Assembly (NCBI GenBank): GCA_008933615.1
Contig: WBUR01000019.1
Coordinates: forward strand, 1-64,000
DNA from: a bacterium
GTDB taxonomy: Bacteria > CLD3 > SB21
DNA: 64,000 bases
Direction: 5' to 3'
Shown here: piece after piece, positions 1 through 64,000 of the stretch
Layout of the letters: every line of letters begins with the position of its first letter
Numbering within the stretch: position 1 is the first letter of the stretch
Notes under the pieces: generated by a model
Database searches by the model: none
Seen by the model: only the letters and a program-made list of their open reading frames with translations
Told to the model about the DNA's origin: nothing
Position numbers and translations under genes: made by a program

Positions 1-712
1 AGTGAATGCCGTTGTACTCAAAATCCGTGTCGATCGAGTCGCGGGTTGTTCCGGGAACGTCCGATACTATATGCTTGTTTTTCCCGATAACGGCGTTAAC
101 ATAGGAAGATTTGCCGACGTTGGGTTTGCCGATGATTGCTAACTTGATGATATTCTTTTCGTATTCAATGTCTTCCACATTGCCGCGGAAACCGTCACCC
201 AGTTCTGATAAAATATCATCAAGGAAGTCGCCTATGTTTCTGCTATTGAGCGCGGAAATACTTTTAGGTTTTCCTAATCCGAGCTTGTAAAAATCTTTAT
301 TAGCAGCGACGTCCAGATCAATATTTTCATTGTCCGCTTTGTTGACGCAGAGCAGATGTTTTTTTCTGGCGCGTTTGATGGTATCTGAAATTTGTAATTC
401 GGTTGTTGTAAGTCCGGAAACGGCATCGACCAGCAATATAACGAGATCGGATTCTTCAATGGCAAATTGCGCTTGCTCACGGATTGCCACGTTGATCTCG
501 TCGCTCGCGTCAGGCATATATCCGCCGGTGTCGATGAGAACAAATTGTTTCCCGTTCCAGTCGGTGATCTCGTAATGCCGGTCGCGCGTTACGCCGGGTG
601 TGCCGTGAACAATTGCATCCTGGCGGCCGATGATTCGGTTGAATAAAGTTGATTTGCCGACGTTGGGACGCCCAACGATTGACACAACCGGTATCCGATT
701 AATTCGTTTCAT
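1..712 (-). CDS. der: Ribosome-assembly GTPase Der (EngA), 3' end outside window
   Basis: The minus-strand frame starting with ATG at 712 reads MKRINRIPVVSIVGRPNVGKST and stays open to base 1, so the C-terminal part lies outside the window. Two tandem GTPase domains are visible: the first P-loop GRPNVGKS near residue 14 with a DTGG switch motif, and a second P-loop GKPNVGKS near residue 195 followed by a PGTTRDS switch. Tandem G domains are diagnostic of Der, which acts in 50S subunit maturation. The C-terminal KH-like domain cannot be checked. A 103-base gap separates it from the divergent gene at 816. Confidence 0.95.
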   Translation of the reverse strand, partial: MKRINRIPVVSIVGRPNVGKSTLFNRIIGRQDAIVHGTPGVTRDRHYEITDWNGKQFVLIDTGGYMPDASDEINVAIREQAQFAIEESDLVILLVDAVSGLTTTELQISDTIKRARKKHLLCVNKADNENIDLDVAANKDFYKLGLGKPKSISALNSRNIGDFLDDILSELGDGFRGNVEDIEYEKNIIKLAIIGKPNVGKSSYVNAVIGKNKHIVSDVPGTTRDSIDTDFEYNGIH

Positions 713-733
713 TTATTTGCAGCAATAATAGTA

Positions 734-762
734 TTGAATTTATGCGTCGAATTAAATATGAT
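734..762 (+). promoter_or_regulatory. Candidate sigma-70 type promoter for the SMC-like gene
   Basis: TTGAAT at 734-739 and TATGAT at 757-762 are separated by exactly 17 bases in the divergent gap between der and the gene at 816. This would give a leader of about 45 bases. It rests on consensus matching only. Confidence 0.4.
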
Positions 763-815
763 AGTTATAATTCGGTATTGATTCAAGTCCAAACTTCCTG
801 TTCAGAGCACAGTTC

Positions 816-2681
816 ATGATGGTTTTCAAGGAAATAGAGCTTTTCAACATTCGCCAATTTAAACATAAACGCATTGATTTCAGAACAGGATTCAATCTGA
901 TTGCGATAGGCCCCGCTCAAGGTAAGTCAACGTTGACTGAATCTTTACGAACGGCATTGTCAATTTCTGCAGTAAATCCGCCTGATTATTTCAAAGAAGA
1001 AACTTCCGACTCCGCAATCCATTTAGTGGTACTAATTAACCGGAAGGAGTATTATGTCAAGAAAGAATGGGCAGCGCAAAAGCTGAAACATAATGTTGTC
1101 ACATCAAAAGATGGAAAAGTAACGTATGATCTGACCGATTCGGCACAAGCAACTCAATGGGTATGTCATTTTCTGAAACTTGCCGATAAAATGTTCAACG
1201 AGAGTATGGAAACCACTCCGGTGGATTTATTATTGCAACGTTACGATGTTATTTGTGGCCTTATTTTCCCGTATAATTACTATGAAAAAGCGGCAGATTC
1301 TGTATGGCTCCACACTCTTCTTAATATTCATTTATACGATCATATCAATTCGGAGTTGAATCATATTCAGCAAATTGCTTCTGGTTCACTAAATGAACTT
1401 AAGATGAGCCGCCAGGCCGCTATAGCTGACCGGAAAATCGTAGAACGATTCGAAGAAGATCTGAGACATACAGATCATCAAATCAAACAACTGCTCTCGG
1501 TTATTGATCAGGTATCAGCCGGTGCACAGGCAGATGAGGCGGAACTTCGACAGGCGGATAAGATATACGAATTTATTGTGGCGAAAAAACATGAAATCGA
1601 AAGGATCGATTTCGAGTTGCGCAGCTATAATTCAGTATTAAAAAATGAAATTGGCCATGAATTTACAGAAGACGAGATACAGGAAATTGAAAAGAAAAAG
1701 AAAATATATGAGCAAATATCATTACAGGAAGAGTCGCTTCGCAAAAAAATTGTTGAACGGGGGCATCTGGAAAAGAATCTGAACGGCATTCTCAATGAAA
1801 TTACTCAACATCAGATTTCGCAGGCACCATCCGATACAGGAGCCGGTAAAACAAAGCTGGATACTTACAAGTCAGAAGTGAAGAGAATTCGCGAAACGTT
1901 AAAATCCTATTCGAGCCTCGAACACGACATGGAAGCTGCCAAGCGCGAAAAAAACCTGTATCAATCATCTCACGACAAGCATCTCGTGATCGGCAAACTC
2001 AAACAATTCGTATCGCAAAACGAACAAAAAAATGTCAAGTTTCTAATTGAAAAACTGGAACAGGACCGGGGCATAATTGTGAAAGAACTTGAGCAAATGC
2101 AATCGACGATGCATGAAGATCGTTATCGGAATCTTTTTAGCAAAGTCCAGCAGTTTCGGCAACAGATAATTGAGCAGCGTAAGCGAATCGAACTGTTATA
2201 CGAAAGGAGACTGGAAACATTACGAAGCTTCGAAGAAAGTGTTAGCGCCGAACCGGATCTGATGGCCATGGAAAGTCGTTTCCGTCGCCAGGTTCATCTA
2301 AAGAAATATCTTTCGGTGATAACAGAAGTTGCGCAATTCATTCAAAAAGATGTAGAGGAATCACGTACCGCCGAATTTCAACAACATATCCTTAACCACG
2401 CTTCTATATTACCCGACTTTTTTCTTCAACTGGCTGGGTATGTTCTTCAGTTTCAGGACAAGAGTATCCTGCAATCTCAAGTTAAACGCTATTCACATTC
2501 ACAGATTGCAGAATTTAATTTAATTTTCCGTTTGCTCTGCATTGATTATGCTACGCACCATTCCGGAGCGGTGTTAGATGAACACTATCGCTGGTTGATG
2601 GACCCAGCGCAAATTTCAAGAATTGACACACTGCTTCAACATCTGCATTTCGAACAGTGCATCGCATTTGATAAAGCCTAA
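816..2681 (+). CDS. SMC/RecN-like half-ATPase with coiled coil, no C-terminal ATPase half seen
   Basis: A 621-residue protein. The N-terminus reads like the start of an SMC/RecN/SbcC-type head (FNIRQFKHKRIDF) with a Walker A motif GPAQGKST at residues 32-39. From about residue 180 to 530 it is rich in Glu, Lys, Gln and Leu with heptad-like spacing, consistent with coiled coil. I see no ABC signature (LSGG-like) and no Walker B hhhhDE near the C-terminus, which would normally complete such an ATPase. The ATG at 819 is an equally possible start. The 3' end overlaps the convergent Dabb gene by four bases, so the reading frame is not obviously truncated by a frameshift. Function unknown; a DNA-repair or chromosome-related role is a guess. 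Confidence 0.7.
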   Translation: MMVFKEIELFNIRQFKHKRIDFRTGFNLIAIGPAQGKSTLTESLRTALSISAVNPPDYFKEETSDSAIHLVVLINRKEYYVKKEWAAQKLKHNVVTSKDGKVTYDLTDSAQATQWVCHFLKLADKMFNESMETTPVDLLLQRYDVICGLIFPYNYYEKAADSVWLHTLLNIHLYDHINSELNHIQQIASGSLNELKMSRQAAIADRKIVERFEEDLRHTDHQIKQLLSVIDQVSAGAQADEAELRQADKIYEFIVAKKHEIERIDFELRSYNSVLKNEIGHEFTEDEIQEIEKKKKIYEQISLQEESLRKKIVERGHLEKNLNGILNEITQHQISQAPSDTGAGKTKLDTYKSEVKRIRETLKSYSSLEHDMEAAKREKNLYQSSHDKHLVIGKLKQFVSQNEQKNVKFLIEKLEQDRGIIVKELEQMQSTMHEDRYRNLFSKVQQFRQQIIEQRKRIELLYERRLETLRSFEESVSAEPDLMAMESRFRRQVHLKKYLSVITEVAQFIQKDVEESRTAEFQQHILNHASILPDFFLQLAGYVLQFQDKSILQSQVKRYSHSQIAEFNLIFRLLCIDYATHHSGAVLDEHYRWLMDPAQISRIDTLLQHLHFEQCIAFDKA

Positions 2682-2971
2682 TACTCAAGATCGCCCACGA
2701 TCAGATCCTCTCGTATCGGCTGAATTGTTTCTTCAATAACCTTTCGATGTTCCGGATGATCCACGTATATTTTAAGGTCTTCCTTATTTCTGAAACGACT
2801 TACCAACATAACGTCAAAACCTTTATTGCGATGGGAAAAATTGACGCCCGCATGCATGTCGATCAAAGCCGGGATCTTATTTTTCAAGCCGTGCAAAGAC
2901 TCCGTCATCGAATTAATTTTATCTGCGGGTGTATTTCTTTTAATCTTAAACATGACAATATGTTCGACCAT
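2678..2971 (-). CDS. Dabb (stress-responsive alpha/beta barrel) domain protein
   Basis: A 97-residue protein that is one Dabb domain: it opens with VEHIVMFKIK, has the central FDVMLVSRF strand, and closes with the typical HPEHRKV and IVGDLEY segments. Dabb proteins are dimeric ferredoxin-like barrels; some are stress-induced and a few are enzymes, so a substrate cannot be assigned. A GAGAGGA ribosome-binding site lies just upstream of the ATG. It follows the NHL-repeat gene after 26 bases on the same strand, so the two are probably cotranscribed. Confidence 0.85.
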   Translation of the reverse strand: MVEHIVMFKIKRNTPADKINSMTESLHGLKNKIPALIDMHAGVNFSHRNKGFDVMLVSRFRNKEDLKIYVDHPEHRKVIEETIQPIREDLIVGDLEY

Positions 2972-2997
2972 AGATTCCTCTCAAGTGAGAATGAATG

Positions 2998-4476
2998 TTA
3001 GAATGCAAATTCGACCTCAACTTGTTTAGTAAAATATCTGTTGTAAATATAATTTGTCTTTGCTTCAATTCGAATCCTATACAACCCAGATTGTGCCTTC
3101 GAGCTTGAAATGGCCGTTGTTCCAGAATCCTTTGGAGCGCCTTGTTTTCTAATAGAAGATGAGTCAACTGCTAATCTGCGTTTGAGAAGTTCGTTAGGAA
3201 AAATACCGCCAACCATACCTTGACCCAGCTGACGATTCCATAGAATAGAATTTTTTCCGATCGAAAATGATTTATTTAGGCATAATAACCCTATTAGGTT
3301 GTTTTTTTCGTCAAAAATTCTCGCTGTTATTTTCGAGTGTTCCGTTAGAAGAAAATCAAACCTGACCGAGCTATCTTGAAGCGATATATTCAAATCGAGA
3401 ATATCAGTTCCGATATGAAAATATTGCGCACTTTTCTTATCATTGATAAATACTTGTCCGTAATTCCTTCCTATGGCGATGCCTCGGGGCTCGAAAAACT
3501 GATTATCTCCGTCGCCAATGTTTCCAAAACGCGTAATATAGTTCAAGTGTCTGTCAAATTTATGAACGCAGTGGTTGAACATATCCGTAACCCAAATATT
3601 AGAGTAGAAATCGACCGCAACAGAAGTCAAAAATACTTGCTGATAACCATAGTCATTGGAATTAACACCCGCTATGAACCGCCCGTCCGGAGTAAGTTTC
3701 CGAATGCGCGTATTATTTAGATCGATCACCACCATGAATTCTTCTCTAAAAAATAAGTCGTTTTCCGTGGGGTCAGCAAAAGCAATTCCATCCGGCCGTA
3801 CCATAGAAACTGCAAGGCCATTTGAATCATTCTTATCGCCCAACGCATATAGAAATCCCATGTTTTTGTCAAACACCTGAATTCGATCATTACCTGTATC
3901 GGTTATAAATATTCTTCCTTCTGTTCCAAGTGCAATGCCGCGGGGTTCATTAAATTCACCCGGTTTAATTCCCTTTTTACCAAACGCATCTACGAATGTA
4001 AGGTAGCTGCCGGGATTAAATAATTTTACGATACGGTTATTGCCCGAATCGGCGATATAGACATCGCCGTTGGAATTACAGGCTATACCGCGGGGTTTTC
4101 GCAGTTTTTGTTTAGGTCCTTTTCCCTCGTAAATATCAATACTCTGCATTGAGCTGTTAAAAATGATGTTATTTTGTCCGGAATTAACCCCATAGACGGT
4201 GAGGTCATCATCGTCGTTCCTATTCTTCGGATCATCCGTGCTTTTTAGCCTCGTGGCGGCAAGGCCTTGCGGATCATCAGGCGTGACGTCGGTTCTTCCG
4301 ATCAACGCCATAAATGCGAACAAATGCACTGCGGTTGCTTTGTGCAGCGGCGCGTGGCGGGCTGGGGGATAAACCAGCGTCGTAGCTTCATGAACTCTTT
4401 TTGCAATGGTTTCCTGAGTCGATGCAGAAGTCACCAAACCGAATAGAAGAATATAAATCTGAAAACATCGAATCAT
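2998..4476 (-). CDS. Secreted NHL-repeat beta-propeller protein
   Basis: A 492-residue protein with an N-terminal hydrophobic signal peptide (about residues 1-20, ending in SASTQE). Residues about 115-370 contain five or six NHL-type repeats, recognised by recurring blocks such as PRGIACNSNGDVYIADSGNN, PRGIALGTEGRIFITDTGND and PRGIAIG. This predicts a beta-propeller outside the cytoplasm. The C-terminal 120 residues look like an immunoglobulin-like module (FDFLLTEHSKITARIFDEK), similar in style to FlgD-type Ig domains of secreted proteins. Ligand unknown. It heads a probable two-gene unit with the Dabb gene. Confidence 0.8.
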   Translation of the reverse strand: MIRCFQIYILLFGLVTSASTQETIAKRVHEATTLVYPPARHAPLHKATAVHLFAFMALIGRTDVTPDDPQGLAATRLKSTDDPKNRNDDDDLTVYGVNSGQNNIIFNSSMQSIDIYEGKGPKQKLRKPRGIACNSNGDVYIADSGNNRIVKLFNPGSYLTFVDAFGKKGIKPGEFNEPRGIALGTEGRIFITDTGNDRIQVFDKNMGFLYALGDKNDSNGLAVSMVRPDGIAFADPTENDLFFREEFMVVIDLNNTRIRKLTPDGRFIAGVNSNDYGYQQVFLTSVAVDFYSNIWVTDMFNHCVHKFDRHLNYITRFGNIGDGDNQFFEPRGIAIGRNYGQVFINDKKSAQYFHIGTDILDLNISLQDSSVRFDFLLTEHSKITARIFDEKNNLIGLLCLNKSFSIGKNSILWNRQLGQGMVGGIFPNELLKRRLAVDSSSIRKQGAPKDSGTTAISSSKAQSGLYRIRIEAKTNYIYNRYFTKQVEVEFAF

Positions 4477-4572
4477 AGGCAGCGTATGTATTTAATTTAA
4501 TTTTTTTTTTGCGGGTTTGAAATTAGACGAATCAATTACTATTTGCAAGTTCAAAAAATTAATTATATTATT

Positions 4573-4597
4573 GGAATAATAATTATCGAATATCGTT
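4573..4597 (+). promoter_or_regulatory. Possible ECF-type autoregulatory promoter (GGAAT-N17-GTT)
   Basis: GGAAT at 4573-4577 is followed after 17 bases by GTT at 4595-4597, just ahead of the sigma factor. SigR/RpoE-like ECF factors paired with zinc anti-sigma factors are known to recognise GGAAT and GTT elements at about 18 bases. The match is short and could be chance. If real, the sigma gene must start at the ATG at 4617, not the TTG at 4596. Confidence 0.28.
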
Positions 4598-4616
4598 GAA
4601 ACAAACGGCTTTACGA

Positions 4617-5171
4617 ATGACAGCAAAAGATTTTGAAGAACAGGCGATGCCTCACGCCGATTCTTTATACAATACGGCTTTGAGGTTGACTCGGAATCCG
4701 TCGGATTCTGAAGATCTGGTTCAAGAAGTATTTTACAAGGCCTTTCGGTCTATTAACCAATTCGAATCAGGGACCAATATGCGGGCTTGGCTTTTTAAGA
4801 TATTGGTTAATACGCATATCTCGCAATACCGGAAAACGGCAAAAGACCCGTCGGTTGCGGGATACGATGATATTGAGGAGTTCTCATTATATGGGCAAGT
4901 TCACAGCCGTTCTAGTTCCTTAACCGATTCACCTGAAAGCATTCTGGACCGTTTTTTGGATGAGGATATCCGAAAGGCCATCGATAAGTTGCCGGACCAG
5001 TTTAGGGACGTCGTCATGCTGGTAGACATCGAAGGGTTTTCATACAAAGAAGCGTCGGATATTTTGGAAGTTCCCGTGGGCACCATTATGTCGCGCTTAT
5101 TCAGAAGCCGGAAATTATTACAGAAGTATCTTTGGGAATATGCCGTTGAATACGGTTACGTCAAACCATAA
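4617..5171 (+). CDS. ECF RNA polymerase sigma factor (SigR/RpoE type)
   Basis: From ATG 4617 the protein has 184 residues; a TTG at 4596 would add seven. Sigma region 2 is clear (ALRLTRNPSDSEDLVQEVFYKAF, then MRAWLFKILVNTHI), and region 4 carries the helix-turn-helix (DIEGFSYKEASDILEVPVGTIMSRLFRSR). The sequence resembles factors of the SigR/SigH group that respond to thiol-oxidative stress. The next gene encodes a zinc-binding anti-sigma factor whose frame begins at the TAATG junction, which strongly supports the assignment. The target regulon is not visible. Confidence 0.92.
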   Translation: MTAKDFEEQAMPHADSLYNTALRLTRNPSDSEDLVQEVFYKAFRSINQFESGTNMRAWLFKILVNTHISQYRKTAKDPSVAGYDDIEEFSLYGQVHSRSSSLTDSPESILDRFLDEDIRKAIDKLPDQFRDVVMLVDIEGFSYKEASDILEVPVGTIMSRLFRSRKLLQKYLWEYAVEYGYVKP

Positions 5172-5197
5172 TGAAATTGAATACTAAAGGAAATCTC

Positions 5198-5497
5198 ATG
5201 AAGACACCGAATGGTAATGAAACCGATCTCCACGCGCACGATCATACCCTCAAATGCGGGGAAGTTGTTCATCGTGTATACGCCTTTTTAGACGGGCAGA
5301 TGAATCTAGACGATGTGCTGGTTTTTAAGGATCATTTGAAAGTGTGTTTGCCTTGTCAGGCGTACGTGCAGTTCGAAGAAAAACTGATTAATATGATCAA
5401 GTCAAAAAGCTGTAACGACGAAACAAAAATACCCGCAGCACTGATGGATAAAATAAAGAAAGCGATCGAAGTATCTAACCTGCCTCCTAAGAGCTGA
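5198..5497 (+). CDS. Zinc-binding anti-sigma factor (RsrA/ZAS family)
   Basis: A short cytoplasmic protein of 99 residues with the ZAS signature: an upstream His-Cys region (HTLKCGEVVHRVYAFLDG) and then HLKVCLPC, i.e. His-x3-Cys-x2-Cys. In this family the cluster binds zinc, and oxidation of the cysteines releases the partner sigma factor. The frame opens at 5171 overlapping the sigma stop, but the ATG at 5198 has an AAAGGA ribosome-binding site seven bases upstream and is the better start. The stop codon abuts the convergent nadE gene with no room for a terminator. Confidence 0.88.
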   Translation: MKTPNGNETDLHAHDHTLKCGEVVHRVYAFLDGQMNLDDVLVFKDHLKVCLPCQAYVQFEEKLINMIKSKSCNDETKIPAALMDKIKKAIEVSNLPPKS

Positions 5498-7132
5498 TCA
5501 GCGCCACCCTTGCGCAATAGGCAATCTTCTTCCAAAACCGAACGCCTTTGTCGTAACTCTTAAACCCGGAGCCGCCTGTCTGCGTTTATATTCATTATGA
5601 TCCACCAACTTAAGTACTTTTTTTACAGTTTGTTCATCATATCCTAACTGAATAATTTCCTCTTCTTCCCTCATATTTTCTATGTACGCTTCCAAAATAC
5701 CATCGAGCACATCATATGGGGGCAGAGTATCCTGATCTGTCTGGTTCGGCTTGAGTTCAGCTGATGGCGGTTTGAGGATCGTATGAGGCGGAATGATTTC
5801 CTTATTTCTGTTGATCCATCGTGCGATGCGATAGACCATCGTCTTTGGAACGTCACTGATGACCGCTAAGCCGCCGCACATATCTCCGTATAAAGTGCAG
5901 TAGCCGGCCGCTAACTCGGATTTGTTACCTGTGCTTAGCACCATCGCATTTAATTTATTTGATAAAGCCATCAAGATATTTCCACGTAACCGCGCTTGAA
6001 TATTTTCTTCGGTAATGTCTTCGGGCAGATTCTTAAATTGTGAATGCATGGATTCCAGAAATGCGTTAAACATAGATTCAATTGGGATAGAACGGTATTC
6101 AATTCCCAGATTGGTTGCCAGTTTTTTTGCGTCGTCCTTGCTGTGCCTGGATGAATATCTCGATGGCATTGAAACACCAATAATATGGTCTTTACCAAGC
6201 GCTTCGACGGAGATTGCAGCGACTAATGCCGAATCGATTCCGCCACTTAGGCCGATGATCGCTTTCTTAAACCCGCATTTACTCATATAATCGCGTATCC
6301 CTAAGATAAGCGCGTCATAGATCTGTTGTTCGTCAGGCGCGGTCCAGCCATTTGAAATAGCGCGATTTGCTTCGATATCAACTACAGCCAGTTCCTCTGC
6401 AAAAGACTGAGCCTGAGCCAAAAGTTGTCCCTCTGCATCCAGAACAAAACTACATCCATCAAAAATCAGGCTGTCATTTCCGCCGACCAAATTCACAAAC
6501 ACGCAAGGGATATGGTATTTTTGAGAGATGCTCTTGAACATATTTAACCGGAGATTGCTTTTATTGACATGAAAAGGGGAGGCAGACATATTGACCAGGA
6601 TATTTGCGCCTTGATTAATTAATTCCTCAATTGGGTCTGAATGATAGAGCCGTTGTTTCCAAAAATCTTTATCATTCCAACTGTCTTCACATATTCCTAT
6701 ACCTAATTTCATTCCCCGGAATGGAAATACTTTTTTTTCTTTAGCCGGTTCAAAATGGCGCATTTCATCAAAAACATCGTAATTTGGCAGAAGGGATTTA
6801 TGTTGGATTCCGATAATTTTACCGTTCTCCATCAGCGCGGCGGCATTGAATACATGATGGCCTTCCGGGTTTTCATTGGGCGATACGAATCCGCATAAGA
6901 CACCGATGCCGTCGGTATGTTTCATTATGTCATTCAGAGTTTCCGTATTCCTTTTAACAAATATCTTCTTTTCGACCAGATCTTCCGGTGGGTATCCGCA
7001 AATGCTGAGTTCCGGGAATACGACCAGGTCAGCCTGAGCCTTACGTGCCCTATGTATGAAGTCAATGATCCTGATGGAATTATTTTTTAAGTCGCCGACG
7101 CGGGTGTTGATTTGTGCGAGAGCTATTTTCAT
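5498..7132 (-). CDS. nadE: Glutamine-dependent NAD+ synthetase
   Basis: A 544-residue two-domain enzyme that converts nicotinate adenine dinucleotide to NAD+ with ATP and glutamine. The N-terminal nitrilase-like glutaminase shows its triad regions: Glu in VVFPELSICGYPPEDL, Lys in HKSLLPNYDVFDE and Cys in GIGICEDSWND. The C-terminal synthetase has the PP-loop GLSGGIDSALVAAI and the STGNKSELAAGY motif. The C-terminal RLPIAQGW is typical. Length fits the bacterial two-domain class. It faces the sigma/anti-sigma pair tail to tail. Confidence 0.96.
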   Translation of the reverse strand: MKIALAQINTRVGDLKNNSIRIIDFIHRARKAQADLVVFPELSICGYPPEDLVEKKIFVKRNTETLNDIMKHTDGIGVLCGFVSPNENPEGHHVFNAAALMENGKIIGIQHKSLLPNYDVFDEMRHFEPAKEKKVFPFRGMKLGIGICEDSWNDKDFWKQRLYHSDPIEELINQGANILVNMSASPFHVNKSNLRLNMFKSISQKYHIPCVFVNLVGGNDSLIFDGCSFVLDAEGQLLAQAQSFAEELAVVDIEANRAISNGWTAPDEQQIYDALILGIRDYMSKCGFKKAIIGLSGGIDSALVAAISVEALGKDHIIGVSMPSRYSSRHSKDDAKKLATNLGIEYRSIPIESMFNAFLESMHSQFKNLPEDITEENIQARLRGNILMALSNKLNAMVLSTGNKSELAAGYCTLYGDMCGGLAVISDVPKTMVYRIARWINRNKEIIPPHTILKPPSAELKPNQTDQDTLPPYDVLDGILEAYIENMREEEEIIQLGYDEQTVKKVLKLVDHNEYKRRQAAPGLRVTTKAFGFGRRLPIAQGWR

Positions 7133-7164
7133 AAAGTTATTTAGAATGCTTTTTGTATAGGTTA

Positions 7165-7200
7165 TAATAAAAAAATCCGACTTTAGATAAAAATCGGATT
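7165..7200 (-). terminator. Rho-independent terminator after glnE/LexA-like unit
   Basis: Read on the minus strand, AATCCGA (7200-7194) pairs with TCGGATT (7180-7174) around a 13-base loop, followed by a run of T. It lies 30 bases beyond the LexA-like stop codon and ahead of nadE, so it closes the glnE unit. Confidence 0.75.
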
Positions 7201-7229
7201 CTTACAAAAGAATATTTGATCAAACATTA

Positions 7230-7652
7230 TCAATTACGAATGACATCAATGATTTTTCCGCCCACACGAAACTCGGAAAACGCCGGATCTATTTCAATTG
7301 GTTCCAATTCTGAATTGGCGGGCTGTAGAACGATCTTCGAGCCTCGTTTATAAATACGCTTGACGGTAGCTTCCTCATTGACGTAGGCGATGACGATATC
7401 GCCATTAGCAAATTCTGTCGTATATCTCACAACAATATAATTTCCATCATAAATTCCGTCTTCGATCATACTGTCACCGACGATTTGAAGCGCAAAAATA
7501 TTCTTATTCCGAGCCATGTCTTTGGACGGCATCGAAGTCAAAAATCCCATGTCCACGCTTTCAGAGAATCGGGGTGTTCCTGCGGCAACTTTGCCAAGAA
7601 TGGGAATACCTGTAGGATCGTCATCCATTACGTAATTTACATTATTTTCCAT
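7230..7652 (-). CDS. LexA/UmuD-like S24 peptidase lacking a DNA-binding domain
   Basis: A 140-residue protein that is only the C-terminal S24 self-cleavage domain of LexA/UmuD. The Ala24-Gly25 pair in KVAAGTP matches the LexA cleavage site, Ser61 sits in VGDSMIEDG, and Lys98 in ATVKRI completes the Ser-Lys dyad. The winged-helix DNA-binding domain of LexA (about 65 residues) is absent: the gene starts inside the last codons of glnE (11-base overlap) and has no room upstream. Its length is close to UmuD, but no UmuC-type polymerase gene is near. It may be an SOS-responsive co-protease target or a UmuD-like accessory subunit; both are inference. Confidence 0.85.
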   Translation of the reverse strand: MENNVNYVMDDDPTGIPILGKVAAGTPRFSESVDMGFLTSMPSKDMARNKNIFALQIVGDSMIEDGIYDGNYIVVRYTTEFANGDIVIAYVNEEATVKRIYKRGSKIVLQPANSELEPIEIDPAFSEFRVGGKIIDVIRN

Positions 7653-10569
7653 ATTCTAGTTCTCGCATTAATTTGGAAAATAAGAGTTCATTTTGTTTTT
7701 TAATATGAGATAGGTGCGCTAACAGACGATTGTCTTTATTTAATTTACAAAATTTTGATAGAAAAGCAAGCTGTTTTTCATCACTCGGCAATTTATTGGA
7801 CTTACGCTCAAACACCAAATAGTTAAAAACTTCCAATTCACGTAAAAAAGAGTAGTTTTGATGCAAGACTTGAGCGTCATCGCCAGAGATTAAGGATAGG
7901 TCTTGAAGCAAACGAAGCGTTTGTAACGTATTCTCTGTTTGAAGAGAATGATGGCTTTTTCCAAATTTCATTTGATACGCCTGAATGGCATATTCAATAT
8001 CAAGTAAGCCGCCTCTGGAAAATTTTAAATCGTGAATGCTGTCGGAGACCGTCTTAATTTTTTCCTTTGTTTGTCTTAACCTCATATCAATAATTGAATG
8101 AATTTCATTTGTTGTAAAATCTTTTTCATATGCGATTTTTATGAACAGTCGCGATACTTTTTCCTTTACCGTCGCTGCTCCGCATATAAAACGTGACTTG
8201 ATCAGTGCCTGTCTCTCCCAAAACATGGCGCGACTTTCAAAATAGCTCTCATAACGGGACACGGTTACTACAAGCGGAGCTTGCTTACCTTCCGGCCTCA
8301 ACCTGGCGTCTATTTCGTAAAGTCTGCCTCGTGGCGTTATTTCCATGATCCGTCTTAAAAAATCTTTGGCTTTTGCGATAAGATCGTCCACGTCCGACGA
8401 ATTATCGCAGACGAAAACGACATCCAGATCTGATTTATAACTCAATTCACGTCCGCCCAGTTTTCCAAGCCCGATAAGCGCCACAGGGTCAGATTCATCA
8501 AAACTTTCAAAAAAAATTTTATTCAATATAAAATCCGCAAGGCGGCTGATGTCTTCACACAATTGTCCATTGTGTTTTTTTGAATATTGCAGTGCAAGTT
8601 TTAGGAATTCCATCTTCTTGAAATCATGCATATTACTGTATCCTGAGAATTCCAGCTCGGGAAGGTATTCGCCGTCTTGTAACCAGTCCTGGTAATGTGT
8701 AATAAGATAATCCACATATAATGGCGATTCACTCAATACGTTGATAAACGAATGCGAATACGAACAAAGGTCCAAAGTAAGTTCTAGGAACTTGGGTTGA
8801 TGTAAGTAGGTTTTATAGAGCATTTCGGGGAACGGATATGCAGAAACGATGCGTTCAAAATTCATGATGGTATGGTCGGGCGCCGGCGTCAGCTGGACAC
8901 CTGCGAGAAGATTAGGCAATACCTGGACAAAAAGATCTTGAGTTGTGATCGCATGAAGCTTTGGAAACTGGCCGAAATTTAATAAACGTATGATTCGATG
9001 CGTATGCTGAGGCGATTCAAAACCATGTTGGGTCAGCCTGATTTGAAGAGCCTGATTTAATGTCTCAAACCTGAAAAAAAGCGCCGTATCACCCGGATGA
9101 GAGACACTATCGGATATTTCGAAAACCGCATCATATATTTTACGAACAGAATCAAGATGAGAGTCGAGTTTCCGAATAAACTCCTCTGCATTATTATAAT
9201 TCAACAAATAGGCGATTTTTGTAAATTGTTTCCTCTCCCCGGACATGGAATGCGTCTGACGGTCATCCGCGATCTGCAGAATGTGTTCGATTTTACGGTA
9301 CAAAACGTAACTCTCCGCAAGGAGTTTATTTTCCTCTTTCGAAATAAGTCCATTATCAAATAATTTCGCTAAACCCGACAAGGTGTTCCCGGTTTGTATT
9401 TCTGAGATTCGTCCTCCGTTTATAAGTTGTAAGGCCTGCAAAATAAATTCAATATCACGAATACCCCCGGCGCAAATTTTGATATTTAACTTATCCGTCG
9501 ATTTTTGTTCCTCGATTCGCCATTTCATTTTTGCAATTTCTTTTAGCGGCGATGAAAAAAAAGTTTTAGGATAAATGAATGGCGATAGTTGGGTGAGGAA
9601 CTTTTGGCCGAATTCAACCGAGCCGGCAACGACGCGCGCCTTAATCAGCATCTGCCTTTCCCAGAGCTGGCCGCGTGATTCGTAATAGTGTATAAAACCG
9701 GACGAACATCTCGCAAGAGGTCCCGAATCGCCGTCCGGCCGCAAACGCGCATCCACACGGTATAATTGTCCTTCTCGGGTTGTGTTGACCATGGCGGCGA
9801 TGAATGCAGAGCATAATTGATTATAAAATTCGTGGTGAGAGATTTCACGTTCGTTGTAATGGATCTGACCTTCTTCGCTGTAAACAAACATGAGGTCGAT
9901 ATCCGAACTGTAGTTCAATTCACCGCCTCCGAGTTTTCCCAAAGCGATCACGGCAAAATCGGTGGTGGGGGACGAATATTTTTCAGTTAACGAATCAGAA
10001 AATAATTCTAGAACAGCCCTTATTAGTTCATCAGCTAGCATCGAAATAGCTCGCATTGTCGCTTCTAAGGGGTCATCTAAAATATAGTCACGGATTCCGA
10101 TCTTCAGAAGCTCACGGCGCTTCAATATTCGCAGTTGATCTAATTTTCTGGTGATTGAGTAGGTAGTATTATTCATAATCGCACGGATCGACTTTAGCAG
10201 AGGGTTTATATCTAATGGTTTGCAATCGATATCAGGACGAATTAGAAAATAGGTATACTGAAAATCTCTGATGATGAGGTCGCTCAAAAAACGGCTGGAA
10301 GTAAAAATTTTGACCAGCCTTGCGATGATGGGCGGGAAATCGCAAAGCATTTTGTAGAATGAAACTTTGTTGATTACGGATTCGGTCAGTTGTTCAAATG
10401 TATTAAGCATTTCATCGGGCACAGGGTTGTGTTGCAGTTCATAGTGCAGACGGGACAAAAATGCAGTATCTTTATCCGGTATGTTTTCTATCATTTTTGC
10501 GAGGTTTACATGCGCCTTTTTCCTATCCTCAAACAAACTTAAAAAATCATTTTCGGAGAATTGATACAT
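7642..10569 (-). CDS. glnE: Glutamine synthetase adenylyltransferase / adenylyl-removing enzyme
   Basis: A 975-residue protein with the duplicated nucleotidyltransferase architecture of GlnE. The first GKLGGGELNYSSDIDLMF motif is near residue 212 and the second GKLGGRELSYKSDLDVVF near residue 700. Each is followed by a helical GlnD-PII-type domain (VDARLRPDGDSGPL and IDARLRPEGKQAPL segments). It controls glutamine synthetase by AMP addition and removal in response to nitrogen status. No glnA or glnB is in the window. It overlaps the downstream LexA-like gene, with a terminator after that, so the two likely share a transcript. Confidence 0.95.
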   Translation of the reverse strand: MYQFSENDFLSLFEDRKKAHVNLAKMIENIPDKDTAFLSRLHYELQHNPVPDEMLNTFEQLTESVINKVSFYKMLCDFPPIIARLVKIFTSSRFLSDLIIRDFQYTYFLIRPDIDCKPLDINPLLKSIRAIMNNTTYSITRKLDQLRILKRRELLKIGIRDYILDDPLEATMRAISMLADELIRAVLELFSDSLTEKYSSPTTDFAVIALGKLGGGELNYSSDIDLMFVYSEEGQIHYNEREISHHEFYNQLCSAFIAAMVNTTREGQLYRVDARLRPDGDSGPLARCSSGFIHYYESRGQLWERQMLIKARVVAGSVEFGQKFLTQLSPFIYPKTFFSSPLKEIAKMKWRIEEQKSTDKLNIKICAGGIRDIEFILQALQLINGGRISEIQTGNTLSGLAKLFDNGLISKEENKLLAESYVLYRKIEHILQIADDRQTHSMSGERKQFTKIAYLLNYNNAEEFIRKLDSHLDSVRKIYDAVFEISDSVSHPGDTALFFRFETLNQALQIRLTQHGFESPQHTHRIIRLLNFGQFPKLHAITTQDLFVQVLPNLLAGVQLTPAPDHTIMNFERIVSAYPFPEMLYKTYLHQPKFLELTLDLCSYSHSFINVLSESPLYVDYLITHYQDWLQDGEYLPELEFSGYSNMHDFKKMEFLKLALQYSKKHNGQLCEDISRLADFILNKIFFESFDESDPVALIGLGKLGGRELSYKSDLDVVFVCDNSSDVDDLIAKAKDFLRRIMEITPRGRLYEIDARLRPEGKQAPLVVTVSRYESYFESRAMFWERQALIKSRFICGAATVKEKVSRLFIKIAYEKDFTTNEIHSIIDMRLRQTKEKIKTVSDSIHDLKFSRGGLLDIEYAIQAYQMKFGKSHHSLQTENTLQTLRLLQDLSLISGDDAQVLHQNYSFLRELEVFNYLVFERKSNKLPSDEKQLAFLSKFCKLNKDNRLLAHLSHIKKQNELLFSKLMRELEYGK

Positions 10570-10671
10570 TTGAATTGTATGTTTTTGGAATATTGTCTAC
10601 TTTGGAAAGGTAAAAATTTAATTGTTTTCATGCTAATTAAAAATACGTGACGGAAGCCGGAGAAAGCCATC

Positions 10672-12219
10672 ATGACCGATAAGAAAGTTGACGAACTTCG
10701 AAAACTCAAGCAGGAAGCCTTGTTAGGAGGAGGCAAATCCAGAATTGAGGCGCAGCATAAGAAAGGAAAACTTACGGCGCGGGAGCGTATCGACTTATTG
10801 CTTGATGAAGGGAGTTTTGAGGAACTTGATATGTTAGCGAGACACCGTTCATCCGCATTCGGCCTGGAAAAGGAACGTCCTTTAGGCGACGGTGTTGTAA
10901 CCGGATATGGAACCATTGACGGCAGGCTCGTGTATCTTTTTAGCCAGGATTTTACCGTGTTCGGCGGGAGTCTTTCCGAAGTGCACGCCGAGAAAATTAT
11001 CAAGATAATGAAAATGGCGATGAAAAACGGTGCGCCTGTGATCGGACTTAACGATTCCGGTGGCGCGCGGATTCAGGAAGGGGTCGTGAGTCTTGGGGGC
11101 TATGCCGATATTTTCTTGTTAAATACGCTCGCGTCCGGCGTGATACCGCAGATCTCTGCTGTGATGGGACCATGCGCCGGCGGTGCGGTTTATTCTCCGG
11201 CAATTACCGATTTTGTGTTGATGGTGAAAAACACCAGTTACATGTTTGTTACCGGACCGAATGTGGTTAAAACCGTAACGCATGAGGAAATCTCTTCGGA
11301 AGAACTTGGCGGCGCAGTGACGCATGCGACCAAGAGTGGCGTGGCGCATTTTGCAACAGAAAACGAATTAGACTGCCTCATGAAAATAAGAAAACTGCAT
11401 AGTTTTCTTCCGTCGAATAATATGGAAGACCCGCCGCATAACCAAACCGCCGATCCGGCTGATCGTTGCGAAGAAGCGCTTAAAACCATTATACCCGATA
11501 GTCCAAATAAACCGTATGACATCAAAGATGTAATCAAACTCATCGTTGACTCGGAGGATTTTTTTGAAGTGCATGAAAGCTACGCACAAAATATTGTTGT
11601 GGGTTTTGCCAGGTTGGGCGGTAAGTCGGTCGGAATTGTAGCCAATCAACCGGCAGTGCTGGCGGGCGTGCTTGACATTGATTCCTCTCTCAAAGGCGCA
11701 CGGTTTGTGCGATTTTGCGATGCATTCAATATTCCATTGGTCGTATTCGAAGATGTACCCGGTTTCTTGCCGGGCAGCGATCAGGAATGGCGCGGTATTA
11801 TCAAACACGGCGCAAAACTCCTCTATGCATTCTGCGAAGCGACCGTTCCGAAAATAACCGTGATCACGCGCAAAGCCTATGGGGGCGCCTATGATGTGAT
11901 GAACTCAAAACACGTCCGTGGGGATATTAATTATGCCTGGCCATCGGCGGAAATTGCCGTCATGGGCGCAAAAGGCGCGGTTGAAATTATTTTTAAGAAA
12001 GAGATCGAAAATTCCCCCGATCCTGTCATAACCGAAAATAAGCTCATCGACGACTACAAGGACAAGTTTGCCAATCCATACAGTGCGGCTGAAAGGGGTT
12101 ATGTGGACGATATTATTGAACCGCAGTTTACACGGCCTAAACTTATCAAAGCGTTAATGATGCTGGAGAATAAAGTCGACACCAATCCCAAGAAGAAACA
12201 TGGAAATATCCCGCTCTAA
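10672..12219 (+). CDS. Acyl-CoA carboxylase carboxyltransferase subunit (PccB/MmdA type)
   Basis: A 515-residue biotin-dependent carboxyltransferase. The N-terminal half shows [20 protein letters not shown] and the acyl-CoA site segments [13 protein letters not shown] and [12 protein letters not shown]; the C-terminal half has [15 protein letters not shown] and [11 protein letters not shown]. The family transfers carboxyl groups between biotin and propionyl-CoA or methylmalonyl-CoA, as in propionyl-CoA carboxylase or the sodium-pumping methylmalonyl-CoA decarboxylase. No biotin carboxylase, biotin carrier or decarboxylase membrane subunit is nearby, so the complex cannot be decided. A GGAGA ribosome-binding site precedes the ATG. 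Confidence 0.9.
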
Positions 12220-12402
12220 TTATTAGAACACCAAAGCGCTTTAATTCACAACTGAAGTGTAAACTTTAAAATACACACTGCTTTATGGCCAAAAAAAACT
12301 TGTAACTTCTACGTTATTCAAGTATATTATTTACACTATTTTTGAGTTCGCTTTCCGGTCCGGCACATAAAAAAAGTTCTTCCAAATAGAATTTCTATAC
12401 TA
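12220..12402. other. Intergenic gap ahead of the long chemosensory run
   Basis: This 183-base gap holds a perfect 10-base palindrome AAAGCGCTTT at 12233-12242 and AT-rich sequence. I see no convincing terminator hairpin with a T run and no clear -35/-10 pair, although a promoter for the 15-kb run that follows should lie here. Confidence 0.4.
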
Positions 12403-12993
12403 ATGCTCCAGCATGGCTATTTTGATCAAAGGTTCGGATTAATAATTTTAGCTTCGGCTTCGCCGAGGCGCGCCCAGATTCTTTCTCAGATCGGATTCAA
12501 TTATAAGGTTGTTCCAAGTTCGATCGAAGAAATTTTTACAAATCACGACCCGGTTGAAGTTGCCAAAGAACTGGCTCTTAATAAAGCCAAAGAAGTGGCA
12601 GAAATCTATCCGGAGAGTATTGTGATAGGCGCCGATACGATTGTTTTTTTGAATAATCAAATTTTGGGTAAGCCGGCGTCAGAGGCTGAAGCCATTGACA
12701 TGCTGCGGTCATTGAGCGGTAATACCCACGTCGTATACACGGCATTTGCCATCATTCAAAAAAGTGTGAATAAACAAGTCGTAGATTTAGAGGCCACGGA
12801 AGTCACATTTAGAAATCTTTCAGATGAAGAGATACGCTTGTATGTGCGATCCGGTTCTCCGATGGACAAGGCGGGAGCGTACGGAATTCAAGATCAGAGC
12901 GCTGTATTTGTGGAGAAGATCATAGGAGATTTTTATAACGTAGTGGGATTGCCCATCTCGAAAATATATGATTATCTTCAGAGCCAGTTTTAG
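12403..12993 (+). CDS. maf: Maf-family nucleoside triphosphate pyrophosphatase
   Basis: A 196-residue Maf protein. The hallmark ILASASPRRAQIL motif is at residues 15-27, and the downstream IGADTIVF, LGKPASEAEAIDML and MDKAGAYGIQ motifs are all present. Maf proteins hydrolyse dTTP, UTP or modified nucleotides to monophosphates and are linked to house-cleaning and to septum formation. The ATG at 12403 gives about 13 residues before the usual start of the conserved fold, so a later start is possible. It leads a long co-oriented run; the next gene follows after 17 bases. Confidence 0.93.
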   Translation: MLQHGYFDQRFGLIILASASPRRAQILSQIGFNYKVVPSSIEEIFTNHDPVEVAKELALNKAKEVAEIYPESIVIGADTIVFLNNQILGKPASEAEAIDMLRSLSGNTHVVYTAFAIIQKSVNKQVVDLEATEVTFRNLSDEEIRLYVRSGSPMDKAGAYGIQDQSAVFVEKIIGDFYNVVGLPISKIYDYLQSQF

Positions 12994-13010
12994 GAAGGCA
13001 TTAGAGAACA

Positions 13011-13778
13011 ATGAATGAATCCTATTTTAAAGATTTTGCCAACCGGCTCAAGGAAAGACGCGAAGATCTTGACATCACTTACAAGAAGATAGTCAGTGAA
13101 ACTAATTTAAAAAAAGAGTGGATAACATTTATTGAGTCGGGTAATTTTGATTTTGCAGCGGAAGTGTATATCAAAGGGATTTTACGGCAGTATGCAGCGC
13201 AGATTCAAATTGATGCGGATGAAGCTCTGAAAGAGTATGAGCGTATTAAGGAAAAGATTAATTTTATTGCTGAAGAGAGGTATGTCGAAGTAAAATCATT
13301 TGATGCCAATCTGCATTTTTCGCCAAGGGAGATCATTGATTTTGTTATTACTTCCAAAAAAGACGACGTTTCGGTTGAAGTTCAGGGATTGGAAGCCGAA
13401 GTAAAGAAAAAACTACTGCGAGAGCGAAAAATCAATTTTGCCGTTATGAGCTCGGGCTTACTGTTGGCAGTTATTTGTCTGTTTTATGTATTCGTCGATT
13501 CATCGGTTGACCAAAGCATTCCGCCCGACAAGAAGACGTCGGTAATATCCTCAACGGCGATGAAGGCTCCTGTCAAGAAGGCCAGATGGGAACTGGCTGA
13601 GCCGGTATTGTCAGATCAGCAAAAAGCGTTAAGAGGCGCTTCTGAAAAAAGAATGGAAATGGACAGCACGAACAAAATAAACAATCTAAAAAATGCTTCA
13701 CTCAAAAAAGATGATATACTCGAACCGATATCCGTTCAAGAAGCCGCACTTTATCTTGAACACAGAATTTCTAATTAA
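13011..13778 (+). CDS. RodZ-like membrane protein with N-terminal helix-turn-helix
   Basis: A 255-residue protein. Residues about 8-68 match the RodZ-type cytoplasmic HTH_25 domain (RLKERREDLDITYKKI, then VYIKGILRQYA). A single membrane segment spans about residues 143-164 (FAVMSSGLLLAVICLFYVFV), followed by an external tail rich in Lys, Ser and Pro. RodZ links MreB to the cell-shape machinery. Here the C-terminal beta domain of classical RodZ is replaced by an unrecognised tail of about 90 residues, so I call it RodZ-like only. It sits 18 bases before a chemoreceptor gene. Confidence 0.75.
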   Translation: MNESYFKDFANRLKERREDLDITYKKIVSETNLKKEWITFIESGNFDFAAEVYIKGILRQYAAQIQIDADEALKEYERIKEKINFIAEERYVEVKSFDANLHFSPREIIDFVITSKKDDVSVEVQGLEAEVKKKLLRERKINFAVMSSGLLLAVICLFYVFVDSSVDQSIPPDKKTSVISSTAMKAPVKKARWELAEPVLSDQQKALRGASEKRMEMDSTNKINNLKNASLKKDDILEPISVQEAALYLEHRISN

Positions 13779-13796
13779 CGTGTTGGAGAAACCTCA

Positions 13797-15380
13797 ATGA
13801 TGCAATATCTCAAAAATCTAAGACTACGCGCCAAACTGATGATTGGTTTTGCCGTATTCGCCGCTTTTTTTATGACGATCGTTACCGTGATTTTTACCGT
13901 TCGATTATATCAGACGGCGGTAGATGATCAAAATGAATTGCTGAAAACGTACTCGGATATTACGGCAAAAAACATCAGCGCAGGATTGGATTTTGGAGAT
14001 AAAGCTTCGGTGCTTAGTTCTTATGAATCCATCAAAGGATCGGTGGAGTTTGTCGTGTCTTACGATGCATCCGGGATGGTTTTTGCAACGTTTGTAAAAC
14101 AAGGGCGTGATGAGGACAAGATTGTTGAGATGCTGACGAATAACATATCGCAATGGAAAAATTCAAAAAGCAAAGAGTGGCGTTTTAATGAATCTCAGAT
14201 GAATTGCGTTATTCGCCCTATTGTCAACAGCGTGGATAATGAGATCGGTGTTCTCGCCATGGGCGCATCTACGGAACCTATTTCAACCAAATTAAACCAA
14301 GACATTGCATTCAGTGTGATTTTACTGCTTGTGACCATCGGTGTTGGCATATTCGCAGCCTACGTATTTAGTAACGTTCTTGTAAAACCGATCACGCGAA
14401 TAGTCGACCGCATGCGCGACATTGCTGAAGGTGAAGGTGATTTGACAAAAAGAATCGACGTGGATTCTGCCGATGAGATCGGTGAGCTTGGTAACATATT
14501 TAATACTTTTGTTGGAAAACTGCATGAATTAATCGGTCAGGTTGCCAAAGCGTCTGCTCAGATATCACAGTCCGTCGAGTATATCAGTAATTCTTCATCG
14601 GGTGTTGCCAACGGCGCAGAACAGCAATCCAATCAGACGACGCTTGTCGCTGTCGCAGCAGAAGAGATGTCGGCGACCATCGTTCAAACATCAAGCAACA
14701 CATCCGATGCCGTTCGATTGTCGAAAGATGCGCACGATGCCGTGCGGCGAGGCCGCTATGTTGTGGATGATACGGTAAAGGGCTTGCACAATATTTCCGC
14801 TGTGGTCAGCGAGTCCGCGCAAACGTTGCTGGAATTAGGCAGGACGGTGTCACAAATAGGAACGGTTGTTGAGGTAATCAACGACATTGCCGATCAGATT
14901 AATTTGCTCTCGCTAAATGCTTCTATCGAAGCGGCTACAGCGGGCGAATACGGAAAAGGATTTGCAGTAGTGGCAAGTGAAGTCAAAAACCTAGCGGAAG
15001 GGACGACGCAGTCAACGCAGGAAATATCTCACATGATTGAAAAAATTCAAATTGCCATGACGAATGCCATTCGAGCGATGGAGCGCGGCACTAAAGAAGT
15101 TGAAAAAGGAAGGGAACTTGGAACTAAAACGGCTGAAGCGCTTAATGATATTCTGCAGGCAAATAACCAGGTAATGGAAATGATTACGAATATTTCGGTT
15201 TCGGCGCAGCAGCAAAGTCATACGGCCGAAGAAATTTCTAAGAACATCGAAAATATCGCAAACATTACAAAAAATACGGCCCAAGGAGTACGACAAATAG
15301 ACGGATCAACCGATACTTTGGTCAATCATACGGAAGTTTTAAAATCTGTTGTCGGAAGATTCAAATTATCAGACAATTAA
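13797..15380 (+). CDS. Methyl-accepting chemotaxis protein with periplasmic sensor
   Basis: A 527-residue receptor. A membrane segment at about 15-37 is followed by a periplasmic domain of about 130 residues (resembling CHASE8 in [20 protein letters not shown]), a second membrane segment at about 167-193, a HAMP domain ([20 protein letters not shown]) and the cytoplasmic signalling domain. The hairpin tip reads [20 protein letters not shown], the conserved contact site for CheA and CheW. The natural ligand is unknown. It is the first signalling gene in the run and lies 20 bases before the GGGP synthase. Confidence 0.94.
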
Positions 15381-15400
15381 TTGATAATAAGTGGGGTAAT

Positions 15401-16183
15401 ATGAGTATTTATGAGCAGTTACTTATGATAAAAGACCGGAAGGGTTCCGGTTACTTTGTTTTGATTGATCCGGACAAAAAATCCGAGGGGGACACTCTTA
15501 AAACGGTTGAAGCATGCGTCGCAGGAGGTGTTGATGCTATTTTAGTCGGAAGCAGTCTGCTTTTATCACAACGATTTAATTCGACCATTAAACAAATTAA
15601 AGCAGAATTTAATGTACCGGTCATTTTATTTCCAGGAAGCACCATCCAGCTTTCTGAATATGCAGATGCGGTTCTCTTTTTATCACTCATAAGCGGGCGA
15701 AATCCGGAATTTCTGATCAGTACGCAGGTTCTTGGCGCTCCGATTATTCGTAAAATGGCATTAGAAGCAATTTCTACCGGCTATATGCTCATCGAGTCAG
15801 GTAAGACGACGGCTGCAGAGTTTATGAGTAATTCAAAACCGATACCGCGCGACAAAAACGATATTGCGGTGGCCCATGCAATGGCTGGCGAATATCTCGG
15901 GATGAAAATGATCTATTTAGAAGCCGGAAGCGGAGCAACTCATTCCGTTCCGGAGGAGATGATCGAAGCGGTTAGCGGGTACATTACTATCCCGGTCATC
16001 GTTGGAGGTGGAATTAGTTCACCGGAAGCTGCTCGTAGGAAAGTTGAAGCGGGAGCTGCGTTTGTTGTGACGGGCAATGTATTAGAGCCTTCGGAAAATA
16101 TAGGTCTGATCAAAGAATTTTCAGATGCTGTACATTGGAAGAATCCCACGATAGAAACACCCTTTCTCAGAAAGGTCAAATGA
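15401..16183 (+). CDS. Geranylgeranylglyceryl phosphate synthase family protein (group II type)
   Basis: A 260-residue TIM-barrel prenyltransferase of the GGGPS/PcrB family. FVLIDPDKKSEGD at residues 19-31 holds the metal-binding aspartates, MIYLEAGSGATHSVP and VGGGISSPEAARR the phosphate-binding loops. The family joins a prenyl diphosphate to sn-glycerol-1-phosphate, the first committed step of archaeal ether lipids; related enzymes occur in Bacteroidetes and other FCB bacteria. The length fits the longer archaeal/Bacteroidetes forms better than short Bacillus PcrB. No glycerol-1-phosphate dehydrogenase or second prenyltransferase is in the window. It overlaps the next gene by four bases. 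Confidence 0.9.
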   Translation: MSIYEQLLMIKDRKGSGYFVLIDPDKKSEGDTLKTVEACVAGGVDAILVGSSLLLSQRFNSTIKQIKAEFNVPVILFPGSTIQLSEYADAVLFLSLISGRNPEFLISTQVLGAPIIRKMALEAISTGYMLIESGKTTAAEFMSNSKPIPRDKNDIAVAHAMAGEYLGMKMIYLEAGSGATHSVPEEMIEAVSGYITIPVIVGGGISSPEAARRKVEAGAAFVVTGNVLEPSENIGLIKEFSDAVHWKNPTIETPFLRKVK

Positions 16184-16896
16184 CGCGCGCGCTCATCGTT
16201 TTTGCAAAAAAACCGGAAGCGGAAAAGGTGAAAACGCGGTTAGTGCCGCCGTTAACCTTTGACGAGGCGAAAGAGCTGTATATATGTTTTTTGAAGGACG
16301 CCATAGTACAATATTGCAAGCTCGCGTCGGAAATGAAGTTCAAAATATTTCTGATGATCACACCGGATAATGCAGTCGGCTATTTCACGGAATTCATGAA
16401 CACAATTCCAGAGATAAAAGATCTAAAATCAGACATAAAAATTCTTGTGCAAAAAGGGGCTAATCTGGGTGAGAAAATATCAAATGCTTTTGATACCGTG
16501 TTTTCTGAAAAATATACGCAGACCATGGTCATAGGAACGGATCACCCAACATTGCCTGATGAATATATTGCCAGAGCCTTTGATGAAATGGGCCAGAGTA
16601 AAACCGACTGCGTCATAGGCCCAACAGAAGACGGAGGGTATTATTTGCTCGGTTTAAAAACGATTCAAAAAGACTATTTTACAGGAGTGGCATGGAGTAC
16701 GGAAAATGCGTTTGCTCAAACTTTAGAAAATTTGATCAATAAAAAGAAAGCGGTGCAGCTTTTACCGATGTGGTATGATGTAGATGATTACACTGCTTTA
16801 ATTAAGATGCTGGATGAACTGGCACAGGAAAAAAGTAGACACATACCCTTGTACTCAAAAAAATTCTTAAGTCAAATGAAAACGGTTGAGGTATAG
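16180..16896 (+). CDS. DUF2064 / TIGR04282-type glycosyltransferase
   Basis: From the ATG at 16180, which overlaps the previous stop as ATGA, the protein has 238 residues; an in-frame ATG at 16135 would overlap the preceding gene far more. It starts RALIVFAKKPEAEKVKTRL, the nucleotide-binding signature of the DUF2064 (rSAM/selenodomain-associated transferase 1) family, and has GTDHPTLPDEYI and GPTEDGGYYLLGLK, the typical GT-A-like metal and substrate motifs. Substrate is unknown. The association with GGGP synthase could mean a head-group or sugar-transfer step, but this is a guess. Confidence 0.85.
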   Translation: MTRALIVFAKKPEAEKVKTRLVPPLTFDEAKELYICFLKDAIVQYCKLASEMKFKIFLMITPDNAVGYFTEFMNTIPEIKDLKSDIKILVQKGANLGEKISNAFDTVFSEKYTQTMVIGTDHPTLPDEYIARAFDEMGQSKTDCVIGPTEDGGYYLLGLKTIQKDYFTGVAWSTENAFAQTLENLINKKKAVQLLPMWYDVDDYTALIKMLDELAQEKSRHIPLYSKKFLSQMKTVEV

Positions 16897-16901
16897 GCAT
16901 C

Positions 16902-17375
16902 ATGGCTGAAAATAATACACAGTTGCGACTCTTACATTTCAGGTCTGATAATCAAGATTACGCGATGGACTTGAACTGCGTAAAAGAAATAATACGTATG
17001 GCGGCCTTGGATCATGTTTCAGAATTACCGGAATTTGTTAAGGGCATTATTAATTTGCGCGGAGAAACTTTACCGGTCGTTGATTTTCTGTCGAGATCTG
17101 GCGCGGGAACCACAGCGATACAACTTAAGACGCGCGTAATTATTATGAAAATTAAGTCCGTAACTCTGGGTTTGATGGTGGATGAAGTTAAAGAAACTTT
17201 TGAAGTTGAAGAAAAAGATATTTCAAAAAACATTCAACCGGATGTTGTCATTGATCCTAAATATATTTTGGGTACTTTTTTGTTTAACGAGCACATGACC
17301 ATTTTGGTGGATGTGCAGAAATTATTTACCGTAAATGAATTCAAAAAACTCGAACAGGGCGTAATTAATGCATAG
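16902..17375 (+). CDS. cheW: CheW coupling protein (first copy)
   Basis: A 157-residue single CheW domain: LRLLHFRSDNQDYAMDLNCV at the start, FVKGIINLRGETLPVVDF in the middle, and FLFNEHMTILVDVQKLF at the end. CheW bridges chemoreceptors and CheA in the signalling array. It lies five bases after the transferase gene and overlaps cheR by eight bases, so translation is likely coupled. A second CheW-domain gene follows downstream. Confidence 0.95.
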   Translation: MAENNTQLRLLHFRSDNQDYAMDLNCVKEIIRMAALDHVSELPEFVKGIINLRGETLPVVDFLSRSGAGTTAIQLKTRVIIMKIKSVTLGLMVDEVKETFEVEEKDISKNIQPDVVIDPKYILGTFLFNEHMTILVDVQKLFTVNEFKKLEQGVINA

Positions 17376-19059
17376 AGCTGATGCAGAAACTACTGCGGCA
17401 AAACGCTCGCCAACAAGGTACTCCGCGCGTGAGACAGAGTTTTCGGAGGAGTATTTTATAAAGTTCCGTGATTTGATTCGGACGAAAAGCGGTATTTTTT
17501 TTGCTGACCGTAAAAGATCTGATTTGAAAGCGGGGGTTTTGAAGGCTTTTCACTATTCGGGCATGAAAAATCTGAGCGAGTATTTTGACCTCTTATCCGT
17601 TGAAAAATCGAATTCACCTGCTTTCAAAATGCTGGTTTCATTTCTGACTATCGGAGAGACTTATTTTTTTCGGCATTTTGACGTTATCGAAAGAGAGGTT
17701 TTGCCAAACCTTATCAAGTCGCATCAACACGATAAGACATTGCGTATATGGAGCGCAGGCTGCTCTACAGGGGAGGAGCCGTTCACAGCGGCGATGGTTC
17801 TGAATCACCTGTTGCCTGATATAAGGGAATGGAACATCAGTATTATCGGAACCGATATTAATATTAATTCACTGCAATATGCTAAAGACGCCGTGTATAG
17901 GCCGTGGTCATTGCGATCAATTAGTGATTTCTATAAGAATAATTTTTTTACAAAAAAAGACGGCTTGTATTACCTTGATGATCGGGTAAGGTCGCTTGTT
18001 AATTTTGATTATTTGAATTTAGTAGACGACGCATATCCATTATCTGAAAATTTCACGAAGGACCTTGATCTTATTTTTTGTAGAAACGTTACGATCTATT
18101 TTGAGATGGAAACGACGATTAAAGCCGTTCATAAGTTTTATGAATGTTTGAAGGAGAAAGGGTATCTGGCCGTGGGGCATGCGGAACCCAGTAGTTTAAT
18201 TTATGATAACTACGTGTCCGAGATTTATCCGGATGCAGTTATTTATCGACGTGATACGGCTCTGAAAAAAGAACAACAATATAAGACCGGTATACGAATT
18301 CGACGGGATATATTCAAAGACTATAGCGACCAGCAAACGATTGCCTCCTCTGCGAAAACGGCTGTTCCTGATTTATCTGGATTGCAGAAACAGATCGAAA
18401 AACTTGAGATTCACAGATCGTCTCCAAAAAAGGAACAACCCGTTTCACAAAGAAGTGAAGTTCGTGAAAAACTGACTCAGCGCAGTGAGCAAATAGAAAC
18501 CAATAGGGTACAGAGCACGCCTGAAAAAACGGCCGCTCAATCTGAAGTTGAACGGCGCGCTCAGCTTAACGAATCGGATCTTTTCTCTAAGGGAGTAGAA
18601 CTTTTTCAACAAAATGATTTTAACGCCGCCGAAAAGTCTTTTATAGAGCTGGTGGAGCGATATCCTAAAAATGCACGCGCTTTATATATGGTGGCTCATA
18701 TTAAGGCTAACAAAGATCTTGTAGAAGATGCAAAACTATTTTGCCAGAAAGCAATTGAAAACGATTCTCTGCTTATCGAAGCATACTATCTTTTAGGCCT
18801 GATATATAAAGAAGAGAATGCGTTTGACCAATCCATCCGACTTTTAAAAAAGACGATCTATATTGATCCAAATTTTGCCATCGGTTATTATGATTTGGCT
18901 GTTAACTATTTTAAACTAGGTGACAATGTCCAAGGTCACAAATATCTAAAACAGACAGATAGAATATTAAAAACCTGTAATGACGATGATCGCATCGGGC
19001 TGCTGGATGATCTGACTGCGCGCGAACTTGGCATGATGGTCAAAATGTGGGATAACTAA
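17368..19059 (+). CDS. cheR: CheR methyltransferase with C-terminal TPR repeats
   Basis: A 563-residue protein. The CheR N-terminal helical domain covers about residues 30-85 (FRDLIRTKSGIFFADRKR), and the SAM-binding methyltransferase about 95-300 (RIWSAGCSTGEEPFTAAM, then LDLIFCRNVTIYFE). A low-complexity linker rich in Gln, Ser and Glu leads to TPR repeats from about 400 (FSKGVELFQQNDFNAAEKSF). CheR methylates receptor glutamates. TPR-tailed CheR proteins are known from chemosensory systems of non-enteric bacteria, where the tail is thought to bind partners. Confidence 0.95.
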   Translation: MHRADAETTAAKRSPTRYSARETEFSEEYFIKFRDLIRTKSGIFFADRKRSDLKAGVLKAFHYSGMKNLSEYFDLLSVEKSNSPAFKMLVSFLTIGETYFFRHFDVIEREVLPNLIKSHQHDKTLRIWSAGCSTGEEPFTAAMVLNHLLPDIREWNISIIGTDININSLQYAKDAVYRPWSLRSISDFYKNNFFTKKDGLYYLDDRVRSLVNFDYLNLVDDAYPLSENFTKDLDLIFCRNVTIYFEMETTIKAVHKFYECLKEKGYLAVGHAEPSSLIYDNYVSEIYPDAVIYRRDTALKKEQQYKTGIRIRRDIFKDYSDQQTIASSAKTAVPDLSGLQKQIEKLEIHRSSPKKEQPVSQRSEVREKLTQRSEQIETNRVQSTPEKTAAQSEVERRAQLNESDLFSKGVELFQQNDFNAAEKSFIELVERYPKNARALYMVAHIKANKDLVEDAKLFCQKAIENDSLLIEAYYLLGLIYKEENAFDQSIRLLKKTIYIDPNFAIGYYDLAVNYFKLGDNVQGHKYLKQTDRILKTCNDDDRIGLLDDLTARELGMMVKMWDN

Positions 19060-19075
19060 CGAGTAAGGGATATAT

Positions 19076-19684
19076 ATGAGCCATAACCAAAACATGCATA
19101 CGGACGAAGTATTTGATGAAGTGCATAAACTGATTTCCAGTTTATTGACAAGGGAAATCACGCCTGAACAACAGGAAAAGGTTTTACTCGAAAGAGCCGT
19201 AAAGTTAAAAAAGGTTGAAAAAGTAGAAGATACCGGTGAAAAAATGGATGTGGTCATTTTTCAGCTGGGTAGTGACTTGTTTGCGCTCGAGGCCCAATAT
19301 ATTCACGAAATACGTCAGATCGGCGAGATTACCCCGGTTCCGTGTACACCTGATTTTGTTCTCGGAATAACCAGTGTAAGGGGTTCAATCTACTCGGCGC
19401 TTGATATTCGAAAGTCGTTCAGCGCAGACGAGAAAGTTGTATCACCGGAAAGTATGTTCATTCTAACAATTTGGAACAAGATTGAGGTGTGTTTGCTCGT
19501 TGATTCTGTGTTGGAAAAAAGAGGCATCCCGAAACGTGACATTAAACCCATTGTGACAGGTTCCAAGAATGCAAATCTAAATTATGTTATTGGTTTCGTT
19601 TTATTAAACGAAAAAATGGTCACGCTGATAGATTGGAACGGGTTTATAGCGCACGCAAATATTGTTGTTAATGAAGAAGTATAA
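19076..19684 (+). CDS. CheW-domain protein with N-terminal extension (second copy)
   Basis: A 202-residue protein: the CheW domain begins near residue 57 (MDVVIFQLGSDLFALEAQYI) and includes FVLGITSVRGSIYSALDI and FVLLNEKMVTLIDW. The preceding 55 residues are charged and helical (LLTREITPEQQEKVLLERAV) and have no counterpart in the first CheW. Two different CheW proteins suggest distinct coupling to the two receptors in this operon or to another array. It follows cheR after 16 bases. Confidence 0.9.
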   Translation: MSHNQNMHTDEVFDEVHKLISSLLTREITPEQQEKVLLERAVKLKKVEKVEDTGEKMDVVIFQLGSDLFALEAQYIHEIRQIGEITPVPCTPDFVLGITSVRGSIYSALDIRKSFSADEKVVSPESMFILTIWNKIEVCLLVDSVLEKRGIPKRDIKPIVTGSKNANLNYVIGFVLLNEKMVTLIDWNGFIAHANIVVNEEV

Positions 19685-19715
19685 ATATTTAACTTATAGC
19701 TGATGGAGTTTAGAT

Positions 19716-20987
19716 ATGTTTGATCAACAGATTCTTTGGTTTTTTCTCGGATTAACGGGCGCAACGCTAATTTCAATTGCGTTTTCATTTAGATTGTCAA
19801 AGCGACGATTCTATAAAAATATTACTATCGCTATCGTTGTGATTGCAGCCGGGGATGCTTTTTTTGGTTTCTTGCTTGGCAAGTTCAGCAGCAATATGTT
19901 GGCTTGGGCCGTAGTTTTTGTTGCAGGATTTGTTTATTCCTTTATTGGAGTTTATATCATTGCAAAGAACTTAGTCTTGCCGCTTGATAAAATGGTACAC
20001 TACTACAAAAAAAGCGTTTCAGAAGGTGATTATTCCCAAAAACTCGAAATTGATCCAAAAAGCCCTCTCTTTGATGTATTCGAGATAGTAAATAATCTGA
20101 TTAAATATATTGAAGCTTTGAAAGATAAGATTCAAGATACTGTTTCAAAATTGTCTACGCTCGTAACGGAACTTACAGCAACTATGGATCAGCAAGTGCA
20201 TGGGATGAATGAACAATCCACTGCGCTCAATCAGACAACAACAACGACTCAAGAACTTGCCGCTACATCCCATCAGACTACCGAGAAGGCTCAGTTTGTT
20301 GTTGAAGCAACGGAGAAGAGCATGGAAGTAACCGGCAAAGGCAAGAATGCGGTAGACGGCACGATTGATGAAATGAACGAAATCCGCCGTAAAGTTGAGC
20401 GTATTGCAGAACAAATTCTAGATTTGAGTGAAAAAACACAGCAAATCGGTATCATTACCACTACGGTTAATGATATTGCGGAACAAACGAATATGCTTGC
20501 CCTGAATGCCGCTATCGAAGCAAGCAAGGCGGGAGAGTTCGGTAAAGGTTTTGGTGTAGTTGCATTCGAAGTTCGCAAATTGGCGGAAAAAAGCAAAGAA
20601 GCCTCGCTGCGAATTCGTGATCTCATTACGCAAATTCAAAATGCAACCAATTCCACCGTAATGGCCACTGAAGAAGGCTCTAAACGCGTCGATATCGGCG
20701 TGGAGAAAATACGTGAAGCCGGCCGGCTCATGGATGAAAGTATGCAAAGTCTTGAGGAAAATGTAGGTTATGCGCAACAAATCCTCGTTGGAAGTAAACA
20801 GCAAACCATCGGTATTGAACAAATTACATTGGCTATGGCTAATATCAATGAGGTGGTGAAACAGGTTGCAACCGGCACGCATCAAACTCAAAATGCCGTT
20901 GATTCGGTACTTACTTTGACCAAAGATCTTGACGAAATTGTTGAAACACAGTTGAATGGGAATGGAAACGGGAATAAACGGTCTTAG
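19716..20987 (+). CDS. Chemoreceptor without periplasmic sensor domain
   Basis: A 423-residue receptor. The N-terminal 90 residues contain about three closely spaced hydrophobic segments (FFLGLTGATLISIAF, ITIAIVVIAAGDAFFGFLL, LAWAVVFVAGFVYSFIGVYI) with no sizeable external loop, then a HAMP-like stretch and the coiled-coil signalling domain. The tip VNDIAEQTNMLALNAAIEAS is canonical. Because no ligand domain is seen, it may sense through the membrane or respond to partner proteins. It sits between the second CheW and cheA. Confidence 0.92.
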   Translation: MFDQQILWFFLGLTGATLISIAFSFRLSKRRFYKNITIAIVVIAAGDAFFGFLLGKFSSNMLAWAVVFVAGFVYSFIGVYIIAKNLVLPLDKMVHYYKKSVSEGDYSQKLEIDPKSPLFDVFEIVNNLIKYIEALKDKIQDTVSKLSTLVTELTATMDQQVHGMNEQSTALNQTTTTTQELAATSHQTTEKAQFVVEATEKSMEVTGKGKNAVDGTIDEMNEIRRKVERIAEQILDLSEKTQQIGIITTTVNDIAEQTNMLALNAAIEASKAGEFGKGFGVVAFEVRKLAEKSKEASLRIRDLITQIQNATNSTVMATEEGSKRVDIGVEKIREAGRLMDESMQSLEENVGYAQQILVGSKQQTIGIEQITLAMANINEVVKQVATGTHQTQNAVDSVLTLTKDLDEIVETQLNGNGNGNKRS

Positions 20988-21021
20988 GTTTTAGGTTTTA
21001 ACGCCACATAACAAAAATTAT

Positions 21022-23493
21022 ATGGAACTTTCGAAAGAAGAATTAAAAGAAATGATGTCCATTTTTAAGGTGGAAAGCGAAGAACACCTTAAGAATCTGA
21101 ACAAAGGACTTCTCAAATTAGAGGAGTCACCCACATCGAAAGAATTGCTGGATGAGCTTTTCAGAACGGCGCACAGTATCAAAGGCTCTGCGCGGATGAT
21201 GGGATTCAGCAAGATAGAAGCAGTATCTCACAAGATTGAAGATATTTTCGGCCTGCTCCGAAAGGGAAAAACATCGTTAACTCCAGAGGATTTTGATCTG
21301 GTTTATGAAGGCGTCGATCTGATTTCACAGATCATAGAAAAGATTTCTTCCGAAGGAACCGACGACGCCATAGATGTCAATACCCTAAACAAACGCCTCG
21401 AAAAATTGGTGCAGGCTAAGAATGCGGATTCTGAACAAGGAAAATCGAAAAAGTCCAAGTCAGCCCCGGCCACCACGAAAGCCGAAATAGAGGAAGAGCC
21501 GATTACCGATATTGAGTTGACCGAAGATGAAATGGTGCCGAGATCAGAACAATTTCAATCGGCACTCGATCCTAATGCGACAGAGATCTTTGTAGAAAAA
21601 TCGGATGGAACCGGAAAAAATTTAGGCAGCGATGATGCCTTCATCCGGGTTCCCACCCGGAGGTTGGATGATCTGATGAATCAGGTCAGCGAACTTATCA
21701 CTACGCGGATCAAGTCACAGCAGCGTTTGTCGGATATTCGTAAAATATTAGATTTTTGCGAAGAGTGGGGGCAGCAGTATGAAAGGGTGAAACAAATTGT
21801 TGACAAGACGGGAAACCGGTTATCAACTGAACATGAAACGGGCCCCGGAAATGGTAAAATGGCAAGGATCAGCAAGGAGCTTATCAGCCATACGGATTTA
21901 CGCTATTTGATCAATTCATTTAATAATTCATTTGATAAAATCGCAAAATTGATAGAATTCATAAATGATTTGCATGATAAGCATAGCGAAGAAAACCTAA
22001 GAACAGCCGTTATTACCGGCGATATTCAGGATAATCTGAGGATCATCCGTCTGCTTCCGATTTCCACTATTTTTGATTTATATCCCCGCATGATTCGTGA
22101 TATTGCAAAACTTCAGAGCAAAAAAATAAAATTTGAAGTGTTTGGCGCAGAAACACGCGTTGATAAAAAAATATTGGAGGAATTAAAAGATCCGCTTATT
22201 CATTTGCTTCGAAATGCAATTGATCACGGCGTGGAGTTGCCGGCAGAGCGTGAATTGTCAGGAAAACCTCCGGAAGGGCAAATCTCCATTCGAGCCAGCT
22301 ATGCCGGCAATATGGTTCAGATCGAGATTTCTGATGACGGCAAGGGAATTGATACTGAAAGGATTCTGCAAATTGCCATAAAAAAAGGGTATATAAAGCA
22401 AGATCAGGCATCCGAAGTTACAAGGAACGACCTGATCAGCCTGATCTTTCATTCCGGATTCTCTACCGCAAAAATTATTACGGATCTGTCGGGACGCGGC
22501 GTTGGTTTAGATGTTGTAAAATCCAATATTGAGAAGATCAAAGGTACGATCGAAACGGAGTCGGAAAAGGGCAAAGGATCAAAATTTATTATTAAAATAC
22601 CCTTAACGCTTTCTACGACGCATGCCCTCATTGTGGATATCGGAGGCGATCAGTACTCCTTGCCGATCGATTATATTGAACGAACGGTACGACTGACTGA
22701 AGAAGAGTTGTGGACCGGAGGAGCCAATCCGTTTGTGATGGTTGACGGTTACCCGGTGCCTTTATTTAAGCTTGAAGACGTACTAAGCAATCCAAGACAA
22801 CGGTTAAAAAGCCGCGGTTTGTTAAAGACGGGCGCAGTTCAGAAAATAGGTCAGCATATCAATACCATCGAGACCAACAAATTTCCCGCCGTTATTTTCA
22901 ATGCGTCCGGCCGTCGCGCGGCTTTTCTCGTGGACAAATTGTTGGATGAGCAGGAAGTCGTAGTGAAAAGCCTTGGCAATCAATTGAAGCGCGTAAGAAA
23001 TGTAGCAGGTTCCACTATACTTGGCGACGGTAGAATCTCTATCATTTTAGATCCGAATGACCTCGTCAAATCTGTACAAGGTTCCGGCGGGAAGTTTGTT
23101 TTCAAAGAACGACGCAGAAAAGATCTGGCCAAAAAAAAAATACTCGTTGTAGATGACTCCATCACTACGCGAACGCTTGAAAAAAACATTTTGGAATCCG
23201 CAGGTTACAATGTTGTCATTGCGACCAATGGCCAGGAGGGCTACCAGAAATTGCATGAAGCGGTGTATGACGTTGTTGTAAGCGACATCGAAATGCCCTT
23301 AATGAATGGATTTGAGTTTGCCGAAAAAGTTCGAAAAGAATCTAAATTTCCGGATATTCCCTTTATCCTCTGTACATCCTTGGAATCGGATAAAGACAAG
23401 CGCAGGGGAATCGAGGTTGGGGCAAATGCTTATATTATAAAGGGGAGTTTTGATCAATCCAATCTGCTTGAGACCATAGAAAAATTACTCTAA
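21022..23493 (+). CDS. cheA: CheA hybrid histidine kinase with C-terminal receiver
   Basis: An 823-residue protein. Domain order: Hpt/P1 at about 1-110 with the phospho-acceptor His51 in FRTAHSIKGSARMMGF; an acidic, proline-containing linker; dimerisation; HATPase at about 390-530 (HLLRNAIDHGVE, DDGKGID, GRGVGLDVV); a CheW-like domain (THALIVDIGGDQYSLPIDYI); and a receiver at about 700-823 with the phospho-acceptor Asp in VVSDIEMPLMNG. Built-in receivers are common in chemosensory systems that control pili, exopolysaccharide or development as well as flagella. There is no separate CheY gene in the operon. Confidence 0.96.
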   Translation: MELSKEELKEMMSIFKVESEEHLKNLNKGLLKLEESPTSKELLDELFRTAHSIKGSARMMGFSKIEAVSHKIEDIFGLLRKGKTSLTPEDFDLVYEGVDLISQIIEKISSEGTDDAIDVNTLNKRLEKLVQAKNADSEQGKSKKSKSAPATTKAEIEEEPITDIELTEDEMVPRSEQFQSALDPNATEIFVEKSDGTGKNLGSDDAFIRVPTRRLDDLMNQVSELITTRIKSQQRLSDIRKILDFCEEWGQQYERVKQIVDKTGNRLSTEHETGPGNGKMARISKELISHTDLRYLINSFNNSFDKIAKLIEFINDLHDKHSEENLRTAVITGDIQDNLRIIRLLPISTIFDLYPRMIRDIAKLQSKKIKFEVFGAETRVDKKILEELKDPLIHLLRNAIDHGVELPAERELSGKPPEGQISIRASYAGNMVQIEISDDGKGIDTERILQIAIKKGYIKQDQASEVTRNDLISLIFHSGFSTAKIITDLSGRGVGLDVVKSNIEKIKGTIETESEKGKGSKFIIKIPLTLSTTHALIVDIGGDQYSLPIDYIERTVRLTEEELWTGGANPFVMVDGYPVPLFKLEDVLSNPRQRLKSRGLLKTGAVQKIGQHINTIETNKFPAVIFNASGRRAAFLVDKLLDEQEVVVKSLGNQLKRVRNVAGSTILGDGRISIILDPNDLVKSVQGSGGKFVFKERRRKDLAKKKILVVDDSITTRTLEKNILESAGYNVVIATNGQEGYQKLHEAVYDVVVSDIEMPLMNGFEFAEKVRKESKFPDIPFILCTSLESDKDKRRGIEVGANAYIIKGSFDQSNLLETIEKLL

Positions 23494-23500
23494 CTAAATT

Positions 23501-24658
23501 ATGATTAAAATACTAATAGCTGAAGATTCGCCAACCGTAACGATGATTCTTCAGAAAATATTTGCTGCTGATGATGAATGCCAGGTGATCGGTACGGCTA
23601 AAAACGGCAAAGAAGCGATTGACAAAGTGAAGCTACTGCGTCCGGATATTGTTACAATGGATATTCGTATGCCGGTTATGGACGGCTTCGAAGCAACGAA
23701 ACAAATAATGACATCTCATCCCACACCAATTCTCGTGATTAGTGCTTCGGTAGGTAAGGACGACCTGAATATTGCTTTTAATGCGATACGAGCCGGTGCT
23801 TTAGATATTGTTGAAAAGCCCAAGGGTAATCTTGCCATGGATTATGAATACATAGGCAGAGACCTTATCAAGAAAGTAAAAATTCTCTCCGGCGTTAAAG
23901 TATTTCACCACGTGTCGGGAAAAGCAATTAGTGCGCGAGCTGATTCCAAACAGGCATCGAGCGGCGATATGCCGCTGACGCCCGCATCAAATAAATTTGG
24001 AATAAAAACGCCTTCTACGAGAGAATTGCTGGCTGCCGATAAGCGTTTGTATCCTAAAGCAAAGACCAGTTCAAAGCCTCCGGAGGTTGTAGCCATTGCT
24101 TCTTCCACAGGCGGGCCTTCAGCCCTTCTGAAGATCTTAAAAAATTTGCCTGATACTTTTCAGATCCCGATTGTTATCGTACAACATATCTGTGAAGGAT
24201 TTGGCCAGGGTTTTGTAGACTGGCTTAACAAGGAGTGTAATTTGACTGTTAAAACTGCTGAACGCGGTGAAGTCCTAACCCAAGGAAATATTTATGTTGC
24301 TCCAGACGGGTTCCATCTATTGATCGATCCAGGAAAAGTGGTGCGCCTGAGTAAATCAATGCCTATCAATGGCCTACGACCATGTGCGACATTAATGATG
24401 GAAACTGCAGCGAAAGTTTACGGCGGTGCGACTATTGGCGTTATTTTGACCGGCATGGGGCGTGATGGTGCCGACGGTATGAAAGCTATCAAAGATGCCG
24501 GCGGTCTCACTATTGCGCAAAGTCCGGAAACCTGTGTTGTTTTTGGCATGCCAAAGGAAGCAATCGAATTAGGAGTTGTTGACAAGATTCTCCCGATCGA
24601 GCGCATAGCAAACGATCTGGAATATGTAACTAAGCTGAATGAAATTGAAAACGCATAA
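23501..24658 (+). CDS. cheB: CheB protein-glutamate methylesterase
   Basis: A 385-residue response regulator: receiver at about 1-120 (LIAEDSPTV, phospho-acceptor Asp in VTMDIRMPVMDG), a linker of about 70 residues, and the methylesterase domain with its catalytic triad in ASSTGGPSALL (Ser), VIVQHICEGFG (His) and GMGRDGADGM (Asp). It removes methyl groups from receptors, opposing CheR. It starts seven bases after cheA. The linker is longer than usual. Confidence 0.96.
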   Translation: MIKILIAEDSPTVTMILQKIFAADDECQVIGTAKNGKEAIDKVKLLRPDIVTMDIRMPVMDGFEATKQIMTSHPTPILVISASVGKDDLNIAFNAIRAGALDIVEKPKGNLAMDYEYIGRDLIKKVKILSGVKVFHHVSGKAISARADSKQASSGDMPLTPASNKFGIKTPSTRELLAADKRLYPKAKTSSKPPEVVAIASSTGGPSALLKILKNLPDTFQIPIVIVQHICEGFGQGFVDWLNKECNLTVKTAERGEVLTQGNIYVAPDGFHLLIDPGKVVRLSKSMPINGLRPCATLMMETAAKVYGGATIGVILTGMGRDGADGMKAIKDAGGLTIAQSPETCVVFGMPKEAIELGVVDKILPIERIANDLEYVTKLNEIENA

Positions 24659-24674
24659 CTAACCGGGCAGTATT

Positions 24675-26360
24675 GTGGCAAAAGAAAAGATATTAGTGGT
24701 CGATGACAGCGCAACGCAACTCATAATGTATAAGATGGCGCTAACCAAAGCCGGTTATCTTGTCATCAGCGCAAAAAACGGAGTAGAGGGCGTTCATCTG
24801 GTTGAAACTGAAAATCCCGACTTGATCGTAAGCGATATTATCATGCCGGAACTCAATGGATATCAATTCTGCCGCCTTGTCAAAGATGACCCTTCACGCG
24901 GCCACATTCCTATAATATTGTTAACCAGCCTTGGGCAGCAACAAGACCGTTTTTGGGGCATTGAAGCTGGAGCTAACAGCTTCGTTACTAAGTCTACGGA
25001 TACCGCAGAGTTGCTTGCCGAAGTAGACAGGCTTATCAAGAGCTTTGTCAAACCGCAGATGATTGATTATTCAGAACGAGAAGAGGATAAATACGCTGTC
25101 AGCTCTCCTGAAGGCGCGGAAGAAAGCGTTAAGACTAAGATCAATAGGATTCTTGAACGCCTGCTGTATGAATCTACCGTTTCAAATCGGATGAGGGAAT
25201 TGTCCCGCTATGCATATAATCGATCCGAGATGATGAAAAAGGCTTTTGAATTATTTCATCAGATAGTAGAGTATCATGTGTCCATTATTACTCTTTTTGT
25301 CAAAGAGGATGTGCATTTTACGATCGACATTCAAAAACCGGTCACGGACGGATTTGTAGAAAAGTGCATGGAGACGGCGCTGGAACAGGATTTTAATCCT
25401 GAAAAAATTCGCCTGGGTATGGCCAAAAATGTGCGTAAGGAAGTTCTGCAGGAAGAGTTGGTGAAAGAAGATGGCACAGCCGATATACAATCGACTCTGA
25501 TCATACCGCTGCAGGATGATGAGGAGGCCGTTGGATCTATTGCCGTATTTACATCGGATACCTTTGCATATAATAAGGACATTCACAAACTTGTTCAGCT
25601 CATCGCGCGGGAGCTCCTGCTCACTATAAAATATATCAGGAAATTGGAAGAGATCGAGAGGATGAAAACTAATTTTACTTCAACGATCGTGAATGATCTG
25701 CGCGGCCCGATCATTGCTAACCAAAGTTTTGTGGAGGCACTTTATCATGAATACGTTGATCCGGTCACAGAAGATCAGAAAGAAATTCTTGGAAATATTC
25801 TTGGAAATAACAAAAAACTACTCAGTTTTATTAATGATATCCTTGATATTTCAAGGATCGAATCAGGTACCCTGGAAGTCTTTGTCGAGAATAATACCGT
25901 CAAAACGGTATTAGATGAAGCTGTCAAAAACATGTCAATTCTGGCCGAGCAAAAAGAAATTATGTTGAATAATGAAATTGAAGATGAGACTCTCAAGGCG
26001 GTGTTTGATGCAGAAAAAATTATTCAAGTCATGAATAACCTTATTTCTAATGGAATCAAATTTACTTCAAATGGGGGAAGTGTTTCGATCGGAGTTCAGG
26101 CTGACTCAGGCAACCCGCTTCGGTTTTACGTTCGAGATACGGGCATTGGTATTCCGGAAGATGAATTACCGTTTATATTTGAAAAATATAAACGGGGCAG
26201 CGGCGTTTTTTCAAGTGACGAGCATGCCGCGGGCGGCGGTGTTGGGCTGGGACTGGCTATATGTAAGTCCATTGTTGAAGCGCACAAAGGCAAAATTTGG
26301 GTAGAAAGTAAAGTAGGAGAGGGCTCGGTAGTGTATTTTACCGTTCAGGCGGAGAAATAG
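24675..26360 (+). CDS. Receiver/GAF-like/HATPase protein with missing H-box histidine
   Basis: A 561-residue protein starting at GTG 24675. The receiver at about 1-125 is intact (VVDDSATQ, Asp in IVSDIIMPELNG). A middle region of about 200 residues looks GAF-like (STLIIPLQDDEEAVGSIAVF). The dimerisation segment reads FTSTIVNDLRGPI, where kinases have SHELRTP: the acceptor position is Asn340 instead of His. The ATPase domain keeps its N box (NNLISNGIKF), DTGIGIPEDE and GVGLGLAICKSI. It may therefore bind ATP without autophosphorylating at this site, acting as an allosteric or phosphatase-like component. It is 16 bases after cheB. Confidence 0.88.
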   Translation: MAKEKILVVDDSATQLIMYKMALTKAGYLVISAKNGVEGVHLVETENPDLIVSDIIMPELNGYQFCRLVKDDPSRGHIPIILLTSLGQQQDRFWGIEAGANSFVTKSTDTAELLAEVDRLIKSFVKPQMIDYSEREEDKYAVSSPEGAEESVKTKINRILERLLYESTVSNRMRELSRYAYNRSEMMKKAFELFHQIVEYHVSIITLFVKEDVHFTIDIQKPVTDGFVEKCMETALEQDFNPEKIRLGMAKNVRKEVLQEELVKEDGTADIQSTLIIPLQDDEEAVGSIAVFTSDTFAYNKDIHKLVQLIARELLLTIKYIRKLEEIERMKTNFTSTIVNDLRGPIIANQSFVEALYHEYVDPVTEDQKEILGNILGNNKKLLSFINDILDISRIESGTLEVFVENNTVKTVLDEAVKNMSILAEQKEIMLNNEIEDETLKAVFDAEKIIQVMNNLISNGIKFTSNGGSVSIGVQADSGNPLRFYVRDTGIGIPEDELPFIFEKYKRGSGVFSSDEHAAGGGVGLGLAICKSIVEAHKGKIWVESKVGEGSVVYFTVQAEK

Positions 26361-27116
26361 ATGGATTTTTTTCAAAATGAAATAGAAGAAGAAATCAAAT
26401 TATCCGATGATGAACGATCGAGGATTCTATCGTTTCTTGCTAAGCTAGTACAGGAAAATTCAAATCAGGGTATAAGCATTGTTGCGTTAAAAAACGCAAA
26501 GATCACAAAGCCGGTTCTCGTGCAACTTGCTAAAGAGGGAGTATCAGATGCCGTCTCAGTCTTATCTGAGCTCAACCTGAGAGGAATTCTTGAAGAAGCG
26601 AAAAATCCGGATACAAAGGAAGAAATTGCCACCGAAATGCTGGCGCGGCTCGTGATTTGCAATGTGCCGGTCATACGACGGCGCGCCATTCATCTTCTGC
26701 TGAAGATTAATTCGGAAAAACTAATTGAAGTGCTTAACGATAAAGGGCTAACGCCTAATACGCGCAACGATATTTTTTCCGACGTGATCTCGGATGAAGA
26801 GACGTCGTTACGTATTATGCTTCGTCTTTTACGAAACACGGCAACGCCCCACGAAGTAAAAGAACGTATTATCACCAAAATAGCCCGAATTCGTAAAAAC
26901 ATCGAAGAAAATTCTTCACAGATCATTGATTGGAACCATCGCATTGAAGATCTTGAAAAACGCAAACGCATAAAATTTCACACCATTGAGAAGTATCATC
27001 GAGAGGTAATGGAGTCATTGGATGAATTTAAAACGATACCAAATTTTGTCATGGATCTGAAATTTGATGTTGAACTCGCCTTTGAGAACCTGAAAAATTC
27101 TGTAAAAGAGCAATGA
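26361..27116 (+). CDS. Unknown helical protein at end of chemosensory run
   Basis: A 251-residue cytoplasmic protein whose ATG follows the stop of the kinase-like gene without a gap. It is almost all alpha-helical by composition. Repeated hydrophobic/charged helices in residues about 40-165 (ARLVICNVPVIRRRAIHLLL, LRIMLRLLRNTATPHEVKER) suggest HEAT-like repeats, and the last 80 residues could form a coiled coil (IIDWNHRIEDLEKRKRIKF). I do not recognise a named family. Zero spacing suggests it works with the receiver/HATPase protein. Confidence 0.75.
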   Translation: MDFFQNEIEEEIKLSDDERSRILSFLAKLVQENSNQGISIVALKNAKITKPVLVQLAKEGVSDAVSVLSELNLRGILEEAKNPDTKEEIATEMLARLVICNVPVIRRRAIHLLLKINSEKLIEVLNDKGLTPNTRNDIFSDVISDEETSLRIMLRLLRNTATPHEVKERIITKIARIRKNIEENSSQIIDWNHRIEDLEKRKRIKFHTIEKYHREVMESLDEFKTIPNFVMDLKFDVELAFENLKNSVKEQ

Positions 27117-27556
27117 TGAATCCGCCCTCTGAATCTATGGGTCCTTCATTTTCTGCTTTACCGTACGCCATTTATCTGATCTGCCTGGTTTTCATTATTA
27201 TACTATCGATTGAACTTTCACCTTCAGCAGAAGGACATGGCACGCATCGGCAACTGGGATTCCCGCCATGCGGCTTCTTGACAGTGACAGGATATCCCTG
27301 TCCATCTTGCGGTCTTACTACGTCATTTTCCTATCTCGTACGAGGACACGGAATTAAATCCTTGGAAACGCAGCCTTTTGGGGCGTTCTTGTTTATCACT
27401 CTGATAGTATTTGGGATTATTGCTTTAGTTGGTTTGGTAAAGAAAATACCAGTTTCTGTTTTTATGGAATCGATGTTGTTTGAGCGAATTCAAGTTCTAT
27501 TACTGGTTTTGTTTTTACTAAGCTGGATTTACAAAATTTGTATCATGGCAGTTTAA
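27113..27556 (+). CDS. DUF2752 membrane protein
   Basis: A 147-residue protein with the DUF2752 signature GYPCPSCGLTTSFSYLVRG and about three hydrophobic segments (YAIYLICLVFIIILSI, AFLFITLIVFGIIALVGLV, VLLLVLFLLSWIYKICI). Function of the family is unknown. The start overlaps the previous stop as ATGA; a second ATG at 27116 is an alternative. The 3' end overlaps the convergent permease gene by four bases, so this is the end of the long plus-strand run. Confidence 0.85.
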   Translation: MMNPPSESMGPSFSALPYAIYLICLVFIIILSIELSPSAEGHGTHRQLGFPPCGFLTVTGYPCPSCGLTTSFSYLVRGHGIKSLETQPFGAFLFITLIVFGIIALVGLVKKIPVSVFMESMLFERIQVLLLVLFLLSWIYKICIMAV

Positions 27557-28428
27557 GTGTCGTTTTTGTTCAGGATTCCGATTTGAATCCATGCAAGTAA
27601 TCCCATGATGATAAGAAGAATATAGGCAACGGCCGAAGCATAGCCCATTCTAAAATCTCTAAATGCCAATTCATAGACGTAATAGATCACAGTTGTGGTC
27701 GAATGGAGGGGCCCTCCCTTTGTCATTATATACATTTCAGTAAATATCTGAAAACCTTTGATCGTACCGATCACAATAGAAAACAGGATCATAGGACGAA
27801 TAAGTGGAAGTGTGATATATCGAAATTGCTGACATGAACTTGCTCCAGCTATGTCTGCGCTTTCATACAATTCCACGGATATATTTTTGATTGCGGCAAG
27901 AAATAGAATACAAAAATATCCGGTCCCGATAAATATGTCCATTCCCATGATGCCCGCTAATGCAGTTTTTTCACTTAATAAGATCCCTTCGGGTTCGGGT
28001 TGAATTCCGGAAAGACGCGCGAGGAAACTTATATAACCGTCCTGCGAATATAATTGTACAAAGATCAACGACAAAACGGTTATGGAAATAATGGATGGTA
28101 AGAAAATGGCAGATCGAAAGAAGGCTTGAAATCGGGAAGTTTGGTGAATAGCATTGGCAAAGAGAATAGCAAGAGCAGTGATAACCGGAATGGTTCCAAT
28201 GCAGAAGATGAGTGTATTTTTAAGCGCGAGCCGGAATGTATCGTCATTTAACATGGAGCTGTAATTCTCAACTCCTATCCAATGCGCCTTTTCGGGAGAT
28301 AAAAGCGAATAGTCGGTGAAGCTGAGATAGAATGAATAAACAATAGGGTATGCCCAAAAAACAGAAAATATAACAATCCACGGCAGAATAAAAGCGAACG
28401 GGTGTGAAGTGGTCCGGAATAGTTTCAT
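27553..28428 (-). CDS. Sugar-type ABC transporter permease (MalF/UgpA family), unaccompanied
   Basis: From ATG 28428 the protein has 291 residues with about six membrane segments. The permease EAA loop is clear (YESADIAGASSCQQFRYITLPLIRP), and the N-terminus (FILPWIVIFSVFWAYPIVYSFYLSF) is typical of MalF/UgpA-like subunits. The frame extends upstream to 28509, but that extension runs over a strong tRNA promoter and has no ribosome-binding site. No binding protein, second permease or ATPase lies next to it, so the rest of the transporter must be elsewhere or lost. Confidence 0.88.
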   Translation of the reverse strand: MKLFRTTSHPFAFILPWIVIFSVFWAYPIVYSFYLSFTDYSLLSPEKAHWIGVENYSSMLNDDTFRLALKNTLIFCIGTIPVITALAILFANAIHQTSRFQAFFRSAIFLPSIISITVLSLIFVQLYSQDGYISFLARLSGIQPEPEGILLSEKTALAGIMGMDIFIGTGYFCILFLAAIKNISVELYESADIAGASSCQQFRYITLPLIRPMILFSIVIGTIKGFQIFTEMYIMTKGGPLHSTTTVIYYVYELAFRDFRMGYASAVAYILLIIMGLLAWIQIGILNKNDT

Positions 28429-28456
28429 TTTTATTAATTCTTGGTGGATATTTATA

Positions 28457-28485
28457 TTGACTTTTCTTACTCGTTTGTATATATT
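28457..28485 (+). promoter_or_regulatory. Sigma-70 type promoter of the tRNA-Thr/tRNA-Tyr unit
   Basis: TTGACT at 28457-28462 and TATATT at 28480-28485 are 17 bases apart, placing the transcript start about 35 bases before tRNA-Thr. The -10 is followed by TTG. It lies in the spacer upstream of the divergent permease gene. Confidence 0.7.
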
Positions 28486-28525
28486 TTGCCCGCAAAAATA
28501 TGCGTTCATTCAAATTCTTGATAGT

Positions 28526-28598
<73 letters not shown>

Positions 28599-28649
28599 CT
28601 ACGGCTTTAGATATCTATCAGAGATTTCAATTGACATATTTTGACTCAC

Positions 28650-28733
28650 GGGCAGTTGGCGGAGTGGTCAATCGCAACAGACTGTAAATCTGTCGGGCTA
28701 TGCCCTACGGAGGTTCAAATCCTTCACTGCCCA
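28650..28733 (+). tRNA. tRNA-Tyr (anticodon GTA)
   Basis: An 84-base class II tRNA: acceptor GGGCAGT pairs with ACTGCCC, the anticodon stem ACAGA/TCTGT encloses CTGTAAA with anticodon GTA, a long variable arm (CGGGCTATGCCCTAC region) follows, and the T arm GGAGG/CCTTC encloses TTCAAAT. Discriminator A; CCA is not encoded. It is 51 bases after tRNA-Thr and probably on the same transcript. Confidence 0.96.
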
Positions 28734-28741
28734 CGTGTAAA

Positions 28742-28772
28742 CCCTCAAATCTAAGTTTGAGGGATTTTTTTT
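28742..28772 (+). terminator. Terminator of the tRNA unit
   Basis: CCCTCAAA (28742-28749) pairs with TTTGAGGG (28756-28763) around a six-base loop and is followed by eight T, nine bases after tRNA-Tyr. Confidence 0.88.
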
Positions 28773-28891
28773 GTAAATTTGCCGGGCTATGCCCAGTGCA
28801 TGCCTATCCGATGTGCTGGAAAAGGTTCTGCGCCCAAAGCTCATCAGCCTTTGGCTGAAAATCCTTCACTGCCTACGTGTAAACCCTCGAA
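28772..28891 (+). pseudogene. Decayed duplicate of the 3' part of tRNA-Tyr with insertion
   Basis: TGTAAATTTGCCGGGCTATGCCC at 28772 onward repeats the anticodon loop and variable arm of the upstream tRNA-Tyr (28683 onward) with two or three mismatches. The stretch at 28859-28891 (AAATCCTTCACTGCCTACG and on) repeats 28717-28749, the tRNA 3' end and the base of its terminator, with two mismatches. Between them, 11 bases in the intact gene are replaced by about 64 bases that include the perfect inverted repeat TCAGCC-TTT-GGCTGA. No 5' half is present, so it cannot make a functional tRNA. Confidence 0.75.
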
Positions 28892-28913
28892 TAAATATTC
28901 GGGGGTTTTCTTA
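28884..28913 (+). terminator. Second-copy terminator hairpin
   Basis: CCCTCGAAT pairs with ATTCGGGGG (one T-G wobble) and is followed by TTTTCTT. It is a diverged duplicate of the tRNA-unit terminator, with compensating changes that keep the stem. Confidence 0.65.
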
Positions 28914-28941
28914 TTGATGGGTCAGAATGCGTCATATACAC

Positions 28942-28982
28942 AAAAAAACCCATCCCGATTAAGATCAGGATGGGTTTTTTTT
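28942..28982. terminator. Bidirectional terminator between tRNA region and SGNH gene
   Basis: A run of A and CCCATCC (949-955 in 28 kb numbering) pairs with GGATGGG followed by a run of T; an inner GAT/ATC extends the stem. It can end transcripts from both sides, and lies 13 bases past the stop of the minus-strand hydrolase gene. Confidence 0.85.
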
Positions 28983-28994
28983 GAAACAAATAAA

Positions 28995-30377
28995 TTATTT
29001 AGTATTCAAGAACTTCGCCTCATTGATTCTTGGTATGTCGCTGCCGTATTGCGTATTGATGGCGTCAATAAACGCATTGGCAACAACAGCATATCCATGA
29101 GAAGAAGGATGTACACCGTCTAAGCTAAATAATCCACCTGATAAAAATTTAGCATTCGCAACAAATCCGCCCGGGTATGAAATTCCGGTTGTGGCAATAT
29201 TATTAAAGATGGTATTGAAATCGACTACAGTTACGCCATTGGCCGTAGCGGCAGCTGCGATGGCGCTATTATACGTGTCAATAATCGACTTAATGCTTCT
29301 TACTTCAGCAAAAGTCAACGTGTACTTTCCGCTAACGGGGTCTAAAGGATGCAACCCATAAGGTGTCGAGGCGTTCAAATCTCCAATGGATGCCGACGTG
29401 CTTCCGAATACTGAGGAAGCAGGCAGCAGCACATATTGGATGCTGTCTTTGGTTTCCTGATAATAAAGCCGCCCTTTGGCGCCGGTTACGGCGCTTAGGA
29501 TTAGTGTGTCAACAACCGGCAATACTGTCGGATTGGGATAAAGAAACGTAAAGTAAGGAATCGACGTGACGTAGGGGATATTGCCTGTAATAACTTCTGA
29601 TCCGGTAATGCCCGCTACACTTGTCAAAGCGTCTGTATACATGTCAGGAAAATTCAGTGTTGATGGAAAACCAAACCCAGTAGCCTCGGCTTGGCTGCGC
29701 GGTGTATATGGTGGAACGCCTGAGATAGCCGTAAAGGATCCATTTAAACCGGCGCCGTTGGTAGCATAGCCCAAAATATCGTTGTGGCCTTCCCACCAAA
29801 TGATAAATGTCGGATTCAGAGTCTGCAGTTGTGTAAATTGAGATCCTGATCCACGTAAGATCGCATCGAAAAGTGTATTAGGAGAAGATCCGAGCACACC
29901 GGCGACCCAAGAAGTGGCAGAAGACGTTCCGTTCTTGAAATCATAAATAAATGCACCCGGAATACCCAAATTATCATATGCTCTTGCCAATGCGGCATTA
30001 ATGAAGCTGTTGGATGGATTCGTTACCGCGGTTGGTTTCGTCGTTGTTAAATTGAGAGTAAGTATGCCGCTGGTACCTGGATCATCAACCAACGGCTGTT
30101 CAAAATCCGAACCCAATTCGCCGCCGTGTTCTAAACCTAATTGCCTTGATATCTGCGCACCATAACTGTTTACCTGAAATTGTTCAGATAAACCTCCGTT
30201 TTGATAGCCGGCCGTTAGACTATTTCCGGCGACGACAAATTTTGTGAAATTCGCCGTTCCGCTTGTTGTAATTAACGGTAAAGGTTTTTCACTGCTGGAC
30301 GGATAATCTACCGAGCAGCCGGCATAGACTATGGCGGCAATAAGCAACGATAGACCGTGTTTAAGCATTGTTTTCAT
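28995..30377 (-). CDS. SGNH/GDSL-family hydrolase, predicted lipoprotein
   Basis: About 460 residues from ATG 30377, which has a GGAGGT ribosome-binding site; an ATG four codons upstream lies on that site. The N-terminal signal ends in a lipobox (IVYAGCS), so it should be lipid-anchored. SGNH blocks are visible: catalytic Ser in VVAGNSLTAGYQNGG, Gly/Asn in WWEGHNDIL, and Asp/His in SLDGVHPSSHGYAV. The family has esterase or lipase activity. It directly follows a FadL-type porin gene, a pairing that suggests release and uptake of fatty acids or other hydrophobic compounds. Confidence 0.88.
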   Translation of the reverse strand: MKTMLKHGLSLLIAAIVYAGCSVDYPSSSEKPLPLITTSGTANFTKFVVAGNSLTAGYQNGGLSEQFQVNSYGAQISRQLGLEHGGELGSDFEQPLVDDPGTSGILTLNLTTTKPTAVTNPSNSFINAALARAYDNLGIPGAFIYDFKNGTSSATSWVAGVLGSSPNTLFDAILRGSGSQFTQLQTLNPTFIIWWEGHNDILGYATNGAGLNGSFTAISGVPPYTPRSQAEATGFGFPSTLNFPDMYTDALTSVAGITGSEVITGNIPYVTSIPYFTFLYPNPTVLPVVDTLILSAVTGAKGRLYYQETKDSIQYVLLPASSVFGSTSASIGDLNASTPYGLHPLDPVSGKYTLTFAEVRSIKSIIDTYNSAIAAAATANGVTVVDFNTIFNNIATTGISYPGGFVANAKFLSGGLFSLDGVHPSSHGYAVVANAFIDAINTQYGSDIPRINEAKFLNTK

Positions 30378-30410
30378 TTTTACCTCCAAAATATTTTCAA
30401 TACGTTGTTG

Positions 30411-31760
30411 TTATTTTGCGCCAAAGTTATAGCCAAATCCCAATGAGAATAAATTAACGTGAGAATTATAGACTCCATCATATCCATCAACATTTGTTGA
30501 TTTAGTGCTTCTTTCCTTGAACATGACTGCAAGGTATGCGGCATCAATGTGCCATGCGTCATTAATCTTGTATCCGACACCAATTCCGATATCGTTGCGA
30601 TCTGCGTCCGGCAGGAGAGGATTAAGGGTTTCTGTTGGAGCCGGCGTTTTATCATATATATAACCGAGGCGTGCATATAGTTTCTCATTAACGGCGTATT
30701 CGGCGCCAAAACGTATCTGCCAGGTATTTTTGTAATTTTCTTCAAGAATACTCGTAGGTAAAATGCCGGATTCCGGGAACTCAATTTCGACGGTTTCAAA
30801 AACGCTCCAACCTGCATATACATAATCTAATTCGATCGACAATTTTTCAATCGGCTTGTACGCAACACCAACGACCAGACTGCTTGGAAATTCCACTGAT
30901 GTATTGCCGTTTTGTTTTAAGCCGCCATAAAGCGGGTTTGCAAGTGTTGATGCGACGTTAGCATCCAGTGCAGAAATGCCCGTATTGATCTGGCGGAATC
31001 GGGCAGTGCCTTTATACTCATTATTAACCGAGTGTTTGTAATCAACCCCAAACGATAGTTTTTCATTGACCTTTGCATAACCGGCTAGGTGAAATCCGAA
31101 CGATCCTTTGTCTTCTCCTTCTAGTTCCACACCGATGACATCATACAGACGGTTTTCGTCTCCATTATTGAACATAGCTCCGCTGTGACGCTCTAAGGCA
31201 ACTTTGGAAAATACATAATCGATACCTACGCCGATGCCAAACATATCATTGATCTTGTAAGAAAATGTCGGTGAAATGTAAACGGCCTGAATATCTGCCA
31301 AAATCGATCTAAAACGACCGCTGTAGGTGTTGTTCTTATTTTCCCATTCAGTTCCTAAGCCAAACGGGGTTGTAATGCTTAACCCGGCGGCCATCTTGTC
31401 GTTAATCTGATATATTCCGTAAGCATAGAAAGGTGGAAACCACTTATCTTTGGCTTTTTCCTTTACACCGGCACCGGGAAATTCATCAAGTCCTGAGAAT
31501 TTCGATAAAGATTGGACCGGGGTTATACCGGCATAAACACGCCATTGTCCCGGCGTACCGTAGAATGCGAGACCGGCCGGATTGTAGAAAGCCGCTGAGG
31601 CGTCCCACGGACGCGCCACTACAGCGCCACCCTGAGCCGTTGCGCGGCCGCCTTGTTCATAAATCGAAAAGCCGCCGGCAAACACTTGTTGCGACAGTAA
31701 CATCACAACCAGCATACCCATTGCAGCTTTTGCAAAAAACTTCGTTCGACATGAGTTCAT
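30411..31760 (-). CDS. OMPP1/FadL/TodX-family outer-membrane transporter
   Basis: A 449-residue protein with a cleavable signal peptide (to VFAGG) and the FadL N-terminal hatch motif: GGFSIYEQGGRATAQGGAVV, then AFYNPAGLAF. The rest alternates aromatic-ended strands typical of a beta-barrel (YDGVYNSHVNLFSLGFGYNF at the C-terminus, ending in K after a Phe-rich strand). FadL proteins move long-chain fatty acids or other hydrophobic molecules across the outer membrane. An AGGAGG site precedes the ATG. The SGNH hydrolase gene follows after 33 bases. Confidence 0.93.
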   Translation of the reverse strand: MNSCRTKFFAKAAMGMLVVMLLSQQVFAGGFSIYEQGGRATAQGGAVVARPWDASAAFYNPAGLAFYGTPGQWRVYAGITPVQSLSKFSGLDEFPGAGVKEKAKDKWFPPFYAYGIYQINDKMAAGLSITTPFGLGTEWENKNNTYSGRFRSILADIQAVYISPTFSYKINDMFGIGVGIDYVFSKVALERHSGAMFNNGDENRLYDVIGVELEGEDKGSFGFHLAGYAKVNEKLSFGVDYKHSVNNEYKGTARFRQINTGISALDANVASTLANPLYGGLKQNGNTSVEFPSSLVVGVAYKPIEKLSIELDYVYAGWSVFETVEIEFPESGILPTSILEENYKNTWQIRFGAEYAVNEKLYARLGYIYDKTPAPTETLNPLLPDADRNDIGIGVGYKINDAWHIDAAYLAVMFKERSTKSTNVDGYDGVYNSHVNLFSLGFGYNFGAK

Positions 31761-31891
31761 CTGTGATCCTCCTGAGGTTAGTTTTTTCAGTCGATAAGAC
31801 GTTAAGAGAATAAAAAGAAGAGCTATTAAATTAAAGATTATTACTTAACAAGAACATGTTGAGACAGGAAGGCACACGAAATTGCTTGGAA

Positions 31892-31920
31892 AAACTACCT
31901 AAAAAGAAAATGATTGTCAA
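31892..31920 (-). promoter_or_regulatory. Candidate promoter for the FadL-type gene
   Basis: On the minus strand TTGACA (31920-31915) and TAGTTT (31897-31892) are 17 bases apart; the -10 is weak. The rest of the 269-base gap (31761-32029) is AT-rich with no gene or clear terminator. Confidence 0.35.
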
Positions 31921-32029
31921 CATAATTTTTTGACATAAGTATTTAATGTAATTAAAATAATTAAAACACTGGACAAGTAATTGTCAGATTGAATGCGGCA
32001 ATGATAACGGGTGGTAGCACTAATTAATG

Positions 32030-33811
32030 CTATGGCTTAAGAATGGTAAGGTCGTCAAACGCAATTTGCACTTCAGGCAATACAGCCAGGCCCACATTCC
32101 CATAGATGAATGTATCATCAGTCACTTCACTTATTTGTTGATCATTTATATAAAGCGTGAAACGGTTTCCGATACATTTTGCTGTTAGTATATTATCTCC
32201 TTCTGATTTGATGGCCTCGGAAAAACTCCACGGCGCAAGATATTTCCAGTTTGAATTGACGTATTTGCCAAAAGCATATTGCCGATGTTTGTTTATAAAA
32301 AAAATGTATCCGTCCGTTGCTGTTTTCACGCGCAGCATCAAACCGTACCCGCTGGCTGCAGAGCCTTGAATCCACAGCGTTTTCACAGAAGCGGTGAAAT
32401 CATAATAATCCTTATCGAGCCATGACGAACTACCGTGAACAGAATCATACATGACATAAACGCCGCTTTTCATGTAATTATGGTGATCTTCGTACCATTC
32501 ATTTTGACCGACGAAATTTTCATAAAACATTAGTTTTGCGGTCATGGGCAATTTAGTTTCATCAACCATTTTTTCGTAATGGTAGACTGAACTGATATGT
32601 CTACAATCCGAATCAAAGACACCGTTATGATCCAAATCCACCCAACCGATTTGCGCACGAGTACGATCACAGAGAAAAAGATCATTAGACTTCATCATAC
32701 AGACATCTTTGATCTGCCTGTCTGTGTATTGCATGCCTGCCATATCCAAAATTGAAGCGGTATGCTGGGTGTTCTTATCATCGTACTCGTCCATTGCGTT
32801 GAATACATGTCCTGTTTCATGCGCAACAACTTTCCAAATCTGATTATAGCCCCAGCCGTTACACTTGTTCGGGATGACCATATTCGGGCCGCCCACATAA
32901 GCCCACGCGACACCGGATTTATTTGCGAAATAACCATCGTCATCGTTTCGCGCAGGCACAACAAATATTACGAACGACCAATCTGTTTTATATTGCTTCC
33001 TCAAAACATCCGAATAGGCACGGGTTCGCTCATAGTCTTCACCCTCAGTATAGCCTAATTGGTTCATACAGTCTTTGACCCAAATAGGGCTTTCTTCTCT
33101 GCTTCGTGTTATGGGTTCATAGCCGGTAGTACACCTTTTGATATCATACGTCCAAGACAGATTTGCACGATAACCTCCCTCCTGTGACCACCACTCCATG
33201 CCACCGTAAATTTGCTCGGTAATATGTTCAATATCATTTGGCGTCCATGTCTCGGTCTTATGGTCCGTAGTTCCGCTTGATTCTACAATAATTATTCCTA
33301 CACTTACCGAGCCAATTAGGTAGTCGCTCGTGTTTAAACTTTTCGAATTCAGCATTGCTGATTTATTATTCGCGGCTACGTTCGTAGGTCTGCGAGGAAT
33401 CTCGTCAGGGTATTTATTTATAGCAACTTCATGCGATTTTACAGTGGTAATGAATAAATTATTCCAGTTGTTGACACCCATTTCTTCTGCCGTACTCATG
33501 TCTTTCAGAGTTCCGGGTCCAATCGGCTCTTCTGCAATTAGTGTGATTATTCCGGTTAAATTTAAAGCTAATTTACTTTTTTCGGTAAGATAAGCTTGAA
33601 GGATCCGAGGTGGGTATATATGAACAACATGTCCGCCGTTAAACTCAATTACTAATCTTGTCGGTTCGAGTTGGCCGGTTTCTTTCAGGACGATGAGAAC
33701 GCGTTTTCCTTCGAAAGCGGATTGTCCCCATAAAACTGAAGTGAATAAGATAAAATATAGCAGGGTAGAGAGGTAAGTAAATACAGATTTAGTACATGGC
33801 TGCGAGCGCAT
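32030..33811 (-). CDS. Secreted zinc metalloprotease with C-terminal LamG-like domain
   Basis: From ATG 33811, one base past the preceding stop codon, the protein has 593 residues and a signal peptide ending near LWGQS. The frame runs on to 33997, but that part lies inside the upstream gene. The zinc motif HETGH (codons at 32821-32807) is followed by VFNAMDEYDD, resembling the HExxH...DEY arrangement of IgA-peptidase M64-like enzymes. The last 170 residues form a beta-rich domain like laminin-G/concanavalin folds (YYDFTASVKTLW, NRFTLYINDQQI, GNVGLAV). Substrate unknown. Confidence 0.8.
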   Translation of the reverse strand: MRSQPCTKSVFTYLSTLLYFILFTSVLWGQSAFEGKRVLIVLKETGQLEPTRLVIEFNGGHVVHIYPPRILQAYLTEKSKLALNLTGIITLIAEEPIGPGTLKDMSTAEEMGVNNWNNLFITTVKSHEVAINKYPDEIPRRPTNVAANNKSAMLNSKSLNTSDYLIGSVSVGIIIVESSGTTDHKTETWTPNDIEHITEQIYGGMEWWSQEGGYRANLSWTYDIKRCTTGYEPITRSREESPIWVKDCMNQLGYTEGEDYERTRAYSDVLRKQYKTDWSFVIFVVPARNDDDGYFANKSGVAWAYVGGPNMVIPNKCNGWGYNQIWKVVAHETGHVFNAMDEYDDKNTQHTASILDMAGMQYTDRQIKDVCMMKSNDLFLCDRTRAQIGWVDLDHNGVFDSDCRHISSVYHYEKMVDETKLPMTAKLMFYENFVGQNEWYEDHHNYMKSGVYVMYDSVHGSSSWLDKDYYDFTASVKTLWIQGSAASGYGLMLRVKTATDGYIFFINKHRQYAFGKYVNSNWKYLAPWSFSEAIKSEGDNILTAKCIGNRFTLYINDQQISEVTDDTFIYGNVGLAVLPEVQIAFDDLTILKP

Positions 33812-33812
33812 G

Positions 33813-36401
33813 TTATTCTTGTGATACGGGTCGCTCGGTTTTTTCCGTTTCTGATTCGCCCGTTTTTCGTTGTTGAAGTATCCGGTCAACAATGGAGTCG
33901 GTCGAACCGCTGCTCTTGATGACTTCACCGTCCATGGTGAGAAGAGGCGTTCCTGGTAATTTGAATTTCCGTTTTGATTTAGTGCGTTGTGTAACAAAGG
34001 CCTGACGTTTCTCTTGAGTGTTTAACCGCATACGAATCAGTTCATCATATATACGTTTTTCTGATAATACGGTAAATCCATATTTTTCCGTATTCATCAT
34101 ATCGCCGATCAACTTCGGCCCAAGATCTGGATTTTCACGAATAATATCGAAAATTTTTGCCTTTTGTTCTATGCTTAAATGCCGGGCTTCGATATCGGAG
34201 CCGTCACCCTTGTTCTTTAATCCTTCATCACCTAATTCGGCAAAACGTTTTTTATATTTATAGTACGTTGAAGTTGAAATACGCGCCTTCTTACACGCAT
34301 CTTTAACGCTCATACCGCCTGCTACATCATCGAGGAGGGTTTTGCGTAAATTAAACAAGACGTCACCGGACGCCATATTCTCTTTAATTGCAACAAATGT
34401 TATGTCGTCGTTCTGCGGGGCTCCTTCAGTAAACGACAAAATTTCCTGACGCATGTTTTCCACGAAACCCTTGGCGTCATTCAAAGCAAATCTTCGAATA
34501 CTCTCGAGAAAACGTTCATCGCTAAATAGGTCGCGGTTCGTATTCATCGCTTCCGTGATTCCGTCTGTATACGCAATGAGAACATCGTCCTCAAGCAGTT
34601 TGATGCTGTCGGTTTGAATGGATTGGCCGAACAATTTTCGATCCGGCAAAGAAATACCTACCGGGAACCCGCGTGGATTCAAATAATAGGTTTGTTTTGT
34701 CGATGCGCGGTGCAGGATCATCGGATTATGGCCGGCGCTGGCGTAGTGAATGGTTCGATTTCGTGAATCGAGAATAATATAGAACATCGTAACGAACATT
34801 CCTTTTTTCATATCGTCAACGACAAAATCGTTGACACGCGCCAGCACATCGCCAGGGTTTTTGTTTCCACGAGCCTCAAGCCGTAATGCGGTTCGAATCA
34901 TAGTCATAACTAAGGAGCCGGGCACGCCTTTACCGGAAACGTCTGCTACAACTATTCCGATTGTATCTTCATCTACGCTGATAAAATCAAAAAGATCACC
35001 GCCGACTTCTTTTGCGGATTCATAATAGGTGGAGATATCGTAACCCTGTACTTCAGGAAAACTGGTCGGGAGCAGCATGTGCTGAATTTCTTGAGCGACC
35101 TGAATTTCTTTTTGTAGCTGTTTCTGCTGAACAAGGCCAATCTGCGCTTTACGAAATTTTGATGCCATGTCGCTAAAAGCCTGCGCGATTTCACCGACTT
35201 CGTTCGTAGTGTCAATATCCATATCATCGGTGATCGTCTCATGCCCCGCTGATCGGATCCAATCGGTCAGCTTTTGGAACGGACTGATAATACGCGCAAC
35301 TAATATGGCGATTCCGGAATAACCCAATAAAAGAATAAGCGTAGCTAGTACGATACCCAATAGTTTCAACGTTGCCATTTCGCTTTGAATCGTTTGTTCC
35401 TTTACAATGACACGTGAATATCCTAATAAGTTTTGCTGATCAATTATATTAGAACGATAAATGGGCGTATGGACGTCAAAAACATATTCGTCATCCCAGA
35501 GGTATTTGTATATCTGCGCAGTCTGTAGAAGTGCCGGGTTAGATATTTTTTCAGCCAAACTGTCCGGCAACTCTTGGCCATCCTGAATTCCCTGAACTTC
35601 AATTACTTCATAATCTGAAGGAATCTCATATTTACCCAAACTCTGCCGCCTGGACGAAGCAAAAATACGCTCCTCTTTGTCTACAACGAAAACGTCAACG
35701 ATAAGGTTCTCGTTTTCTTTTTTAAGCGCATCAACAATTTGGAAAACGGATAGGTCATTGAAATCCGCCATATATTCAGAACTTGAAGTAGATGTGGTCG
35801 CAGAAATGGCCGTAATTCGCTTTAATATCTGACCCTCCAGATTTTCCGTCTGAACTTTCTGAAATGCAATATATCCTGCAACAACGAACAACGTCAAAGC
35901 GGCTGAGGAAATGATGGCATATCTGTTTCTAAGATTGACCTGACTTAAAAATGTTTTTCTTTTCGATTTGGCAGTACGATATTTGACTAGGCGTAATTCG
36001 TTACCTTCGCTCGTTACCTGATAATCAATTTCATCCATCAGCTTTTGGAGCATGAAAATACCAAGGCCGCCTTTCTTGCCGATCTTGATATATTCCTTCA
36101 TGTCCGGAGCTTTGGCGTTTCGCGGGTCAAATGTACGCCCCTGATCTATCAGCACAATAGTCAGACTTGACGTCTTGACGATCGACCGCATGGTGACAAA
36201 CCCTCTGCCGGGAGTGTCTCGATAGGCATGGCGGATGATATTAGTCACAGCTTCATCCGTGGCGAGCTTTAACGAGCCGATAACCTTGTCATCAAATCCG
36301 TTTTTTCTTCCGATGGTGACCACAAAATCACGAAGATCGGCGAGATACTTCATGTCCGCCGGAACTTTCAGTTCTTCTTTATGTGAACTCTTAAACAGCA
36401 T
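33813..36401 (-). CDS. Fusion of RsbW-like kinase, membrane sensor, HAMP, RsbU-like PP2C phosphatase and helix-turn-helix
   Basis: An 862-residue protein. Residues about 10-140: HATPase of the anti-sigma kinase type (DEAVTNIIRHAY, DQGRTFDP, GGLGIFML near 111). TM1 about 160-181; an external sensor domain; TM2 about 346-369; HAMP to about 425. Residues about 450-665: SpoIIE/PP2C phosphatase (EVGGDLFDF near 467, VVADVSGKG, YTDGITEA, NDDITFVAI). From about 697: a transposase-like helix-turn-helix (SVKDACKKARISTSTYYKYK) and a second helical module. Partner-switching kinase and phosphatase are usually separate proteins. No STAS-domain antagonist is in the window. It lies 17 bases after the PorV-TPR gene. 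Confidence 0.88.
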   Translation of the reverse strand: MLFKSSHKEELKVPADMKYLADLRDFVVTIGRKNGFDDKVIGSLKLATDEAVTNIIRHAYRDTPGRGFVTMRSIVKTSSLTIVLIDQGRTFDPRNAKAPDMKEYIKIGKKGGLGIFMLQKLMDEIDYQVTSEGNELRLVKYRTAKSKRKTFLSQVNLRNRYAIISSAALTLFVVAGYIAFQKVQTENLEGQILKRITAISATTSTSSSEYMADFNDLSVFQIVDALKKENENLIVDVFVVDKEERIFASSRRQSLGKYEIPSDYEVIEVQGIQDGQELPDSLAEKISNPALLQTAQIYKYLWDDEYVFDVHTPIYRSNIIDQQNLLGYSRVIVKEQTIQSEMATLKLLGIVLATLILLLGYSGIAILVARIISPFQKLTDWIRSAGHETITDDMDIDTTNEVGEIAQAFSDMASKFRKAQIGLVQQKQLQKEIQVAQEIQHMLLPTSFPEVQGYDISTYYESAKEVGGDLFDFISVDEDTIGIVVADVSGKGVPGSLVMTMIRTALRLEARGNKNPGDVLARVNDFVVDDMKKGMFVTMFYIILDSRNRTIHYASAGHNPMILHRASTKQTYYLNPRGFPVGISLPDRKLFGQSIQTDSIKLLEDDVLIAYTDGITEAMNTNRDLFSDERFLESIRRFALNDAKGFVENMRQEILSFTEGAPQNDDITFVAIKENMASGDVLFNLRKTLLDDVAGGMSVKDACKKARISTSTYYKYKKRFAELGDEGLKNKGDGSDIEARHLSIEQKAKIFDIIRENPDLGPKLIGDMMNTEKYGFTVLSEKRIYDELIRMRLNTQEKRQAFVTQRTKSKRKFKLPGTPLLTMDGEVIKSSGSTDSIVDRILQQRKTGESETEKTERPVSQE

Positions 36402-36418
36402 ATCTTACGATGTTTGTA

Positions 36419-38413
36419 CTATTTCTTCCGCAAATTATTTTGTTTCTGTACGCGCAATTGTTCTTCTGCCTTATCCACAGCCTTGAGAACGCGTTTATTT
36501 AAAGGGTCTTTTTCCAGAATTCTCTGCCAGATAATGATCGCCTGCTCATATTTGCCTTCGACATAAAGGTCGACGCCCTGTAGATATGTTTTTTCCTGGT
36601 CGCCCTCCAGATTTTTAAAAGTGGCAAAACCTCGAACAATTGATTTTTTGTGATATTCTTTTACAGTTTCATTGCTCGGATCGATGAGCAAGGCCTGTTC
36701 AAACGCCTCCATAGCGGCCTGATAATCTGCCTTTTGATAAGCGTCCAAACCGCTTCGTGTTGACTCGAGAAAACTAAGCCGGTTACTGATTTTCTTAAGT
36801 TCAGTATCAATCTCTTTTTGAATGGTCTGATTGGTCGGATCCAGGCCTCGGGCTTCGCTCAGAAGTTTTAGCGCTTCCGCAAAATTATTTGCAGCCGCGC
36901 TGGATCGCGCTTTAGCAATATAAGATCCGATCTTCTGATCTAAAAGTCCGCGGGTCTCGTTTAGGGCTTTTGCAAGTTCTGAATTGTTTGGAGAACGGTC
37001 TAATGCATTCTGGTATTCACTGATGGCACCAAGGTAATCGCCCTTTTGAACGAGTTGCGACCCTTTTTTGTAATGGTCCCTTATGAACTTGTCGTTTTCT
37101 TCATTAATCGTAAGCGACTTGACTGCGTTGGCCGTATCTGAAAGCTGTGCCGCTAGCTGTTCGTCCATCAGCATGTTGACACTGTCGATGTAATATTTTG
37201 CCTGTTCGTTGGCCGGGTCAAGCTGCAGAACCTGTTCAAATTGAACTAAGGCGGGGAGCAGTTTGTTATCTTTAAAAAGCTCCTTGCCCTGCGCATGGTG
37301 TTCTTTGAGAGCACGGGCTCTTGCCGCTTCCTGATTTTTTGTGATCAATTTTTGATCTTCTTCAAGGCGCTGGGCGCGCGCTATTTGAACTTTCTCTTCG
37401 ACAGTTTTGCCGAAATTCATGGTCAGCGACAAACGATGCAATGGCGTTCCAAACGGATTGCCGATGTTGACGGAATAGTCCACCTGAAAACGCTGGAATT
37501 GATTGAACTCTGTGCCCATCCCGACGGTCATTTGTCCGGCCATTAAACCAAGACGCGCTACGAGGAAACGGTTATAAGTAAATTCTGCACCCAAATTAAA
37601 AGTCGGACTAGGGCTCTCTTGATTTTTATTCATATCAACCGCCAGAGTAAATTTCTTCAACGTTTCATCGCCGAAGAATAGATCTTTTGCTAAACCAAAT
37701 TTAATATTATATGGATCGGTATCGCTAAGATCTACCATTTTAATGCTGGGTCTTATTACATTTTGAAAATTAAGTCCGACAGAGAGATTGCGGAGAATGG
37801 CATTATCATAATCGGGGCGCCACATGGCGCCGATATCCAGACCGAATCCGGTACCTGATACGGTGTTTACCTGGTCGTTTTCAAGATTTGCTGACGAGGT
37901 ATGATCTACTTTGAAAGTGGTTCCTAGCGCCAATCCAAACCACGGCAATTTCTTTCCGTACGAAAAGTAATATTCTTCTTTGGTCCATGATTGATTAGAG
38001 GAAATTACTGTAAAATCATTGTTGATGCTTATTCCATCAACACCAACCCTCGCGACGCCCACGCCGACTGAACCGAATTGTACAAAAGGAAACGTTACGC
38101 TGGCGAAATTGTAGAAGCTTCCGGCGACAAGCGTTGAATGAAATAGGACTAGATTGGACTGACTCAAGTAGTCAAGACCGGCAGGGTTCCAGAAAACAGC
38201 GGATCCGTCATTGGCCGTAGCTACGAATGCATTTCCAAATCCTTGCGCCCGCGCACCCATGCCGGTTTCAATGAAAAGACTTTGCGTGCCGTCTGCAGGG
38301 CCTTGTGCATAGACTTGCGGAGAAATATTTGTGTAGACAGTTAGAATAGCTGCCCAAAAAAATAAAACTTGAATAACAGCAGACTCGATATATTTTATCA
38401 AACGTCGGGGCAT
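36419..38413 (-). CDS. PorV/PorQ-type outer-membrane barrel fused to TPR repeats
   Basis: A 664-residue protein with a signal peptide (to YAQG). Residues about 40-350 match PorV/PorQ-type barrels: GARAQGFGNAFVATANDGSA and VFWNPAGLDYL at the start, then repeated amphipathic strands. Residues about 370-655 hold at least four TPR units (GKELFKDNKLLPALVQFEQV, GDYLGAISEYQNALDRSPNN, ADYQAAMEAFEQALLIDPSN, GKYEQAIIIWQRILEKDPLN). PorV works with the type IX secretion system in Bacteroidetes; whether this protein does is unknown. It begins a three-gene unit with the partner-switching fusion and the metalloprotease. Confidence 0.85.
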   Translation of the reverse strand: MPRRLIKYIESAVIQVLFFWAAILTVYTNISPQVYAQGPADGTQSLFIETGMGARAQGFGNAFVATANDGSAVFWNPAGLDYLSQSNLVLFHSTLVAGSFYNFASVTFPFVQFGSVGVGVARVGVDGISINNDFTVISSNQSWTKEEYYFSYGKKLPWFGLALGTTFKVDHTSSANLENDQVNTVSGTGFGLDIGAMWRPDYDNAILRNLSVGLNFQNVIRPSIKMVDLSDTDPYNIKFGLAKDLFFGDETLKKFTLAVDMNKNQESPSPTFNLGAEFTYNRFLVARLGLMAGQMTVGMGTEFNQFQRFQVDYSVNIGNPFGTPLHRLSLTMNFGKTVEEKVQIARAQRLEEDQKLITKNQEAARARALKEHHAQGKELFKDNKLLPALVQFEQVLQLDPANEQAKYYIDSVNMLMDEQLAAQLSDTANAVKSLTINEENDKFIRDHYKKGSQLVQKGDYLGAISEYQNALDRSPNNSELAKALNETRGLLDQKIGSYIAKARSSAAANNFAEALKLLSEARGLDPTNQTIQKEIDTELKKISNRLSFLESTRSGLDAYQKADYQAAMEAFEQALLIDPSNETVKEYHKKSIVRGFATFKNLEGDQEKTYLQGVDLYVEGKYEQAIIIWQRILEKDPLNKRVLKAVDKAEEQLRVQKQNNLRKK

Positions 38414-38552
38414 ACCAATAGCGTAATAATGAGTGAATGTCTAAAGATTGGAACTCTTGAATATTTATAAAAAGATAGGATAATAGCTGCGTATTTGCAA
38501 TAAAAAACTAATAAAAACAATCAAATAAACTCAAAAAACAATTTGTTCACGC

Positions 38553-39845
38553 TTACAAGATCTTCAGCCTGTCTTTGTGTTTGTTTTGATAGTCCTGAAT
38601 TTTTTCCGCATCCTGTTTTCGGGCGCGAAATCTGATTGTGGTTGTCTTGCTTTTATGCTTTGTATCCATTATTTCCGCTAAATAATGTACCATTGAAAAC
38701 AGTTTTCCGTCGGCATTGTCTATCGTAATTGTTCTGATGACGTAATCAGCATTAATTTGTTTTATAATAGCATGCTTCAATTTGTCCAAACCAATCTTTC
38801 GCTGCGCGGAGATAAAAAGCGCTCCTTTAAATGCTTTTTTCAATTGCGACAGCGTGGCTTCGTCGGTTACTTTGTCGACCTTGTTAAACACGATCATCAT
38901 GGTGTCATTGGTTGCTTCCAGTTCTTTAAGAACCTGATTTACGGTTTCCATTTGTTCATGGAACTGATGATTACCGATATCCACGACATGCAGCAGGATA
39001 TCGGCCTCGCGAACTTCCTCCAGTGTGGAACGAAATGATGCGACTAAATGATGGGGGAGTTTGCGAATAAATCCAACGGTGTCGGTAAAGAGACACGGAT
39101 AATCGTTATCGAGGTGAACGCGCCGAACGGTCGCATCCAGTGTCGCGAAAAGTCGGTCTTCGACAAATACGTCTGCATCGGATAAAGCATTAAGAAGAGT
39201 CGATTTACCGGCGTTGGTGTAGCCTACGAGCGCGACTTTGAACATCTCGTCGCGCGTGGCGCGCTGGGTCTTACGTTGTTTTTCGATTTTTTTGAGTTCT
39301 TCTTTCAGAACGGCGATCCGGTTTCCTATCAGGCGTTTGTCCGTTTCAAGCTGAGTTTCACCCGGACCTTTAGTGAAAACCCCGCCGCCGGCCTGGCGTT
39401 CAAGGTGCGTCCACTGGCGTGTAAGGCGCGGTAGCAAATATTCCAGCTGCGCCAATTCTACCTGGGTTTTGGATTCCTTGGTTCGTGCGCGTTTTGCAAA
39501 GATGTCTAAAATAAGCGCGCTCCGGTCGATAGTTTTACATTTAACTTCTTTTTCAATGTTTTTGGTCTGGCCCGGTGAAAGATCATCGTCAAAGATCACA
39601 ACCTGAATATTATTTTCAAAGACCTTCTGCGCAATTTCATGGACTTTCCCTTTGCCAATGTACGTTGACGGATCGATGTGTTTCAGGTTTTGGGTAGCCG
39701 TATCGACTACGTCTACGCCTGCGGTGTCGGCCAGTAAAGCTAACTCCTCAAGAAAATCCTCGACCGGAACCGTATCATGGGGATGTGATATCCCAACAAG
39801 TAATGCGCGTTCTTTGATCTGTTTTGTTGAATGCGATTTATTCAA
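38553..39845 (-). CDS. hflX: Ribosome-associated GTPase HflX
   Basis: A 430-residue protein. The N-terminal HflX domain is clear (YIGKGKVHEIAQKV, VIFDDDLSPGQTKNIE, GPGETQLETDKRLI) and is followed by the GTPase domain (P-loop GYTNAGKST, DTVGF, FNKVDKV). HflX binds the 50S subunit and splits stalled or hibernating ribosomes, for example after heat stress. It is the last gene of the addA-addB-dgt-DUF2130-hflX unit, after which a 139-base gap precedes the PorV-TPR gene. Confidence 0.95.
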   Translation of the reverse strand: MNKSHSTKQIKERALLVGISHPHDTVPVEDFLEELALLADTAGVDVVDTATQNLKHIDPSTYIGKGKVHEIAQKVFENNIQVVIFDDDLSPGQTKNIEKEVKCKTIDRSALILDIFAKRARTKESKTQVELAQLEYLLPRLTRQWTHLERQAGGGVFTKGPGETQLETDKRLIGNRIAVLKEELKKIEKQRKTQRATRDEMFKVALVGYTNAGKSTLLNALSDADVFVEDRLFATLDATVRRVHLDNDYPCLFTDTVGFIRKLPHHLVASFRSTLEEVREADILLHVVDIGNHQFHEQMETVNQVLKELEATNDTMMIVFNKVDKVTDEATLSQLKKAFKGALFISAQRKIGLDKLKHAIIKQINADYVIRTITIDNADGKLFSMVHYLAEIMDTKHKSKTTTIRFRARKQDAEKIQDYQNKHKDRLKIL

Positions 39846-39857
39846 TTTATTTCTTTC

Positions 39858-41027
39858 TCATGTGGTGTATTCGTCGTCGCTATTGTTATCAATATCATCT
39901 AATGGGAGTTCCAGCATTTGAACCGGCGGCAGTGCATTGCCCATAATGCCTTCCAATTCGCCATGCATTTCTGATGTATTTTGAATGACACGATCAATTT
40001 GTTTTTTTCTTTTTTCCCAAATTTTGTACATCGCACGCTTTTCAGATTCAAGATCATCATTCATAGCTTTAAATGATTCTACAATTGCCTCTATGCGTTG
40101 ACGAAATACCTGGCTTGATAAATAATTATACAATAAATCCTTTTTTTCATTTCTTCCCATCATGGAATTCTGCGTTTGTGCAATTTCAATGATGTTTGTT
40201 CTTAGCACGGCGGCTAATCCCATGGCCGTTGAAAAATCGGTTATCCAAATGCCCTCATTATTTCCGATATAACTGACATCTTTCGGCAAAACAGCGGACA
40301 CTATGACGGCAATACTGGCTTTAACCTCACGCTGATCGTCTTTCAATTTTTGGATCCAGCCGTCGCTCCAGTTCTTCGTACGTTTGGATTCCCACAATAT
40401 GGTTCCGCACAATTGGCCGGACTTTGAATAGACATGCTGCATCACATCAGCGCCTTTTACACCCTTTGGGACGGGTTCAATGTTGTCATGGCGGAATGTC
40501 TGACGCAGAACGTTCTCAAGTTCCAACTCCATTACTTCGCCCTGTGATTGCTGGGAACCTAACTCGGCCTTCCTGTTCAATTCTTCAATCTGTCGTCGCA
40601 AGTCATTGATCTGCTTTTCCTTTTCAGCGTCTTTCATGCGGTGTTCTTCGGATAACTTCATCGAGACATCGCTGCGGATTTTGCTTCTTTCTTCTGTAAG
40701 CTTACGTTCCATTTCAAGTTTAAACGCATGTTCACGGTCTTCAAGTTCGCGTTGTCGTTTCAGGAAATCCAGCTCCTTTTGCTGCGCGTCCTTAAGTTTA
40801 TCCGACTTATGATTGAGCTGTTCCCGAAGGTCTTTCACCAAAACATGGATTTCTTCATCTTTTTCTTTTTTTATTTTTTCTTCCCGTTTTCCAATCTCAT
40901 CCTTGAAACGCTGATTAAATTCAAGTCGCAGTTTTTCTTCAATCTCAAAGCTGATCTGTGAAGATAATGCTTGATTTAATTCGATGATTTGACCGCACTG
41001 CGGGCACTTGATAGTTTGTTCTTTCAT
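39858..41027 (-). CDS. DUF2130 family protein with coiled coil
   Basis: A 389-residue cytoplasmic protein: an N-terminal zinc-type CPQCG motif, a highly charged coiled coil at about 30-170 (EEKIKKEKDEEIHVL), then the DUF2130 domain from about 175 (ELENVLRQTFRHDNIEPVPKGVKGADV, ILWESKRTKNWSDGWIQKLK). The ADV...WESKRT pattern is reminiscent of PD-(D/E)XK-type nucleases, which is inference. Function unknown. Its place between dgt and hflX suggests nucleic-acid or stress-related work. Confidence 0.85.
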   Translation of the reverse strand: MKEQTIKCPQCGQIIELNQALSSQISFEIEEKLRLEFNQRFKDEIGKREEKIKKEKDEEIHVLVKDLREQLNHKSDKLKDAQQKELDFLKRQRELEDREHAFKLEMERKLTEERSKIRSDVSMKLSEEHRMKDAEKEKQINDLRRQIEELNRKAELGSQQSQGEVMELELENVLRQTFRHDNIEPVPKGVKGADVMQHVYSKSGQLCGTILWESKRTKNWSDGWIQKLKDDQREVKASIAVIVSAVLPKDVSYIGNNEGIWITDFSTAMGLAAVLRTNIIEIAQTQNSMMGRNEKKDLLYNYLSSQVFRQRIEAIVESFKAMNDDLESEKRAMYKIWEKRKKQIDRVIQNTSEMHGELEGIMGNALPPVQMLELPLDDIDNNSDDEYTT

Positions 41028-41051
41028 AAGCAGTTATCCCAAAAGTGTTAA

Positions 41052-42335
41052 TTAAACTAAATCCATGATCGACCCGAAATCGGGATCAAACAATCTTTTG
41101 TATGTGCGAATAGCAAAAACATCGGTCATTCCGGCAATATAGTCACAAATTAAACGTGCACGACGAAGAATGTCTTTTTCGTTACGAACATATTTTTCCG
41201 TAAATTCCGGCAGCAAAACGAATTTCGAATTCGGATCGGATAAATAATGTTCCTGAAAAGCTTTGAAAATTTTTTTCAGCATATAATCTGCTTTGTATTC
41301 TAATTGGTATATTTGTGGCGACCAAAAAACGAGTTCGCGTGAAACCATGCCGAAAAGATCGGCTTCTGCGCGCACCGCCGGATCAATTTCAAGTTTGTAG
41401 GCATAACGCCGCGTTATTTCGCTCATAAAATTGGTTGCCTCGACCAGCTTTGCCGCATGGATATACTCGCCGATTTTCCTGGCAAAGAAACGGTTGAGTT
41501 CCCGTTTTTGAATGGCGTCAAGAAGCGATTTGAGAGAATCCGTAAGTTCCGAGCTTAGGGATTTTTTTTGCGCCCATTGATCGATCTTTTCAACTGTGAT
41601 GAGCCCTGCTGCAAGCCCGTCCATCACATCGTTGATTGAATAGGCGGTGTCATCGGCCCAGTCCATGATCTGGCATTCGATACTGCGAAATGTGTTTAGG
41701 TTCTTTTCCTCGTGGAATTCCGATGACACAACGGGTGTTCCGAATACAAACTGGGTGTATTTTTCCTGATCATCATACAAAAAATGGTTTTTAGGCGGCT
41801 GTCCATCATGAATCATGTCCCGAAACAACATTTTATACTTCATTACACCGTCGGTAAATGCGCGTGTCGGATTCATGCCTTCGCGACCCACTGAGCCGGA
41901 GTAAATAGTCTCAGTGAGAATGCGCAACGTTTGAGCATTGCCTTCGAAGCCGCCTAGATTCTCCATGAGCGCATTCAGCGTGTCTTCGCCGGCATGGCCG
42001 AAAGGGGGATGGCCGATGTCGTGCGATAAACAGATTGCCTCTACCAAATCCGGATCAATATAGAAATCTCCTCCCAGCAATCCGCTTTCCTGCTGCAAGT
42101 AGTGGCAAATTGAACGGCCGATTTGAGCTACTTCGATCGAGTGCGTTAATCGTGTACGATAAAAATCATATTCACCGGAGAAAAAAACTTGTGTTTTTGC
42201 CTGAAGCCGCCGGAAGGAGGACGAATGAATGATTCGATCCCTGTCTTGTTGAAAGGGCGTTCTTTCATACTTAGAACGTGTTTCTGCAGCATGAAGTAAT
42301 TCCGTATCGAACGAATTATAAAATGAATTTTTCAT
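41052..42335 (-). CDS. dgt: Deoxyguanosine triphosphate triphosphohydrolase (dGTPase)
   Basis: About 427 residues from ATG 42335; a TTG at 42341 overlapping the addB stop would add two. The HD-superfamily core is visible: RTRLTHSIEVAQIGR, CLSHDIGHPPFGHAGE and DWADDTAYSINDV carry the metal-binding His and Asp residues. The N-terminal SSSFRRLQAKTQVF is the usual dGTPase motif. The enzyme hydrolyses dGTP or other dNTPs to nucleoside and triphosphate. It follows addB directly, a context that fits DNA repair and nucleotide-pool control. Confidence 0.94.
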   Translation of the reverse strand: MKNSFYNSFDTELLHAAETRSKYERTPFQQDRDRIIHSSSFRRLQAKTQVFFSGEYDFYRTRLTHSIEVAQIGRSICHYLQQESGLLGGDFYIDPDLVEAICLSHDIGHPPFGHAGEDTLNALMENLGGFEGNAQTLRILTETIYSGSVGREGMNPTRAFTDGVMKYKMLFRDMIHDGQPPKNHFLYDDQEKYTQFVFGTPVVSSEFHEEKNLNTFRSIECQIMDWADDTAYSINDVMDGLAAGLITVEKIDQWAQKKSLSSELTDSLKSLLDAIQKRELNRFFARKIGEYIHAAKLVEATNFMSEITRRYAYKLEIDPAVRAEADLFGMVSRELVFWSPQIYQLEYKADYMLKKIFKAFQEHYLSDPNSKFVLLPEFTEKYVRNEKDILRRARLICDYIAGMTDVFAIRTYKRLFDPDFGSIMDLV

Positions 42336-42337
42336 AC

Positions 42338-45196
42338 TCAATTACGCCGGCAGAGTGAAATGTATTCGCAATTACGACAACGTGTAACATCCTCGGTTTG
42401 CAAAAATGCCGTTTGCGGGTCTGTAACCTGGATCAAAAGTTTTTTCAAAACCTCTTCAAATTCCGAAAATAATTTTCCGTCAAGTGCAGATGTGCCGTTA
42501 ACCGATACCGGCTGCAGACCATTGGTCAGCTTCTTAAAAGGATAAACCGCAGAGATCATTTGAGGGTCGGACAACACTCCGGAGCGTACGTAAATATATC
42601 CGTACATTATTAACTGAAAACTCTTTGCCAGCCCCGGATCGCTGATAAGTTCGGAAAGAGCGCCAACGTTGAGCTCCTTGTTATCGACTCGGCCTGTTTT
42701 GTAGTCGATTATAAAGAGATTTGATTCGACGCCGTCGATCCTGTCCATTTTTCCCTTTAATCTAACGATTTTTTTTTGATCATTCAATTGGAAGTTAAGA
42801 TCGCATGAAACTTCTTTCTCTAGAGCCAAGACGTGAACGGTTTTTCCACTTTGCTCGATGTCTGCTATGCGACGGGCTTCGAGTTTTAGAAAGTTCTTGA
42901 TAAGTTTTATTCCGACTTTGAGCATCAAATGATTTTTCCCGTGTTGGATGTCTCCGTTTTTAAGAAACTGCTGGAAAGCCTGTATCAAAAGCGGCTGAGC
43001 TTTGGCCGCCATTCCATCGACATCCTTTGACGTAATTATCTTTTCCTCGAAAGGCCTGTATAAATTTTCAAGAGTAAAATGCATTGCGCTTCCGAATGTT
43101 CCTGCCTCAATGGTTTCCTCAGTTTCGTCAGCTTCAGTTAGGCGAACAATGTATTTTAAATAAAATTTGAGAGGACAATTAATGTAAGTATTTAAGGCTG
43201 TCGGGGAGAGGCCTTTCTCGATAAGGTGGTCTATTTGCCGCACAACCCGTTCATTCTTAAATATTTTTATTTCAGCATCGGCAACGGCATGCGCCGAAAA
43301 TGTGCCGCCGGCCAAAAAACTTTCCGTTATGTCGCCCGACTGCATGTTGGCGTTAAACTTCGGCATTTCAAAAATCAGTTGAGTAATAAATCGGCTTCGC
43401 TCGCCATTGCCAAAATCGTCTGTTTCGGAATTATAGATCAGATAAATATTTTTAGCGCGTTGTATGGAACGGTAGAAATTATACGCAAAAATTGCATCCT
43501 TCTCTTTATGTGCGGGGAGGTGGTATGCGATCTTAATATCAAACGGAATCATGGATTGCTGGTTTTTTGCGGCGGGTAATATGTTTTCATTCACAGACAA
43601 CATAATCACATTTTCGAAATCCAGGGTTCTCGTTTCAAGCATTCCCATAACCTGCAAGCCTTTAAGCGGTTCACCGGAAAATGGGATTCGTTCCGAAGCG
43701 AGTATTTCCGTAAGGAGTAAACGCAGGCTTTTTAATTCCAACGGCGTTTCGTGGGATTCTAACAGCGATTGTAATAAGCGGATGGTTGAAAAGAAGCGGA
43801 AGAAGGGCTCTAATTCGATATCCCATTGCGCTGTTTTTTCGACTGTTGCGATTTCCCGTAGCCATAAGGCAATGTCCAGCATTGAATTCAAAGCATTGCG
43901 AGAATGGTTCCATTTGACGAAAAATATGTTTTTATATGAAGAATCTGTTTCCATAAAGAAAGTTTCTATTTCCGATGAGCTTATGAAAAGGATGTTTTCT
44001 GAAATTATATGGCGTATCAACCTCCTGTTGGCATTGGTATTTTTTCGCTCGTCTCTCTCTTGAAGCAGGGGATGACCCAAAACGGAAATGACATCCTTAT
44101 GATAAAATTTTGATACCACGTTGCCATCAATATCCTTGAACTCGCGTGCATTATCTTGTAAATCAAAAAGGGATTCAATCAGACTGTAAAGTGGGGTGAA
44201 TTTTAAAGAAAGTCCCATACTGACATTGATGTTTTTTATCGATTCCGGAATGGAATGAAGCATGGGAAACAGAAGCGATTCGTCGGCAAGAATTACGGCG
44301 GTGTTATTGATCTCAGCATCTGCATTATGTATTTTTTCCAAAAGATCGCCGGCCACCTTCGCCTGCCCGACGTGTTTTGCCGCGCCAATAATTTGGATTT
44401 TCTTCCTTTCTGATAATAGAAAGTTTTTTTCCCATTTTGGACTACTGATTTTCCACTCGCGCAGATATTTTCGAACATAATGTCCGGCTTCCTGCTTGTC
44501 ATTGCGAACGTAATAGGCATCCATATCCCAAATGACGTCCGCGCGTTTCATCTTTATAAGCGACTTGAATATTTTTTCTTCCGAAAGGCTCAGGGCATTA
44601 AAACCTGCAAATATGATTTTTTTCCACGTTTTTTGTGCTATCTTGCTCTCGATATTTTCTGCAACTTCCCGCAAAGCCATTCCTTTATAAGCCAAATGCC
44701 TCTGAATCAAATGTTTCCGGAGTCCCTCATAAAGAGGTTCAAATGACTCCCAAAATCGGAGATACTGCAATTGGAAATCCGTCAATGCTTTTCCGTCCGG
44801 ATCCCACTGCTCAATGGCTTTTGCTTCGTTAAGATGATGAAACAATTTGTCGGTCGGAACCAAATATGCATCGATCTCGTCAAAGTCCTTTAAGAGAATT
44901 TCTCCCCATTGTGCGAAGTGATCGAATGAATCCGACCCTCCGGTTTTCCTATAGACTGTGAAAAATTCAAATAAGAGTAACACCGGTTCGATGATCTGAA
45001 CAGGGTTCAGTTCCAAAATAAAATCTTCTATGGTCAGCACCTTTGGAGCCCAAACGGCCTGCTGAAATTCTTCAGCCAGGAAATGTTTAAAGTAAAGACA
45101 TGCACGGCGATTTTGAAAAACGATGCATATCTCACCAAGATCATCCCGATGTCGGGAATAAATGTCTTTAGCCAGTTCCGATAAAAAAGAAACCAT
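42338..45196 (-). CDS. addB: AddB-like PD-(D/E)XK exonuclease with iron-sulfur cysteines
   Basis: A 952-residue protein. No Walker A is seen, as expected for the inactive helicase fold of AddB. The C-terminal nuclease has LFIIDYKTG, where Asp and Lys are catalytic. Four cysteines match the AddB iron-sulfur staple: one in NTYINCPLKFYLKYIV and three in TRCRNCEYISLC at the extreme C-terminus. Together with AddA (next gene upstream, one base apart) it would form the double-strand break resection complex. Confidence 0.87.
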   Translation of the reverse strand: MVSFLSELAKDIYSRHRDDLGEICIVFQNRRACLYFKHFLAEEFQQAVWAPKVLTIEDFILELNPVQIIEPVLLLFEFFTVYRKTGGSDSFDHFAQWGEILLKDFDEIDAYLVPTDKLFHHLNEAKAIEQWDPDGKALTDFQLQYLRFWESFEPLYEGLRKHLIQRHLAYKGMALREVAENIESKIAQKTWKKIIFAGFNALSLSEEKIFKSLIKMKRADVIWDMDAYYVRNDKQEAGHYVRKYLREWKISSPKWEKNFLLSERKKIQIIGAAKHVGQAKVAGDLLEKIHNADAEINNTAVILADESLLFPMLHSIPESIKNINVSMGLSLKFTPLYSLIESLFDLQDNAREFKDIDGNVVSKFYHKDVISVLGHPLLQERDERKNTNANRRLIRHIISENILFISSSEIETFFMETDSSYKNIFFVKWNHSRNALNSMLDIALWLREIATVEKTAQWDIELEPFFRFFSTIRLLQSLLESHETPLELKSLRLLLTEILASERIPFSGEPLKGLQVMGMLETRTLDFENVIMLSVNENILPAAKNQQSMIPFDIKIAYHLPAHKEKDAIFAYNFYRSIQRAKNIYLIYNSETDDFGNGERSRFITQLIFEMPKFNANMQSGDITESFLAGGTFSAHAVADAEIKIFKNERVVRQIDHLIEKGLSPTALNTYINCPLKFYLKYIVRLTEADETEETIEAGTFGSAMHFTLENLYRPFEEKIITSKDVDGMAAKAQPLLIQAFQQFLKNGDIQHGKNHLMLKVGIKLIKNFLKLEARRIADIEQSGKTVHVLALEKEVSCDLNFQLNDQKKIVRLKGKMDRIDGVESNLFIIDYKTGRVDNKELNVGALSELISDPGLAKSFQLIMYGYIYVRSGVLSDPQMISAVYPFKKLTNGLQPVSVNGTSALDGKLFSEFEEVLKKLLIQVTDPQTAFLQTEDVTRCRNCEYISLCRRN

Positions 45197-45197
45197 C

Positions 45198-48100
45198 TTA
45201 TATTTTTTCTAGTATTTTTTCATCCGTATAAAGCAAATATTTGTCAACTTTGGAATAGCCCATACTATGAATTGCTTCGGCGTATTGATTCAGTTGAATA
45301 ACATAATCTTCTTTTTGAGTTTGTCCGGTTTTATAATCAATGACAATAGCGTTATTGTCCTTAAGAATAACCCGGTCAATACGCAACATTCCTTTTCCGG
45401 CCAAAAACATTTCCGCTTCGGTTTTTACTGTGAGTCCGGGTTCAAAAAAAGGGCTTATATTATCTTGACTTAAAAGGGAAGTAAGGTTTTGTTCTAACCG
45501 CAAGCTAAGCTCGGAGTTAATCCTTCCCGTGAATTCAAGTTCCTTAACGGCATAATGAATATCTCCGACGGTTATAATTTTTGCCAGAGCGGCATGAACC
45601 ATATTACCCCAGTCTGTTTTACTCATTTCAGTTTTGGGCCAAAATTCGCTCGCGGTTTGCTTAATCCGTATCCGTTGTCGCCAGGAAAATGAAGAAGGGG
45701 ATGTGATAACATACTCGGATATCGGATTTTTTGATTCTATCTGTCTGTGAGATGTCGCGTCGCCAAAGTCATAAAAAGTCCGATTAATATCCCAGCGCGA
45801 TATAGACTGCAGGAAATGAATAAATAAAGCATTTATTGAATTGTTATTGTCAGGTTCTTTCTGAACCGCGCTGCAAAATATATGAAGACGCCCCTTTGCG
45901 CGTGTGGTGGCAACATATAATAAGTTAAGATTATCGAGAAACGATTTCCGGACCTCTTCTTCAAACCTTTCCGCAAAATCAGTATACTTAAGATCTTTCT
46001 GACAAGCGACGAGTACATGTTCCAAGTCCGGGGCAAACGGAAGATCGGGTGAGATCCAAATTTCGTCTTTCGTGTTTTCAATTTTCCAGTCGGCTTTTGG
46101 AACAATAACTACGGGAAATTCAAGTCCTTTTGATTTATGAATCGTTAGAACATGGACCGCATCGATTCCAATTGGCAGCGTGACGGAATAACTGGCTTTG
46201 TTTTCTTCCCACCAGCCTAAGAAACTATCAATTGAATTGCCTTCCCGGATGGAATACAAAAGCACCACATCTAAAAAATGCTGAACAAAAAGGTTAGCCT
46301 CGCGATTTAATGAAAACTTCGATATTATCGTTTCAGCGATTTCATATAGAGAAAGGAACGACAGGCTCCTGAAATAAATACTGAATCCATAGGATTCAAT
46401 TTTTTTAAAAAAATAATCCGGTTCTTTTATTCCCGCGAATGAGTCGTCTAAGACGGCATCCGGTAATCCGGATTGTTCATGCAGATAATGGAGTATTTCT
46501 GCTTTTGCAATGACGTTGGATGAATCAGTTAGGTATTGAAATACGGAAACTATAAAACGGACGTCGGAAGATTTGTGAATAAGCACGGATTCCGCAGAAA
46601 CAACGGAAATCCCGTTTTGCATCAAAAAGCCCGCAATGGCTATCGCATCGCTATTCGATCTCGTGAGAATAGCTATTTCGTTTCTCGAGAATCCTTCTTT
46701 ACGAAGTGATTCAATCAGGGACATGGTCTTGTTCAACACATTTTGATTAAATGTGTTTTCCTTATCCGGCGCGAGAAAATCTATTGTAATGTATCCGCCT
46801 GTGTTTTCAGCAAGATGCTGTTGCGAGTGATTACGATAAATCCCTTTATTGGACAGTTCCGGCAGTTGGGATAGGAACTCATACAACGCATTGTTAAAAT
46901 TCACAATATTTTTTGAGCTGCGGTAGTTAATGTCTAACGATCTGATATCATGATGTCGTATCAAGGACGCCTCGTGCTCTGACACTGTCGGGTTATCGTT
47001 TTCATTACGTATCTTAGGCAAAAGGTCAAATTGTTCAACATCCCCGTTTCTAAACCGATAGATGGCTTGTTTTCCATCACCCACAACCATGCTTAAATGG
47101 CCGGCTGCCAGAGAATTATCAACCAATGGAAGCAGGTTAGACCACTGAAGAAGGGAGGTGTCCTGAAATTCATCGATCAGGTAATGTTCATATTTCTCGC
47201 CGATGCGTTCGAAAATAAAAGGAATCGATTCCTGCGAAACCACTTCATGAATCCGTCTATTGAACTCTGAAATCAAAATAAAATTTTTCTCCTGCTTTAG
47301 TTGAGCAAGCAGATCATTAATTTGATTCAAAACGCTTAAAGAATAAATACGCTGCAGAATAACTCGGGATATTACATAGTTATTGTGATTTTGTGCGACA
47401 ATTTGCTGAATAGATTTGAAACATTCCGTCAATCGCGGTTTGATAGATTCGATTTTTCTCCGATTATTTTCATGAATTTGTCTGGTATACCATTTATGAG
47501 TATCGATTGACTCTTTGACGTAACTGTTTGGGAATAAATGGTCGACTGCAAAATCAGATTCCAATTTCCTAAAATAGCCGGCGATGCCTTTGCTGCGCTG
47601 ATAAAAATCCGTTTCCGATAGCTCGTTTTGATCGATAAGCTGTAAAGCATTAGACGCTATGGCATTAATTTGCGATTCGATCTGCCTTGTAAAGGTAAAA
47701 AGCTGTTTACGGACACGTTCAAATATTTCCAGATCCATATTGTTTAAACTCTCGAGGCGGTGCATACTCTCATCGTCTAATAATGATTTAGCCAGCTTAT
47801 TAAGCGGGTTTTCAATATGCCAATCCTTCTCATCCTCAGTCTGGCTCTCGACAAATCCGATGAGCGAACGCGTTAGCGGTTCGTTTTTCCCAACTGAGTT
47901 GATCAATAGATCCACAGTCTCCGACAGCATGCGTATCTCTTCGGTTTCAACTTCGAAATTCCACGACAATTTCAGGTCCCGGGCAAAATGTCGAACAATA
48001 TTATGAACAAAACTATCAATCGTGCTGACTGCAAAATCAGAATAGCCATGCAAGACGTTTTGTAAAACACGTCCGGAAGAGATCACGATTTGTTCATCGG

Positions 48101-48380
48101 CAAGTCCGGTTTCCTTCTTCAAATCCTGGAATAACACGGCGGATAACTTGTCCGACGATCGGGAAGAGATGTTTGCCATTGCGTTAATAATACGCGTTTT
48201 CATTTCTTCAGCTGCTTTGTTCGTAAAGGTGACGGCAAGGATACGGCGAAAGTTTTCGTCCGATGCCAATGCGATTTTGAGATACTCTTTGACTAGCGTA
48301 TAAGTTTTGCCAGATCCGGCAGACGATTTATAAATTAAAAAAGGCATGCGTTTGAAATGAATGAGATTGGTTTCCAGCAT
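45198..48380 (-). CDS. addA: AddA/RecB-like UvrD-family helicase-nuclease
   Basis: A 1060-residue protein. The SF1 helicase motifs are in order: motif I SSAGSGKTYTLV at residues 19-30, motif II LIDEFQDTS, motif III VGDGKQAIYRFRNGD, motif V VLTIHKSKGLEFPVV and motif VI LLYVATTRAKGRL. The C-terminus carries a PD-(D/E)XK nuclease (VIDYKTGQTQKEDYVIQL). With AddB it processes double-strand breaks for RecA. The ATG at residue 12 (MPFLIYK) is an alternative start. A 125-base divergent gap lies upstream. Confidence 0.92.
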   Translation of the reverse strand: MLETNLIHFKRMPFLIYKSSAGSGKTYTLVKEYLKIALASDENFRRILAVTFTNKAAEEMKTRIINAMANISSRSSDKLSAVLFQDLKKETGLADEQIVISSGRVLQNVLHGYSDFAVSTIDSFVHNIVRHFARDLKLSWNFEVETEEIRMLSETVDLLINSVGKNEPLTRSLIGFVESQTEDEKDWHIENPLNKLAKSLLDDESMHRLESLNNMDLEIFERVRKQLFTFTRQIESQINAIASNALQLIDQNELSETDFYQRSKGIAGYFRKLESDFAVDHLFPNSYVKESIDTHKWYTRQIHENNRRKIESIKPRLTECFKSIQQIVAQNHNNYVISRVILQRIYSLSVLNQINDLLAQLKQEKNFILISEFNRRIHEVVSQESIPFIFERIGEKYEHYLIDEFQDTSLLQWSNLLPLVDNSLAAGHLSMVVGDGKQAIYRFRNGDVEQFDLLPKIRNENDNPTVSEHEASLIRHHDIRSLDINYRSSKNIVNFNNALYEFLSQLPELSNKGIYRNHSQQHLAENTGGYITIDFLAPDKENTFNQNVLNKTMSLIESLRKEGFSRNEIAILTRSNSDAIAIAGFLMQNGISVVSAESVLIHKSSDVRFIVSVFQYLTDSSNVIAKAEILHYLHEQSGLPDAVLDDSFAGIKEPDYFFKKIESYGFSIYFRSLSFLSLYEIAETIISKFSLNREANLFVQHFLDVVLLYSIREGNSIDSFLGWWEENKASYSVTLPIGIDAVHVLTIHKSKGLEFPVVIVPKADWKIENTKDEIWISPDLPFAPDLEHVLVACQKDLKYTDFAERFEEEVRKSFLDNLNLLYVATTRAKGRLHIFCSAVQKEPDNNNSINALFIHFLQSISRWDINRTFYDFGDATSHRQIESKNPISEYVITSPSSFSWRQRIRIKQTASEFWPKTEMSKTDWGNMVHAALAKIITVGDIHYAVKELEFTGRINSELSLRLEQNLTSLLSQDNISPFFEPGLTVKTEAEMFLAGKGMLRIDRVILKDNNAIVIDYKTGQTQKEDYVIQLNQYAEAIHSMGYSKVDKYLLYTDEKILEKI

Positions 48381-48505
48381 ATATAAAAAAGTTTAAGCAG
48401 AAAACATATAAAAAAAATGTCAACTCTTTCTGCCCGCAGTTTTTATGTGGAATATTTGATAAAAATTTCCGATCATGTAAAAATTCGAAATAAGTTTTAC
48501 TATTC

Positions 48506-49315
48506 ATGGCTAAGTCTTCCGCAAAAAAAGCTTCAAAGATCACCATGGCGCGTAAGTCCGATGAAAACGATGCGATGATGAAGTTTGCCCAATTTATGGG
48601 CTGGCTGAAGGAAGATCGGATACTCAATGCCCGGAAAAAGGTAAATGACGAGCTCCAGGAAGGTATTCGACAGCTTGAGTGGGCTGTGTTAAAACTCGAA
48701 GCAGAGGAAAAAGGTGCGCTTACGTCGCTCAATCTTCAGTGGCATGAAAAGCGCCTTAAAGCGGCTTCGTTAACGGATCTCGAAAAGGAGTTAAAGGAGT
48801 TTACTCGCCAGTACCATAAATTGAAGAATCTTGAAAACCAACAGATGCAGATTACCGAAAAAGGTATGTATGAGAAAGCGGCGGTTGAACGAATTGAATA
48901 TGAGATCACATCACTTATTCGCGATCCGGATTTGATCAACGAGTTGAAAGGTGTCATAGAATTGAAGAAAACGGAGATACAATCATTACGAAATGAGTAT
49001 CTTCTCATGGAAGACCAGATCAAAAAAATGGAAGTTATTCCCAAGCAAATTGCAACATTGGAATTGCTGATAGCCGATGCAAAAAGGGCGGAACACGATA
49101 GCCAGACGCTTCAGGAAGAAATTGAAAAAATAAGAAACCAGTTATCGAAACAATCGTTTGCCAAACGCGAGCTTATGGCGATAGAAGATATGAAACGACA
49201 GATTAGTGCGAGTAACTACGATGTTGCACATCACAAGGAAGTGAGGCAGCTTATAGATCGTTATCTGGAGTTTGAATTGCCTGTCTGGCTCAAAGAAGCC
49301 GGGCTTATTGAATAA
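48506..49315 (+). CDS. Coiled-coil protein of unknown function
   Basis: A 269-residue soluble protein. The N-terminus is basic (AKSSAKKASKITMARKSDE); from about residue 40 to 240 the sequence is Glu/Lys/Leu/Gln-rich with heptad character (LEKELKEFTRQYHKLKNLEN), predicting a long coiled coil. The C-terminus ends in a short hydrophobic block (YLEFELPVWLKEAGLIE). No named family is recognised. The lolC-like gene follows after nine bases, so a link to the envelope is possible. Confidence 0.75.
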   Translation: MAKSSAKKASKITMARKSDENDAMMKFAQFMGWLKEDRILNARKKVNDELQEGIRQLEWAVLKLEAEEKGALTSLNLQWHEKRLKAASLTDLEKELKEFTRQYHKLKNLENQQMQITEKGMYEKAAVERIEYEITSLIRDPDLINELKGVIELKKTEIQSLRNEYLLMEDQIKKMEVIPKQIATLELLIADAKRAEHDSQTLQEEIEKIRNQLSKQSFAKRELMAIEDMKRQISASNYDVAHHKEVRQLIDRYLEFELPVWLKEAGLIE

Positions 49316-49324
49316 CGGACGTCA

Positions 49325-50566
49325 ATGTATTATCCATTTTTTATTTCAAAAAAGTATCTGTGGGCAAAACGAAAAACGGGCTTTGTTTCTGTTATTGCAT
49401 ATATTTCTATTGCGGGCGTCGCTTTGGGTACGGCGGCTCTGATCATAACTATGTCCATTATTTCCGGATTTGAGCGTGAACTGCGTTCTAAGTTTATTAC
49501 GTTTGATTCACATGTCCGTATCAAAACGTTTGATGGAACGCCCTTAATTTCCAATTATGATGAGTTGGAATTAAAAATCCGCACGGCTCCGGATGTAAAA
49601 GGTGTTTCACCGTATGTGGAGAAAGAAGCGATGATACGGTCTAAACGCTCTACGGATGGAATCATCATAAAAGGTATTGACCAGGATAAAGTTGATCAGG
49701 CATTGGATATTCGCAGCGATGTAATCCTTTCCAAAAGTGAGAACAAAATAAATCTTAAAAGGAATACTCCGGGCGAGTTGCCCGGCGCTTTGATGGGAAA
49801 AAAATTGGCGGACAAATTGTTCGTGTCTATCGGCGATAAAGTTACGGTTTTCAGCCTCCAAAACACATTGGCTTTCATAAAACAACCGAAAGTAAGCCAG
49901 TTTATCGTAACCGGAATTTATCGGAGCGGCCTTTCAGAATACGATAATGTTTACGTGTATATCGATATTACGGAAGCACAGAAACTCTTTGATTACGGCA
50001 ATTCCATAACAGGCGTCGAATTGCGTCTATTGGATTTGTTTTTAGCGCAGGATGTGGGGAAAGAGTTAGGGGAGTTGCTTGGGTATCCGTTCTATGTGCG
50101 TACGTGGCTGGATATTCATCGAAATTTATTCGGATGGCTTGAGACAAACAACTTCATCATGATGATCATTTTTACTCTGATTATTACGGTTGCAGCGTTC
50201 AACATCATCGGAACTTTATTCATGATCGTCATTGAAAAAACTAAGGATATTGGCGTATTAAAATCTATGGGTGCCGGGGCCAACGGCATTCGCAATATCT
50301 TCATTTTAGAAGGTTTTTGGATTGGACTGATAGGATCGGGCATCGGAAATATATTCGCTCTTGCTTTGTGCTGGCTGCAATTAAAGTACAAGATCATTTC
50401 ACTTAATTCCGATGTGTATTTTATGGACAGTGTCCCGATTGAAATGCGTTGGTATTATTTCTTGGGTATCACTGTTTTTTCAATAGGGCTGTGCGTGGCA
50501 GCCACGGTTTTTCCATCTTATAGAGCAGCAAAATTAGATCCAGTTAATGCGATTAGGTATGAATAA
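49325..50566 (+). CDS. LolC/LolE-type lipoprotein-releasing permease (first copy)
   Basis: A 413-residue ABC permease of the LolC/E group: an N-terminal FISKKYLWAKRKTGFVSVIAYISIAGVALGTAALI segment with the first membrane helix, a periplasmic domain of about 210 residues, and three C-terminal helices (IIFTLIITVAAFNIIGTLF, GVLKSMGAG, PSYRAAKLDPVNAIRYE). The last motif is the FtsX-family signature. With LolD it should release lipoproteins from the inner membrane for transport to the outer membrane. A second, similar permease follows. Confidence 0.92.
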   Translation: MYYPFFISKKYLWAKRKTGFVSVIAYISIAGVALGTAALIITMSIISGFERELRSKFITFDSHVRIKTFDGTPLISNYDELELKIRTAPDVKGVSPYVEKEAMIRSKRSTDGIIIKGIDQDKVDQALDIRSDVILSKSENKINLKRNTPGELPGALMGKKLADKLFVSIGDKVTVFSLQNTLAFIKQPKVSQFIVTGIYRSGLSEYDNVYVYIDITEAQKLFDYGNSITGVELRLLDLFLAQDVGKELGELLGYPFYVRTWLDIHRNLFGWLETNNFIMMIIFTLIITVAAFNIIGTLFMIVIEKTKDIGVLKSMGAGANGIRNIFILEGFWIGLIGSGIGNIFALALCWLQLKYKIISLNSDVYFMDSVPIEMRWYYFLGITVFSIGLCVAATVFPSYRAAKLDPVNAIRYE

Positions 50567-50583
50567 CCTCCAGAGGGATTAGT

Positions 50584-51804
50584 TTGAAGTTTGAGCATTT
50601 CGTAGCAAATAGATACCTAAAACCGCGCCGCGATAACCTCTATGTGACGTTGATCGGAGGAATTTCAGTCGTTGGAGTAACGGTTGGCGTCATGGCTATC
50701 GTTCTCGTGTTGTCCATTCTCAACGGATTTGAACGTGAGATCAAATCAAGATTCATAGGTTTTGATTCACATATCAAGATTATGAAACCGCATGATGAAG
50801 GTATCACGCATTGGGATGAAGTGGTTGAAAAAATTCGTTCAGAAAAATCCGTGGTCGGAGTTTCGCCATATGTTCTGCAAAAAGCGATGATCACCAGTTC
50901 GTCCGGAAATCACGTGACGTTTGTAAAAGGAACCACAGAGGAAACAATTGTTCAGGTGACGACGTTAGAAAAAAGCATTCTGCATGGCAAAGTTGATTTT
51001 TCGAAGCAAGACAGCGCCTTTAATGGAATGCTCGTGGGTTACAGTTTATCTCTCCAACTCGATGTAAACGCCCAGGATACGTTAACTGTAATAAGTCCTG
51101 CCGGAGTAACGAGTCCTTTCAGTATGCCGATCGCAAAGCGCTTCAGTGCATCGGGCGTATTCAAAACAGATATGTATGAATACGATAATGCGTACGTATT
51201 CGTCGGTCTTAGCGATGCACAGGATTTATTTGAAATGGAAGATCAAATAACTGGCATAGACGTGAAGCTTGATCATATCGACAAATCATTTGACGTGCGG
51301 GACAGATTAGCGGCGACGTTAGGAGAAAAATACGTAGTAGAAACGTGGTTTGATCAGCACAGCGATCTTTACAGCGCCATGAAAATTGAAAAATGGGGAT
51401 CGTTAGTGGTGCTGAGTCTCATCATTTTGGTTGCAGGTTTCAACATTGTCAGTACATTGATTATGGTCGTTATGCAAAAAACTGCAGAAATCGGCATTTT
51501 GAAGTCGATGGGTGCAAGTTCCAATGTTGTTTCGGGAATCTTTATGCGGCAGGGTCTTATTATAGGGAGTATTGGAATATTGATGGGATGTTTGTTAGGC
51601 TACGGAATTTGTGTTATACAAATGCAATTTTCAATTATCAAAATGCCGCAGGACATATTTTTTCTGGATGCATTGCCTGTGGAACTGAAATGGGTGGATT
51701 TTTTTGCAATAGTGATCGTTGCGTTTTGTTTATGTCTTTTCTCCACCGTATATCCGGCACGTAAAGCAGCCAAACTATTGCCAGTAGAAGCGTTGCGATC
51801 ATAA
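50584..51804 (+). CDS. LolC/LolE-type lipoprotein-releasing permease (second copy)
   Basis: A 406-residue paralogue of the previous gene with the same layout: FVANRYLKPRRDNLYVTLIGGISVVGVTVGV at the N-terminus, a large periplasmic domain and three C-terminal helices ending in YPARKAAKLLPVEALRS. It starts at TTG 50584, supported by a GAGGG ribosome-binding site five bases ahead. Two permeases plus LolD would give the LolCDE arrangement. Which copy is C and which E cannot be decided from sequence reading. Confidence 0.91.
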   Translation: MKFEHFVANRYLKPRRDNLYVTLIGGISVVGVTVGVMAIVLVLSILNGFEREIKSRFIGFDSHIKIMKPHDEGITHWDEVVEKIRSEKSVVGVSPYVLQKAMITSSSGNHVTFVKGTTEETIVQVTTLEKSILHGKVDFSKQDSAFNGMLVGYSLSLQLDVNAQDTLTVISPAGVTSPFSMPIAKRFSASGVFKTDMYEYDNAYVFVGLSDAQDLFEMEDQITGIDVKLDHIDKSFDVRDRLAATLGEKYVVETWFDQHSDLYSAMKIEKWGSLVVLSLIILVAGFNIVSTLIMVVMQKTAEIGILKSMGASSNVVSGIFMRQGLIIGSIGILMGCLLGYGICVIQMQFSIIKMPQDIFFLDALPVELKWVDFFAIVIVAFCLCLFSTVYPARKAAKLLPVEALRS

Positions 51805-51823
51805 ACTAATAAGGGAATTATTC

Positions 51824-52684
51824 ATGAATTTCAAATCAGCCAAAGTTCATTTCTTTCTCATAGTTTTCCTGACTGGATGTCTGTCGTTTAACGTCTATTC
51901 ACAGAAAGCTAAATTCTACGTATTGGTTTATAAATACAAGGAAGGTGATAAATACCGAATAACGGCCAGTACGTATAAAAATTTCTCAACGACTGCCGGT
52001 ACGTTTACCAATTCTTTTTCGGGCGAAACGAGTTTCGATTTATTTCAGGAGATCGAAGGCGCGGACGACGAGGCTGCTGATATGAAAATTCGTATTGAAC
52101 TCACGCGTCAAACAGAAAATGGAAAGAATTTGACTTATAAACTTTCCAAAGTGTTTAAAGGCGACGAGCTTAGATTAACCTTTGACCGGTTCGGAAGGAT
52201 TTTGCCTAAATCGGTGCAATACCAGTACTCGGATAGTCAGCGTGTGCATCAATCGGAAAGTTTGTCCCTCTTGCGTAATATTTTCGTTCCACTACCGGAT
52301 CGGGCATTAAAAGCCGGGGACACATGGGATGTTACGGAAGTTTTCGAAGCAGAACAGTTGGCTGCGCTGGCAGGCTCATCATATGGGATAAAAAGGCCGG
52401 ATGTACGCGGCCTGTATACACTTGAAAGCGTAGATGAGGGTGTCGCCAAAATAGTTTTGCATCTTGAGGTTTCCGGAAATGGAAAATTAGTTGAATTGAA
52501 GGATAGTCCGGAACTTGATTTTTTATTACAAATCGAGGGAATTTTCTACTTCGAAATCGCAGAGGGAAAAATCGTAAACGGAAGTATTACAACGGAAGCC
52601 GTTGGTGTGACGAGTATGGCAGATGCAATCATAGATTTTAAGGGTTCGCTCATGTCGACTTTCACTATGGAAAAATATAAATAG
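51824..52684 (+). CDS. Exported protein of unknown function in the Lol cluster
   Basis: A 286-residue protein with a signal peptide (FFLIVFLTGCLSFNVYSQKA); a Cys in the hydrophobic core is probably not a lipobox. The mature part is beta-rich with segments such as YKYKEGDKYRITASTY, LTFDRFGRILPK and PDRALKAGDTWDV, a pattern seen in uncharacterised FCB proteins of the DUF6263 type. It sits between the second permease and lolD, with an AAGGGA ribosome-binding site. A role in lipoprotein or outer-membrane traffic is suggested only by position. Confidence 0.75.
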   Translation: MNFKSAKVHFFLIVFLTGCLSFNVYSQKAKFYVLVYKYKEGDKYRITASTYKNFSTTAGTFTNSFSGETSFDLFQEIEGADDEAADMKIRIELTRQTENGKNLTYKLSKVFKGDELRLTFDRFGRILPKSVQYQYSDSQRVHQSESLSLLRNIFVPLPDRALKAGDTWDVTEVFEAEQLAALAGSSYGIKRPDVRGLYTLESVDEGVAKIVLHLEVSGNGKLVELKDSPELDFLLQIEGIFYFEIAEGKIVNGSITTEAVGVTSMADAIIDFKGSLMSTFTMEKYK

Positions 52685-52696
52685 GACTTTGCTACA

Positions 52697-53389
52697 ATGA
52701 ATTCTGACTATATTGTTAAAGCGGATCAACTCACGAAATCATACGTTATGGCAAAGGGCGAATTGCCTGTACTGAAGGGCATTACCCTTGACATACAAGC
52801 GGGTGAAATATTATCCATCGTTGGTCCGTCCGGCGTCGGGAAAAGCACGCTACTCCATATTTTGGGAGCGTTAGACAGGCCAAGTAAGGGTAGGGTGACG
52901 GTAGACGGGGTCACGGCGCATGAATTATCAGAGGAAAAAATGGCGCAATTTCGAAACGCAAAGATCGGTTTTGTTTTTCAGTTTCATCATTTATTGCCGG
53001 AATTTACGGCCCTTGAAAATGTGCTGATGCCCTCGCTCATAGCGGGAAAATCGATTGATCAGTCAAGAAAGCGCGGTGAAGAACTTCTGAAAAATGTCGG
53101 CTTATCTGGCCGCATGGATCATCGTCCGAATGAACTGTCCGGAGGTGAGCAGCAGCGAGTCGCTGTTGCAAGAGCATTAATGAATAATCCAAAGCTGATC
53201 CTTGCCGACGAACCATCAGGCAACCTCGACCGAGAATCGAGCGAGAGTCTTCATGACCTTTTGTTTCAATTGTGCGAGGAGAAAAATCAAACATTTGTCA
53301 TCGTGACGCACAACGAAATGCTAGCGGCGCGGTCTCATCGCACTATAACTATGTTTGACGGTAAAATAAGTTCTGATACACGCAGGTAA
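52697..53389 (+). CDS. lolD: LolD-type ABC transporter ATP-binding protein
   Basis: A 230-residue ATPase with Walker [14 protein letters not shown]-loop [21 protein letters not shown], signature [14 protein letters not shown] and Walker [13 protein letters not shown]. The [14 protein letters not shown] segment is characteristic of LolD. It should power the two permeases encoded just upstream. It begins 12 bases after the exported protein gene. Confidence 0.93.
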
Positions 53390-53393
53390 AAGT

Positions 53394-55484
53394 ATGTTCA
53401 CTTTCTTAAATACGATTATCCTATCCGCGCTTGCTTTGTCATTGATTCCAATCCTCATTCATTTACTGAATCGTAAAAAATCAGTACTTGTTCAATTCAG
53501 CACGCTTGCCTTTCTGAAATCGCTCCAAAAGAAAAAAATGAAGAAGATCAAGATCCGGCAAATCCTGCTCTTGATTCTGCGAACTTCAATTTTGCTACTG
53601 GCGGTTATGGCATTTGCCAGGCCCGTTTCGAAAATGGAGAGCCATGGCACCATTGACGCTCATGCAAAAACTTCCGTTGCTATTGTCATCGATAACGGGA
53701 TTGGTGCATCCTATATTTCAGAAAATGGAATGATTCTTGACGCGATTAAGAAGAAAACAGAAGAAATTCTGAATTACCTTAAGGAGGGAGACGAAGCAGC
53801 GATAATTGCCGGTCGTAGATCATTGTATAGCGGTAATGAGGGCTTCACGCAAAATTTTACGGAGTTAAAGGCGCTTGTAAAAAGCATGTCATTTAGTTAT
53901 GCGAATTCCAATATCACTGAGTCGCTTTTTTTGGCAAACAGGAAATTTGAATCGGCAAGAAACGTTAATCGGGAAATATACGTTTTAACTACTTTTCAGG
54001 CATCCAATTTTACTGACGAAAAAATTATTCTGCAAAACGATATTAAAACAATCTTTATTGACCTTTCTCCAAAAGAAATGAAAAATATAGGCATCCGCAG
54101 CGTCCAAGTAATGAGTAAGATCATTGAAATCAATAAGCCTGTCGAGATTCGGGTAATTATTAAGAACTTTGGCCATAACAATGCGCAAGATATTTTGTTG
54201 AATGCTTTCTTGGATGGACGCAGAGTAGGGCAATCGTCCGTCACTCTTAATGCCGACGACGAGTCAGTCGTTGACATGAAAATCATACCTTCAAAATCCG
54301 GTTATATACAAGGTTCGGTTGAAATTGACGACGATCCTTTTGCTGCTGATAATAAAAAATTTTTTCACGTTTTCGTACCGAACCGTATCAATGTTTTGTT
54401 AGCGGGTAACAAATTATCTGATATTGAATTTATAAAATTGGCTTTGAATCCTACGGCTCAAACGAACCCACTGATTCAAGTCAAGACGGTAAATGCTGCG
54501 CAGTTGCCCATGGAAAACCAAGGTGATTTTGATGTAATTGTTTTGTCGAATATTCCGCGATTAGATGGTTTATTCATGCGTAGATTAGAAGGGTTTCTAA
54601 ATCTAGGGAAAGGGCTAATGATCATACCGGGCTCGGATGCCGATATATCTAATTATAACACATTACTTTCAACAATTGGTTTCGGTCAGATGTTGAATTT
54701 GTCGGATAATTCAATTCGAAGTGACGCTCATATGAAATTTGGTAAGATAGATTATTCGCATCCGATCATTCGGGGTATGTTTGATCAAAATATTACATCT
54801 GAAAAGCCATTGGAATCACCGAGTTTTCAGAAGTATTTTAATGTAGGCGGAACCGCGACATCTCAGACGGTGATCGCGTACTCCAATAACGAGCCCTTTC
54901 TAGAGGAATCCGCCTCAAAGAAATTTGGGGCGTTGCTTTTTTTGAGTGCCGCCAATCTGACATGGAGTGATTGGCCGATAAAAGGCATATTTGTTCCGCT
55001 CATCAACCGTTCCATACATTATCTATATTCAAAAAATTATGGAATCAATGAAAGTTATAGTTCAGGCGAACCCATCGAATTGCGATTAAACGCCGCCTCG
55101 GGCGAGAACATTAGCTTAATAGACCCGAGTGGGATAGAATTACGGCCAAAGATCAAACAAATTGGAGAGGATATTCTCATAAGTGTGCCAACGGCTGAAA
55201 TGCCGGGAACGTACAAAGTGCTTCATAGGGGAGAATTGAAAGTTATGTTTGACCTGAATACTGTTGATGACCCATCTGGTTATCGGAAACTTGATCGTAC
55301 GAAATTGGAGGAAATAATTTCTTCGAAGCAGTATGAGATAGTTGATGCATCCGAAGACATTTCTACCATGATTTTGCAGTCACGATCTGGAGTAGAACTA
55401 TGGAAATGGTTTGTTTTTGGCGTGCTTGTTCTGCTCATAGCTGAGACTTTGATCTCTCAAAGCCCCCGCACCAGTAAAAAATAG
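53394..55484 (+). CDS. BatA-domain membrane protein
   Basis: A 696-residue protein with two N-terminal hydrophobic helices and the BatA-type (aerotolerance N-terminal) motif: LSLIPILIHLLNRKKSVLVQFSTLAFLKSL, then IRQILLLILRTSILLLAVMAFARP. The middle includes a von Willebrand A-like fold in reduced form (VAIVIDNGIGAS lacks a full DxSxS motif) and a CARDB-like segment (NFGHNNAQDILLNAFLDGRR). A last membrane helix is near the C-terminus (WFVFGVLVLLIAETLI). Related Bacteroidetes proteins are of unknown function. It follows lolD by four bases. Confidence 0.85.
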   Translation: MFTFLNTIILSALALSLIPILIHLLNRKKSVLVQFSTLAFLKSLQKKKMKKIKIRQILLLILRTSILLLAVMAFARPVSKMESHGTIDAHAKTSVAIVIDNGIGASYISENGMILDAIKKKTEEILNYLKEGDEAAIIAGRRSLYSGNEGFTQNFTELKALVKSMSFSYANSNITESLFLANRKFESARNVNREIYVLTTFQASNFTDEKIILQNDIKTIFIDLSPKEMKNIGIRSVQVMSKIIEINKPVEIRVIIKNFGHNNAQDILLNAFLDGRRVGQSSVTLNADDESVVDMKIIPSKSGYIQGSVEIDDDPFAADNKKFFHVFVPNRINVLLAGNKLSDIEFIKLALNPTAQTNPLIQVKTVNAAQLPMENQGDFDVIVLSNIPRLDGLFMRRLEGFLNLGKGLMIIPGSDADISNYNTLLSTIGFGQMLNLSDNSIRSDAHMKFGKIDYSHPIIRGMFDQNITSEKPLESPSFQKYFNVGGTATSQTVIAYSNNEPFLEESASKKFGALLFLSAANLTWSDWPIKGIFVPLINRSIHYLYSKNYGINESYSSGEPIELRLNAASGENISLIDPSGIELRPKIKQIGEDILISVPTAEMPGTYKVLHRGELKVMFDLNTVDDPSGYRKLDRTKLEEIISSKQYEIVDASEDISTMILQSRSGVELWKWFVFGVLVLLIAETLISQSPRTSKK

Positions 55485-55556
55485 CTAAACATAGTTAAGA
55501 TCTTATATTAATAGGATTGATGTTCATTTTATGATCTAAAACAGAAGGTAATTATT

Positions 55557-56111
55557 ATGTCAGCTCAAAATTATAAGCTAAAAACGCGCTTACTGGATGC
55601 GGCCGATTTTACCAGGGTCATAACCCGAATGGCACACGCAATGATCGAGAATAATAAAGGGACACAAAATATGGCATTAATCGGCGTTCGTACCAGAGGT
55701 GAATTTTTAGCTCGACGAATTGCTGAAAAGATAAAGAGTATTGAGGGGAGCATGCTCCCGTTGGGAATTTTGGATGTTAGTTTTTACCGCGATGACACAC
55801 GGGCTAAACTAAAACAGCCTCAGGTTCAAAGTACGCACATTCCGTTTGATATTACTGATAAAAACATCATTTTGATCGACGATGTCTTATACACAGGAAG
55901 ATCAGTAAGGGCAGCATTGGATGAAATTATGGATTTTGGGAGGCCGGCTAAGGTCGAACTTGCGGTCTTGATTGACAGGGGCCATCGTGAATTGCCCATA
56001 CAGCCTGATTATGTTGGGAAAGAGGTAACAACGGCTTTCGACGAAGAAGTGAAAGTTAAAATGACGGAGCAAGATGGTCTGGATGAAGTAATCATTGTCA
56101 TCAAAGGTTAG
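55557..56111 (+). CDS. pyrR: PyrR-type uracil phosphoribosyltransferase / pyr regulator
   Basis: A 184-residue phosphoribosyltransferase. The PRPP loop IILIDDVLYTGRSVRAALDE is intact, and the IGVRTRGEFLARRIAEKI and LGILDVSFYRDD segments are PyrR hallmarks. PyrR proteins bind pyr mRNA leaders to cause attenuation and have some uracil phosphoribosyltransferase activity. No pyr biosynthesis gene or obvious attenuator is nearby. The 3' end overlaps the convergent response-regulator gene by four bases. Confidence 0.93.
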   Translation: MSAQNYKLKTRLLDAADFTRVITRMAHAMIENNKGTQNMALIGVRTRGEFLARRIAEKIKSIEGSMLPLGILDVSFYRDDTRAKLKQPQVQSTHIPFDITDKNIILIDDVLYTGRSVRAALDEIMDFGRPAKVELAVLIDRGHRELPIQPDYVGKEVTTAFDEEVKVKMTEQDGLDEVIIVIKG

Positions 56112-56515
56112 TCTGAATATACAATCTCAAATTGGTATATCTTACTCAATAACGTATCAAACGCATATGGTTTACGGACTGCTTTTGTAAAGCTATCTTG
56201 TAATTCCAGAGCCGTGTCGTAGTCTGAACCTGTTACTGCGATAATCGGCAGAAAGGGCTTGACTTTTCGGATATTCTGTATCAATTCAAGTCCTCCCATC
56301 TTCGGCATCATCACATCGGTGATAATAAGATCAAATTTCGTCAGACACATTCGATCCAACGCTTCAACTCCATTTTCTGCACAAGTAACCTCGAAATTCA
56401 TTATACGCAAGAATTCGCACAATACGACGCTTAGGGTTGGTTCATCCTCAACAATGAGTATTCTCGATATTTTTGTTTGCTGGAATACAACCGGGATAAT
56501 GTTTTTGTTTGTCAT
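56108..56515 (-). CDS. Single-domain response regulator
   Basis: From ATG 56515, with an AAAGGGG site five bases ahead, the protein has 135 residues; the open frame to 56584 is an extension without support. It is one receiver domain: acidic pocket LIVEDEPTLS, phospho-acceptor Asp in LIITDVMMPKMGG, and VTGSD followed by a conserved Lys (VRKPY). There is no output domain, so it acts as a CheY-like or phosphorelay carrier. Its partner could be the membrane histidine kinase at 58167 or the chemosensory CheA; unresolved. Confidence 0.88.
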   Translation of the reverse strand: MTNKNIIPVVFQQTKISRILIVEDEPTLSVVLCEFLRIMNFEVTCAENGVEALDRMCLTKFDLIITDVMMPKMGGLELIQNIRKVKPFLPIIAVTGSDYDTALELQDSFTKAVRKPYAFDTLLSKIYQFEIVYSD

Positions 56516-56589
56516 AAAAGCCCCTTTCACATGACTTATACAACAAATGACGTGCCATATTGAAAAAATGGGTATTTTAGGCAATCTTA

Positions 56590-56656
56590 GTGACGAGAGT
56601 CACAAATAGCGTAGGGTCTTCTGTACTGCGGTATTGTTTTAGTATCAAAACGATAC
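56590..56656. repeat. Two inverted repeats upstream of the response regulator
   Basis: GTGAC-GAGA-GTCAC at 56590-56603 and GTATTGTTTT (56631-56640) pairing with AAAACGATAC (56647-56656; one wobble) lie in the 301-base non-coding gap between 56516 and 56816. They could be operators or leader hairpins. Neither is followed by a T run on the strand read by the response regulator. Confidence 0.45.
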
Positions 56657-56816
56657 AAAAAGAGTGAGGATTGCGATTAGTGTATGACGACAAAAATGGG
56701 TTTGACGGGTATTTGGTCAGTTTAATTTGTGGTAAAAGAACGGAAGGAGAGTTCTGTGAAGCGCCTTTTGAAGATGTCAGGGATTTAAAGAGCACAACAT
56801 AACAAAACGGGGATAT

Positions 56817-57965
56817 TTATTTCAAAATTGCACGCAAGAGATTCAAGAACTCACGCCCGTCGTTTTGAACTAAGCGGAAATTCTTATACGCGCTTTTGTA
56901 TGAAGGATTGATCTCGTATGCCTTCTTGAATTGGGTCATGGCTTTCAAAAACAAATTGCGGCACTGGATTAGGTACACCAAGCCCAACGAATTATGAAGG
57001 TCGGCATACTGCGGATTCTCCTCAATATGTTTTTCCAATTTGCCGCGATAATCCATCAATACTTTTTCGTCTTTGCCTGCGCCTCCAAATAAGAATTTCA
57101 AATAGAAGCCATGTATGGTTTCATCAAGGCTTGGACGTAGAATTGAATTTCGTATGTCCGAGATAGTTTCAATAGCTTGAGCATAAGCGTCAGTCTCAAT
57201 ATATTTTGCAATTTTTTCAAAGCGAAATGTATAAAATCGATAATTTGCAAAATCGGGGTTGGTTACTAAACTTTTCTGAAAGAGTTCCATAACCTCGGTT
57301 TTACGGTCCGATACCGACGGAAGGCCGTTAGCTTCCGGTGAATTTTGAATACTTTGAAGATAGGTTTCACCGATATTGAGGTGCACGAGAACATAATTAG
57401 GGTTGATTTTCAATGCTTCTTGATATTCATTTAGTGCTTCAATATACATCTTAGCCTTACTGTACGCGGCGCCCAAATTATTATGAAGATCCGCAAAATT
57501 GGGTTTCATATCCGTTGCGCGTTTTAGGATGGCGATAGCGTCTTTATAATCGCCTCGCTGCATATAAGTGAGCCCAAGATTATTATACGCCTCAACCATG
57601 TCTGGGCTTTTTTCGATAGTAAACAAGAACTCAGTGATGGCTTCATCTAATAGTCCTTTACGCAAAAACAATAGTCCGATTTTGCTGCTAGAGACCATGT
57701 GGCTTGTCGACCTTATCTTATCGCGCATGAAGAATAGAAGTTCAAGTTCCCAAGCGATTTCGTTATGATAATTTTTCAGAAATTCGTTGAAATCGTCAGG
57801 GCCTTTCCCTTTACCGCCTTCGTATTTTTTCTTTTGAACAAGAATTACCCTGCCGGCCTCAAAAATTTCAGACTGTACCATCAGATCATTCAGACTTCCT
57901 GACGTCTGTATATGAAAAATTTTCCCGCCCGCGTATACGTTGCTGTTGATTCCGATTTGATCCAT
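56817..57965 (-). CDS. TPR-repeat protein with unknown N-terminal domain
   Basis: About 382 residues from ATG 57965, which has a GGGGG-rich ribosome-binding site; the frame runs to 58022. The N-terminal 90 residues (GKIFHIQTSGSLNDLMVQSE, then FEAGRVILVQKKKYEGG) look like a small beta-rich domain I cannot name. From about residue 90 there are at least three TPR units (YNNLGLTYMQRGDYKDAIAI, HNNLGAAYSKAKMYIEALNE, HNSLGLVYLIQCRNLFLKAM). A soluble scaffold is the likely role. It is divergent from the histidine kinase gene. Confidence 0.8.
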   Translation of the reverse strand: MDQIGINSNVYAGGKIFHIQTSGSLNDLMVQSEIFEAGRVILVQKKKYEGGKGKGPDDFNEFLKNYHNEIAWELELLFFMRDKIRSTSHMVSSSKIGLLFLRKGLLDEAITEFLFTIEKSPDMVEAYNNLGLTYMQRGDYKDAIAILKRATDMKPNFADLHNNLGAAYSKAKMYIEALNEYQEALKINPNYVLVHLNIGETYLQSIQNSPEANGLPSVSDRKTEVMELFQKSLVTNPDFANYRFYTFRFEKIAKYIETDAYAQAIETISDIRNSILRPSLDETIHGFYLKFLFGGAGKDEKVLMDYRGKLEKHIEENPQYADLHNSLGLVYLIQCRNLFLKAMTQFKKAYEINPSYKSAYKNFRLVQNDGREFLNLLRAILK

Positions 57966-58054
57966 AAATGCCCCCGTGTAATTTGTAGCAACAGAAGATA
58001 ACACTTTTATATTCGATTTCACAAGAAAATTATTTGTTTTCGGTAAAATTAGAT

Positions 58055-58083
58055 TTGACTTTACTTATAAACAAATCTACTTT
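58055..58083 (+). promoter_or_regulatory. Candidate promoter of the membrane histidine kinase gene
   Basis: TTGACT at 58055-58060 and TACTTT at 58078-58083 are 17 bases apart; the latter continues as TACTTTTG, a match to the Bacteroidetes TAnnTTTG -7 element. The leader would be about 75 bases. Confidence 0.5.
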
Positions 58084-58166
58084 TGTAATATTTACATTAG
58101 AAATTATGCGTGAAGTGTTTACAAAATAACGTCGACATACAAACAGCCTATTTAAACAGGTAAATA

Positions 58167-59657
58167 ATGTTGGTCAGATTTTTTGATAAACTTGCGGGAT
58201 TTGACAGCGTTGAGATTGACAGGTTTTTTCAGGAGTCACCCGAAGCCACATCGCAATATGCTTCGTTGATGAATGATCGAAATGTTCATAACTCGGTCGT
58301 TTTTCTTTATTTCGTCATTTTTAGCCAGATTATCGTGGCGTACGGCCGGATAGTCGGTAACCTCGGATTTCCTTATTATAATACATTTCTCTCCGGACTG
58401 GCGCTCATGTTGATACTATTGTCGCGTTACTCCTTTTTTAAAACACATATCCGCAGTATCTCGCTGTTTTTGTTTACAGCATGGGCAGCTACATTTCCCT
58501 TTTTTATAATTCGCCTAGGGGGCTATGATTCACCGACATATCCGATTTATATACTAGTGATCATATATATAATTGCGTTCTTTTATTTTTCATTCTGGGA
58601 ATACGTTTATGTGTTTATCCTGATATTTGGATCCAATTTAGCGATCGTCTTTCTACAGCAGAACGTGAATGCCGATGATTTTCTCTACCGTCAGGTAGTC
58701 ATGCTGATGGCAACCGTTGCAGGTTTGGCGGCTTCGTACATAAACGTCAATCTGCGTCGAAAAGATTTTTACAATCAATTCAGCATAGGAAAAAAGAAAA
58801 ACGAATTGGAAGCCGCATACAAACAACTTGAAACAACGGAATTACAATTAATTCAATCCGAAAAACTCGCCTCACTCGGGAAAATGACGGCCGGTATCGC
58901 GCATGAGATAAATAATCCGTTGGGCTTCATACACGGAAATTTAGAGAATATTGAAGGCTACTTGAATGACCTTAAAGAACTCGTTCGCCTTTACGAGACC
59001 TTCCCGAAAACGAACGATGACGTGAGCAGGCGTATTCATGCATTCAAACAGCAGATTCAATACGATTTTATTGTTGACGACCTGGCAAAGATAATCCAGT
59101 CGTGCGAACACGGCACATCGCGTATAGCGGAGATAGTGAATAAATTAAAAAATTTTTCAAGGTTAGACGAATCCGCAAAAAAACTCGTTGACATTCATGA
59201 AGGGCTTGACTCCACCATTGACCTTTTTGCTAGACAGAACCAACACATTACGATTACTAGAAATTATTCTGAAATTCCTAAAGTTGAATGTTACGCCAGT
59301 CAGCTTAATCAAGTCTTCTTTTCTTTGATCGAAAATGCAATGGACGCACTCGCACAAAAGAATGACGGCGGTCAAATTACGATTATTACCGGTATGGTAA
59401 GTGACGGGAACATAAGCCATGATGAGGAAAATTACAAAGTGATACGAATTCAAATTTCCGATAACGGCTGTGGAATTCCAGAGAGTATCCAATCCAAAGT
59501 ATTCGATCCTTTTTTTACTTCCAAGGATGTCGGCGAAGGCAGGGGGCTAGGCCTCTCGCTTGCTTATGGTATTATGCAGCAGCACCGCGGTTGTATTTAT
59601 TTTAAATCTGATCCGGGCCGTGGTACAGATTTTTTTGTGGAATTACCTGCCGCTTAA
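58167..59657 (+). CDS. Membrane sensor histidine kinase
   Basis: A 496-residue protein. About six hydrophobic segments fill residues 50-195 with short loops (VVFLYFVIFSQIIVAYG, YNTFLSGLALMLILLS, YPIYILVIIYIIAFFYF). A coiled coil leads to the H box with its His intact (LASLGKMTAGIAHEINNPL). The HATPase domain has VFFSLIENAMDALAQ, DNGCGIPESIQ and EGRGLGLSLAYGIM. No external domain is present, so it may sense within the membrane. There is no receiver on the protein; a single-domain regulator is encoded nearby on the other strand. Confidence 0.92.
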   Translation: MLVRFFDKLAGFDSVEIDRFFQESPEATSQYASLMNDRNVHNSVVFLYFVIFSQIIVAYGRIVGNLGFPYYNTFLSGLALMLILLSRYSFFKTHIRSISLFLFTAWAATFPFFIIRLGGYDSPTYPIYILVIIYIIAFFYFSFWEYVYVFILIFGSNLAIVFLQQNVNADDFLYRQVVMLMATVAGLAASYINVNLRRKDFYNQFSIGKKKNELEAAYKQLETTELQLIQSEKLASLGKMTAGIAHEINNPLGFIHGNLENIEGYLNDLKELVRLYETFPKTNDDVSRRIHAFKQQIQYDFIVDDLAKIIQSCEHGTSRIAEIVNKLKNFSRLDESAKKLVDIHEGLDSTIDLFARQNQHITITRNYSEIPKVECYASQLNQVFFSLIENAMDALAQKNDGGQITIITGMVSDGNISHDEENYKVIRIQISDNGCGIPESIQSKVFDPFFTSKDVGEGRGLGLSLAYGIMQQHRGCIYFKSDPGRGTDFFVELPAA

Positions 59658-59802
59658 TTTACTTCTGCAACATTCTCCGTCTAACATGCCGCACCGACGA
59701 TTCCGTATAACTACGGCAAAGTTTTGGTGGTTTTTCCCCTCATATCCAAAGCAAAATAATAATATTGGTAATCATATTTATAGGTATATTCCAATAAATC
59801 TC

Positions 59803-59843
59803 ATTGGCAAATCAATTTTGATAAACTACATTTAGTTGCCAAT
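59803..59843. repeat. Perfect inverted repeat upstream of the cyclase gene
   Basis: ATTGGCAA (59803-59810) and TTGCCAAT (59836-59843) are perfect inverted copies 25 bases apart, in the 254-base gap 59658-59911. Further ATTGG and CCAAT words occur at 59764 and 59791. It could be an operator or a hairpin; no T run follows. Confidence 0.4.
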
Positions 59844-59911
59844 AGACGGAATTTAAGGCTAATTAACATGTTTCACGCTACCCGGCTGATTTAGTCTAAA
59901 AACTAAAAAAT

Positions 59912-60715
59912 ATGAGTTCATACGAAAAGCGCGACGCTTCCTCTCTGATGTTCGATCTACGAAATTTCACGCCGACTCTACAGAAATTTGAACAGGATGG
60001 ACCTGACCGATTTTTATCATTTCTTCAGTCTATAACAGTAGATGCATTGAAACTTTTGAAAATCGTTGAAGGACGTGAGCGTTCATATTATACTTCAACA
60101 GGTGACGGGTTCCTTTTATGTTTTTTCGGAGAATTCCACTATGTATCTGCATTTCTTTTTGCACTGGTTTTTGAGAAAGTAGCGAGCGCACGCGTTAAAC
60201 AATTTGAAAAAGAAAACGGATACCCGCTTGGATTCGGCATGGGTCTGGAAAGCGGATCATTGCGCGGTGTTCAAGTAGTGGAATCCGACAGGCAGGTGGT
60301 TACGTACATTGGCCAAGTAATCAATACCACAGCCCGTATCGAGTCGGTTACGAAGATGCTATCGCGAACCAATCTGATAATCGGACAGGAGATGAACCAG
60401 AAATTGGTCAAATTGCTATTCAATGCAGACTATTCGGAACTGATAAATCAGACATTAAATGCTAAAAACTCCGAAGAAGCGGCAAAGATCATTCTGAAGA
60501 TGAATGAGCTTAATCAAAAGCTGCTTGTTGCCTACATTTTTGAACATAATCTGAAAGGTGTGGAGAGCGCTCAGCCGCTTTTCAGGCTTTCACCCAGTCT
60601 AGCTCAGTCAGAAAAACCCGCCGTGAAAGATATGATCAAAAAACTAACCGAAATTCTAAGGATAGATTATAGCATCCTGACAAAAGGTTTTGATGAAAAG
60701 TTCTGGCAAAAATAG
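59912..60715 (+). CDS. Stand-alone class III nucleotide cyclase-like protein
   Basis: A 267-residue soluble protein in which the cyclase domain fills residues about 8-175. Asp15 in LMFDLRNFT and Asp65 in STGDGFLL are at the two metal-binding positions, and GQVINTTARIESV has the Asn and Arg that stabilise the transition state, so it may be catalytic. Substrate (ATP or GTP) cannot be decided. The last 90 residues are helical. There is no fused sensor or membrane segment, which is unusual for this family. It is the second gene after the histidine kinase. Confidence 0.83.
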   Translation: MSSYEKRDASSLMFDLRNFTPTLQKFEQDGPDRFLSFLQSITVDALKLLKIVEGRERSYYTSTGDGFLLCFFGEFHYVSAFLFALVFEKVASARVKQFEKENGYPLGFGMGLESGSLRGVQVVESDRQVVTYIGQVINTTARIESVTKMLSRTNLIIGQEMNQKLVKLLFNADYSELINQTLNAKNSEEAAKIILKMNELNQKLLVAYIFEHNLKGVESAQPLFRLSPSLAQSEKPAVKDMIKKLTEILRIDYSILTKGFDEKFWQK

Positions 60716-60797
60716 TTTTCCTTCCATTCTATCCTAACATACTAATCACCTTATTACGAATTTGTGATCAATGGTCAGTAAAACATGACGAATGTCA

Positions 60798-60826
60798 TTG
60801 ACAAAAACTCAATGCGTATGTATTTT
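60798..60826 (+). promoter_or_regulatory. Candidate promoter for the small lipoprotein gene
   Basis: TTGACA at 60798-60803 and TATTTT at 60821-60826 are 17 bases apart, and the -10 continues as TATTTTTTG. The predicted leader to 60909 is about 75 bases. Confidence 0.55.
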
Positions 60827-60908
60827 TTGTTGGGTTTCGTAGTTTAACAGTTTTCAGTTATTTTGTTGGAACTGCATTGTTCAATATTCACCTGGCCGGA
60901 GTTTTGTA

Positions 60909-61373
60909 ATGAAATTTGTGCTATTCACTCTGCTGTTAGTTATAACCGCTATAGCCTGCATGAATCATAACGATTCAGGCGCAAGCACGGGCACGGGAAA
61001 TAACTATCCGACTCTTATTCGAATAGGATTATTCAGCGGCCTAAATGGCGTGACGATCACAGGGCAACTTGAAATATATCAAGACGTGTCGACTTTACAA
61101 GAGACATTTGAAACGCTGAATGATTTTCAAATAACGGGTGTATCAGGTTCAATTCAATTCTGGCTGACGGACAATGCGGGCTCCACGAACCTAAATACTT
61201 CAACCAAGAAGCTACTATTAGGAGCGGTCGAATCGAGCTATGCAGGCGCCCATAGTTTTGTGATTCAAACCGGAGCGAGATCCTCCGACTATACACATGC
61301 GGTTGTTTTTGGGGTGACTGACAACAAAAATATCGGAAAAGCGCAACTTCTGTTGCCTCTTCCGCCGGGATAA
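60909..61373 (+). CDS. Small predicted lipoprotein
   Basis: A 154-residue protein with a lipoprotein signal (MKFVLFTLLLVITAIACMN; lipobox AIAC). The mature part is beta-rich and Gly/Thr/Ser-rich (YPTLIRIGLFSGLNGVTITG, GAHSFVIQTGARS) with no family I can name. A CGGAG site is eight bases before the ATG. Likely anchored at the inner or outer membrane. Function unknown. Confidence 0.75.
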   Translation: MKFVLFTLLLVITAIACMNHNDSGASTGTGNNYPTLIRIGLFSGLNGVTITGQLEIYQDVSTLQETFETLNDFQITGVSGSIQFWLTDNAGSTNLNTSTKKLLLGAVESSYAGAHSFVIQTGARSSDYTHAVVFGVTDNKNIGKAQLLLPLPPG

Positions 61374-61564
61374 GAACGGATACAATCTATTGCATTCGAT
61401 TATATCTATATCTATTTCAATGTTTGACAGGAAACTATTAGGCGAAAAAAATCCGTTACTCATTAAAGGGCGGTGAAGAGCTTGTGGACTGTGAATTAAA
61501 CGAAATGGGGATGACAGATTAGCTTTCCCCAATATCAACTGACGCATAATACTAGGGAATAGAA

Positions 61565-61873
61565 ATGCCGCGAGTTATCACGCATTCATTTATCAAAGTT
61601 AATCTACCTTTTATAACCCGTCTATCAGATGTTTTTCAGGCGGAGGAACAGATCGCTGTTGAATGGATTTCGCCGGAAGACAACAGGGTATCGCTATTCG
61701 ACGGGCTATATGAATATGAACAGAATACAAGCGAGACTTTTACTGTTAGAGGTAAGCCGGGTTTTTGTGCTGCCGTTACGGAGGAATTGGATAAGCAAGG
61801 CAGAATTGTAGATAAGCGCCCACAGAACCCATCGGTTAAATTTTGGATTCACCTCAGCGGAAAGCGCGCTTGA
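61565..61873 (+). CDS. Small protein of unknown function
   Basis: A 102-residue protein, no signal peptide, mixed alpha/beta composition (VITHSFIKVNLPFITRLSDV, SETFTVRGKPGFCAAVTEEL). A GGGA-rich site lies just upstream of the ATG. Not recognised. It lies in a small cluster of unknown envelope genes and may be specific to this lineage. Confidence 0.55.
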   Translation: MPRVITHSFIKVNLPFITRLSDVFQAEEQIAVEWISPEDNRVSLFDGLYEYEQNTSETFTVRGKPGFCAAVTEELDKQGRIVDKRPQNPSVKFWIHLSGKRA

Positions 61874-61909
61874 TTATATGAATTTTTGTTACCAGAATGC
61901 AGAGGTTTA

Positions 61910-62617
61910 ATGAAAAGATTAGTATTCTTTCTGAGCATTCTGATGATAGGTGTAGAGTCATGCTCGCCAGTTTACGTACCAAACGCTGTAAACACTCCGC
62001 TATTCACAGGGCAAAATGAGTTTCATGGCGCGGGCTACATTAGAAATTTGACTTCTTGGGATGTACAGGTTGCTTTCACTCCATTGAATCATGTGGGCAT
62101 CATGGCCAACGGCTCCGTTGGCAGTATGGAATTTTTTTTGGCGCCAGAACTCGGTAAAAGTAGGCAAGAATTTTTTGAACCCGGACTCGGTTTTTTTGGC
62201 AGACTTAATCCTGAAAATAATGTTCATGGCGATCTGTATATTGGTTATGGCAGGGGCAAAATAAAATCCAAAAGCGACTTTTTCGAGTCAATTATAAATG
62301 TAAACACAAGGACGACCGGGTATTTTCACAGGTTTTTTTTGCAGGCTGCATTCGGTGCGCCTAGCGGAACGAATGGCCCCTTATTGACATGTCGGCTAAC
62401 CAAGATAGACTACTATAAATTCAAATCGAAGATTGCGGTCGTGCATAAAGACGAAACCGCTTATTTTGCCGAGCCAGCGCTGACAATTAAATTTGGACCT
62501 AAACCTTTCAAGTTTGTAATTCAGGGTATTTTTGCACAGCGAGTCGGGGGTGATAAAGACCTTCAATATGTGAAGACGCAATTGCTTGGCGGGGCAGAAA
62601 TCCAAATAGGGCATTGA
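61910..62617 (+). CDS. Predicted lipoprotein with outer-membrane-like beta strands
   Basis: About 235 residues from ATG 61910 (AGAGG site just upstream); an ATG at 61886 would add eight. The signal ends in a lipobox (VESCSP). The mature part has many alternating hydrophobic strands and Gly-rich turns (GYIRNLTSWDVQVAFTPLNH, DLYIGYGRGKIKS, YVKTQLLGGAEIQIG), which suggests a barrel-like or beta-sheet surface protein. No family is recognised. It precedes the acyltransferase by 28 bases. Confidence 0.75.
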   Translation: MKRLVFFLSILMIGVESCSPVYVPNAVNTPLFTGQNEFHGAGYIRNLTSWDVQVAFTPLNHVGIMANGSVGSMEFFLAPELGKSRQEFFEPGLGFFGRLNPENNVHGDLYIGYGRGKIKSKSDFFESIINVNTRTTGYFHRFFLQAAFGAPSGTNGPLLTCRLTKIDYYKFKSKIAVVHKDETAYFAEPALTIKFGPKPFKFVIQGIFAQRVGGDKDLQYVKTQLLGGAEIQIGH

Positions 62618-62645
62618 GCGTGCTTGAAAGCAGTTTGAATTATTT

Positions 62646-63404
62646 ATGAAGTATCTGTTACTCCCTTTACGAGTTATTTATAAAATTTATTATCTGACGT
62701 ATTTCGTTCTTTCATTTCTCATTTGTTACCCGATTTTTTATTATTTATTAGCCAGCCGCTCCCGTTTCCTCAAAGCATTTATATTGATGAGATGGTACGC
62801 TCTGGTTTGGCAGTTTTTTGCTTTTTCGCCGGTGAGGGTTCGCGCAGTTTCTAACATTCCCTGCAACGGCTCCTTTATTATTTGTGCGAATCATAGTTCG
62901 TATATGGATATTCCGGTGATGTACTGCGTATTTAAGAGGTATTTTGTTTCAGTTGGAAAAAAAGAAATCGAAAAATGGCCTTTGTTTCATATCTTTTATA
63001 CTTCAGAAATGAATATTGCGGTTGATCGTGATAGCCCTAGCGCATCTTTTGATGCGTTCAAGCGTATGTTGACAGAAATTGACAAGGGAAATCCATTGGC
63101 GATTTTCCCTGAAGGAACTATTCCAAAACACGCGCCGAAACTAGGCGACTTCAAATCAGGCGCTTTTTCCATAGCTATTCGAAAACAAATTCCAATACTG
63201 CCCGTTACATTTGTGACAAATTGGAAGCGCTTGCAGAGAAGCGGTGTCTGGGAAGGGAAAGCCGGGCCAGGTTTTTCGGAGGTGGTTATCCATGAAATTG
63301 TGGACACAACCGGATTAACCAAGAAAGATACTGATGACCTTCAAATAAGAGTAAAGAAGATTATCAACAGGCCGTTGAAAGAACGTTTTGGTTGTGAAGT
63401 GTAG
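62646..63404 (+). CDS. plsC: 1-acylglycerol-3-phosphate acyltransferase (PlsC family)
   Basis: A 252-residue membrane-associated acyltransferase. The catalytic NHxxxxD motif is in CANHSSYMDIP, and the substrate-binding FPEGTIPK motif in AIFPEGT. Two hydrophobic segments are near the N-terminus. It would add the second acyl chain to form phosphatidic acid, i.e. ordinary ester lipids; this contrasts with the ether-lipid GGGP synthase at 15401. Some members of the family work on lyso-ornithine lipids or other head groups, so the substrate is not certain. Confidence 0.88.
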   Translation: MKYLLLPLRVIYKIYYLTYFVLSFLICYPIFYYLLASRSRFLKAFILMRWYALVWQFFAFSPVRVRAVSNIPCNGSFIICANHSSYMDIPVMYCVFKRYFVSVGKKEIEKWPLFHIFYTSEMNIAVDRDSPSASFDAFKRMLTEIDKGNPLAIFPEGTIPKHAPKLGDFKSGAFSIAIRKQIPILPVTFVTNWKRLQRSGVWEGKAGPGFSEVVIHEIVDTTGLTKKDTDDLQIRVKKIINRPLKERFGCEV

Positions 63405-63465
63405 GTTAAATATTTCAGTTTTTTTATATGTTGTGAATATGGGAATCTTAAATCAGTCCCGCAGG

Positions 63466-63494
63466 TTGCATCTTAAAATTCGTTTTACTATAAT
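63466..63494 (+). promoter_or_regulatory. Sigma-70 type promoter upstream of the B12-binding gene
   Basis: TTGCAT at 63466-63471 and a perfect TATAAT at 63489-63494 are 17 bases apart. The transcript would start near 63501. Confidence 0.6.
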
Positions 63495-63713
63495 GGGGGA
63501 GTGAAAATGATGCGGCGTACTGGCCATTCTTTGAGAAGTCAGATCTGTAGTTCGTTACCATTACCAGTCTAATGGAATCCTCTTTCCTGTTGCCCATCTC
63601 GAAATCAGAGAGGCGTTTCGAAATTAGCTTAACGTCTTCTGTCCCGCATAAAATGGCTTTTTGACAGACTTAGTATAATAAATTGAATTTAACACCAGCG
63701 GAAAGGAATCCGT
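63495..63713 (+). other. Long leader of the B12-binding gene with possible short reading frame
   Basis: The 309-base gap 63405-63713 contains the promoter above and then a leader of about 210 bases. GGGGGAG precedes ATGATGCGGCGT, a frame of 21 codons ending at TAA near 63572. CCATTA-CCAGTC-TAATGG at about 63557-63574 can form a hairpin. I see no cobalamin-riboswitch box and no terminator in front of the gene. Role unknown. Confidence 0.4.
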
Positions 63714-64000
63714 ATGTCTACGAAAGTGTTATTGGTCTATCCGGAAATGCCGGTTACATATTGGAGTTTTCGTTACACGCTCCCGTTCATTGGAAAAAAA
63801 GCAAGTATTCCGCCAATCGGATTACTGACCGTTGCGGCCATGCTGCCGAAAGATTTTGAAGTTAAATTGATTGATATGAACACATCGAAATTGACCGATA
63901 AGGATATATTAACTGCGGATATAGTATTTACTTCTACGATGCTGGTACAAAAACGATCGCACGAGAAAGTGGTTGAGATGTGTAACCGGTTGCACAGACC
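63714..64000 (+). CDS. B12-binding-domain protein, probable radical SAM enzyme, 3' end outside window
   Basis: The frame starts at ATG 63714 with an AAAGGA ribosome-binding site and stays open to the window edge (95 residues seen). The N-terminus STKVLLVYPEMPVTYWSF, then IPPIGLLTVAAMLP and VKLIDMNTSKLTDKD, is the cobalamin-binding fold that precedes the radical SAM domain in B12-dependent enzymes of the DUF4070 type. The iron-sulfur CxxxCxxC motif would be beyond the edge, so enzyme class is inferred. Confidence 0.75.
   Translation, partial: MSTKVLLVYPEMPVTYWSFRYTLPFIGKKASIPPIGLLTVAAMLPKDFEVKLIDMNTSKLTDKDILTADIVFTSTMLVQKRSHEKVVEMCNRLHR

Follow-up and report, generated by a model that had tools for sequence, protein, structure and literature searches.

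The window, by which we mean the whole 64,000-nucleotide stretch of DNA that was analyzed, carries on its minus strand a gene for a membrane protein of 862 residues, referred to below as the switch gene. The gene, its domains and its immediate neighbors are located as follows, residue numbers referring to the 862-residue protein:

33813..36401, minus strand: whole switch gene, encoding kinase, transmembrane helix, sensor, transmembrane helix, HAMP, PP2C phosphatase and paired helix-turn-helix (HTH), 862 aa
35979..36374, minus strand: RsbW/SpoIIAB-type serine-kinase domain (HATPase_c_2), residues 10-141, from Pfam, NCBIfam, motifs and fold match
35859..35921, minus strand: first transmembrane helix, residues 161-181, from hydropathy (helix 157-212 in the model)
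35385..35858, minus strand: putative periplasmic sensor domain, residues 182-339, from a weak sCache_4 match and the AlphaFold model
35277..35384, minus strand: second transmembrane helix, residues 340-375, from hydropathy
35157..35303, minus strand: HAMP domain, residues 367-415, from a slightly sub-threshold Pfam match
34383..34970, minus strand: SpoIIE/PP2C serine phosphatase domain, residues 478-673 (Pfam span), from Pfam, alignment and fold match
34197..34346, minus strand: first helix-turn-helix (HTH A), residues 686-735, from Pfam and predicted structure
33990..34169, minus strand: second helix-turn-helix (HTH B), residues 745-804, which has a homologue in the tail of P0002, the STAS protein described below
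36419..38413, minus strand: outer-membrane barrel protein (PorV/UPF0164/PorP-like) with TPR repeats, 17 nt upstream of the switch gene, from sub-threshold matches
32030..33811, minus strand: downstream secreted protein with a weak M12-peptidase match

The switch gene is a single unbroken open reading frame of 862 codons from ATG to stop. An uninterrupted frame is kept in all seven genomes of the window's family (75-99% identity) and in dozens of independent genomes from two other phylum-level groups, and an assembly artefact was therefore rejected. Pfam and NCBIfam searches, hydropathy, the AlphaFold model and the individual motifs agree with the list of domains that an earlier note had drawn up for this protein by reading the sequence. 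The AlphaFold model of all 862 residues has a moderate mean pLDDT of 68 and shows the same layout as the domain searches. The earlier note had itself raised the possibilities that the N-terminus was no HATPase, that the C-terminus was no helix-turn-helix and that the frame was artefactual. All three were dispelled by the matches described below and by the recurrence of the frame.

The kinase domain was matched by Pfam HATPase_c_2 at residues 13-140 (E 2.6e-26) and by NCBIfam RsbW at residues 7-147 (E 1.4e-22). It retains the N-box residues E50 and N54, the G1 box DQG starting at D86 and the G2 box GGLGIF starting at residue 111, and the modelled part resembles the RsbW structures 6m36 and 6m37 with a TMt of about 0.9. 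The serine kinase that characterizes partner-switching systems, a GHKL enzyme of the RsbW/SpoIIAB family with N, G1 and G2 boxes, is thus present. Between the hydrophobic helices 161-181 and 340-375 the model places a mixed alpha/beta domain, which diverges more quickly than any other domain and matches the single-Cache family weakly. The following HAMP domain scored 23.2 bits in the window protein against a Pfam cut-off of 25, and lies above the cut-off in the orthologues at loci L018, L019 and L022.

The phosphatase domain was identified by Pfam SpoIIE at residues 478-673 (E 1e-48), the domain itself starting at about residue 424 with a linker helix. Its PP2C metal-binding aspartates are located in the motifs EVGGDLFDF (D469), VVADVSG (D487), YTDGITEA (D613) and NDDITF (D665/D666), and they are invariant in the alignment. 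The metal ligands of SpoIIE are D628, D746 and D795 (PMC5468089). The modelled phosphatase part resembles RssB, Rv1364c, SiaA and SpoIIE, and the second enzyme of a partner-switching system, a SpoIIE/RsbU-type PP2C with metal-binding aspartates, is therefore also found in the same chain. This domain content bears out the idea of the earlier note that opposing kinase and phosphatase domains are combined in one membrane protein, which can probably both add phosphate to and remove it from a separate switch protein.

At the C-terminus the profiles HTH_28 and HTH_23 exceed their Pfam cut-offs at residues 686-731, and residues 691-802 match the N-terminus of IS481 transposases (NCBIfam, E 2.2e-12). 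The region was modelled as all-helical, with eight predicted helices and a pLDDT of 83; its closest folds are the DNA-binding domains of Pax5, Prd, Pax6 and TnsB, these matches being weak (E about 0.2, probability 0.9-0.97). The transposase-like helix-turn-helix with a second helical module seen in the earlier note corresponds to HTH A and HTH B, which together form the two HTH subdomains with linker that define the paired type. The A+B pair is basic, with 29 K/R versus 20 D/E, and HTH A is degenerate in L022. Only one copy of the HTH module occurs in the window's genome, and when the window's phylum is compared with Krumholzibacteria its identity is 43%, against 37-41% for the kinase domain. 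Because it is as well conserved across phyla as the kinase, the view that it is left over from a transposon insertion was rejected. The resemblance in fold and sequence suggests that the paired HTH binds DNA; no target DNA site was found for it.

The full-length gene is present in all seven genomes of the window's family and absent from two genomes of a sister family. Orthologues with 37-44% identity and the same domain order, for which the earlier note had suggested searching related genomes, occur in two further phylum-level groups. Of the 80 genomes in the group that includes the Krumholzibacteria/Latescibacterota loci L017-L023, with the exception of L022, 30 carry such an orthologue. L022 belongs to a phylum represented by genome G014 (hereafter the G014 phylum), in which about 28 of 45 genomes carry one and two more matches cover SpoIIE only. 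In a tree of phosphatase domains the switch family stands apart from seven SpoIIE paralogues of the window's own genome, and the window's family is placed in one clade with the Krumholzibacteria group (support 100/100). Judged from these genes, the switch system occurs in at least three bacterial phyla.

The product of the gene directly upstream matched PorV at 16.3 bits (cut-off 27) and UPF0164 at 17.6 bits (cut-off 21.4), below the level for an assignment to PorV or to type IX secretion, and its Krumholzibacteria homologue matched PorP_SprF at 32.9 bits (cut-off 22.3). TPR repeats are attached to the barrel protein in the window's and the Krumholzibacteria groups. Of the 41 assessable loci in the three groups, a few of which overlap with separately read loci, 35 have a barrel gene directly upstream of the switch gene. 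In the separately read loci the barrel gene was found wherever the upstream sequence was usable, except in L023, in which the fused gene begins at an N-gap; several loci without a barrel neighbor have a contig end or an N-gap at this position. The barrel gene is the most constant neighbor and, on the strength of this pairing, a natural candidate for the input to the switch. The gene downstream behaves differently. Its product matched Reprolysin_5 at 20.7 bits (cut-off 27), it is missing in L014 and L029 and it is not conserved even inside the family, so co-regulation with a secreted protease was rejected. Of the unit proposed in the earlier note, consisting of the switch gene, a PorV-TPR protein and a protease, the link to the barrel-TPR protein was retained, with the PorV match sub-threshold, and the protease was not.

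In Krumholzibacteria/Latescibacterota the fused gene described below leads longer, conserved operons, such as L111 (G011:C68, positions 3976-17206) and the similar L112 and L113. These contain genes for the barrel-TPR protein, the fused switch protein, a ParA/MinD-like ATPase, a TPR protein, two stand-alone STAS proteins, a large membrane protein with a vWA-like motif and a secreted protein with a lamin-tail/FlgD-tail. A small ribbon-helix-helix-like protein follows the ATPase in L112 and L113, which places a pair of ParA and RHH proteins in a partner-switch operon. No sigma-factor gene was seen in the Krumholzibacteria operons read. The TPR protein of these operons has a full-length homologue in the window (56817-58022, minus strand; 25% identity, E 5e-35), encoded about 18 kb from the switch gene. 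Elsewhere in the window, translations indicate a chemosensory-like cluster at 16902-26360 on the plus strand (CheW-, CheR-, MCP-, CheA- and CheB-like proteins and response regulators) and, at 4596-5497 on the plus strand, an ECF-type sigma factor with, directly after it, a small protein that is putatively a zinc-finger anti-sigma factor.

Pfam detects no STAS domain in the window protein itself. Outside the window's family the missing component is found next to the switch gene or within it. In the G014 phylum, gene coordinates place a STAS gene immediately downstream of the switch gene in 12 genomes; 10 of these were read in sequence, and the spacing is mostly 27-85 nt and up to about 300 nt. 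Six of the 10 neighbors read consist of the STAS domain, a long linker and a C-terminal HTH-like tail, three are STAS only and one is cut by a contig end. In Krumholzibacteria the orthologue runs on past the HTH into three STAS domains (Pfam; L018 and L019), and open frames of 1350-1490 aa are found in most of the 30 matching genomes of the group. L146, the first-branching lineage of this group, has an unfused gene with a STAS gene directly behind it, and the fusion therefore looks derived.

The presence of STAS-domain genes elsewhere in the genome, which the earlier note had advised checking, was confirmed by eight matches, none of which is on contig C19 of the switch gene. One of them stands out:

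G000:C10:70634-71344: P0002, protein of 237 aa with STAS domain, linker and tail, unlinked to the switch gene

Among the STAS domains of its own genome, P0002 is the nearest to the fused domains of Krumholzibacteria (120.8 bits, next 97.9). It harbors the conserved motif YISSAGWG, in which S61 aligns with S58 of SpoIIAA, and so provides the STAS antagonist with a phosphorylatable serine that belongs to partner switching. P0002 was found in six of the seven family genomes with the switch gene and in neither of the two without it; the seventh, G003, is a fragmented assembly in which it was not found. In the G014 phylum a P0002-type STAS protein is present in 27 of 28 genomes with the switch gene versus 3 of 17 without (Fisher p 6e-8, kinship ignored). 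Sister genomes encode an additional stand-alone STAS protein with a GWG motif (L072 in G007:C149, L073 in G008:C222, L067 and L070), which is not among the STAS matches in the window's genome.

P0002 ends in a winged-helix-like tail that is related to HTH B (hhalign score 39.9, E 1.5e-7). A chance match was rejected, since the highest score was 17.7 in 200 column shuffles and 16.4 in five control regions of the window protein. An HMM built solely from STAS tails of the other phylum matches HTH B of family members and no other open reading frame of the window. The STAS partner lacks the HTH-like tail in Krumholzibacteria and in some genomes of the G014 phylum, and the idea of a shared module therefore does not extend to every member.

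Adjacency, fusion, and co-occurrence together with the shared tail domain are three independent kinds of evidence that predict a STAS partner for the switch protein, and from them we infer that P0002 is the actual substrate of its kinase and phosphatase. The same genome also contains a canonical trio of adjacent genes for a SpoIIE-type phosphatase, a STAS protein and an RsbW-like kinase (L058, G000:C16, 2856-6076). The STAS protein of this trio is a less likely partner, as it is encoded together with an RsbU and an RsbW of its own and scores below P0002; because a complete RsbU-RsbV-RsbW set is present, cross-talk is possible. The suggestion in the earlier note that the fusion might bypass a STAS partner found no support. 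A self-contained regulator, whose two enzyme domains would target their own polypeptide in cis or its DNA-binding domain directly, would agree with the lack of a STAS domain in the window protein and of a STAS gene nearby on its contig. Such a STAS-free, autonomous regulator was rejected as very improbable, given that the STAS partner lies next to the switch gene in another phylum, is part of the same chain in Krumholzibacteria and is inherited together with the switch gene in the window's family.

We consider it fairly likely that the gene encodes the sensor, kinase and phosphatase of a partner-switching system, that the unlinked P0002 is the switch protein of this system and that the system acts on DNA via the HTH modules. 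The constant gene pair suggests that the periplasmic domain would read the outer-membrane barrel-TPR protein, an envelope condition or both. As the domain order implies, HAMP and the linker helix would then set the balance between kinase and phosphatase; the setting of this balance by a regulatory region is established for RsbU- and SypE-type proteins. From the catalytic residues and the partner evidence, the two enzymes are predicted to write and erase a phosphate on S61 of P0002. The output would be on DNA through the A+B modules of the large protein and the B-like module of the STAS protein. Because both partners carry related HTH modules, the phosphorylation state would control either the docking of the STAS protein on a membrane-held complex or its joining and leaving of a DNA site, and an envelope signal could be converted directly into gene regulation. 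The Krumholzibacteria chain carries the STAS partner three times, so that sensor, kinase, phosphatase, putative DNA-binding module and predicted substrates are united in 1350-1490 residues. A more specific version is possible, but we hold it rather doubtful: a sigma-factor-independent switch with a shared, transposase-derived, paired-type HTH, in which STAS phosphorylation decides whether half-modules come together on DNA at the membrane, with the barrel-TPR protein in control, and which in Krumholzibacteria is a single polypeptide with three STAS domains.

The HTH modules might instead serve for protein-protein docking by homotypic contact between the kinase-phosphatase and the STAS protein, the output being a distinct sigma factor or effector to which the kinase domain or the STAS protein binds, as for SypA or classical RsbV. 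A B-like module on both partners suits such contact, a protein tethered to the membrane is awkwardly placed to bind DNA, and the STAS tail is dispensable in several lineages. We regard this explanation as unlikely, because the A+B pair is basic and matches IS481 transposase N-termini and paired DNA-binding domains, and membrane-held transcription factors such as ToxR and CadC exist. Less probable still is that the kinase domain, whose closest relative is RsbW, acts as an anti-sigma factor in an ordinary sigma-factor switch with the HTH as an accessory or a relic of transposase fusion. This is opposed by the lack of a sigma-factor gene in the Krumholzibacteria operons read and by a degree of HTH conservation that equals that of the kinase.

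In the preferred reading, with P0002 as the switch protein, one signalling circuit occurs in three arrangements, as separate unlinked genes, as adjacent genes and as a single fused chain, and the partnership of kinase, phosphatase and STAS protein becomes readable from genomes alone. If the HTH binds DNA, the system would connect the outer membrane to a promoter in one step, with neither a sigma factor nor a response regulator in between. Three uncultured phyla, the window's, Krumholzibacteria and a third, gain a testable envelope-signalling system with a PorV/PorP-like barrel at its center. The fused triple-STAS form, the HTH on both partners and the link to the outer membrane are its surprising and testable features.

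The enzymatic core of kinase, phosphatase and STAS protein is of a known kind. It shares protein families and catalytic residues with the RsbU-RsbV-RsbW and SpoIIE-SpoIIAA-SpoIIAB systems of Bacillus, which differ in that they consist of separate proteins with a sigma-factor output and have neither a paired HTH nor an outer-membrane neighbor. The earlier note described kinase and phosphatase as normally separate proteins, which holds for such textbook systems but is overstated, as the fusions SypE and Rv1364c are known (PMC10120452, PMC9138534). SypE of Vibrio fischeri has an N-terminal RsbW-type kinase, a central REC domain and a C-terminal PP2C, and acts on SypA (PMC10120452, PMC8256260). 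The window protein has the same order of kinase and PP2C, and in both cases one protein acts, or is predicted to act, on one serine of a separate STAS protein that is the output switch. However, a membrane-anchored sensor with HAMP takes the place of REC, and for SypE-SypA neither an HTH on one of the two proteins nor an outer-membrane partner is described. Rv1364c of Mycobacterium tuberculosis has the order PAS-PP2C-kinase-STAS and a sigma-F output (PMC9138534; structure 3ke6). Fold comparison places the PP2C domain of the window protein among the closest to 3ke6. The combination of phosphatase, kinase and STAS in one chain is not seen in the window protein, which lacks STAS, but recurs in another domain order in the Krumholzibacteria orthologues; Rv1364c differs further by its PAS sensor, its single STAS domain and the absence of an HTH. 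Because sensor or REC, domain order and HTH differ, the window protein belongs to neither type. With the paired-type DNA-binding domains of IS481 N-termini, TnsB, Tc3, Mos1 and Pax it shares the bipartite HTH by sequence and weakly by fold; in contrast to the transposases IS481, TnsB, Tc3 and Mos1 it has no transposase catalytic domain, and its HTH is joined to a signalling enzyme. Searches that covered the open literature returned nothing relevant for this architecture or for PorV together with SpoIIE or STAS. What looks new in comparison with these systems is the HTH common to both partners, the partner in the outer membrane and the fused form with three STAS domains.
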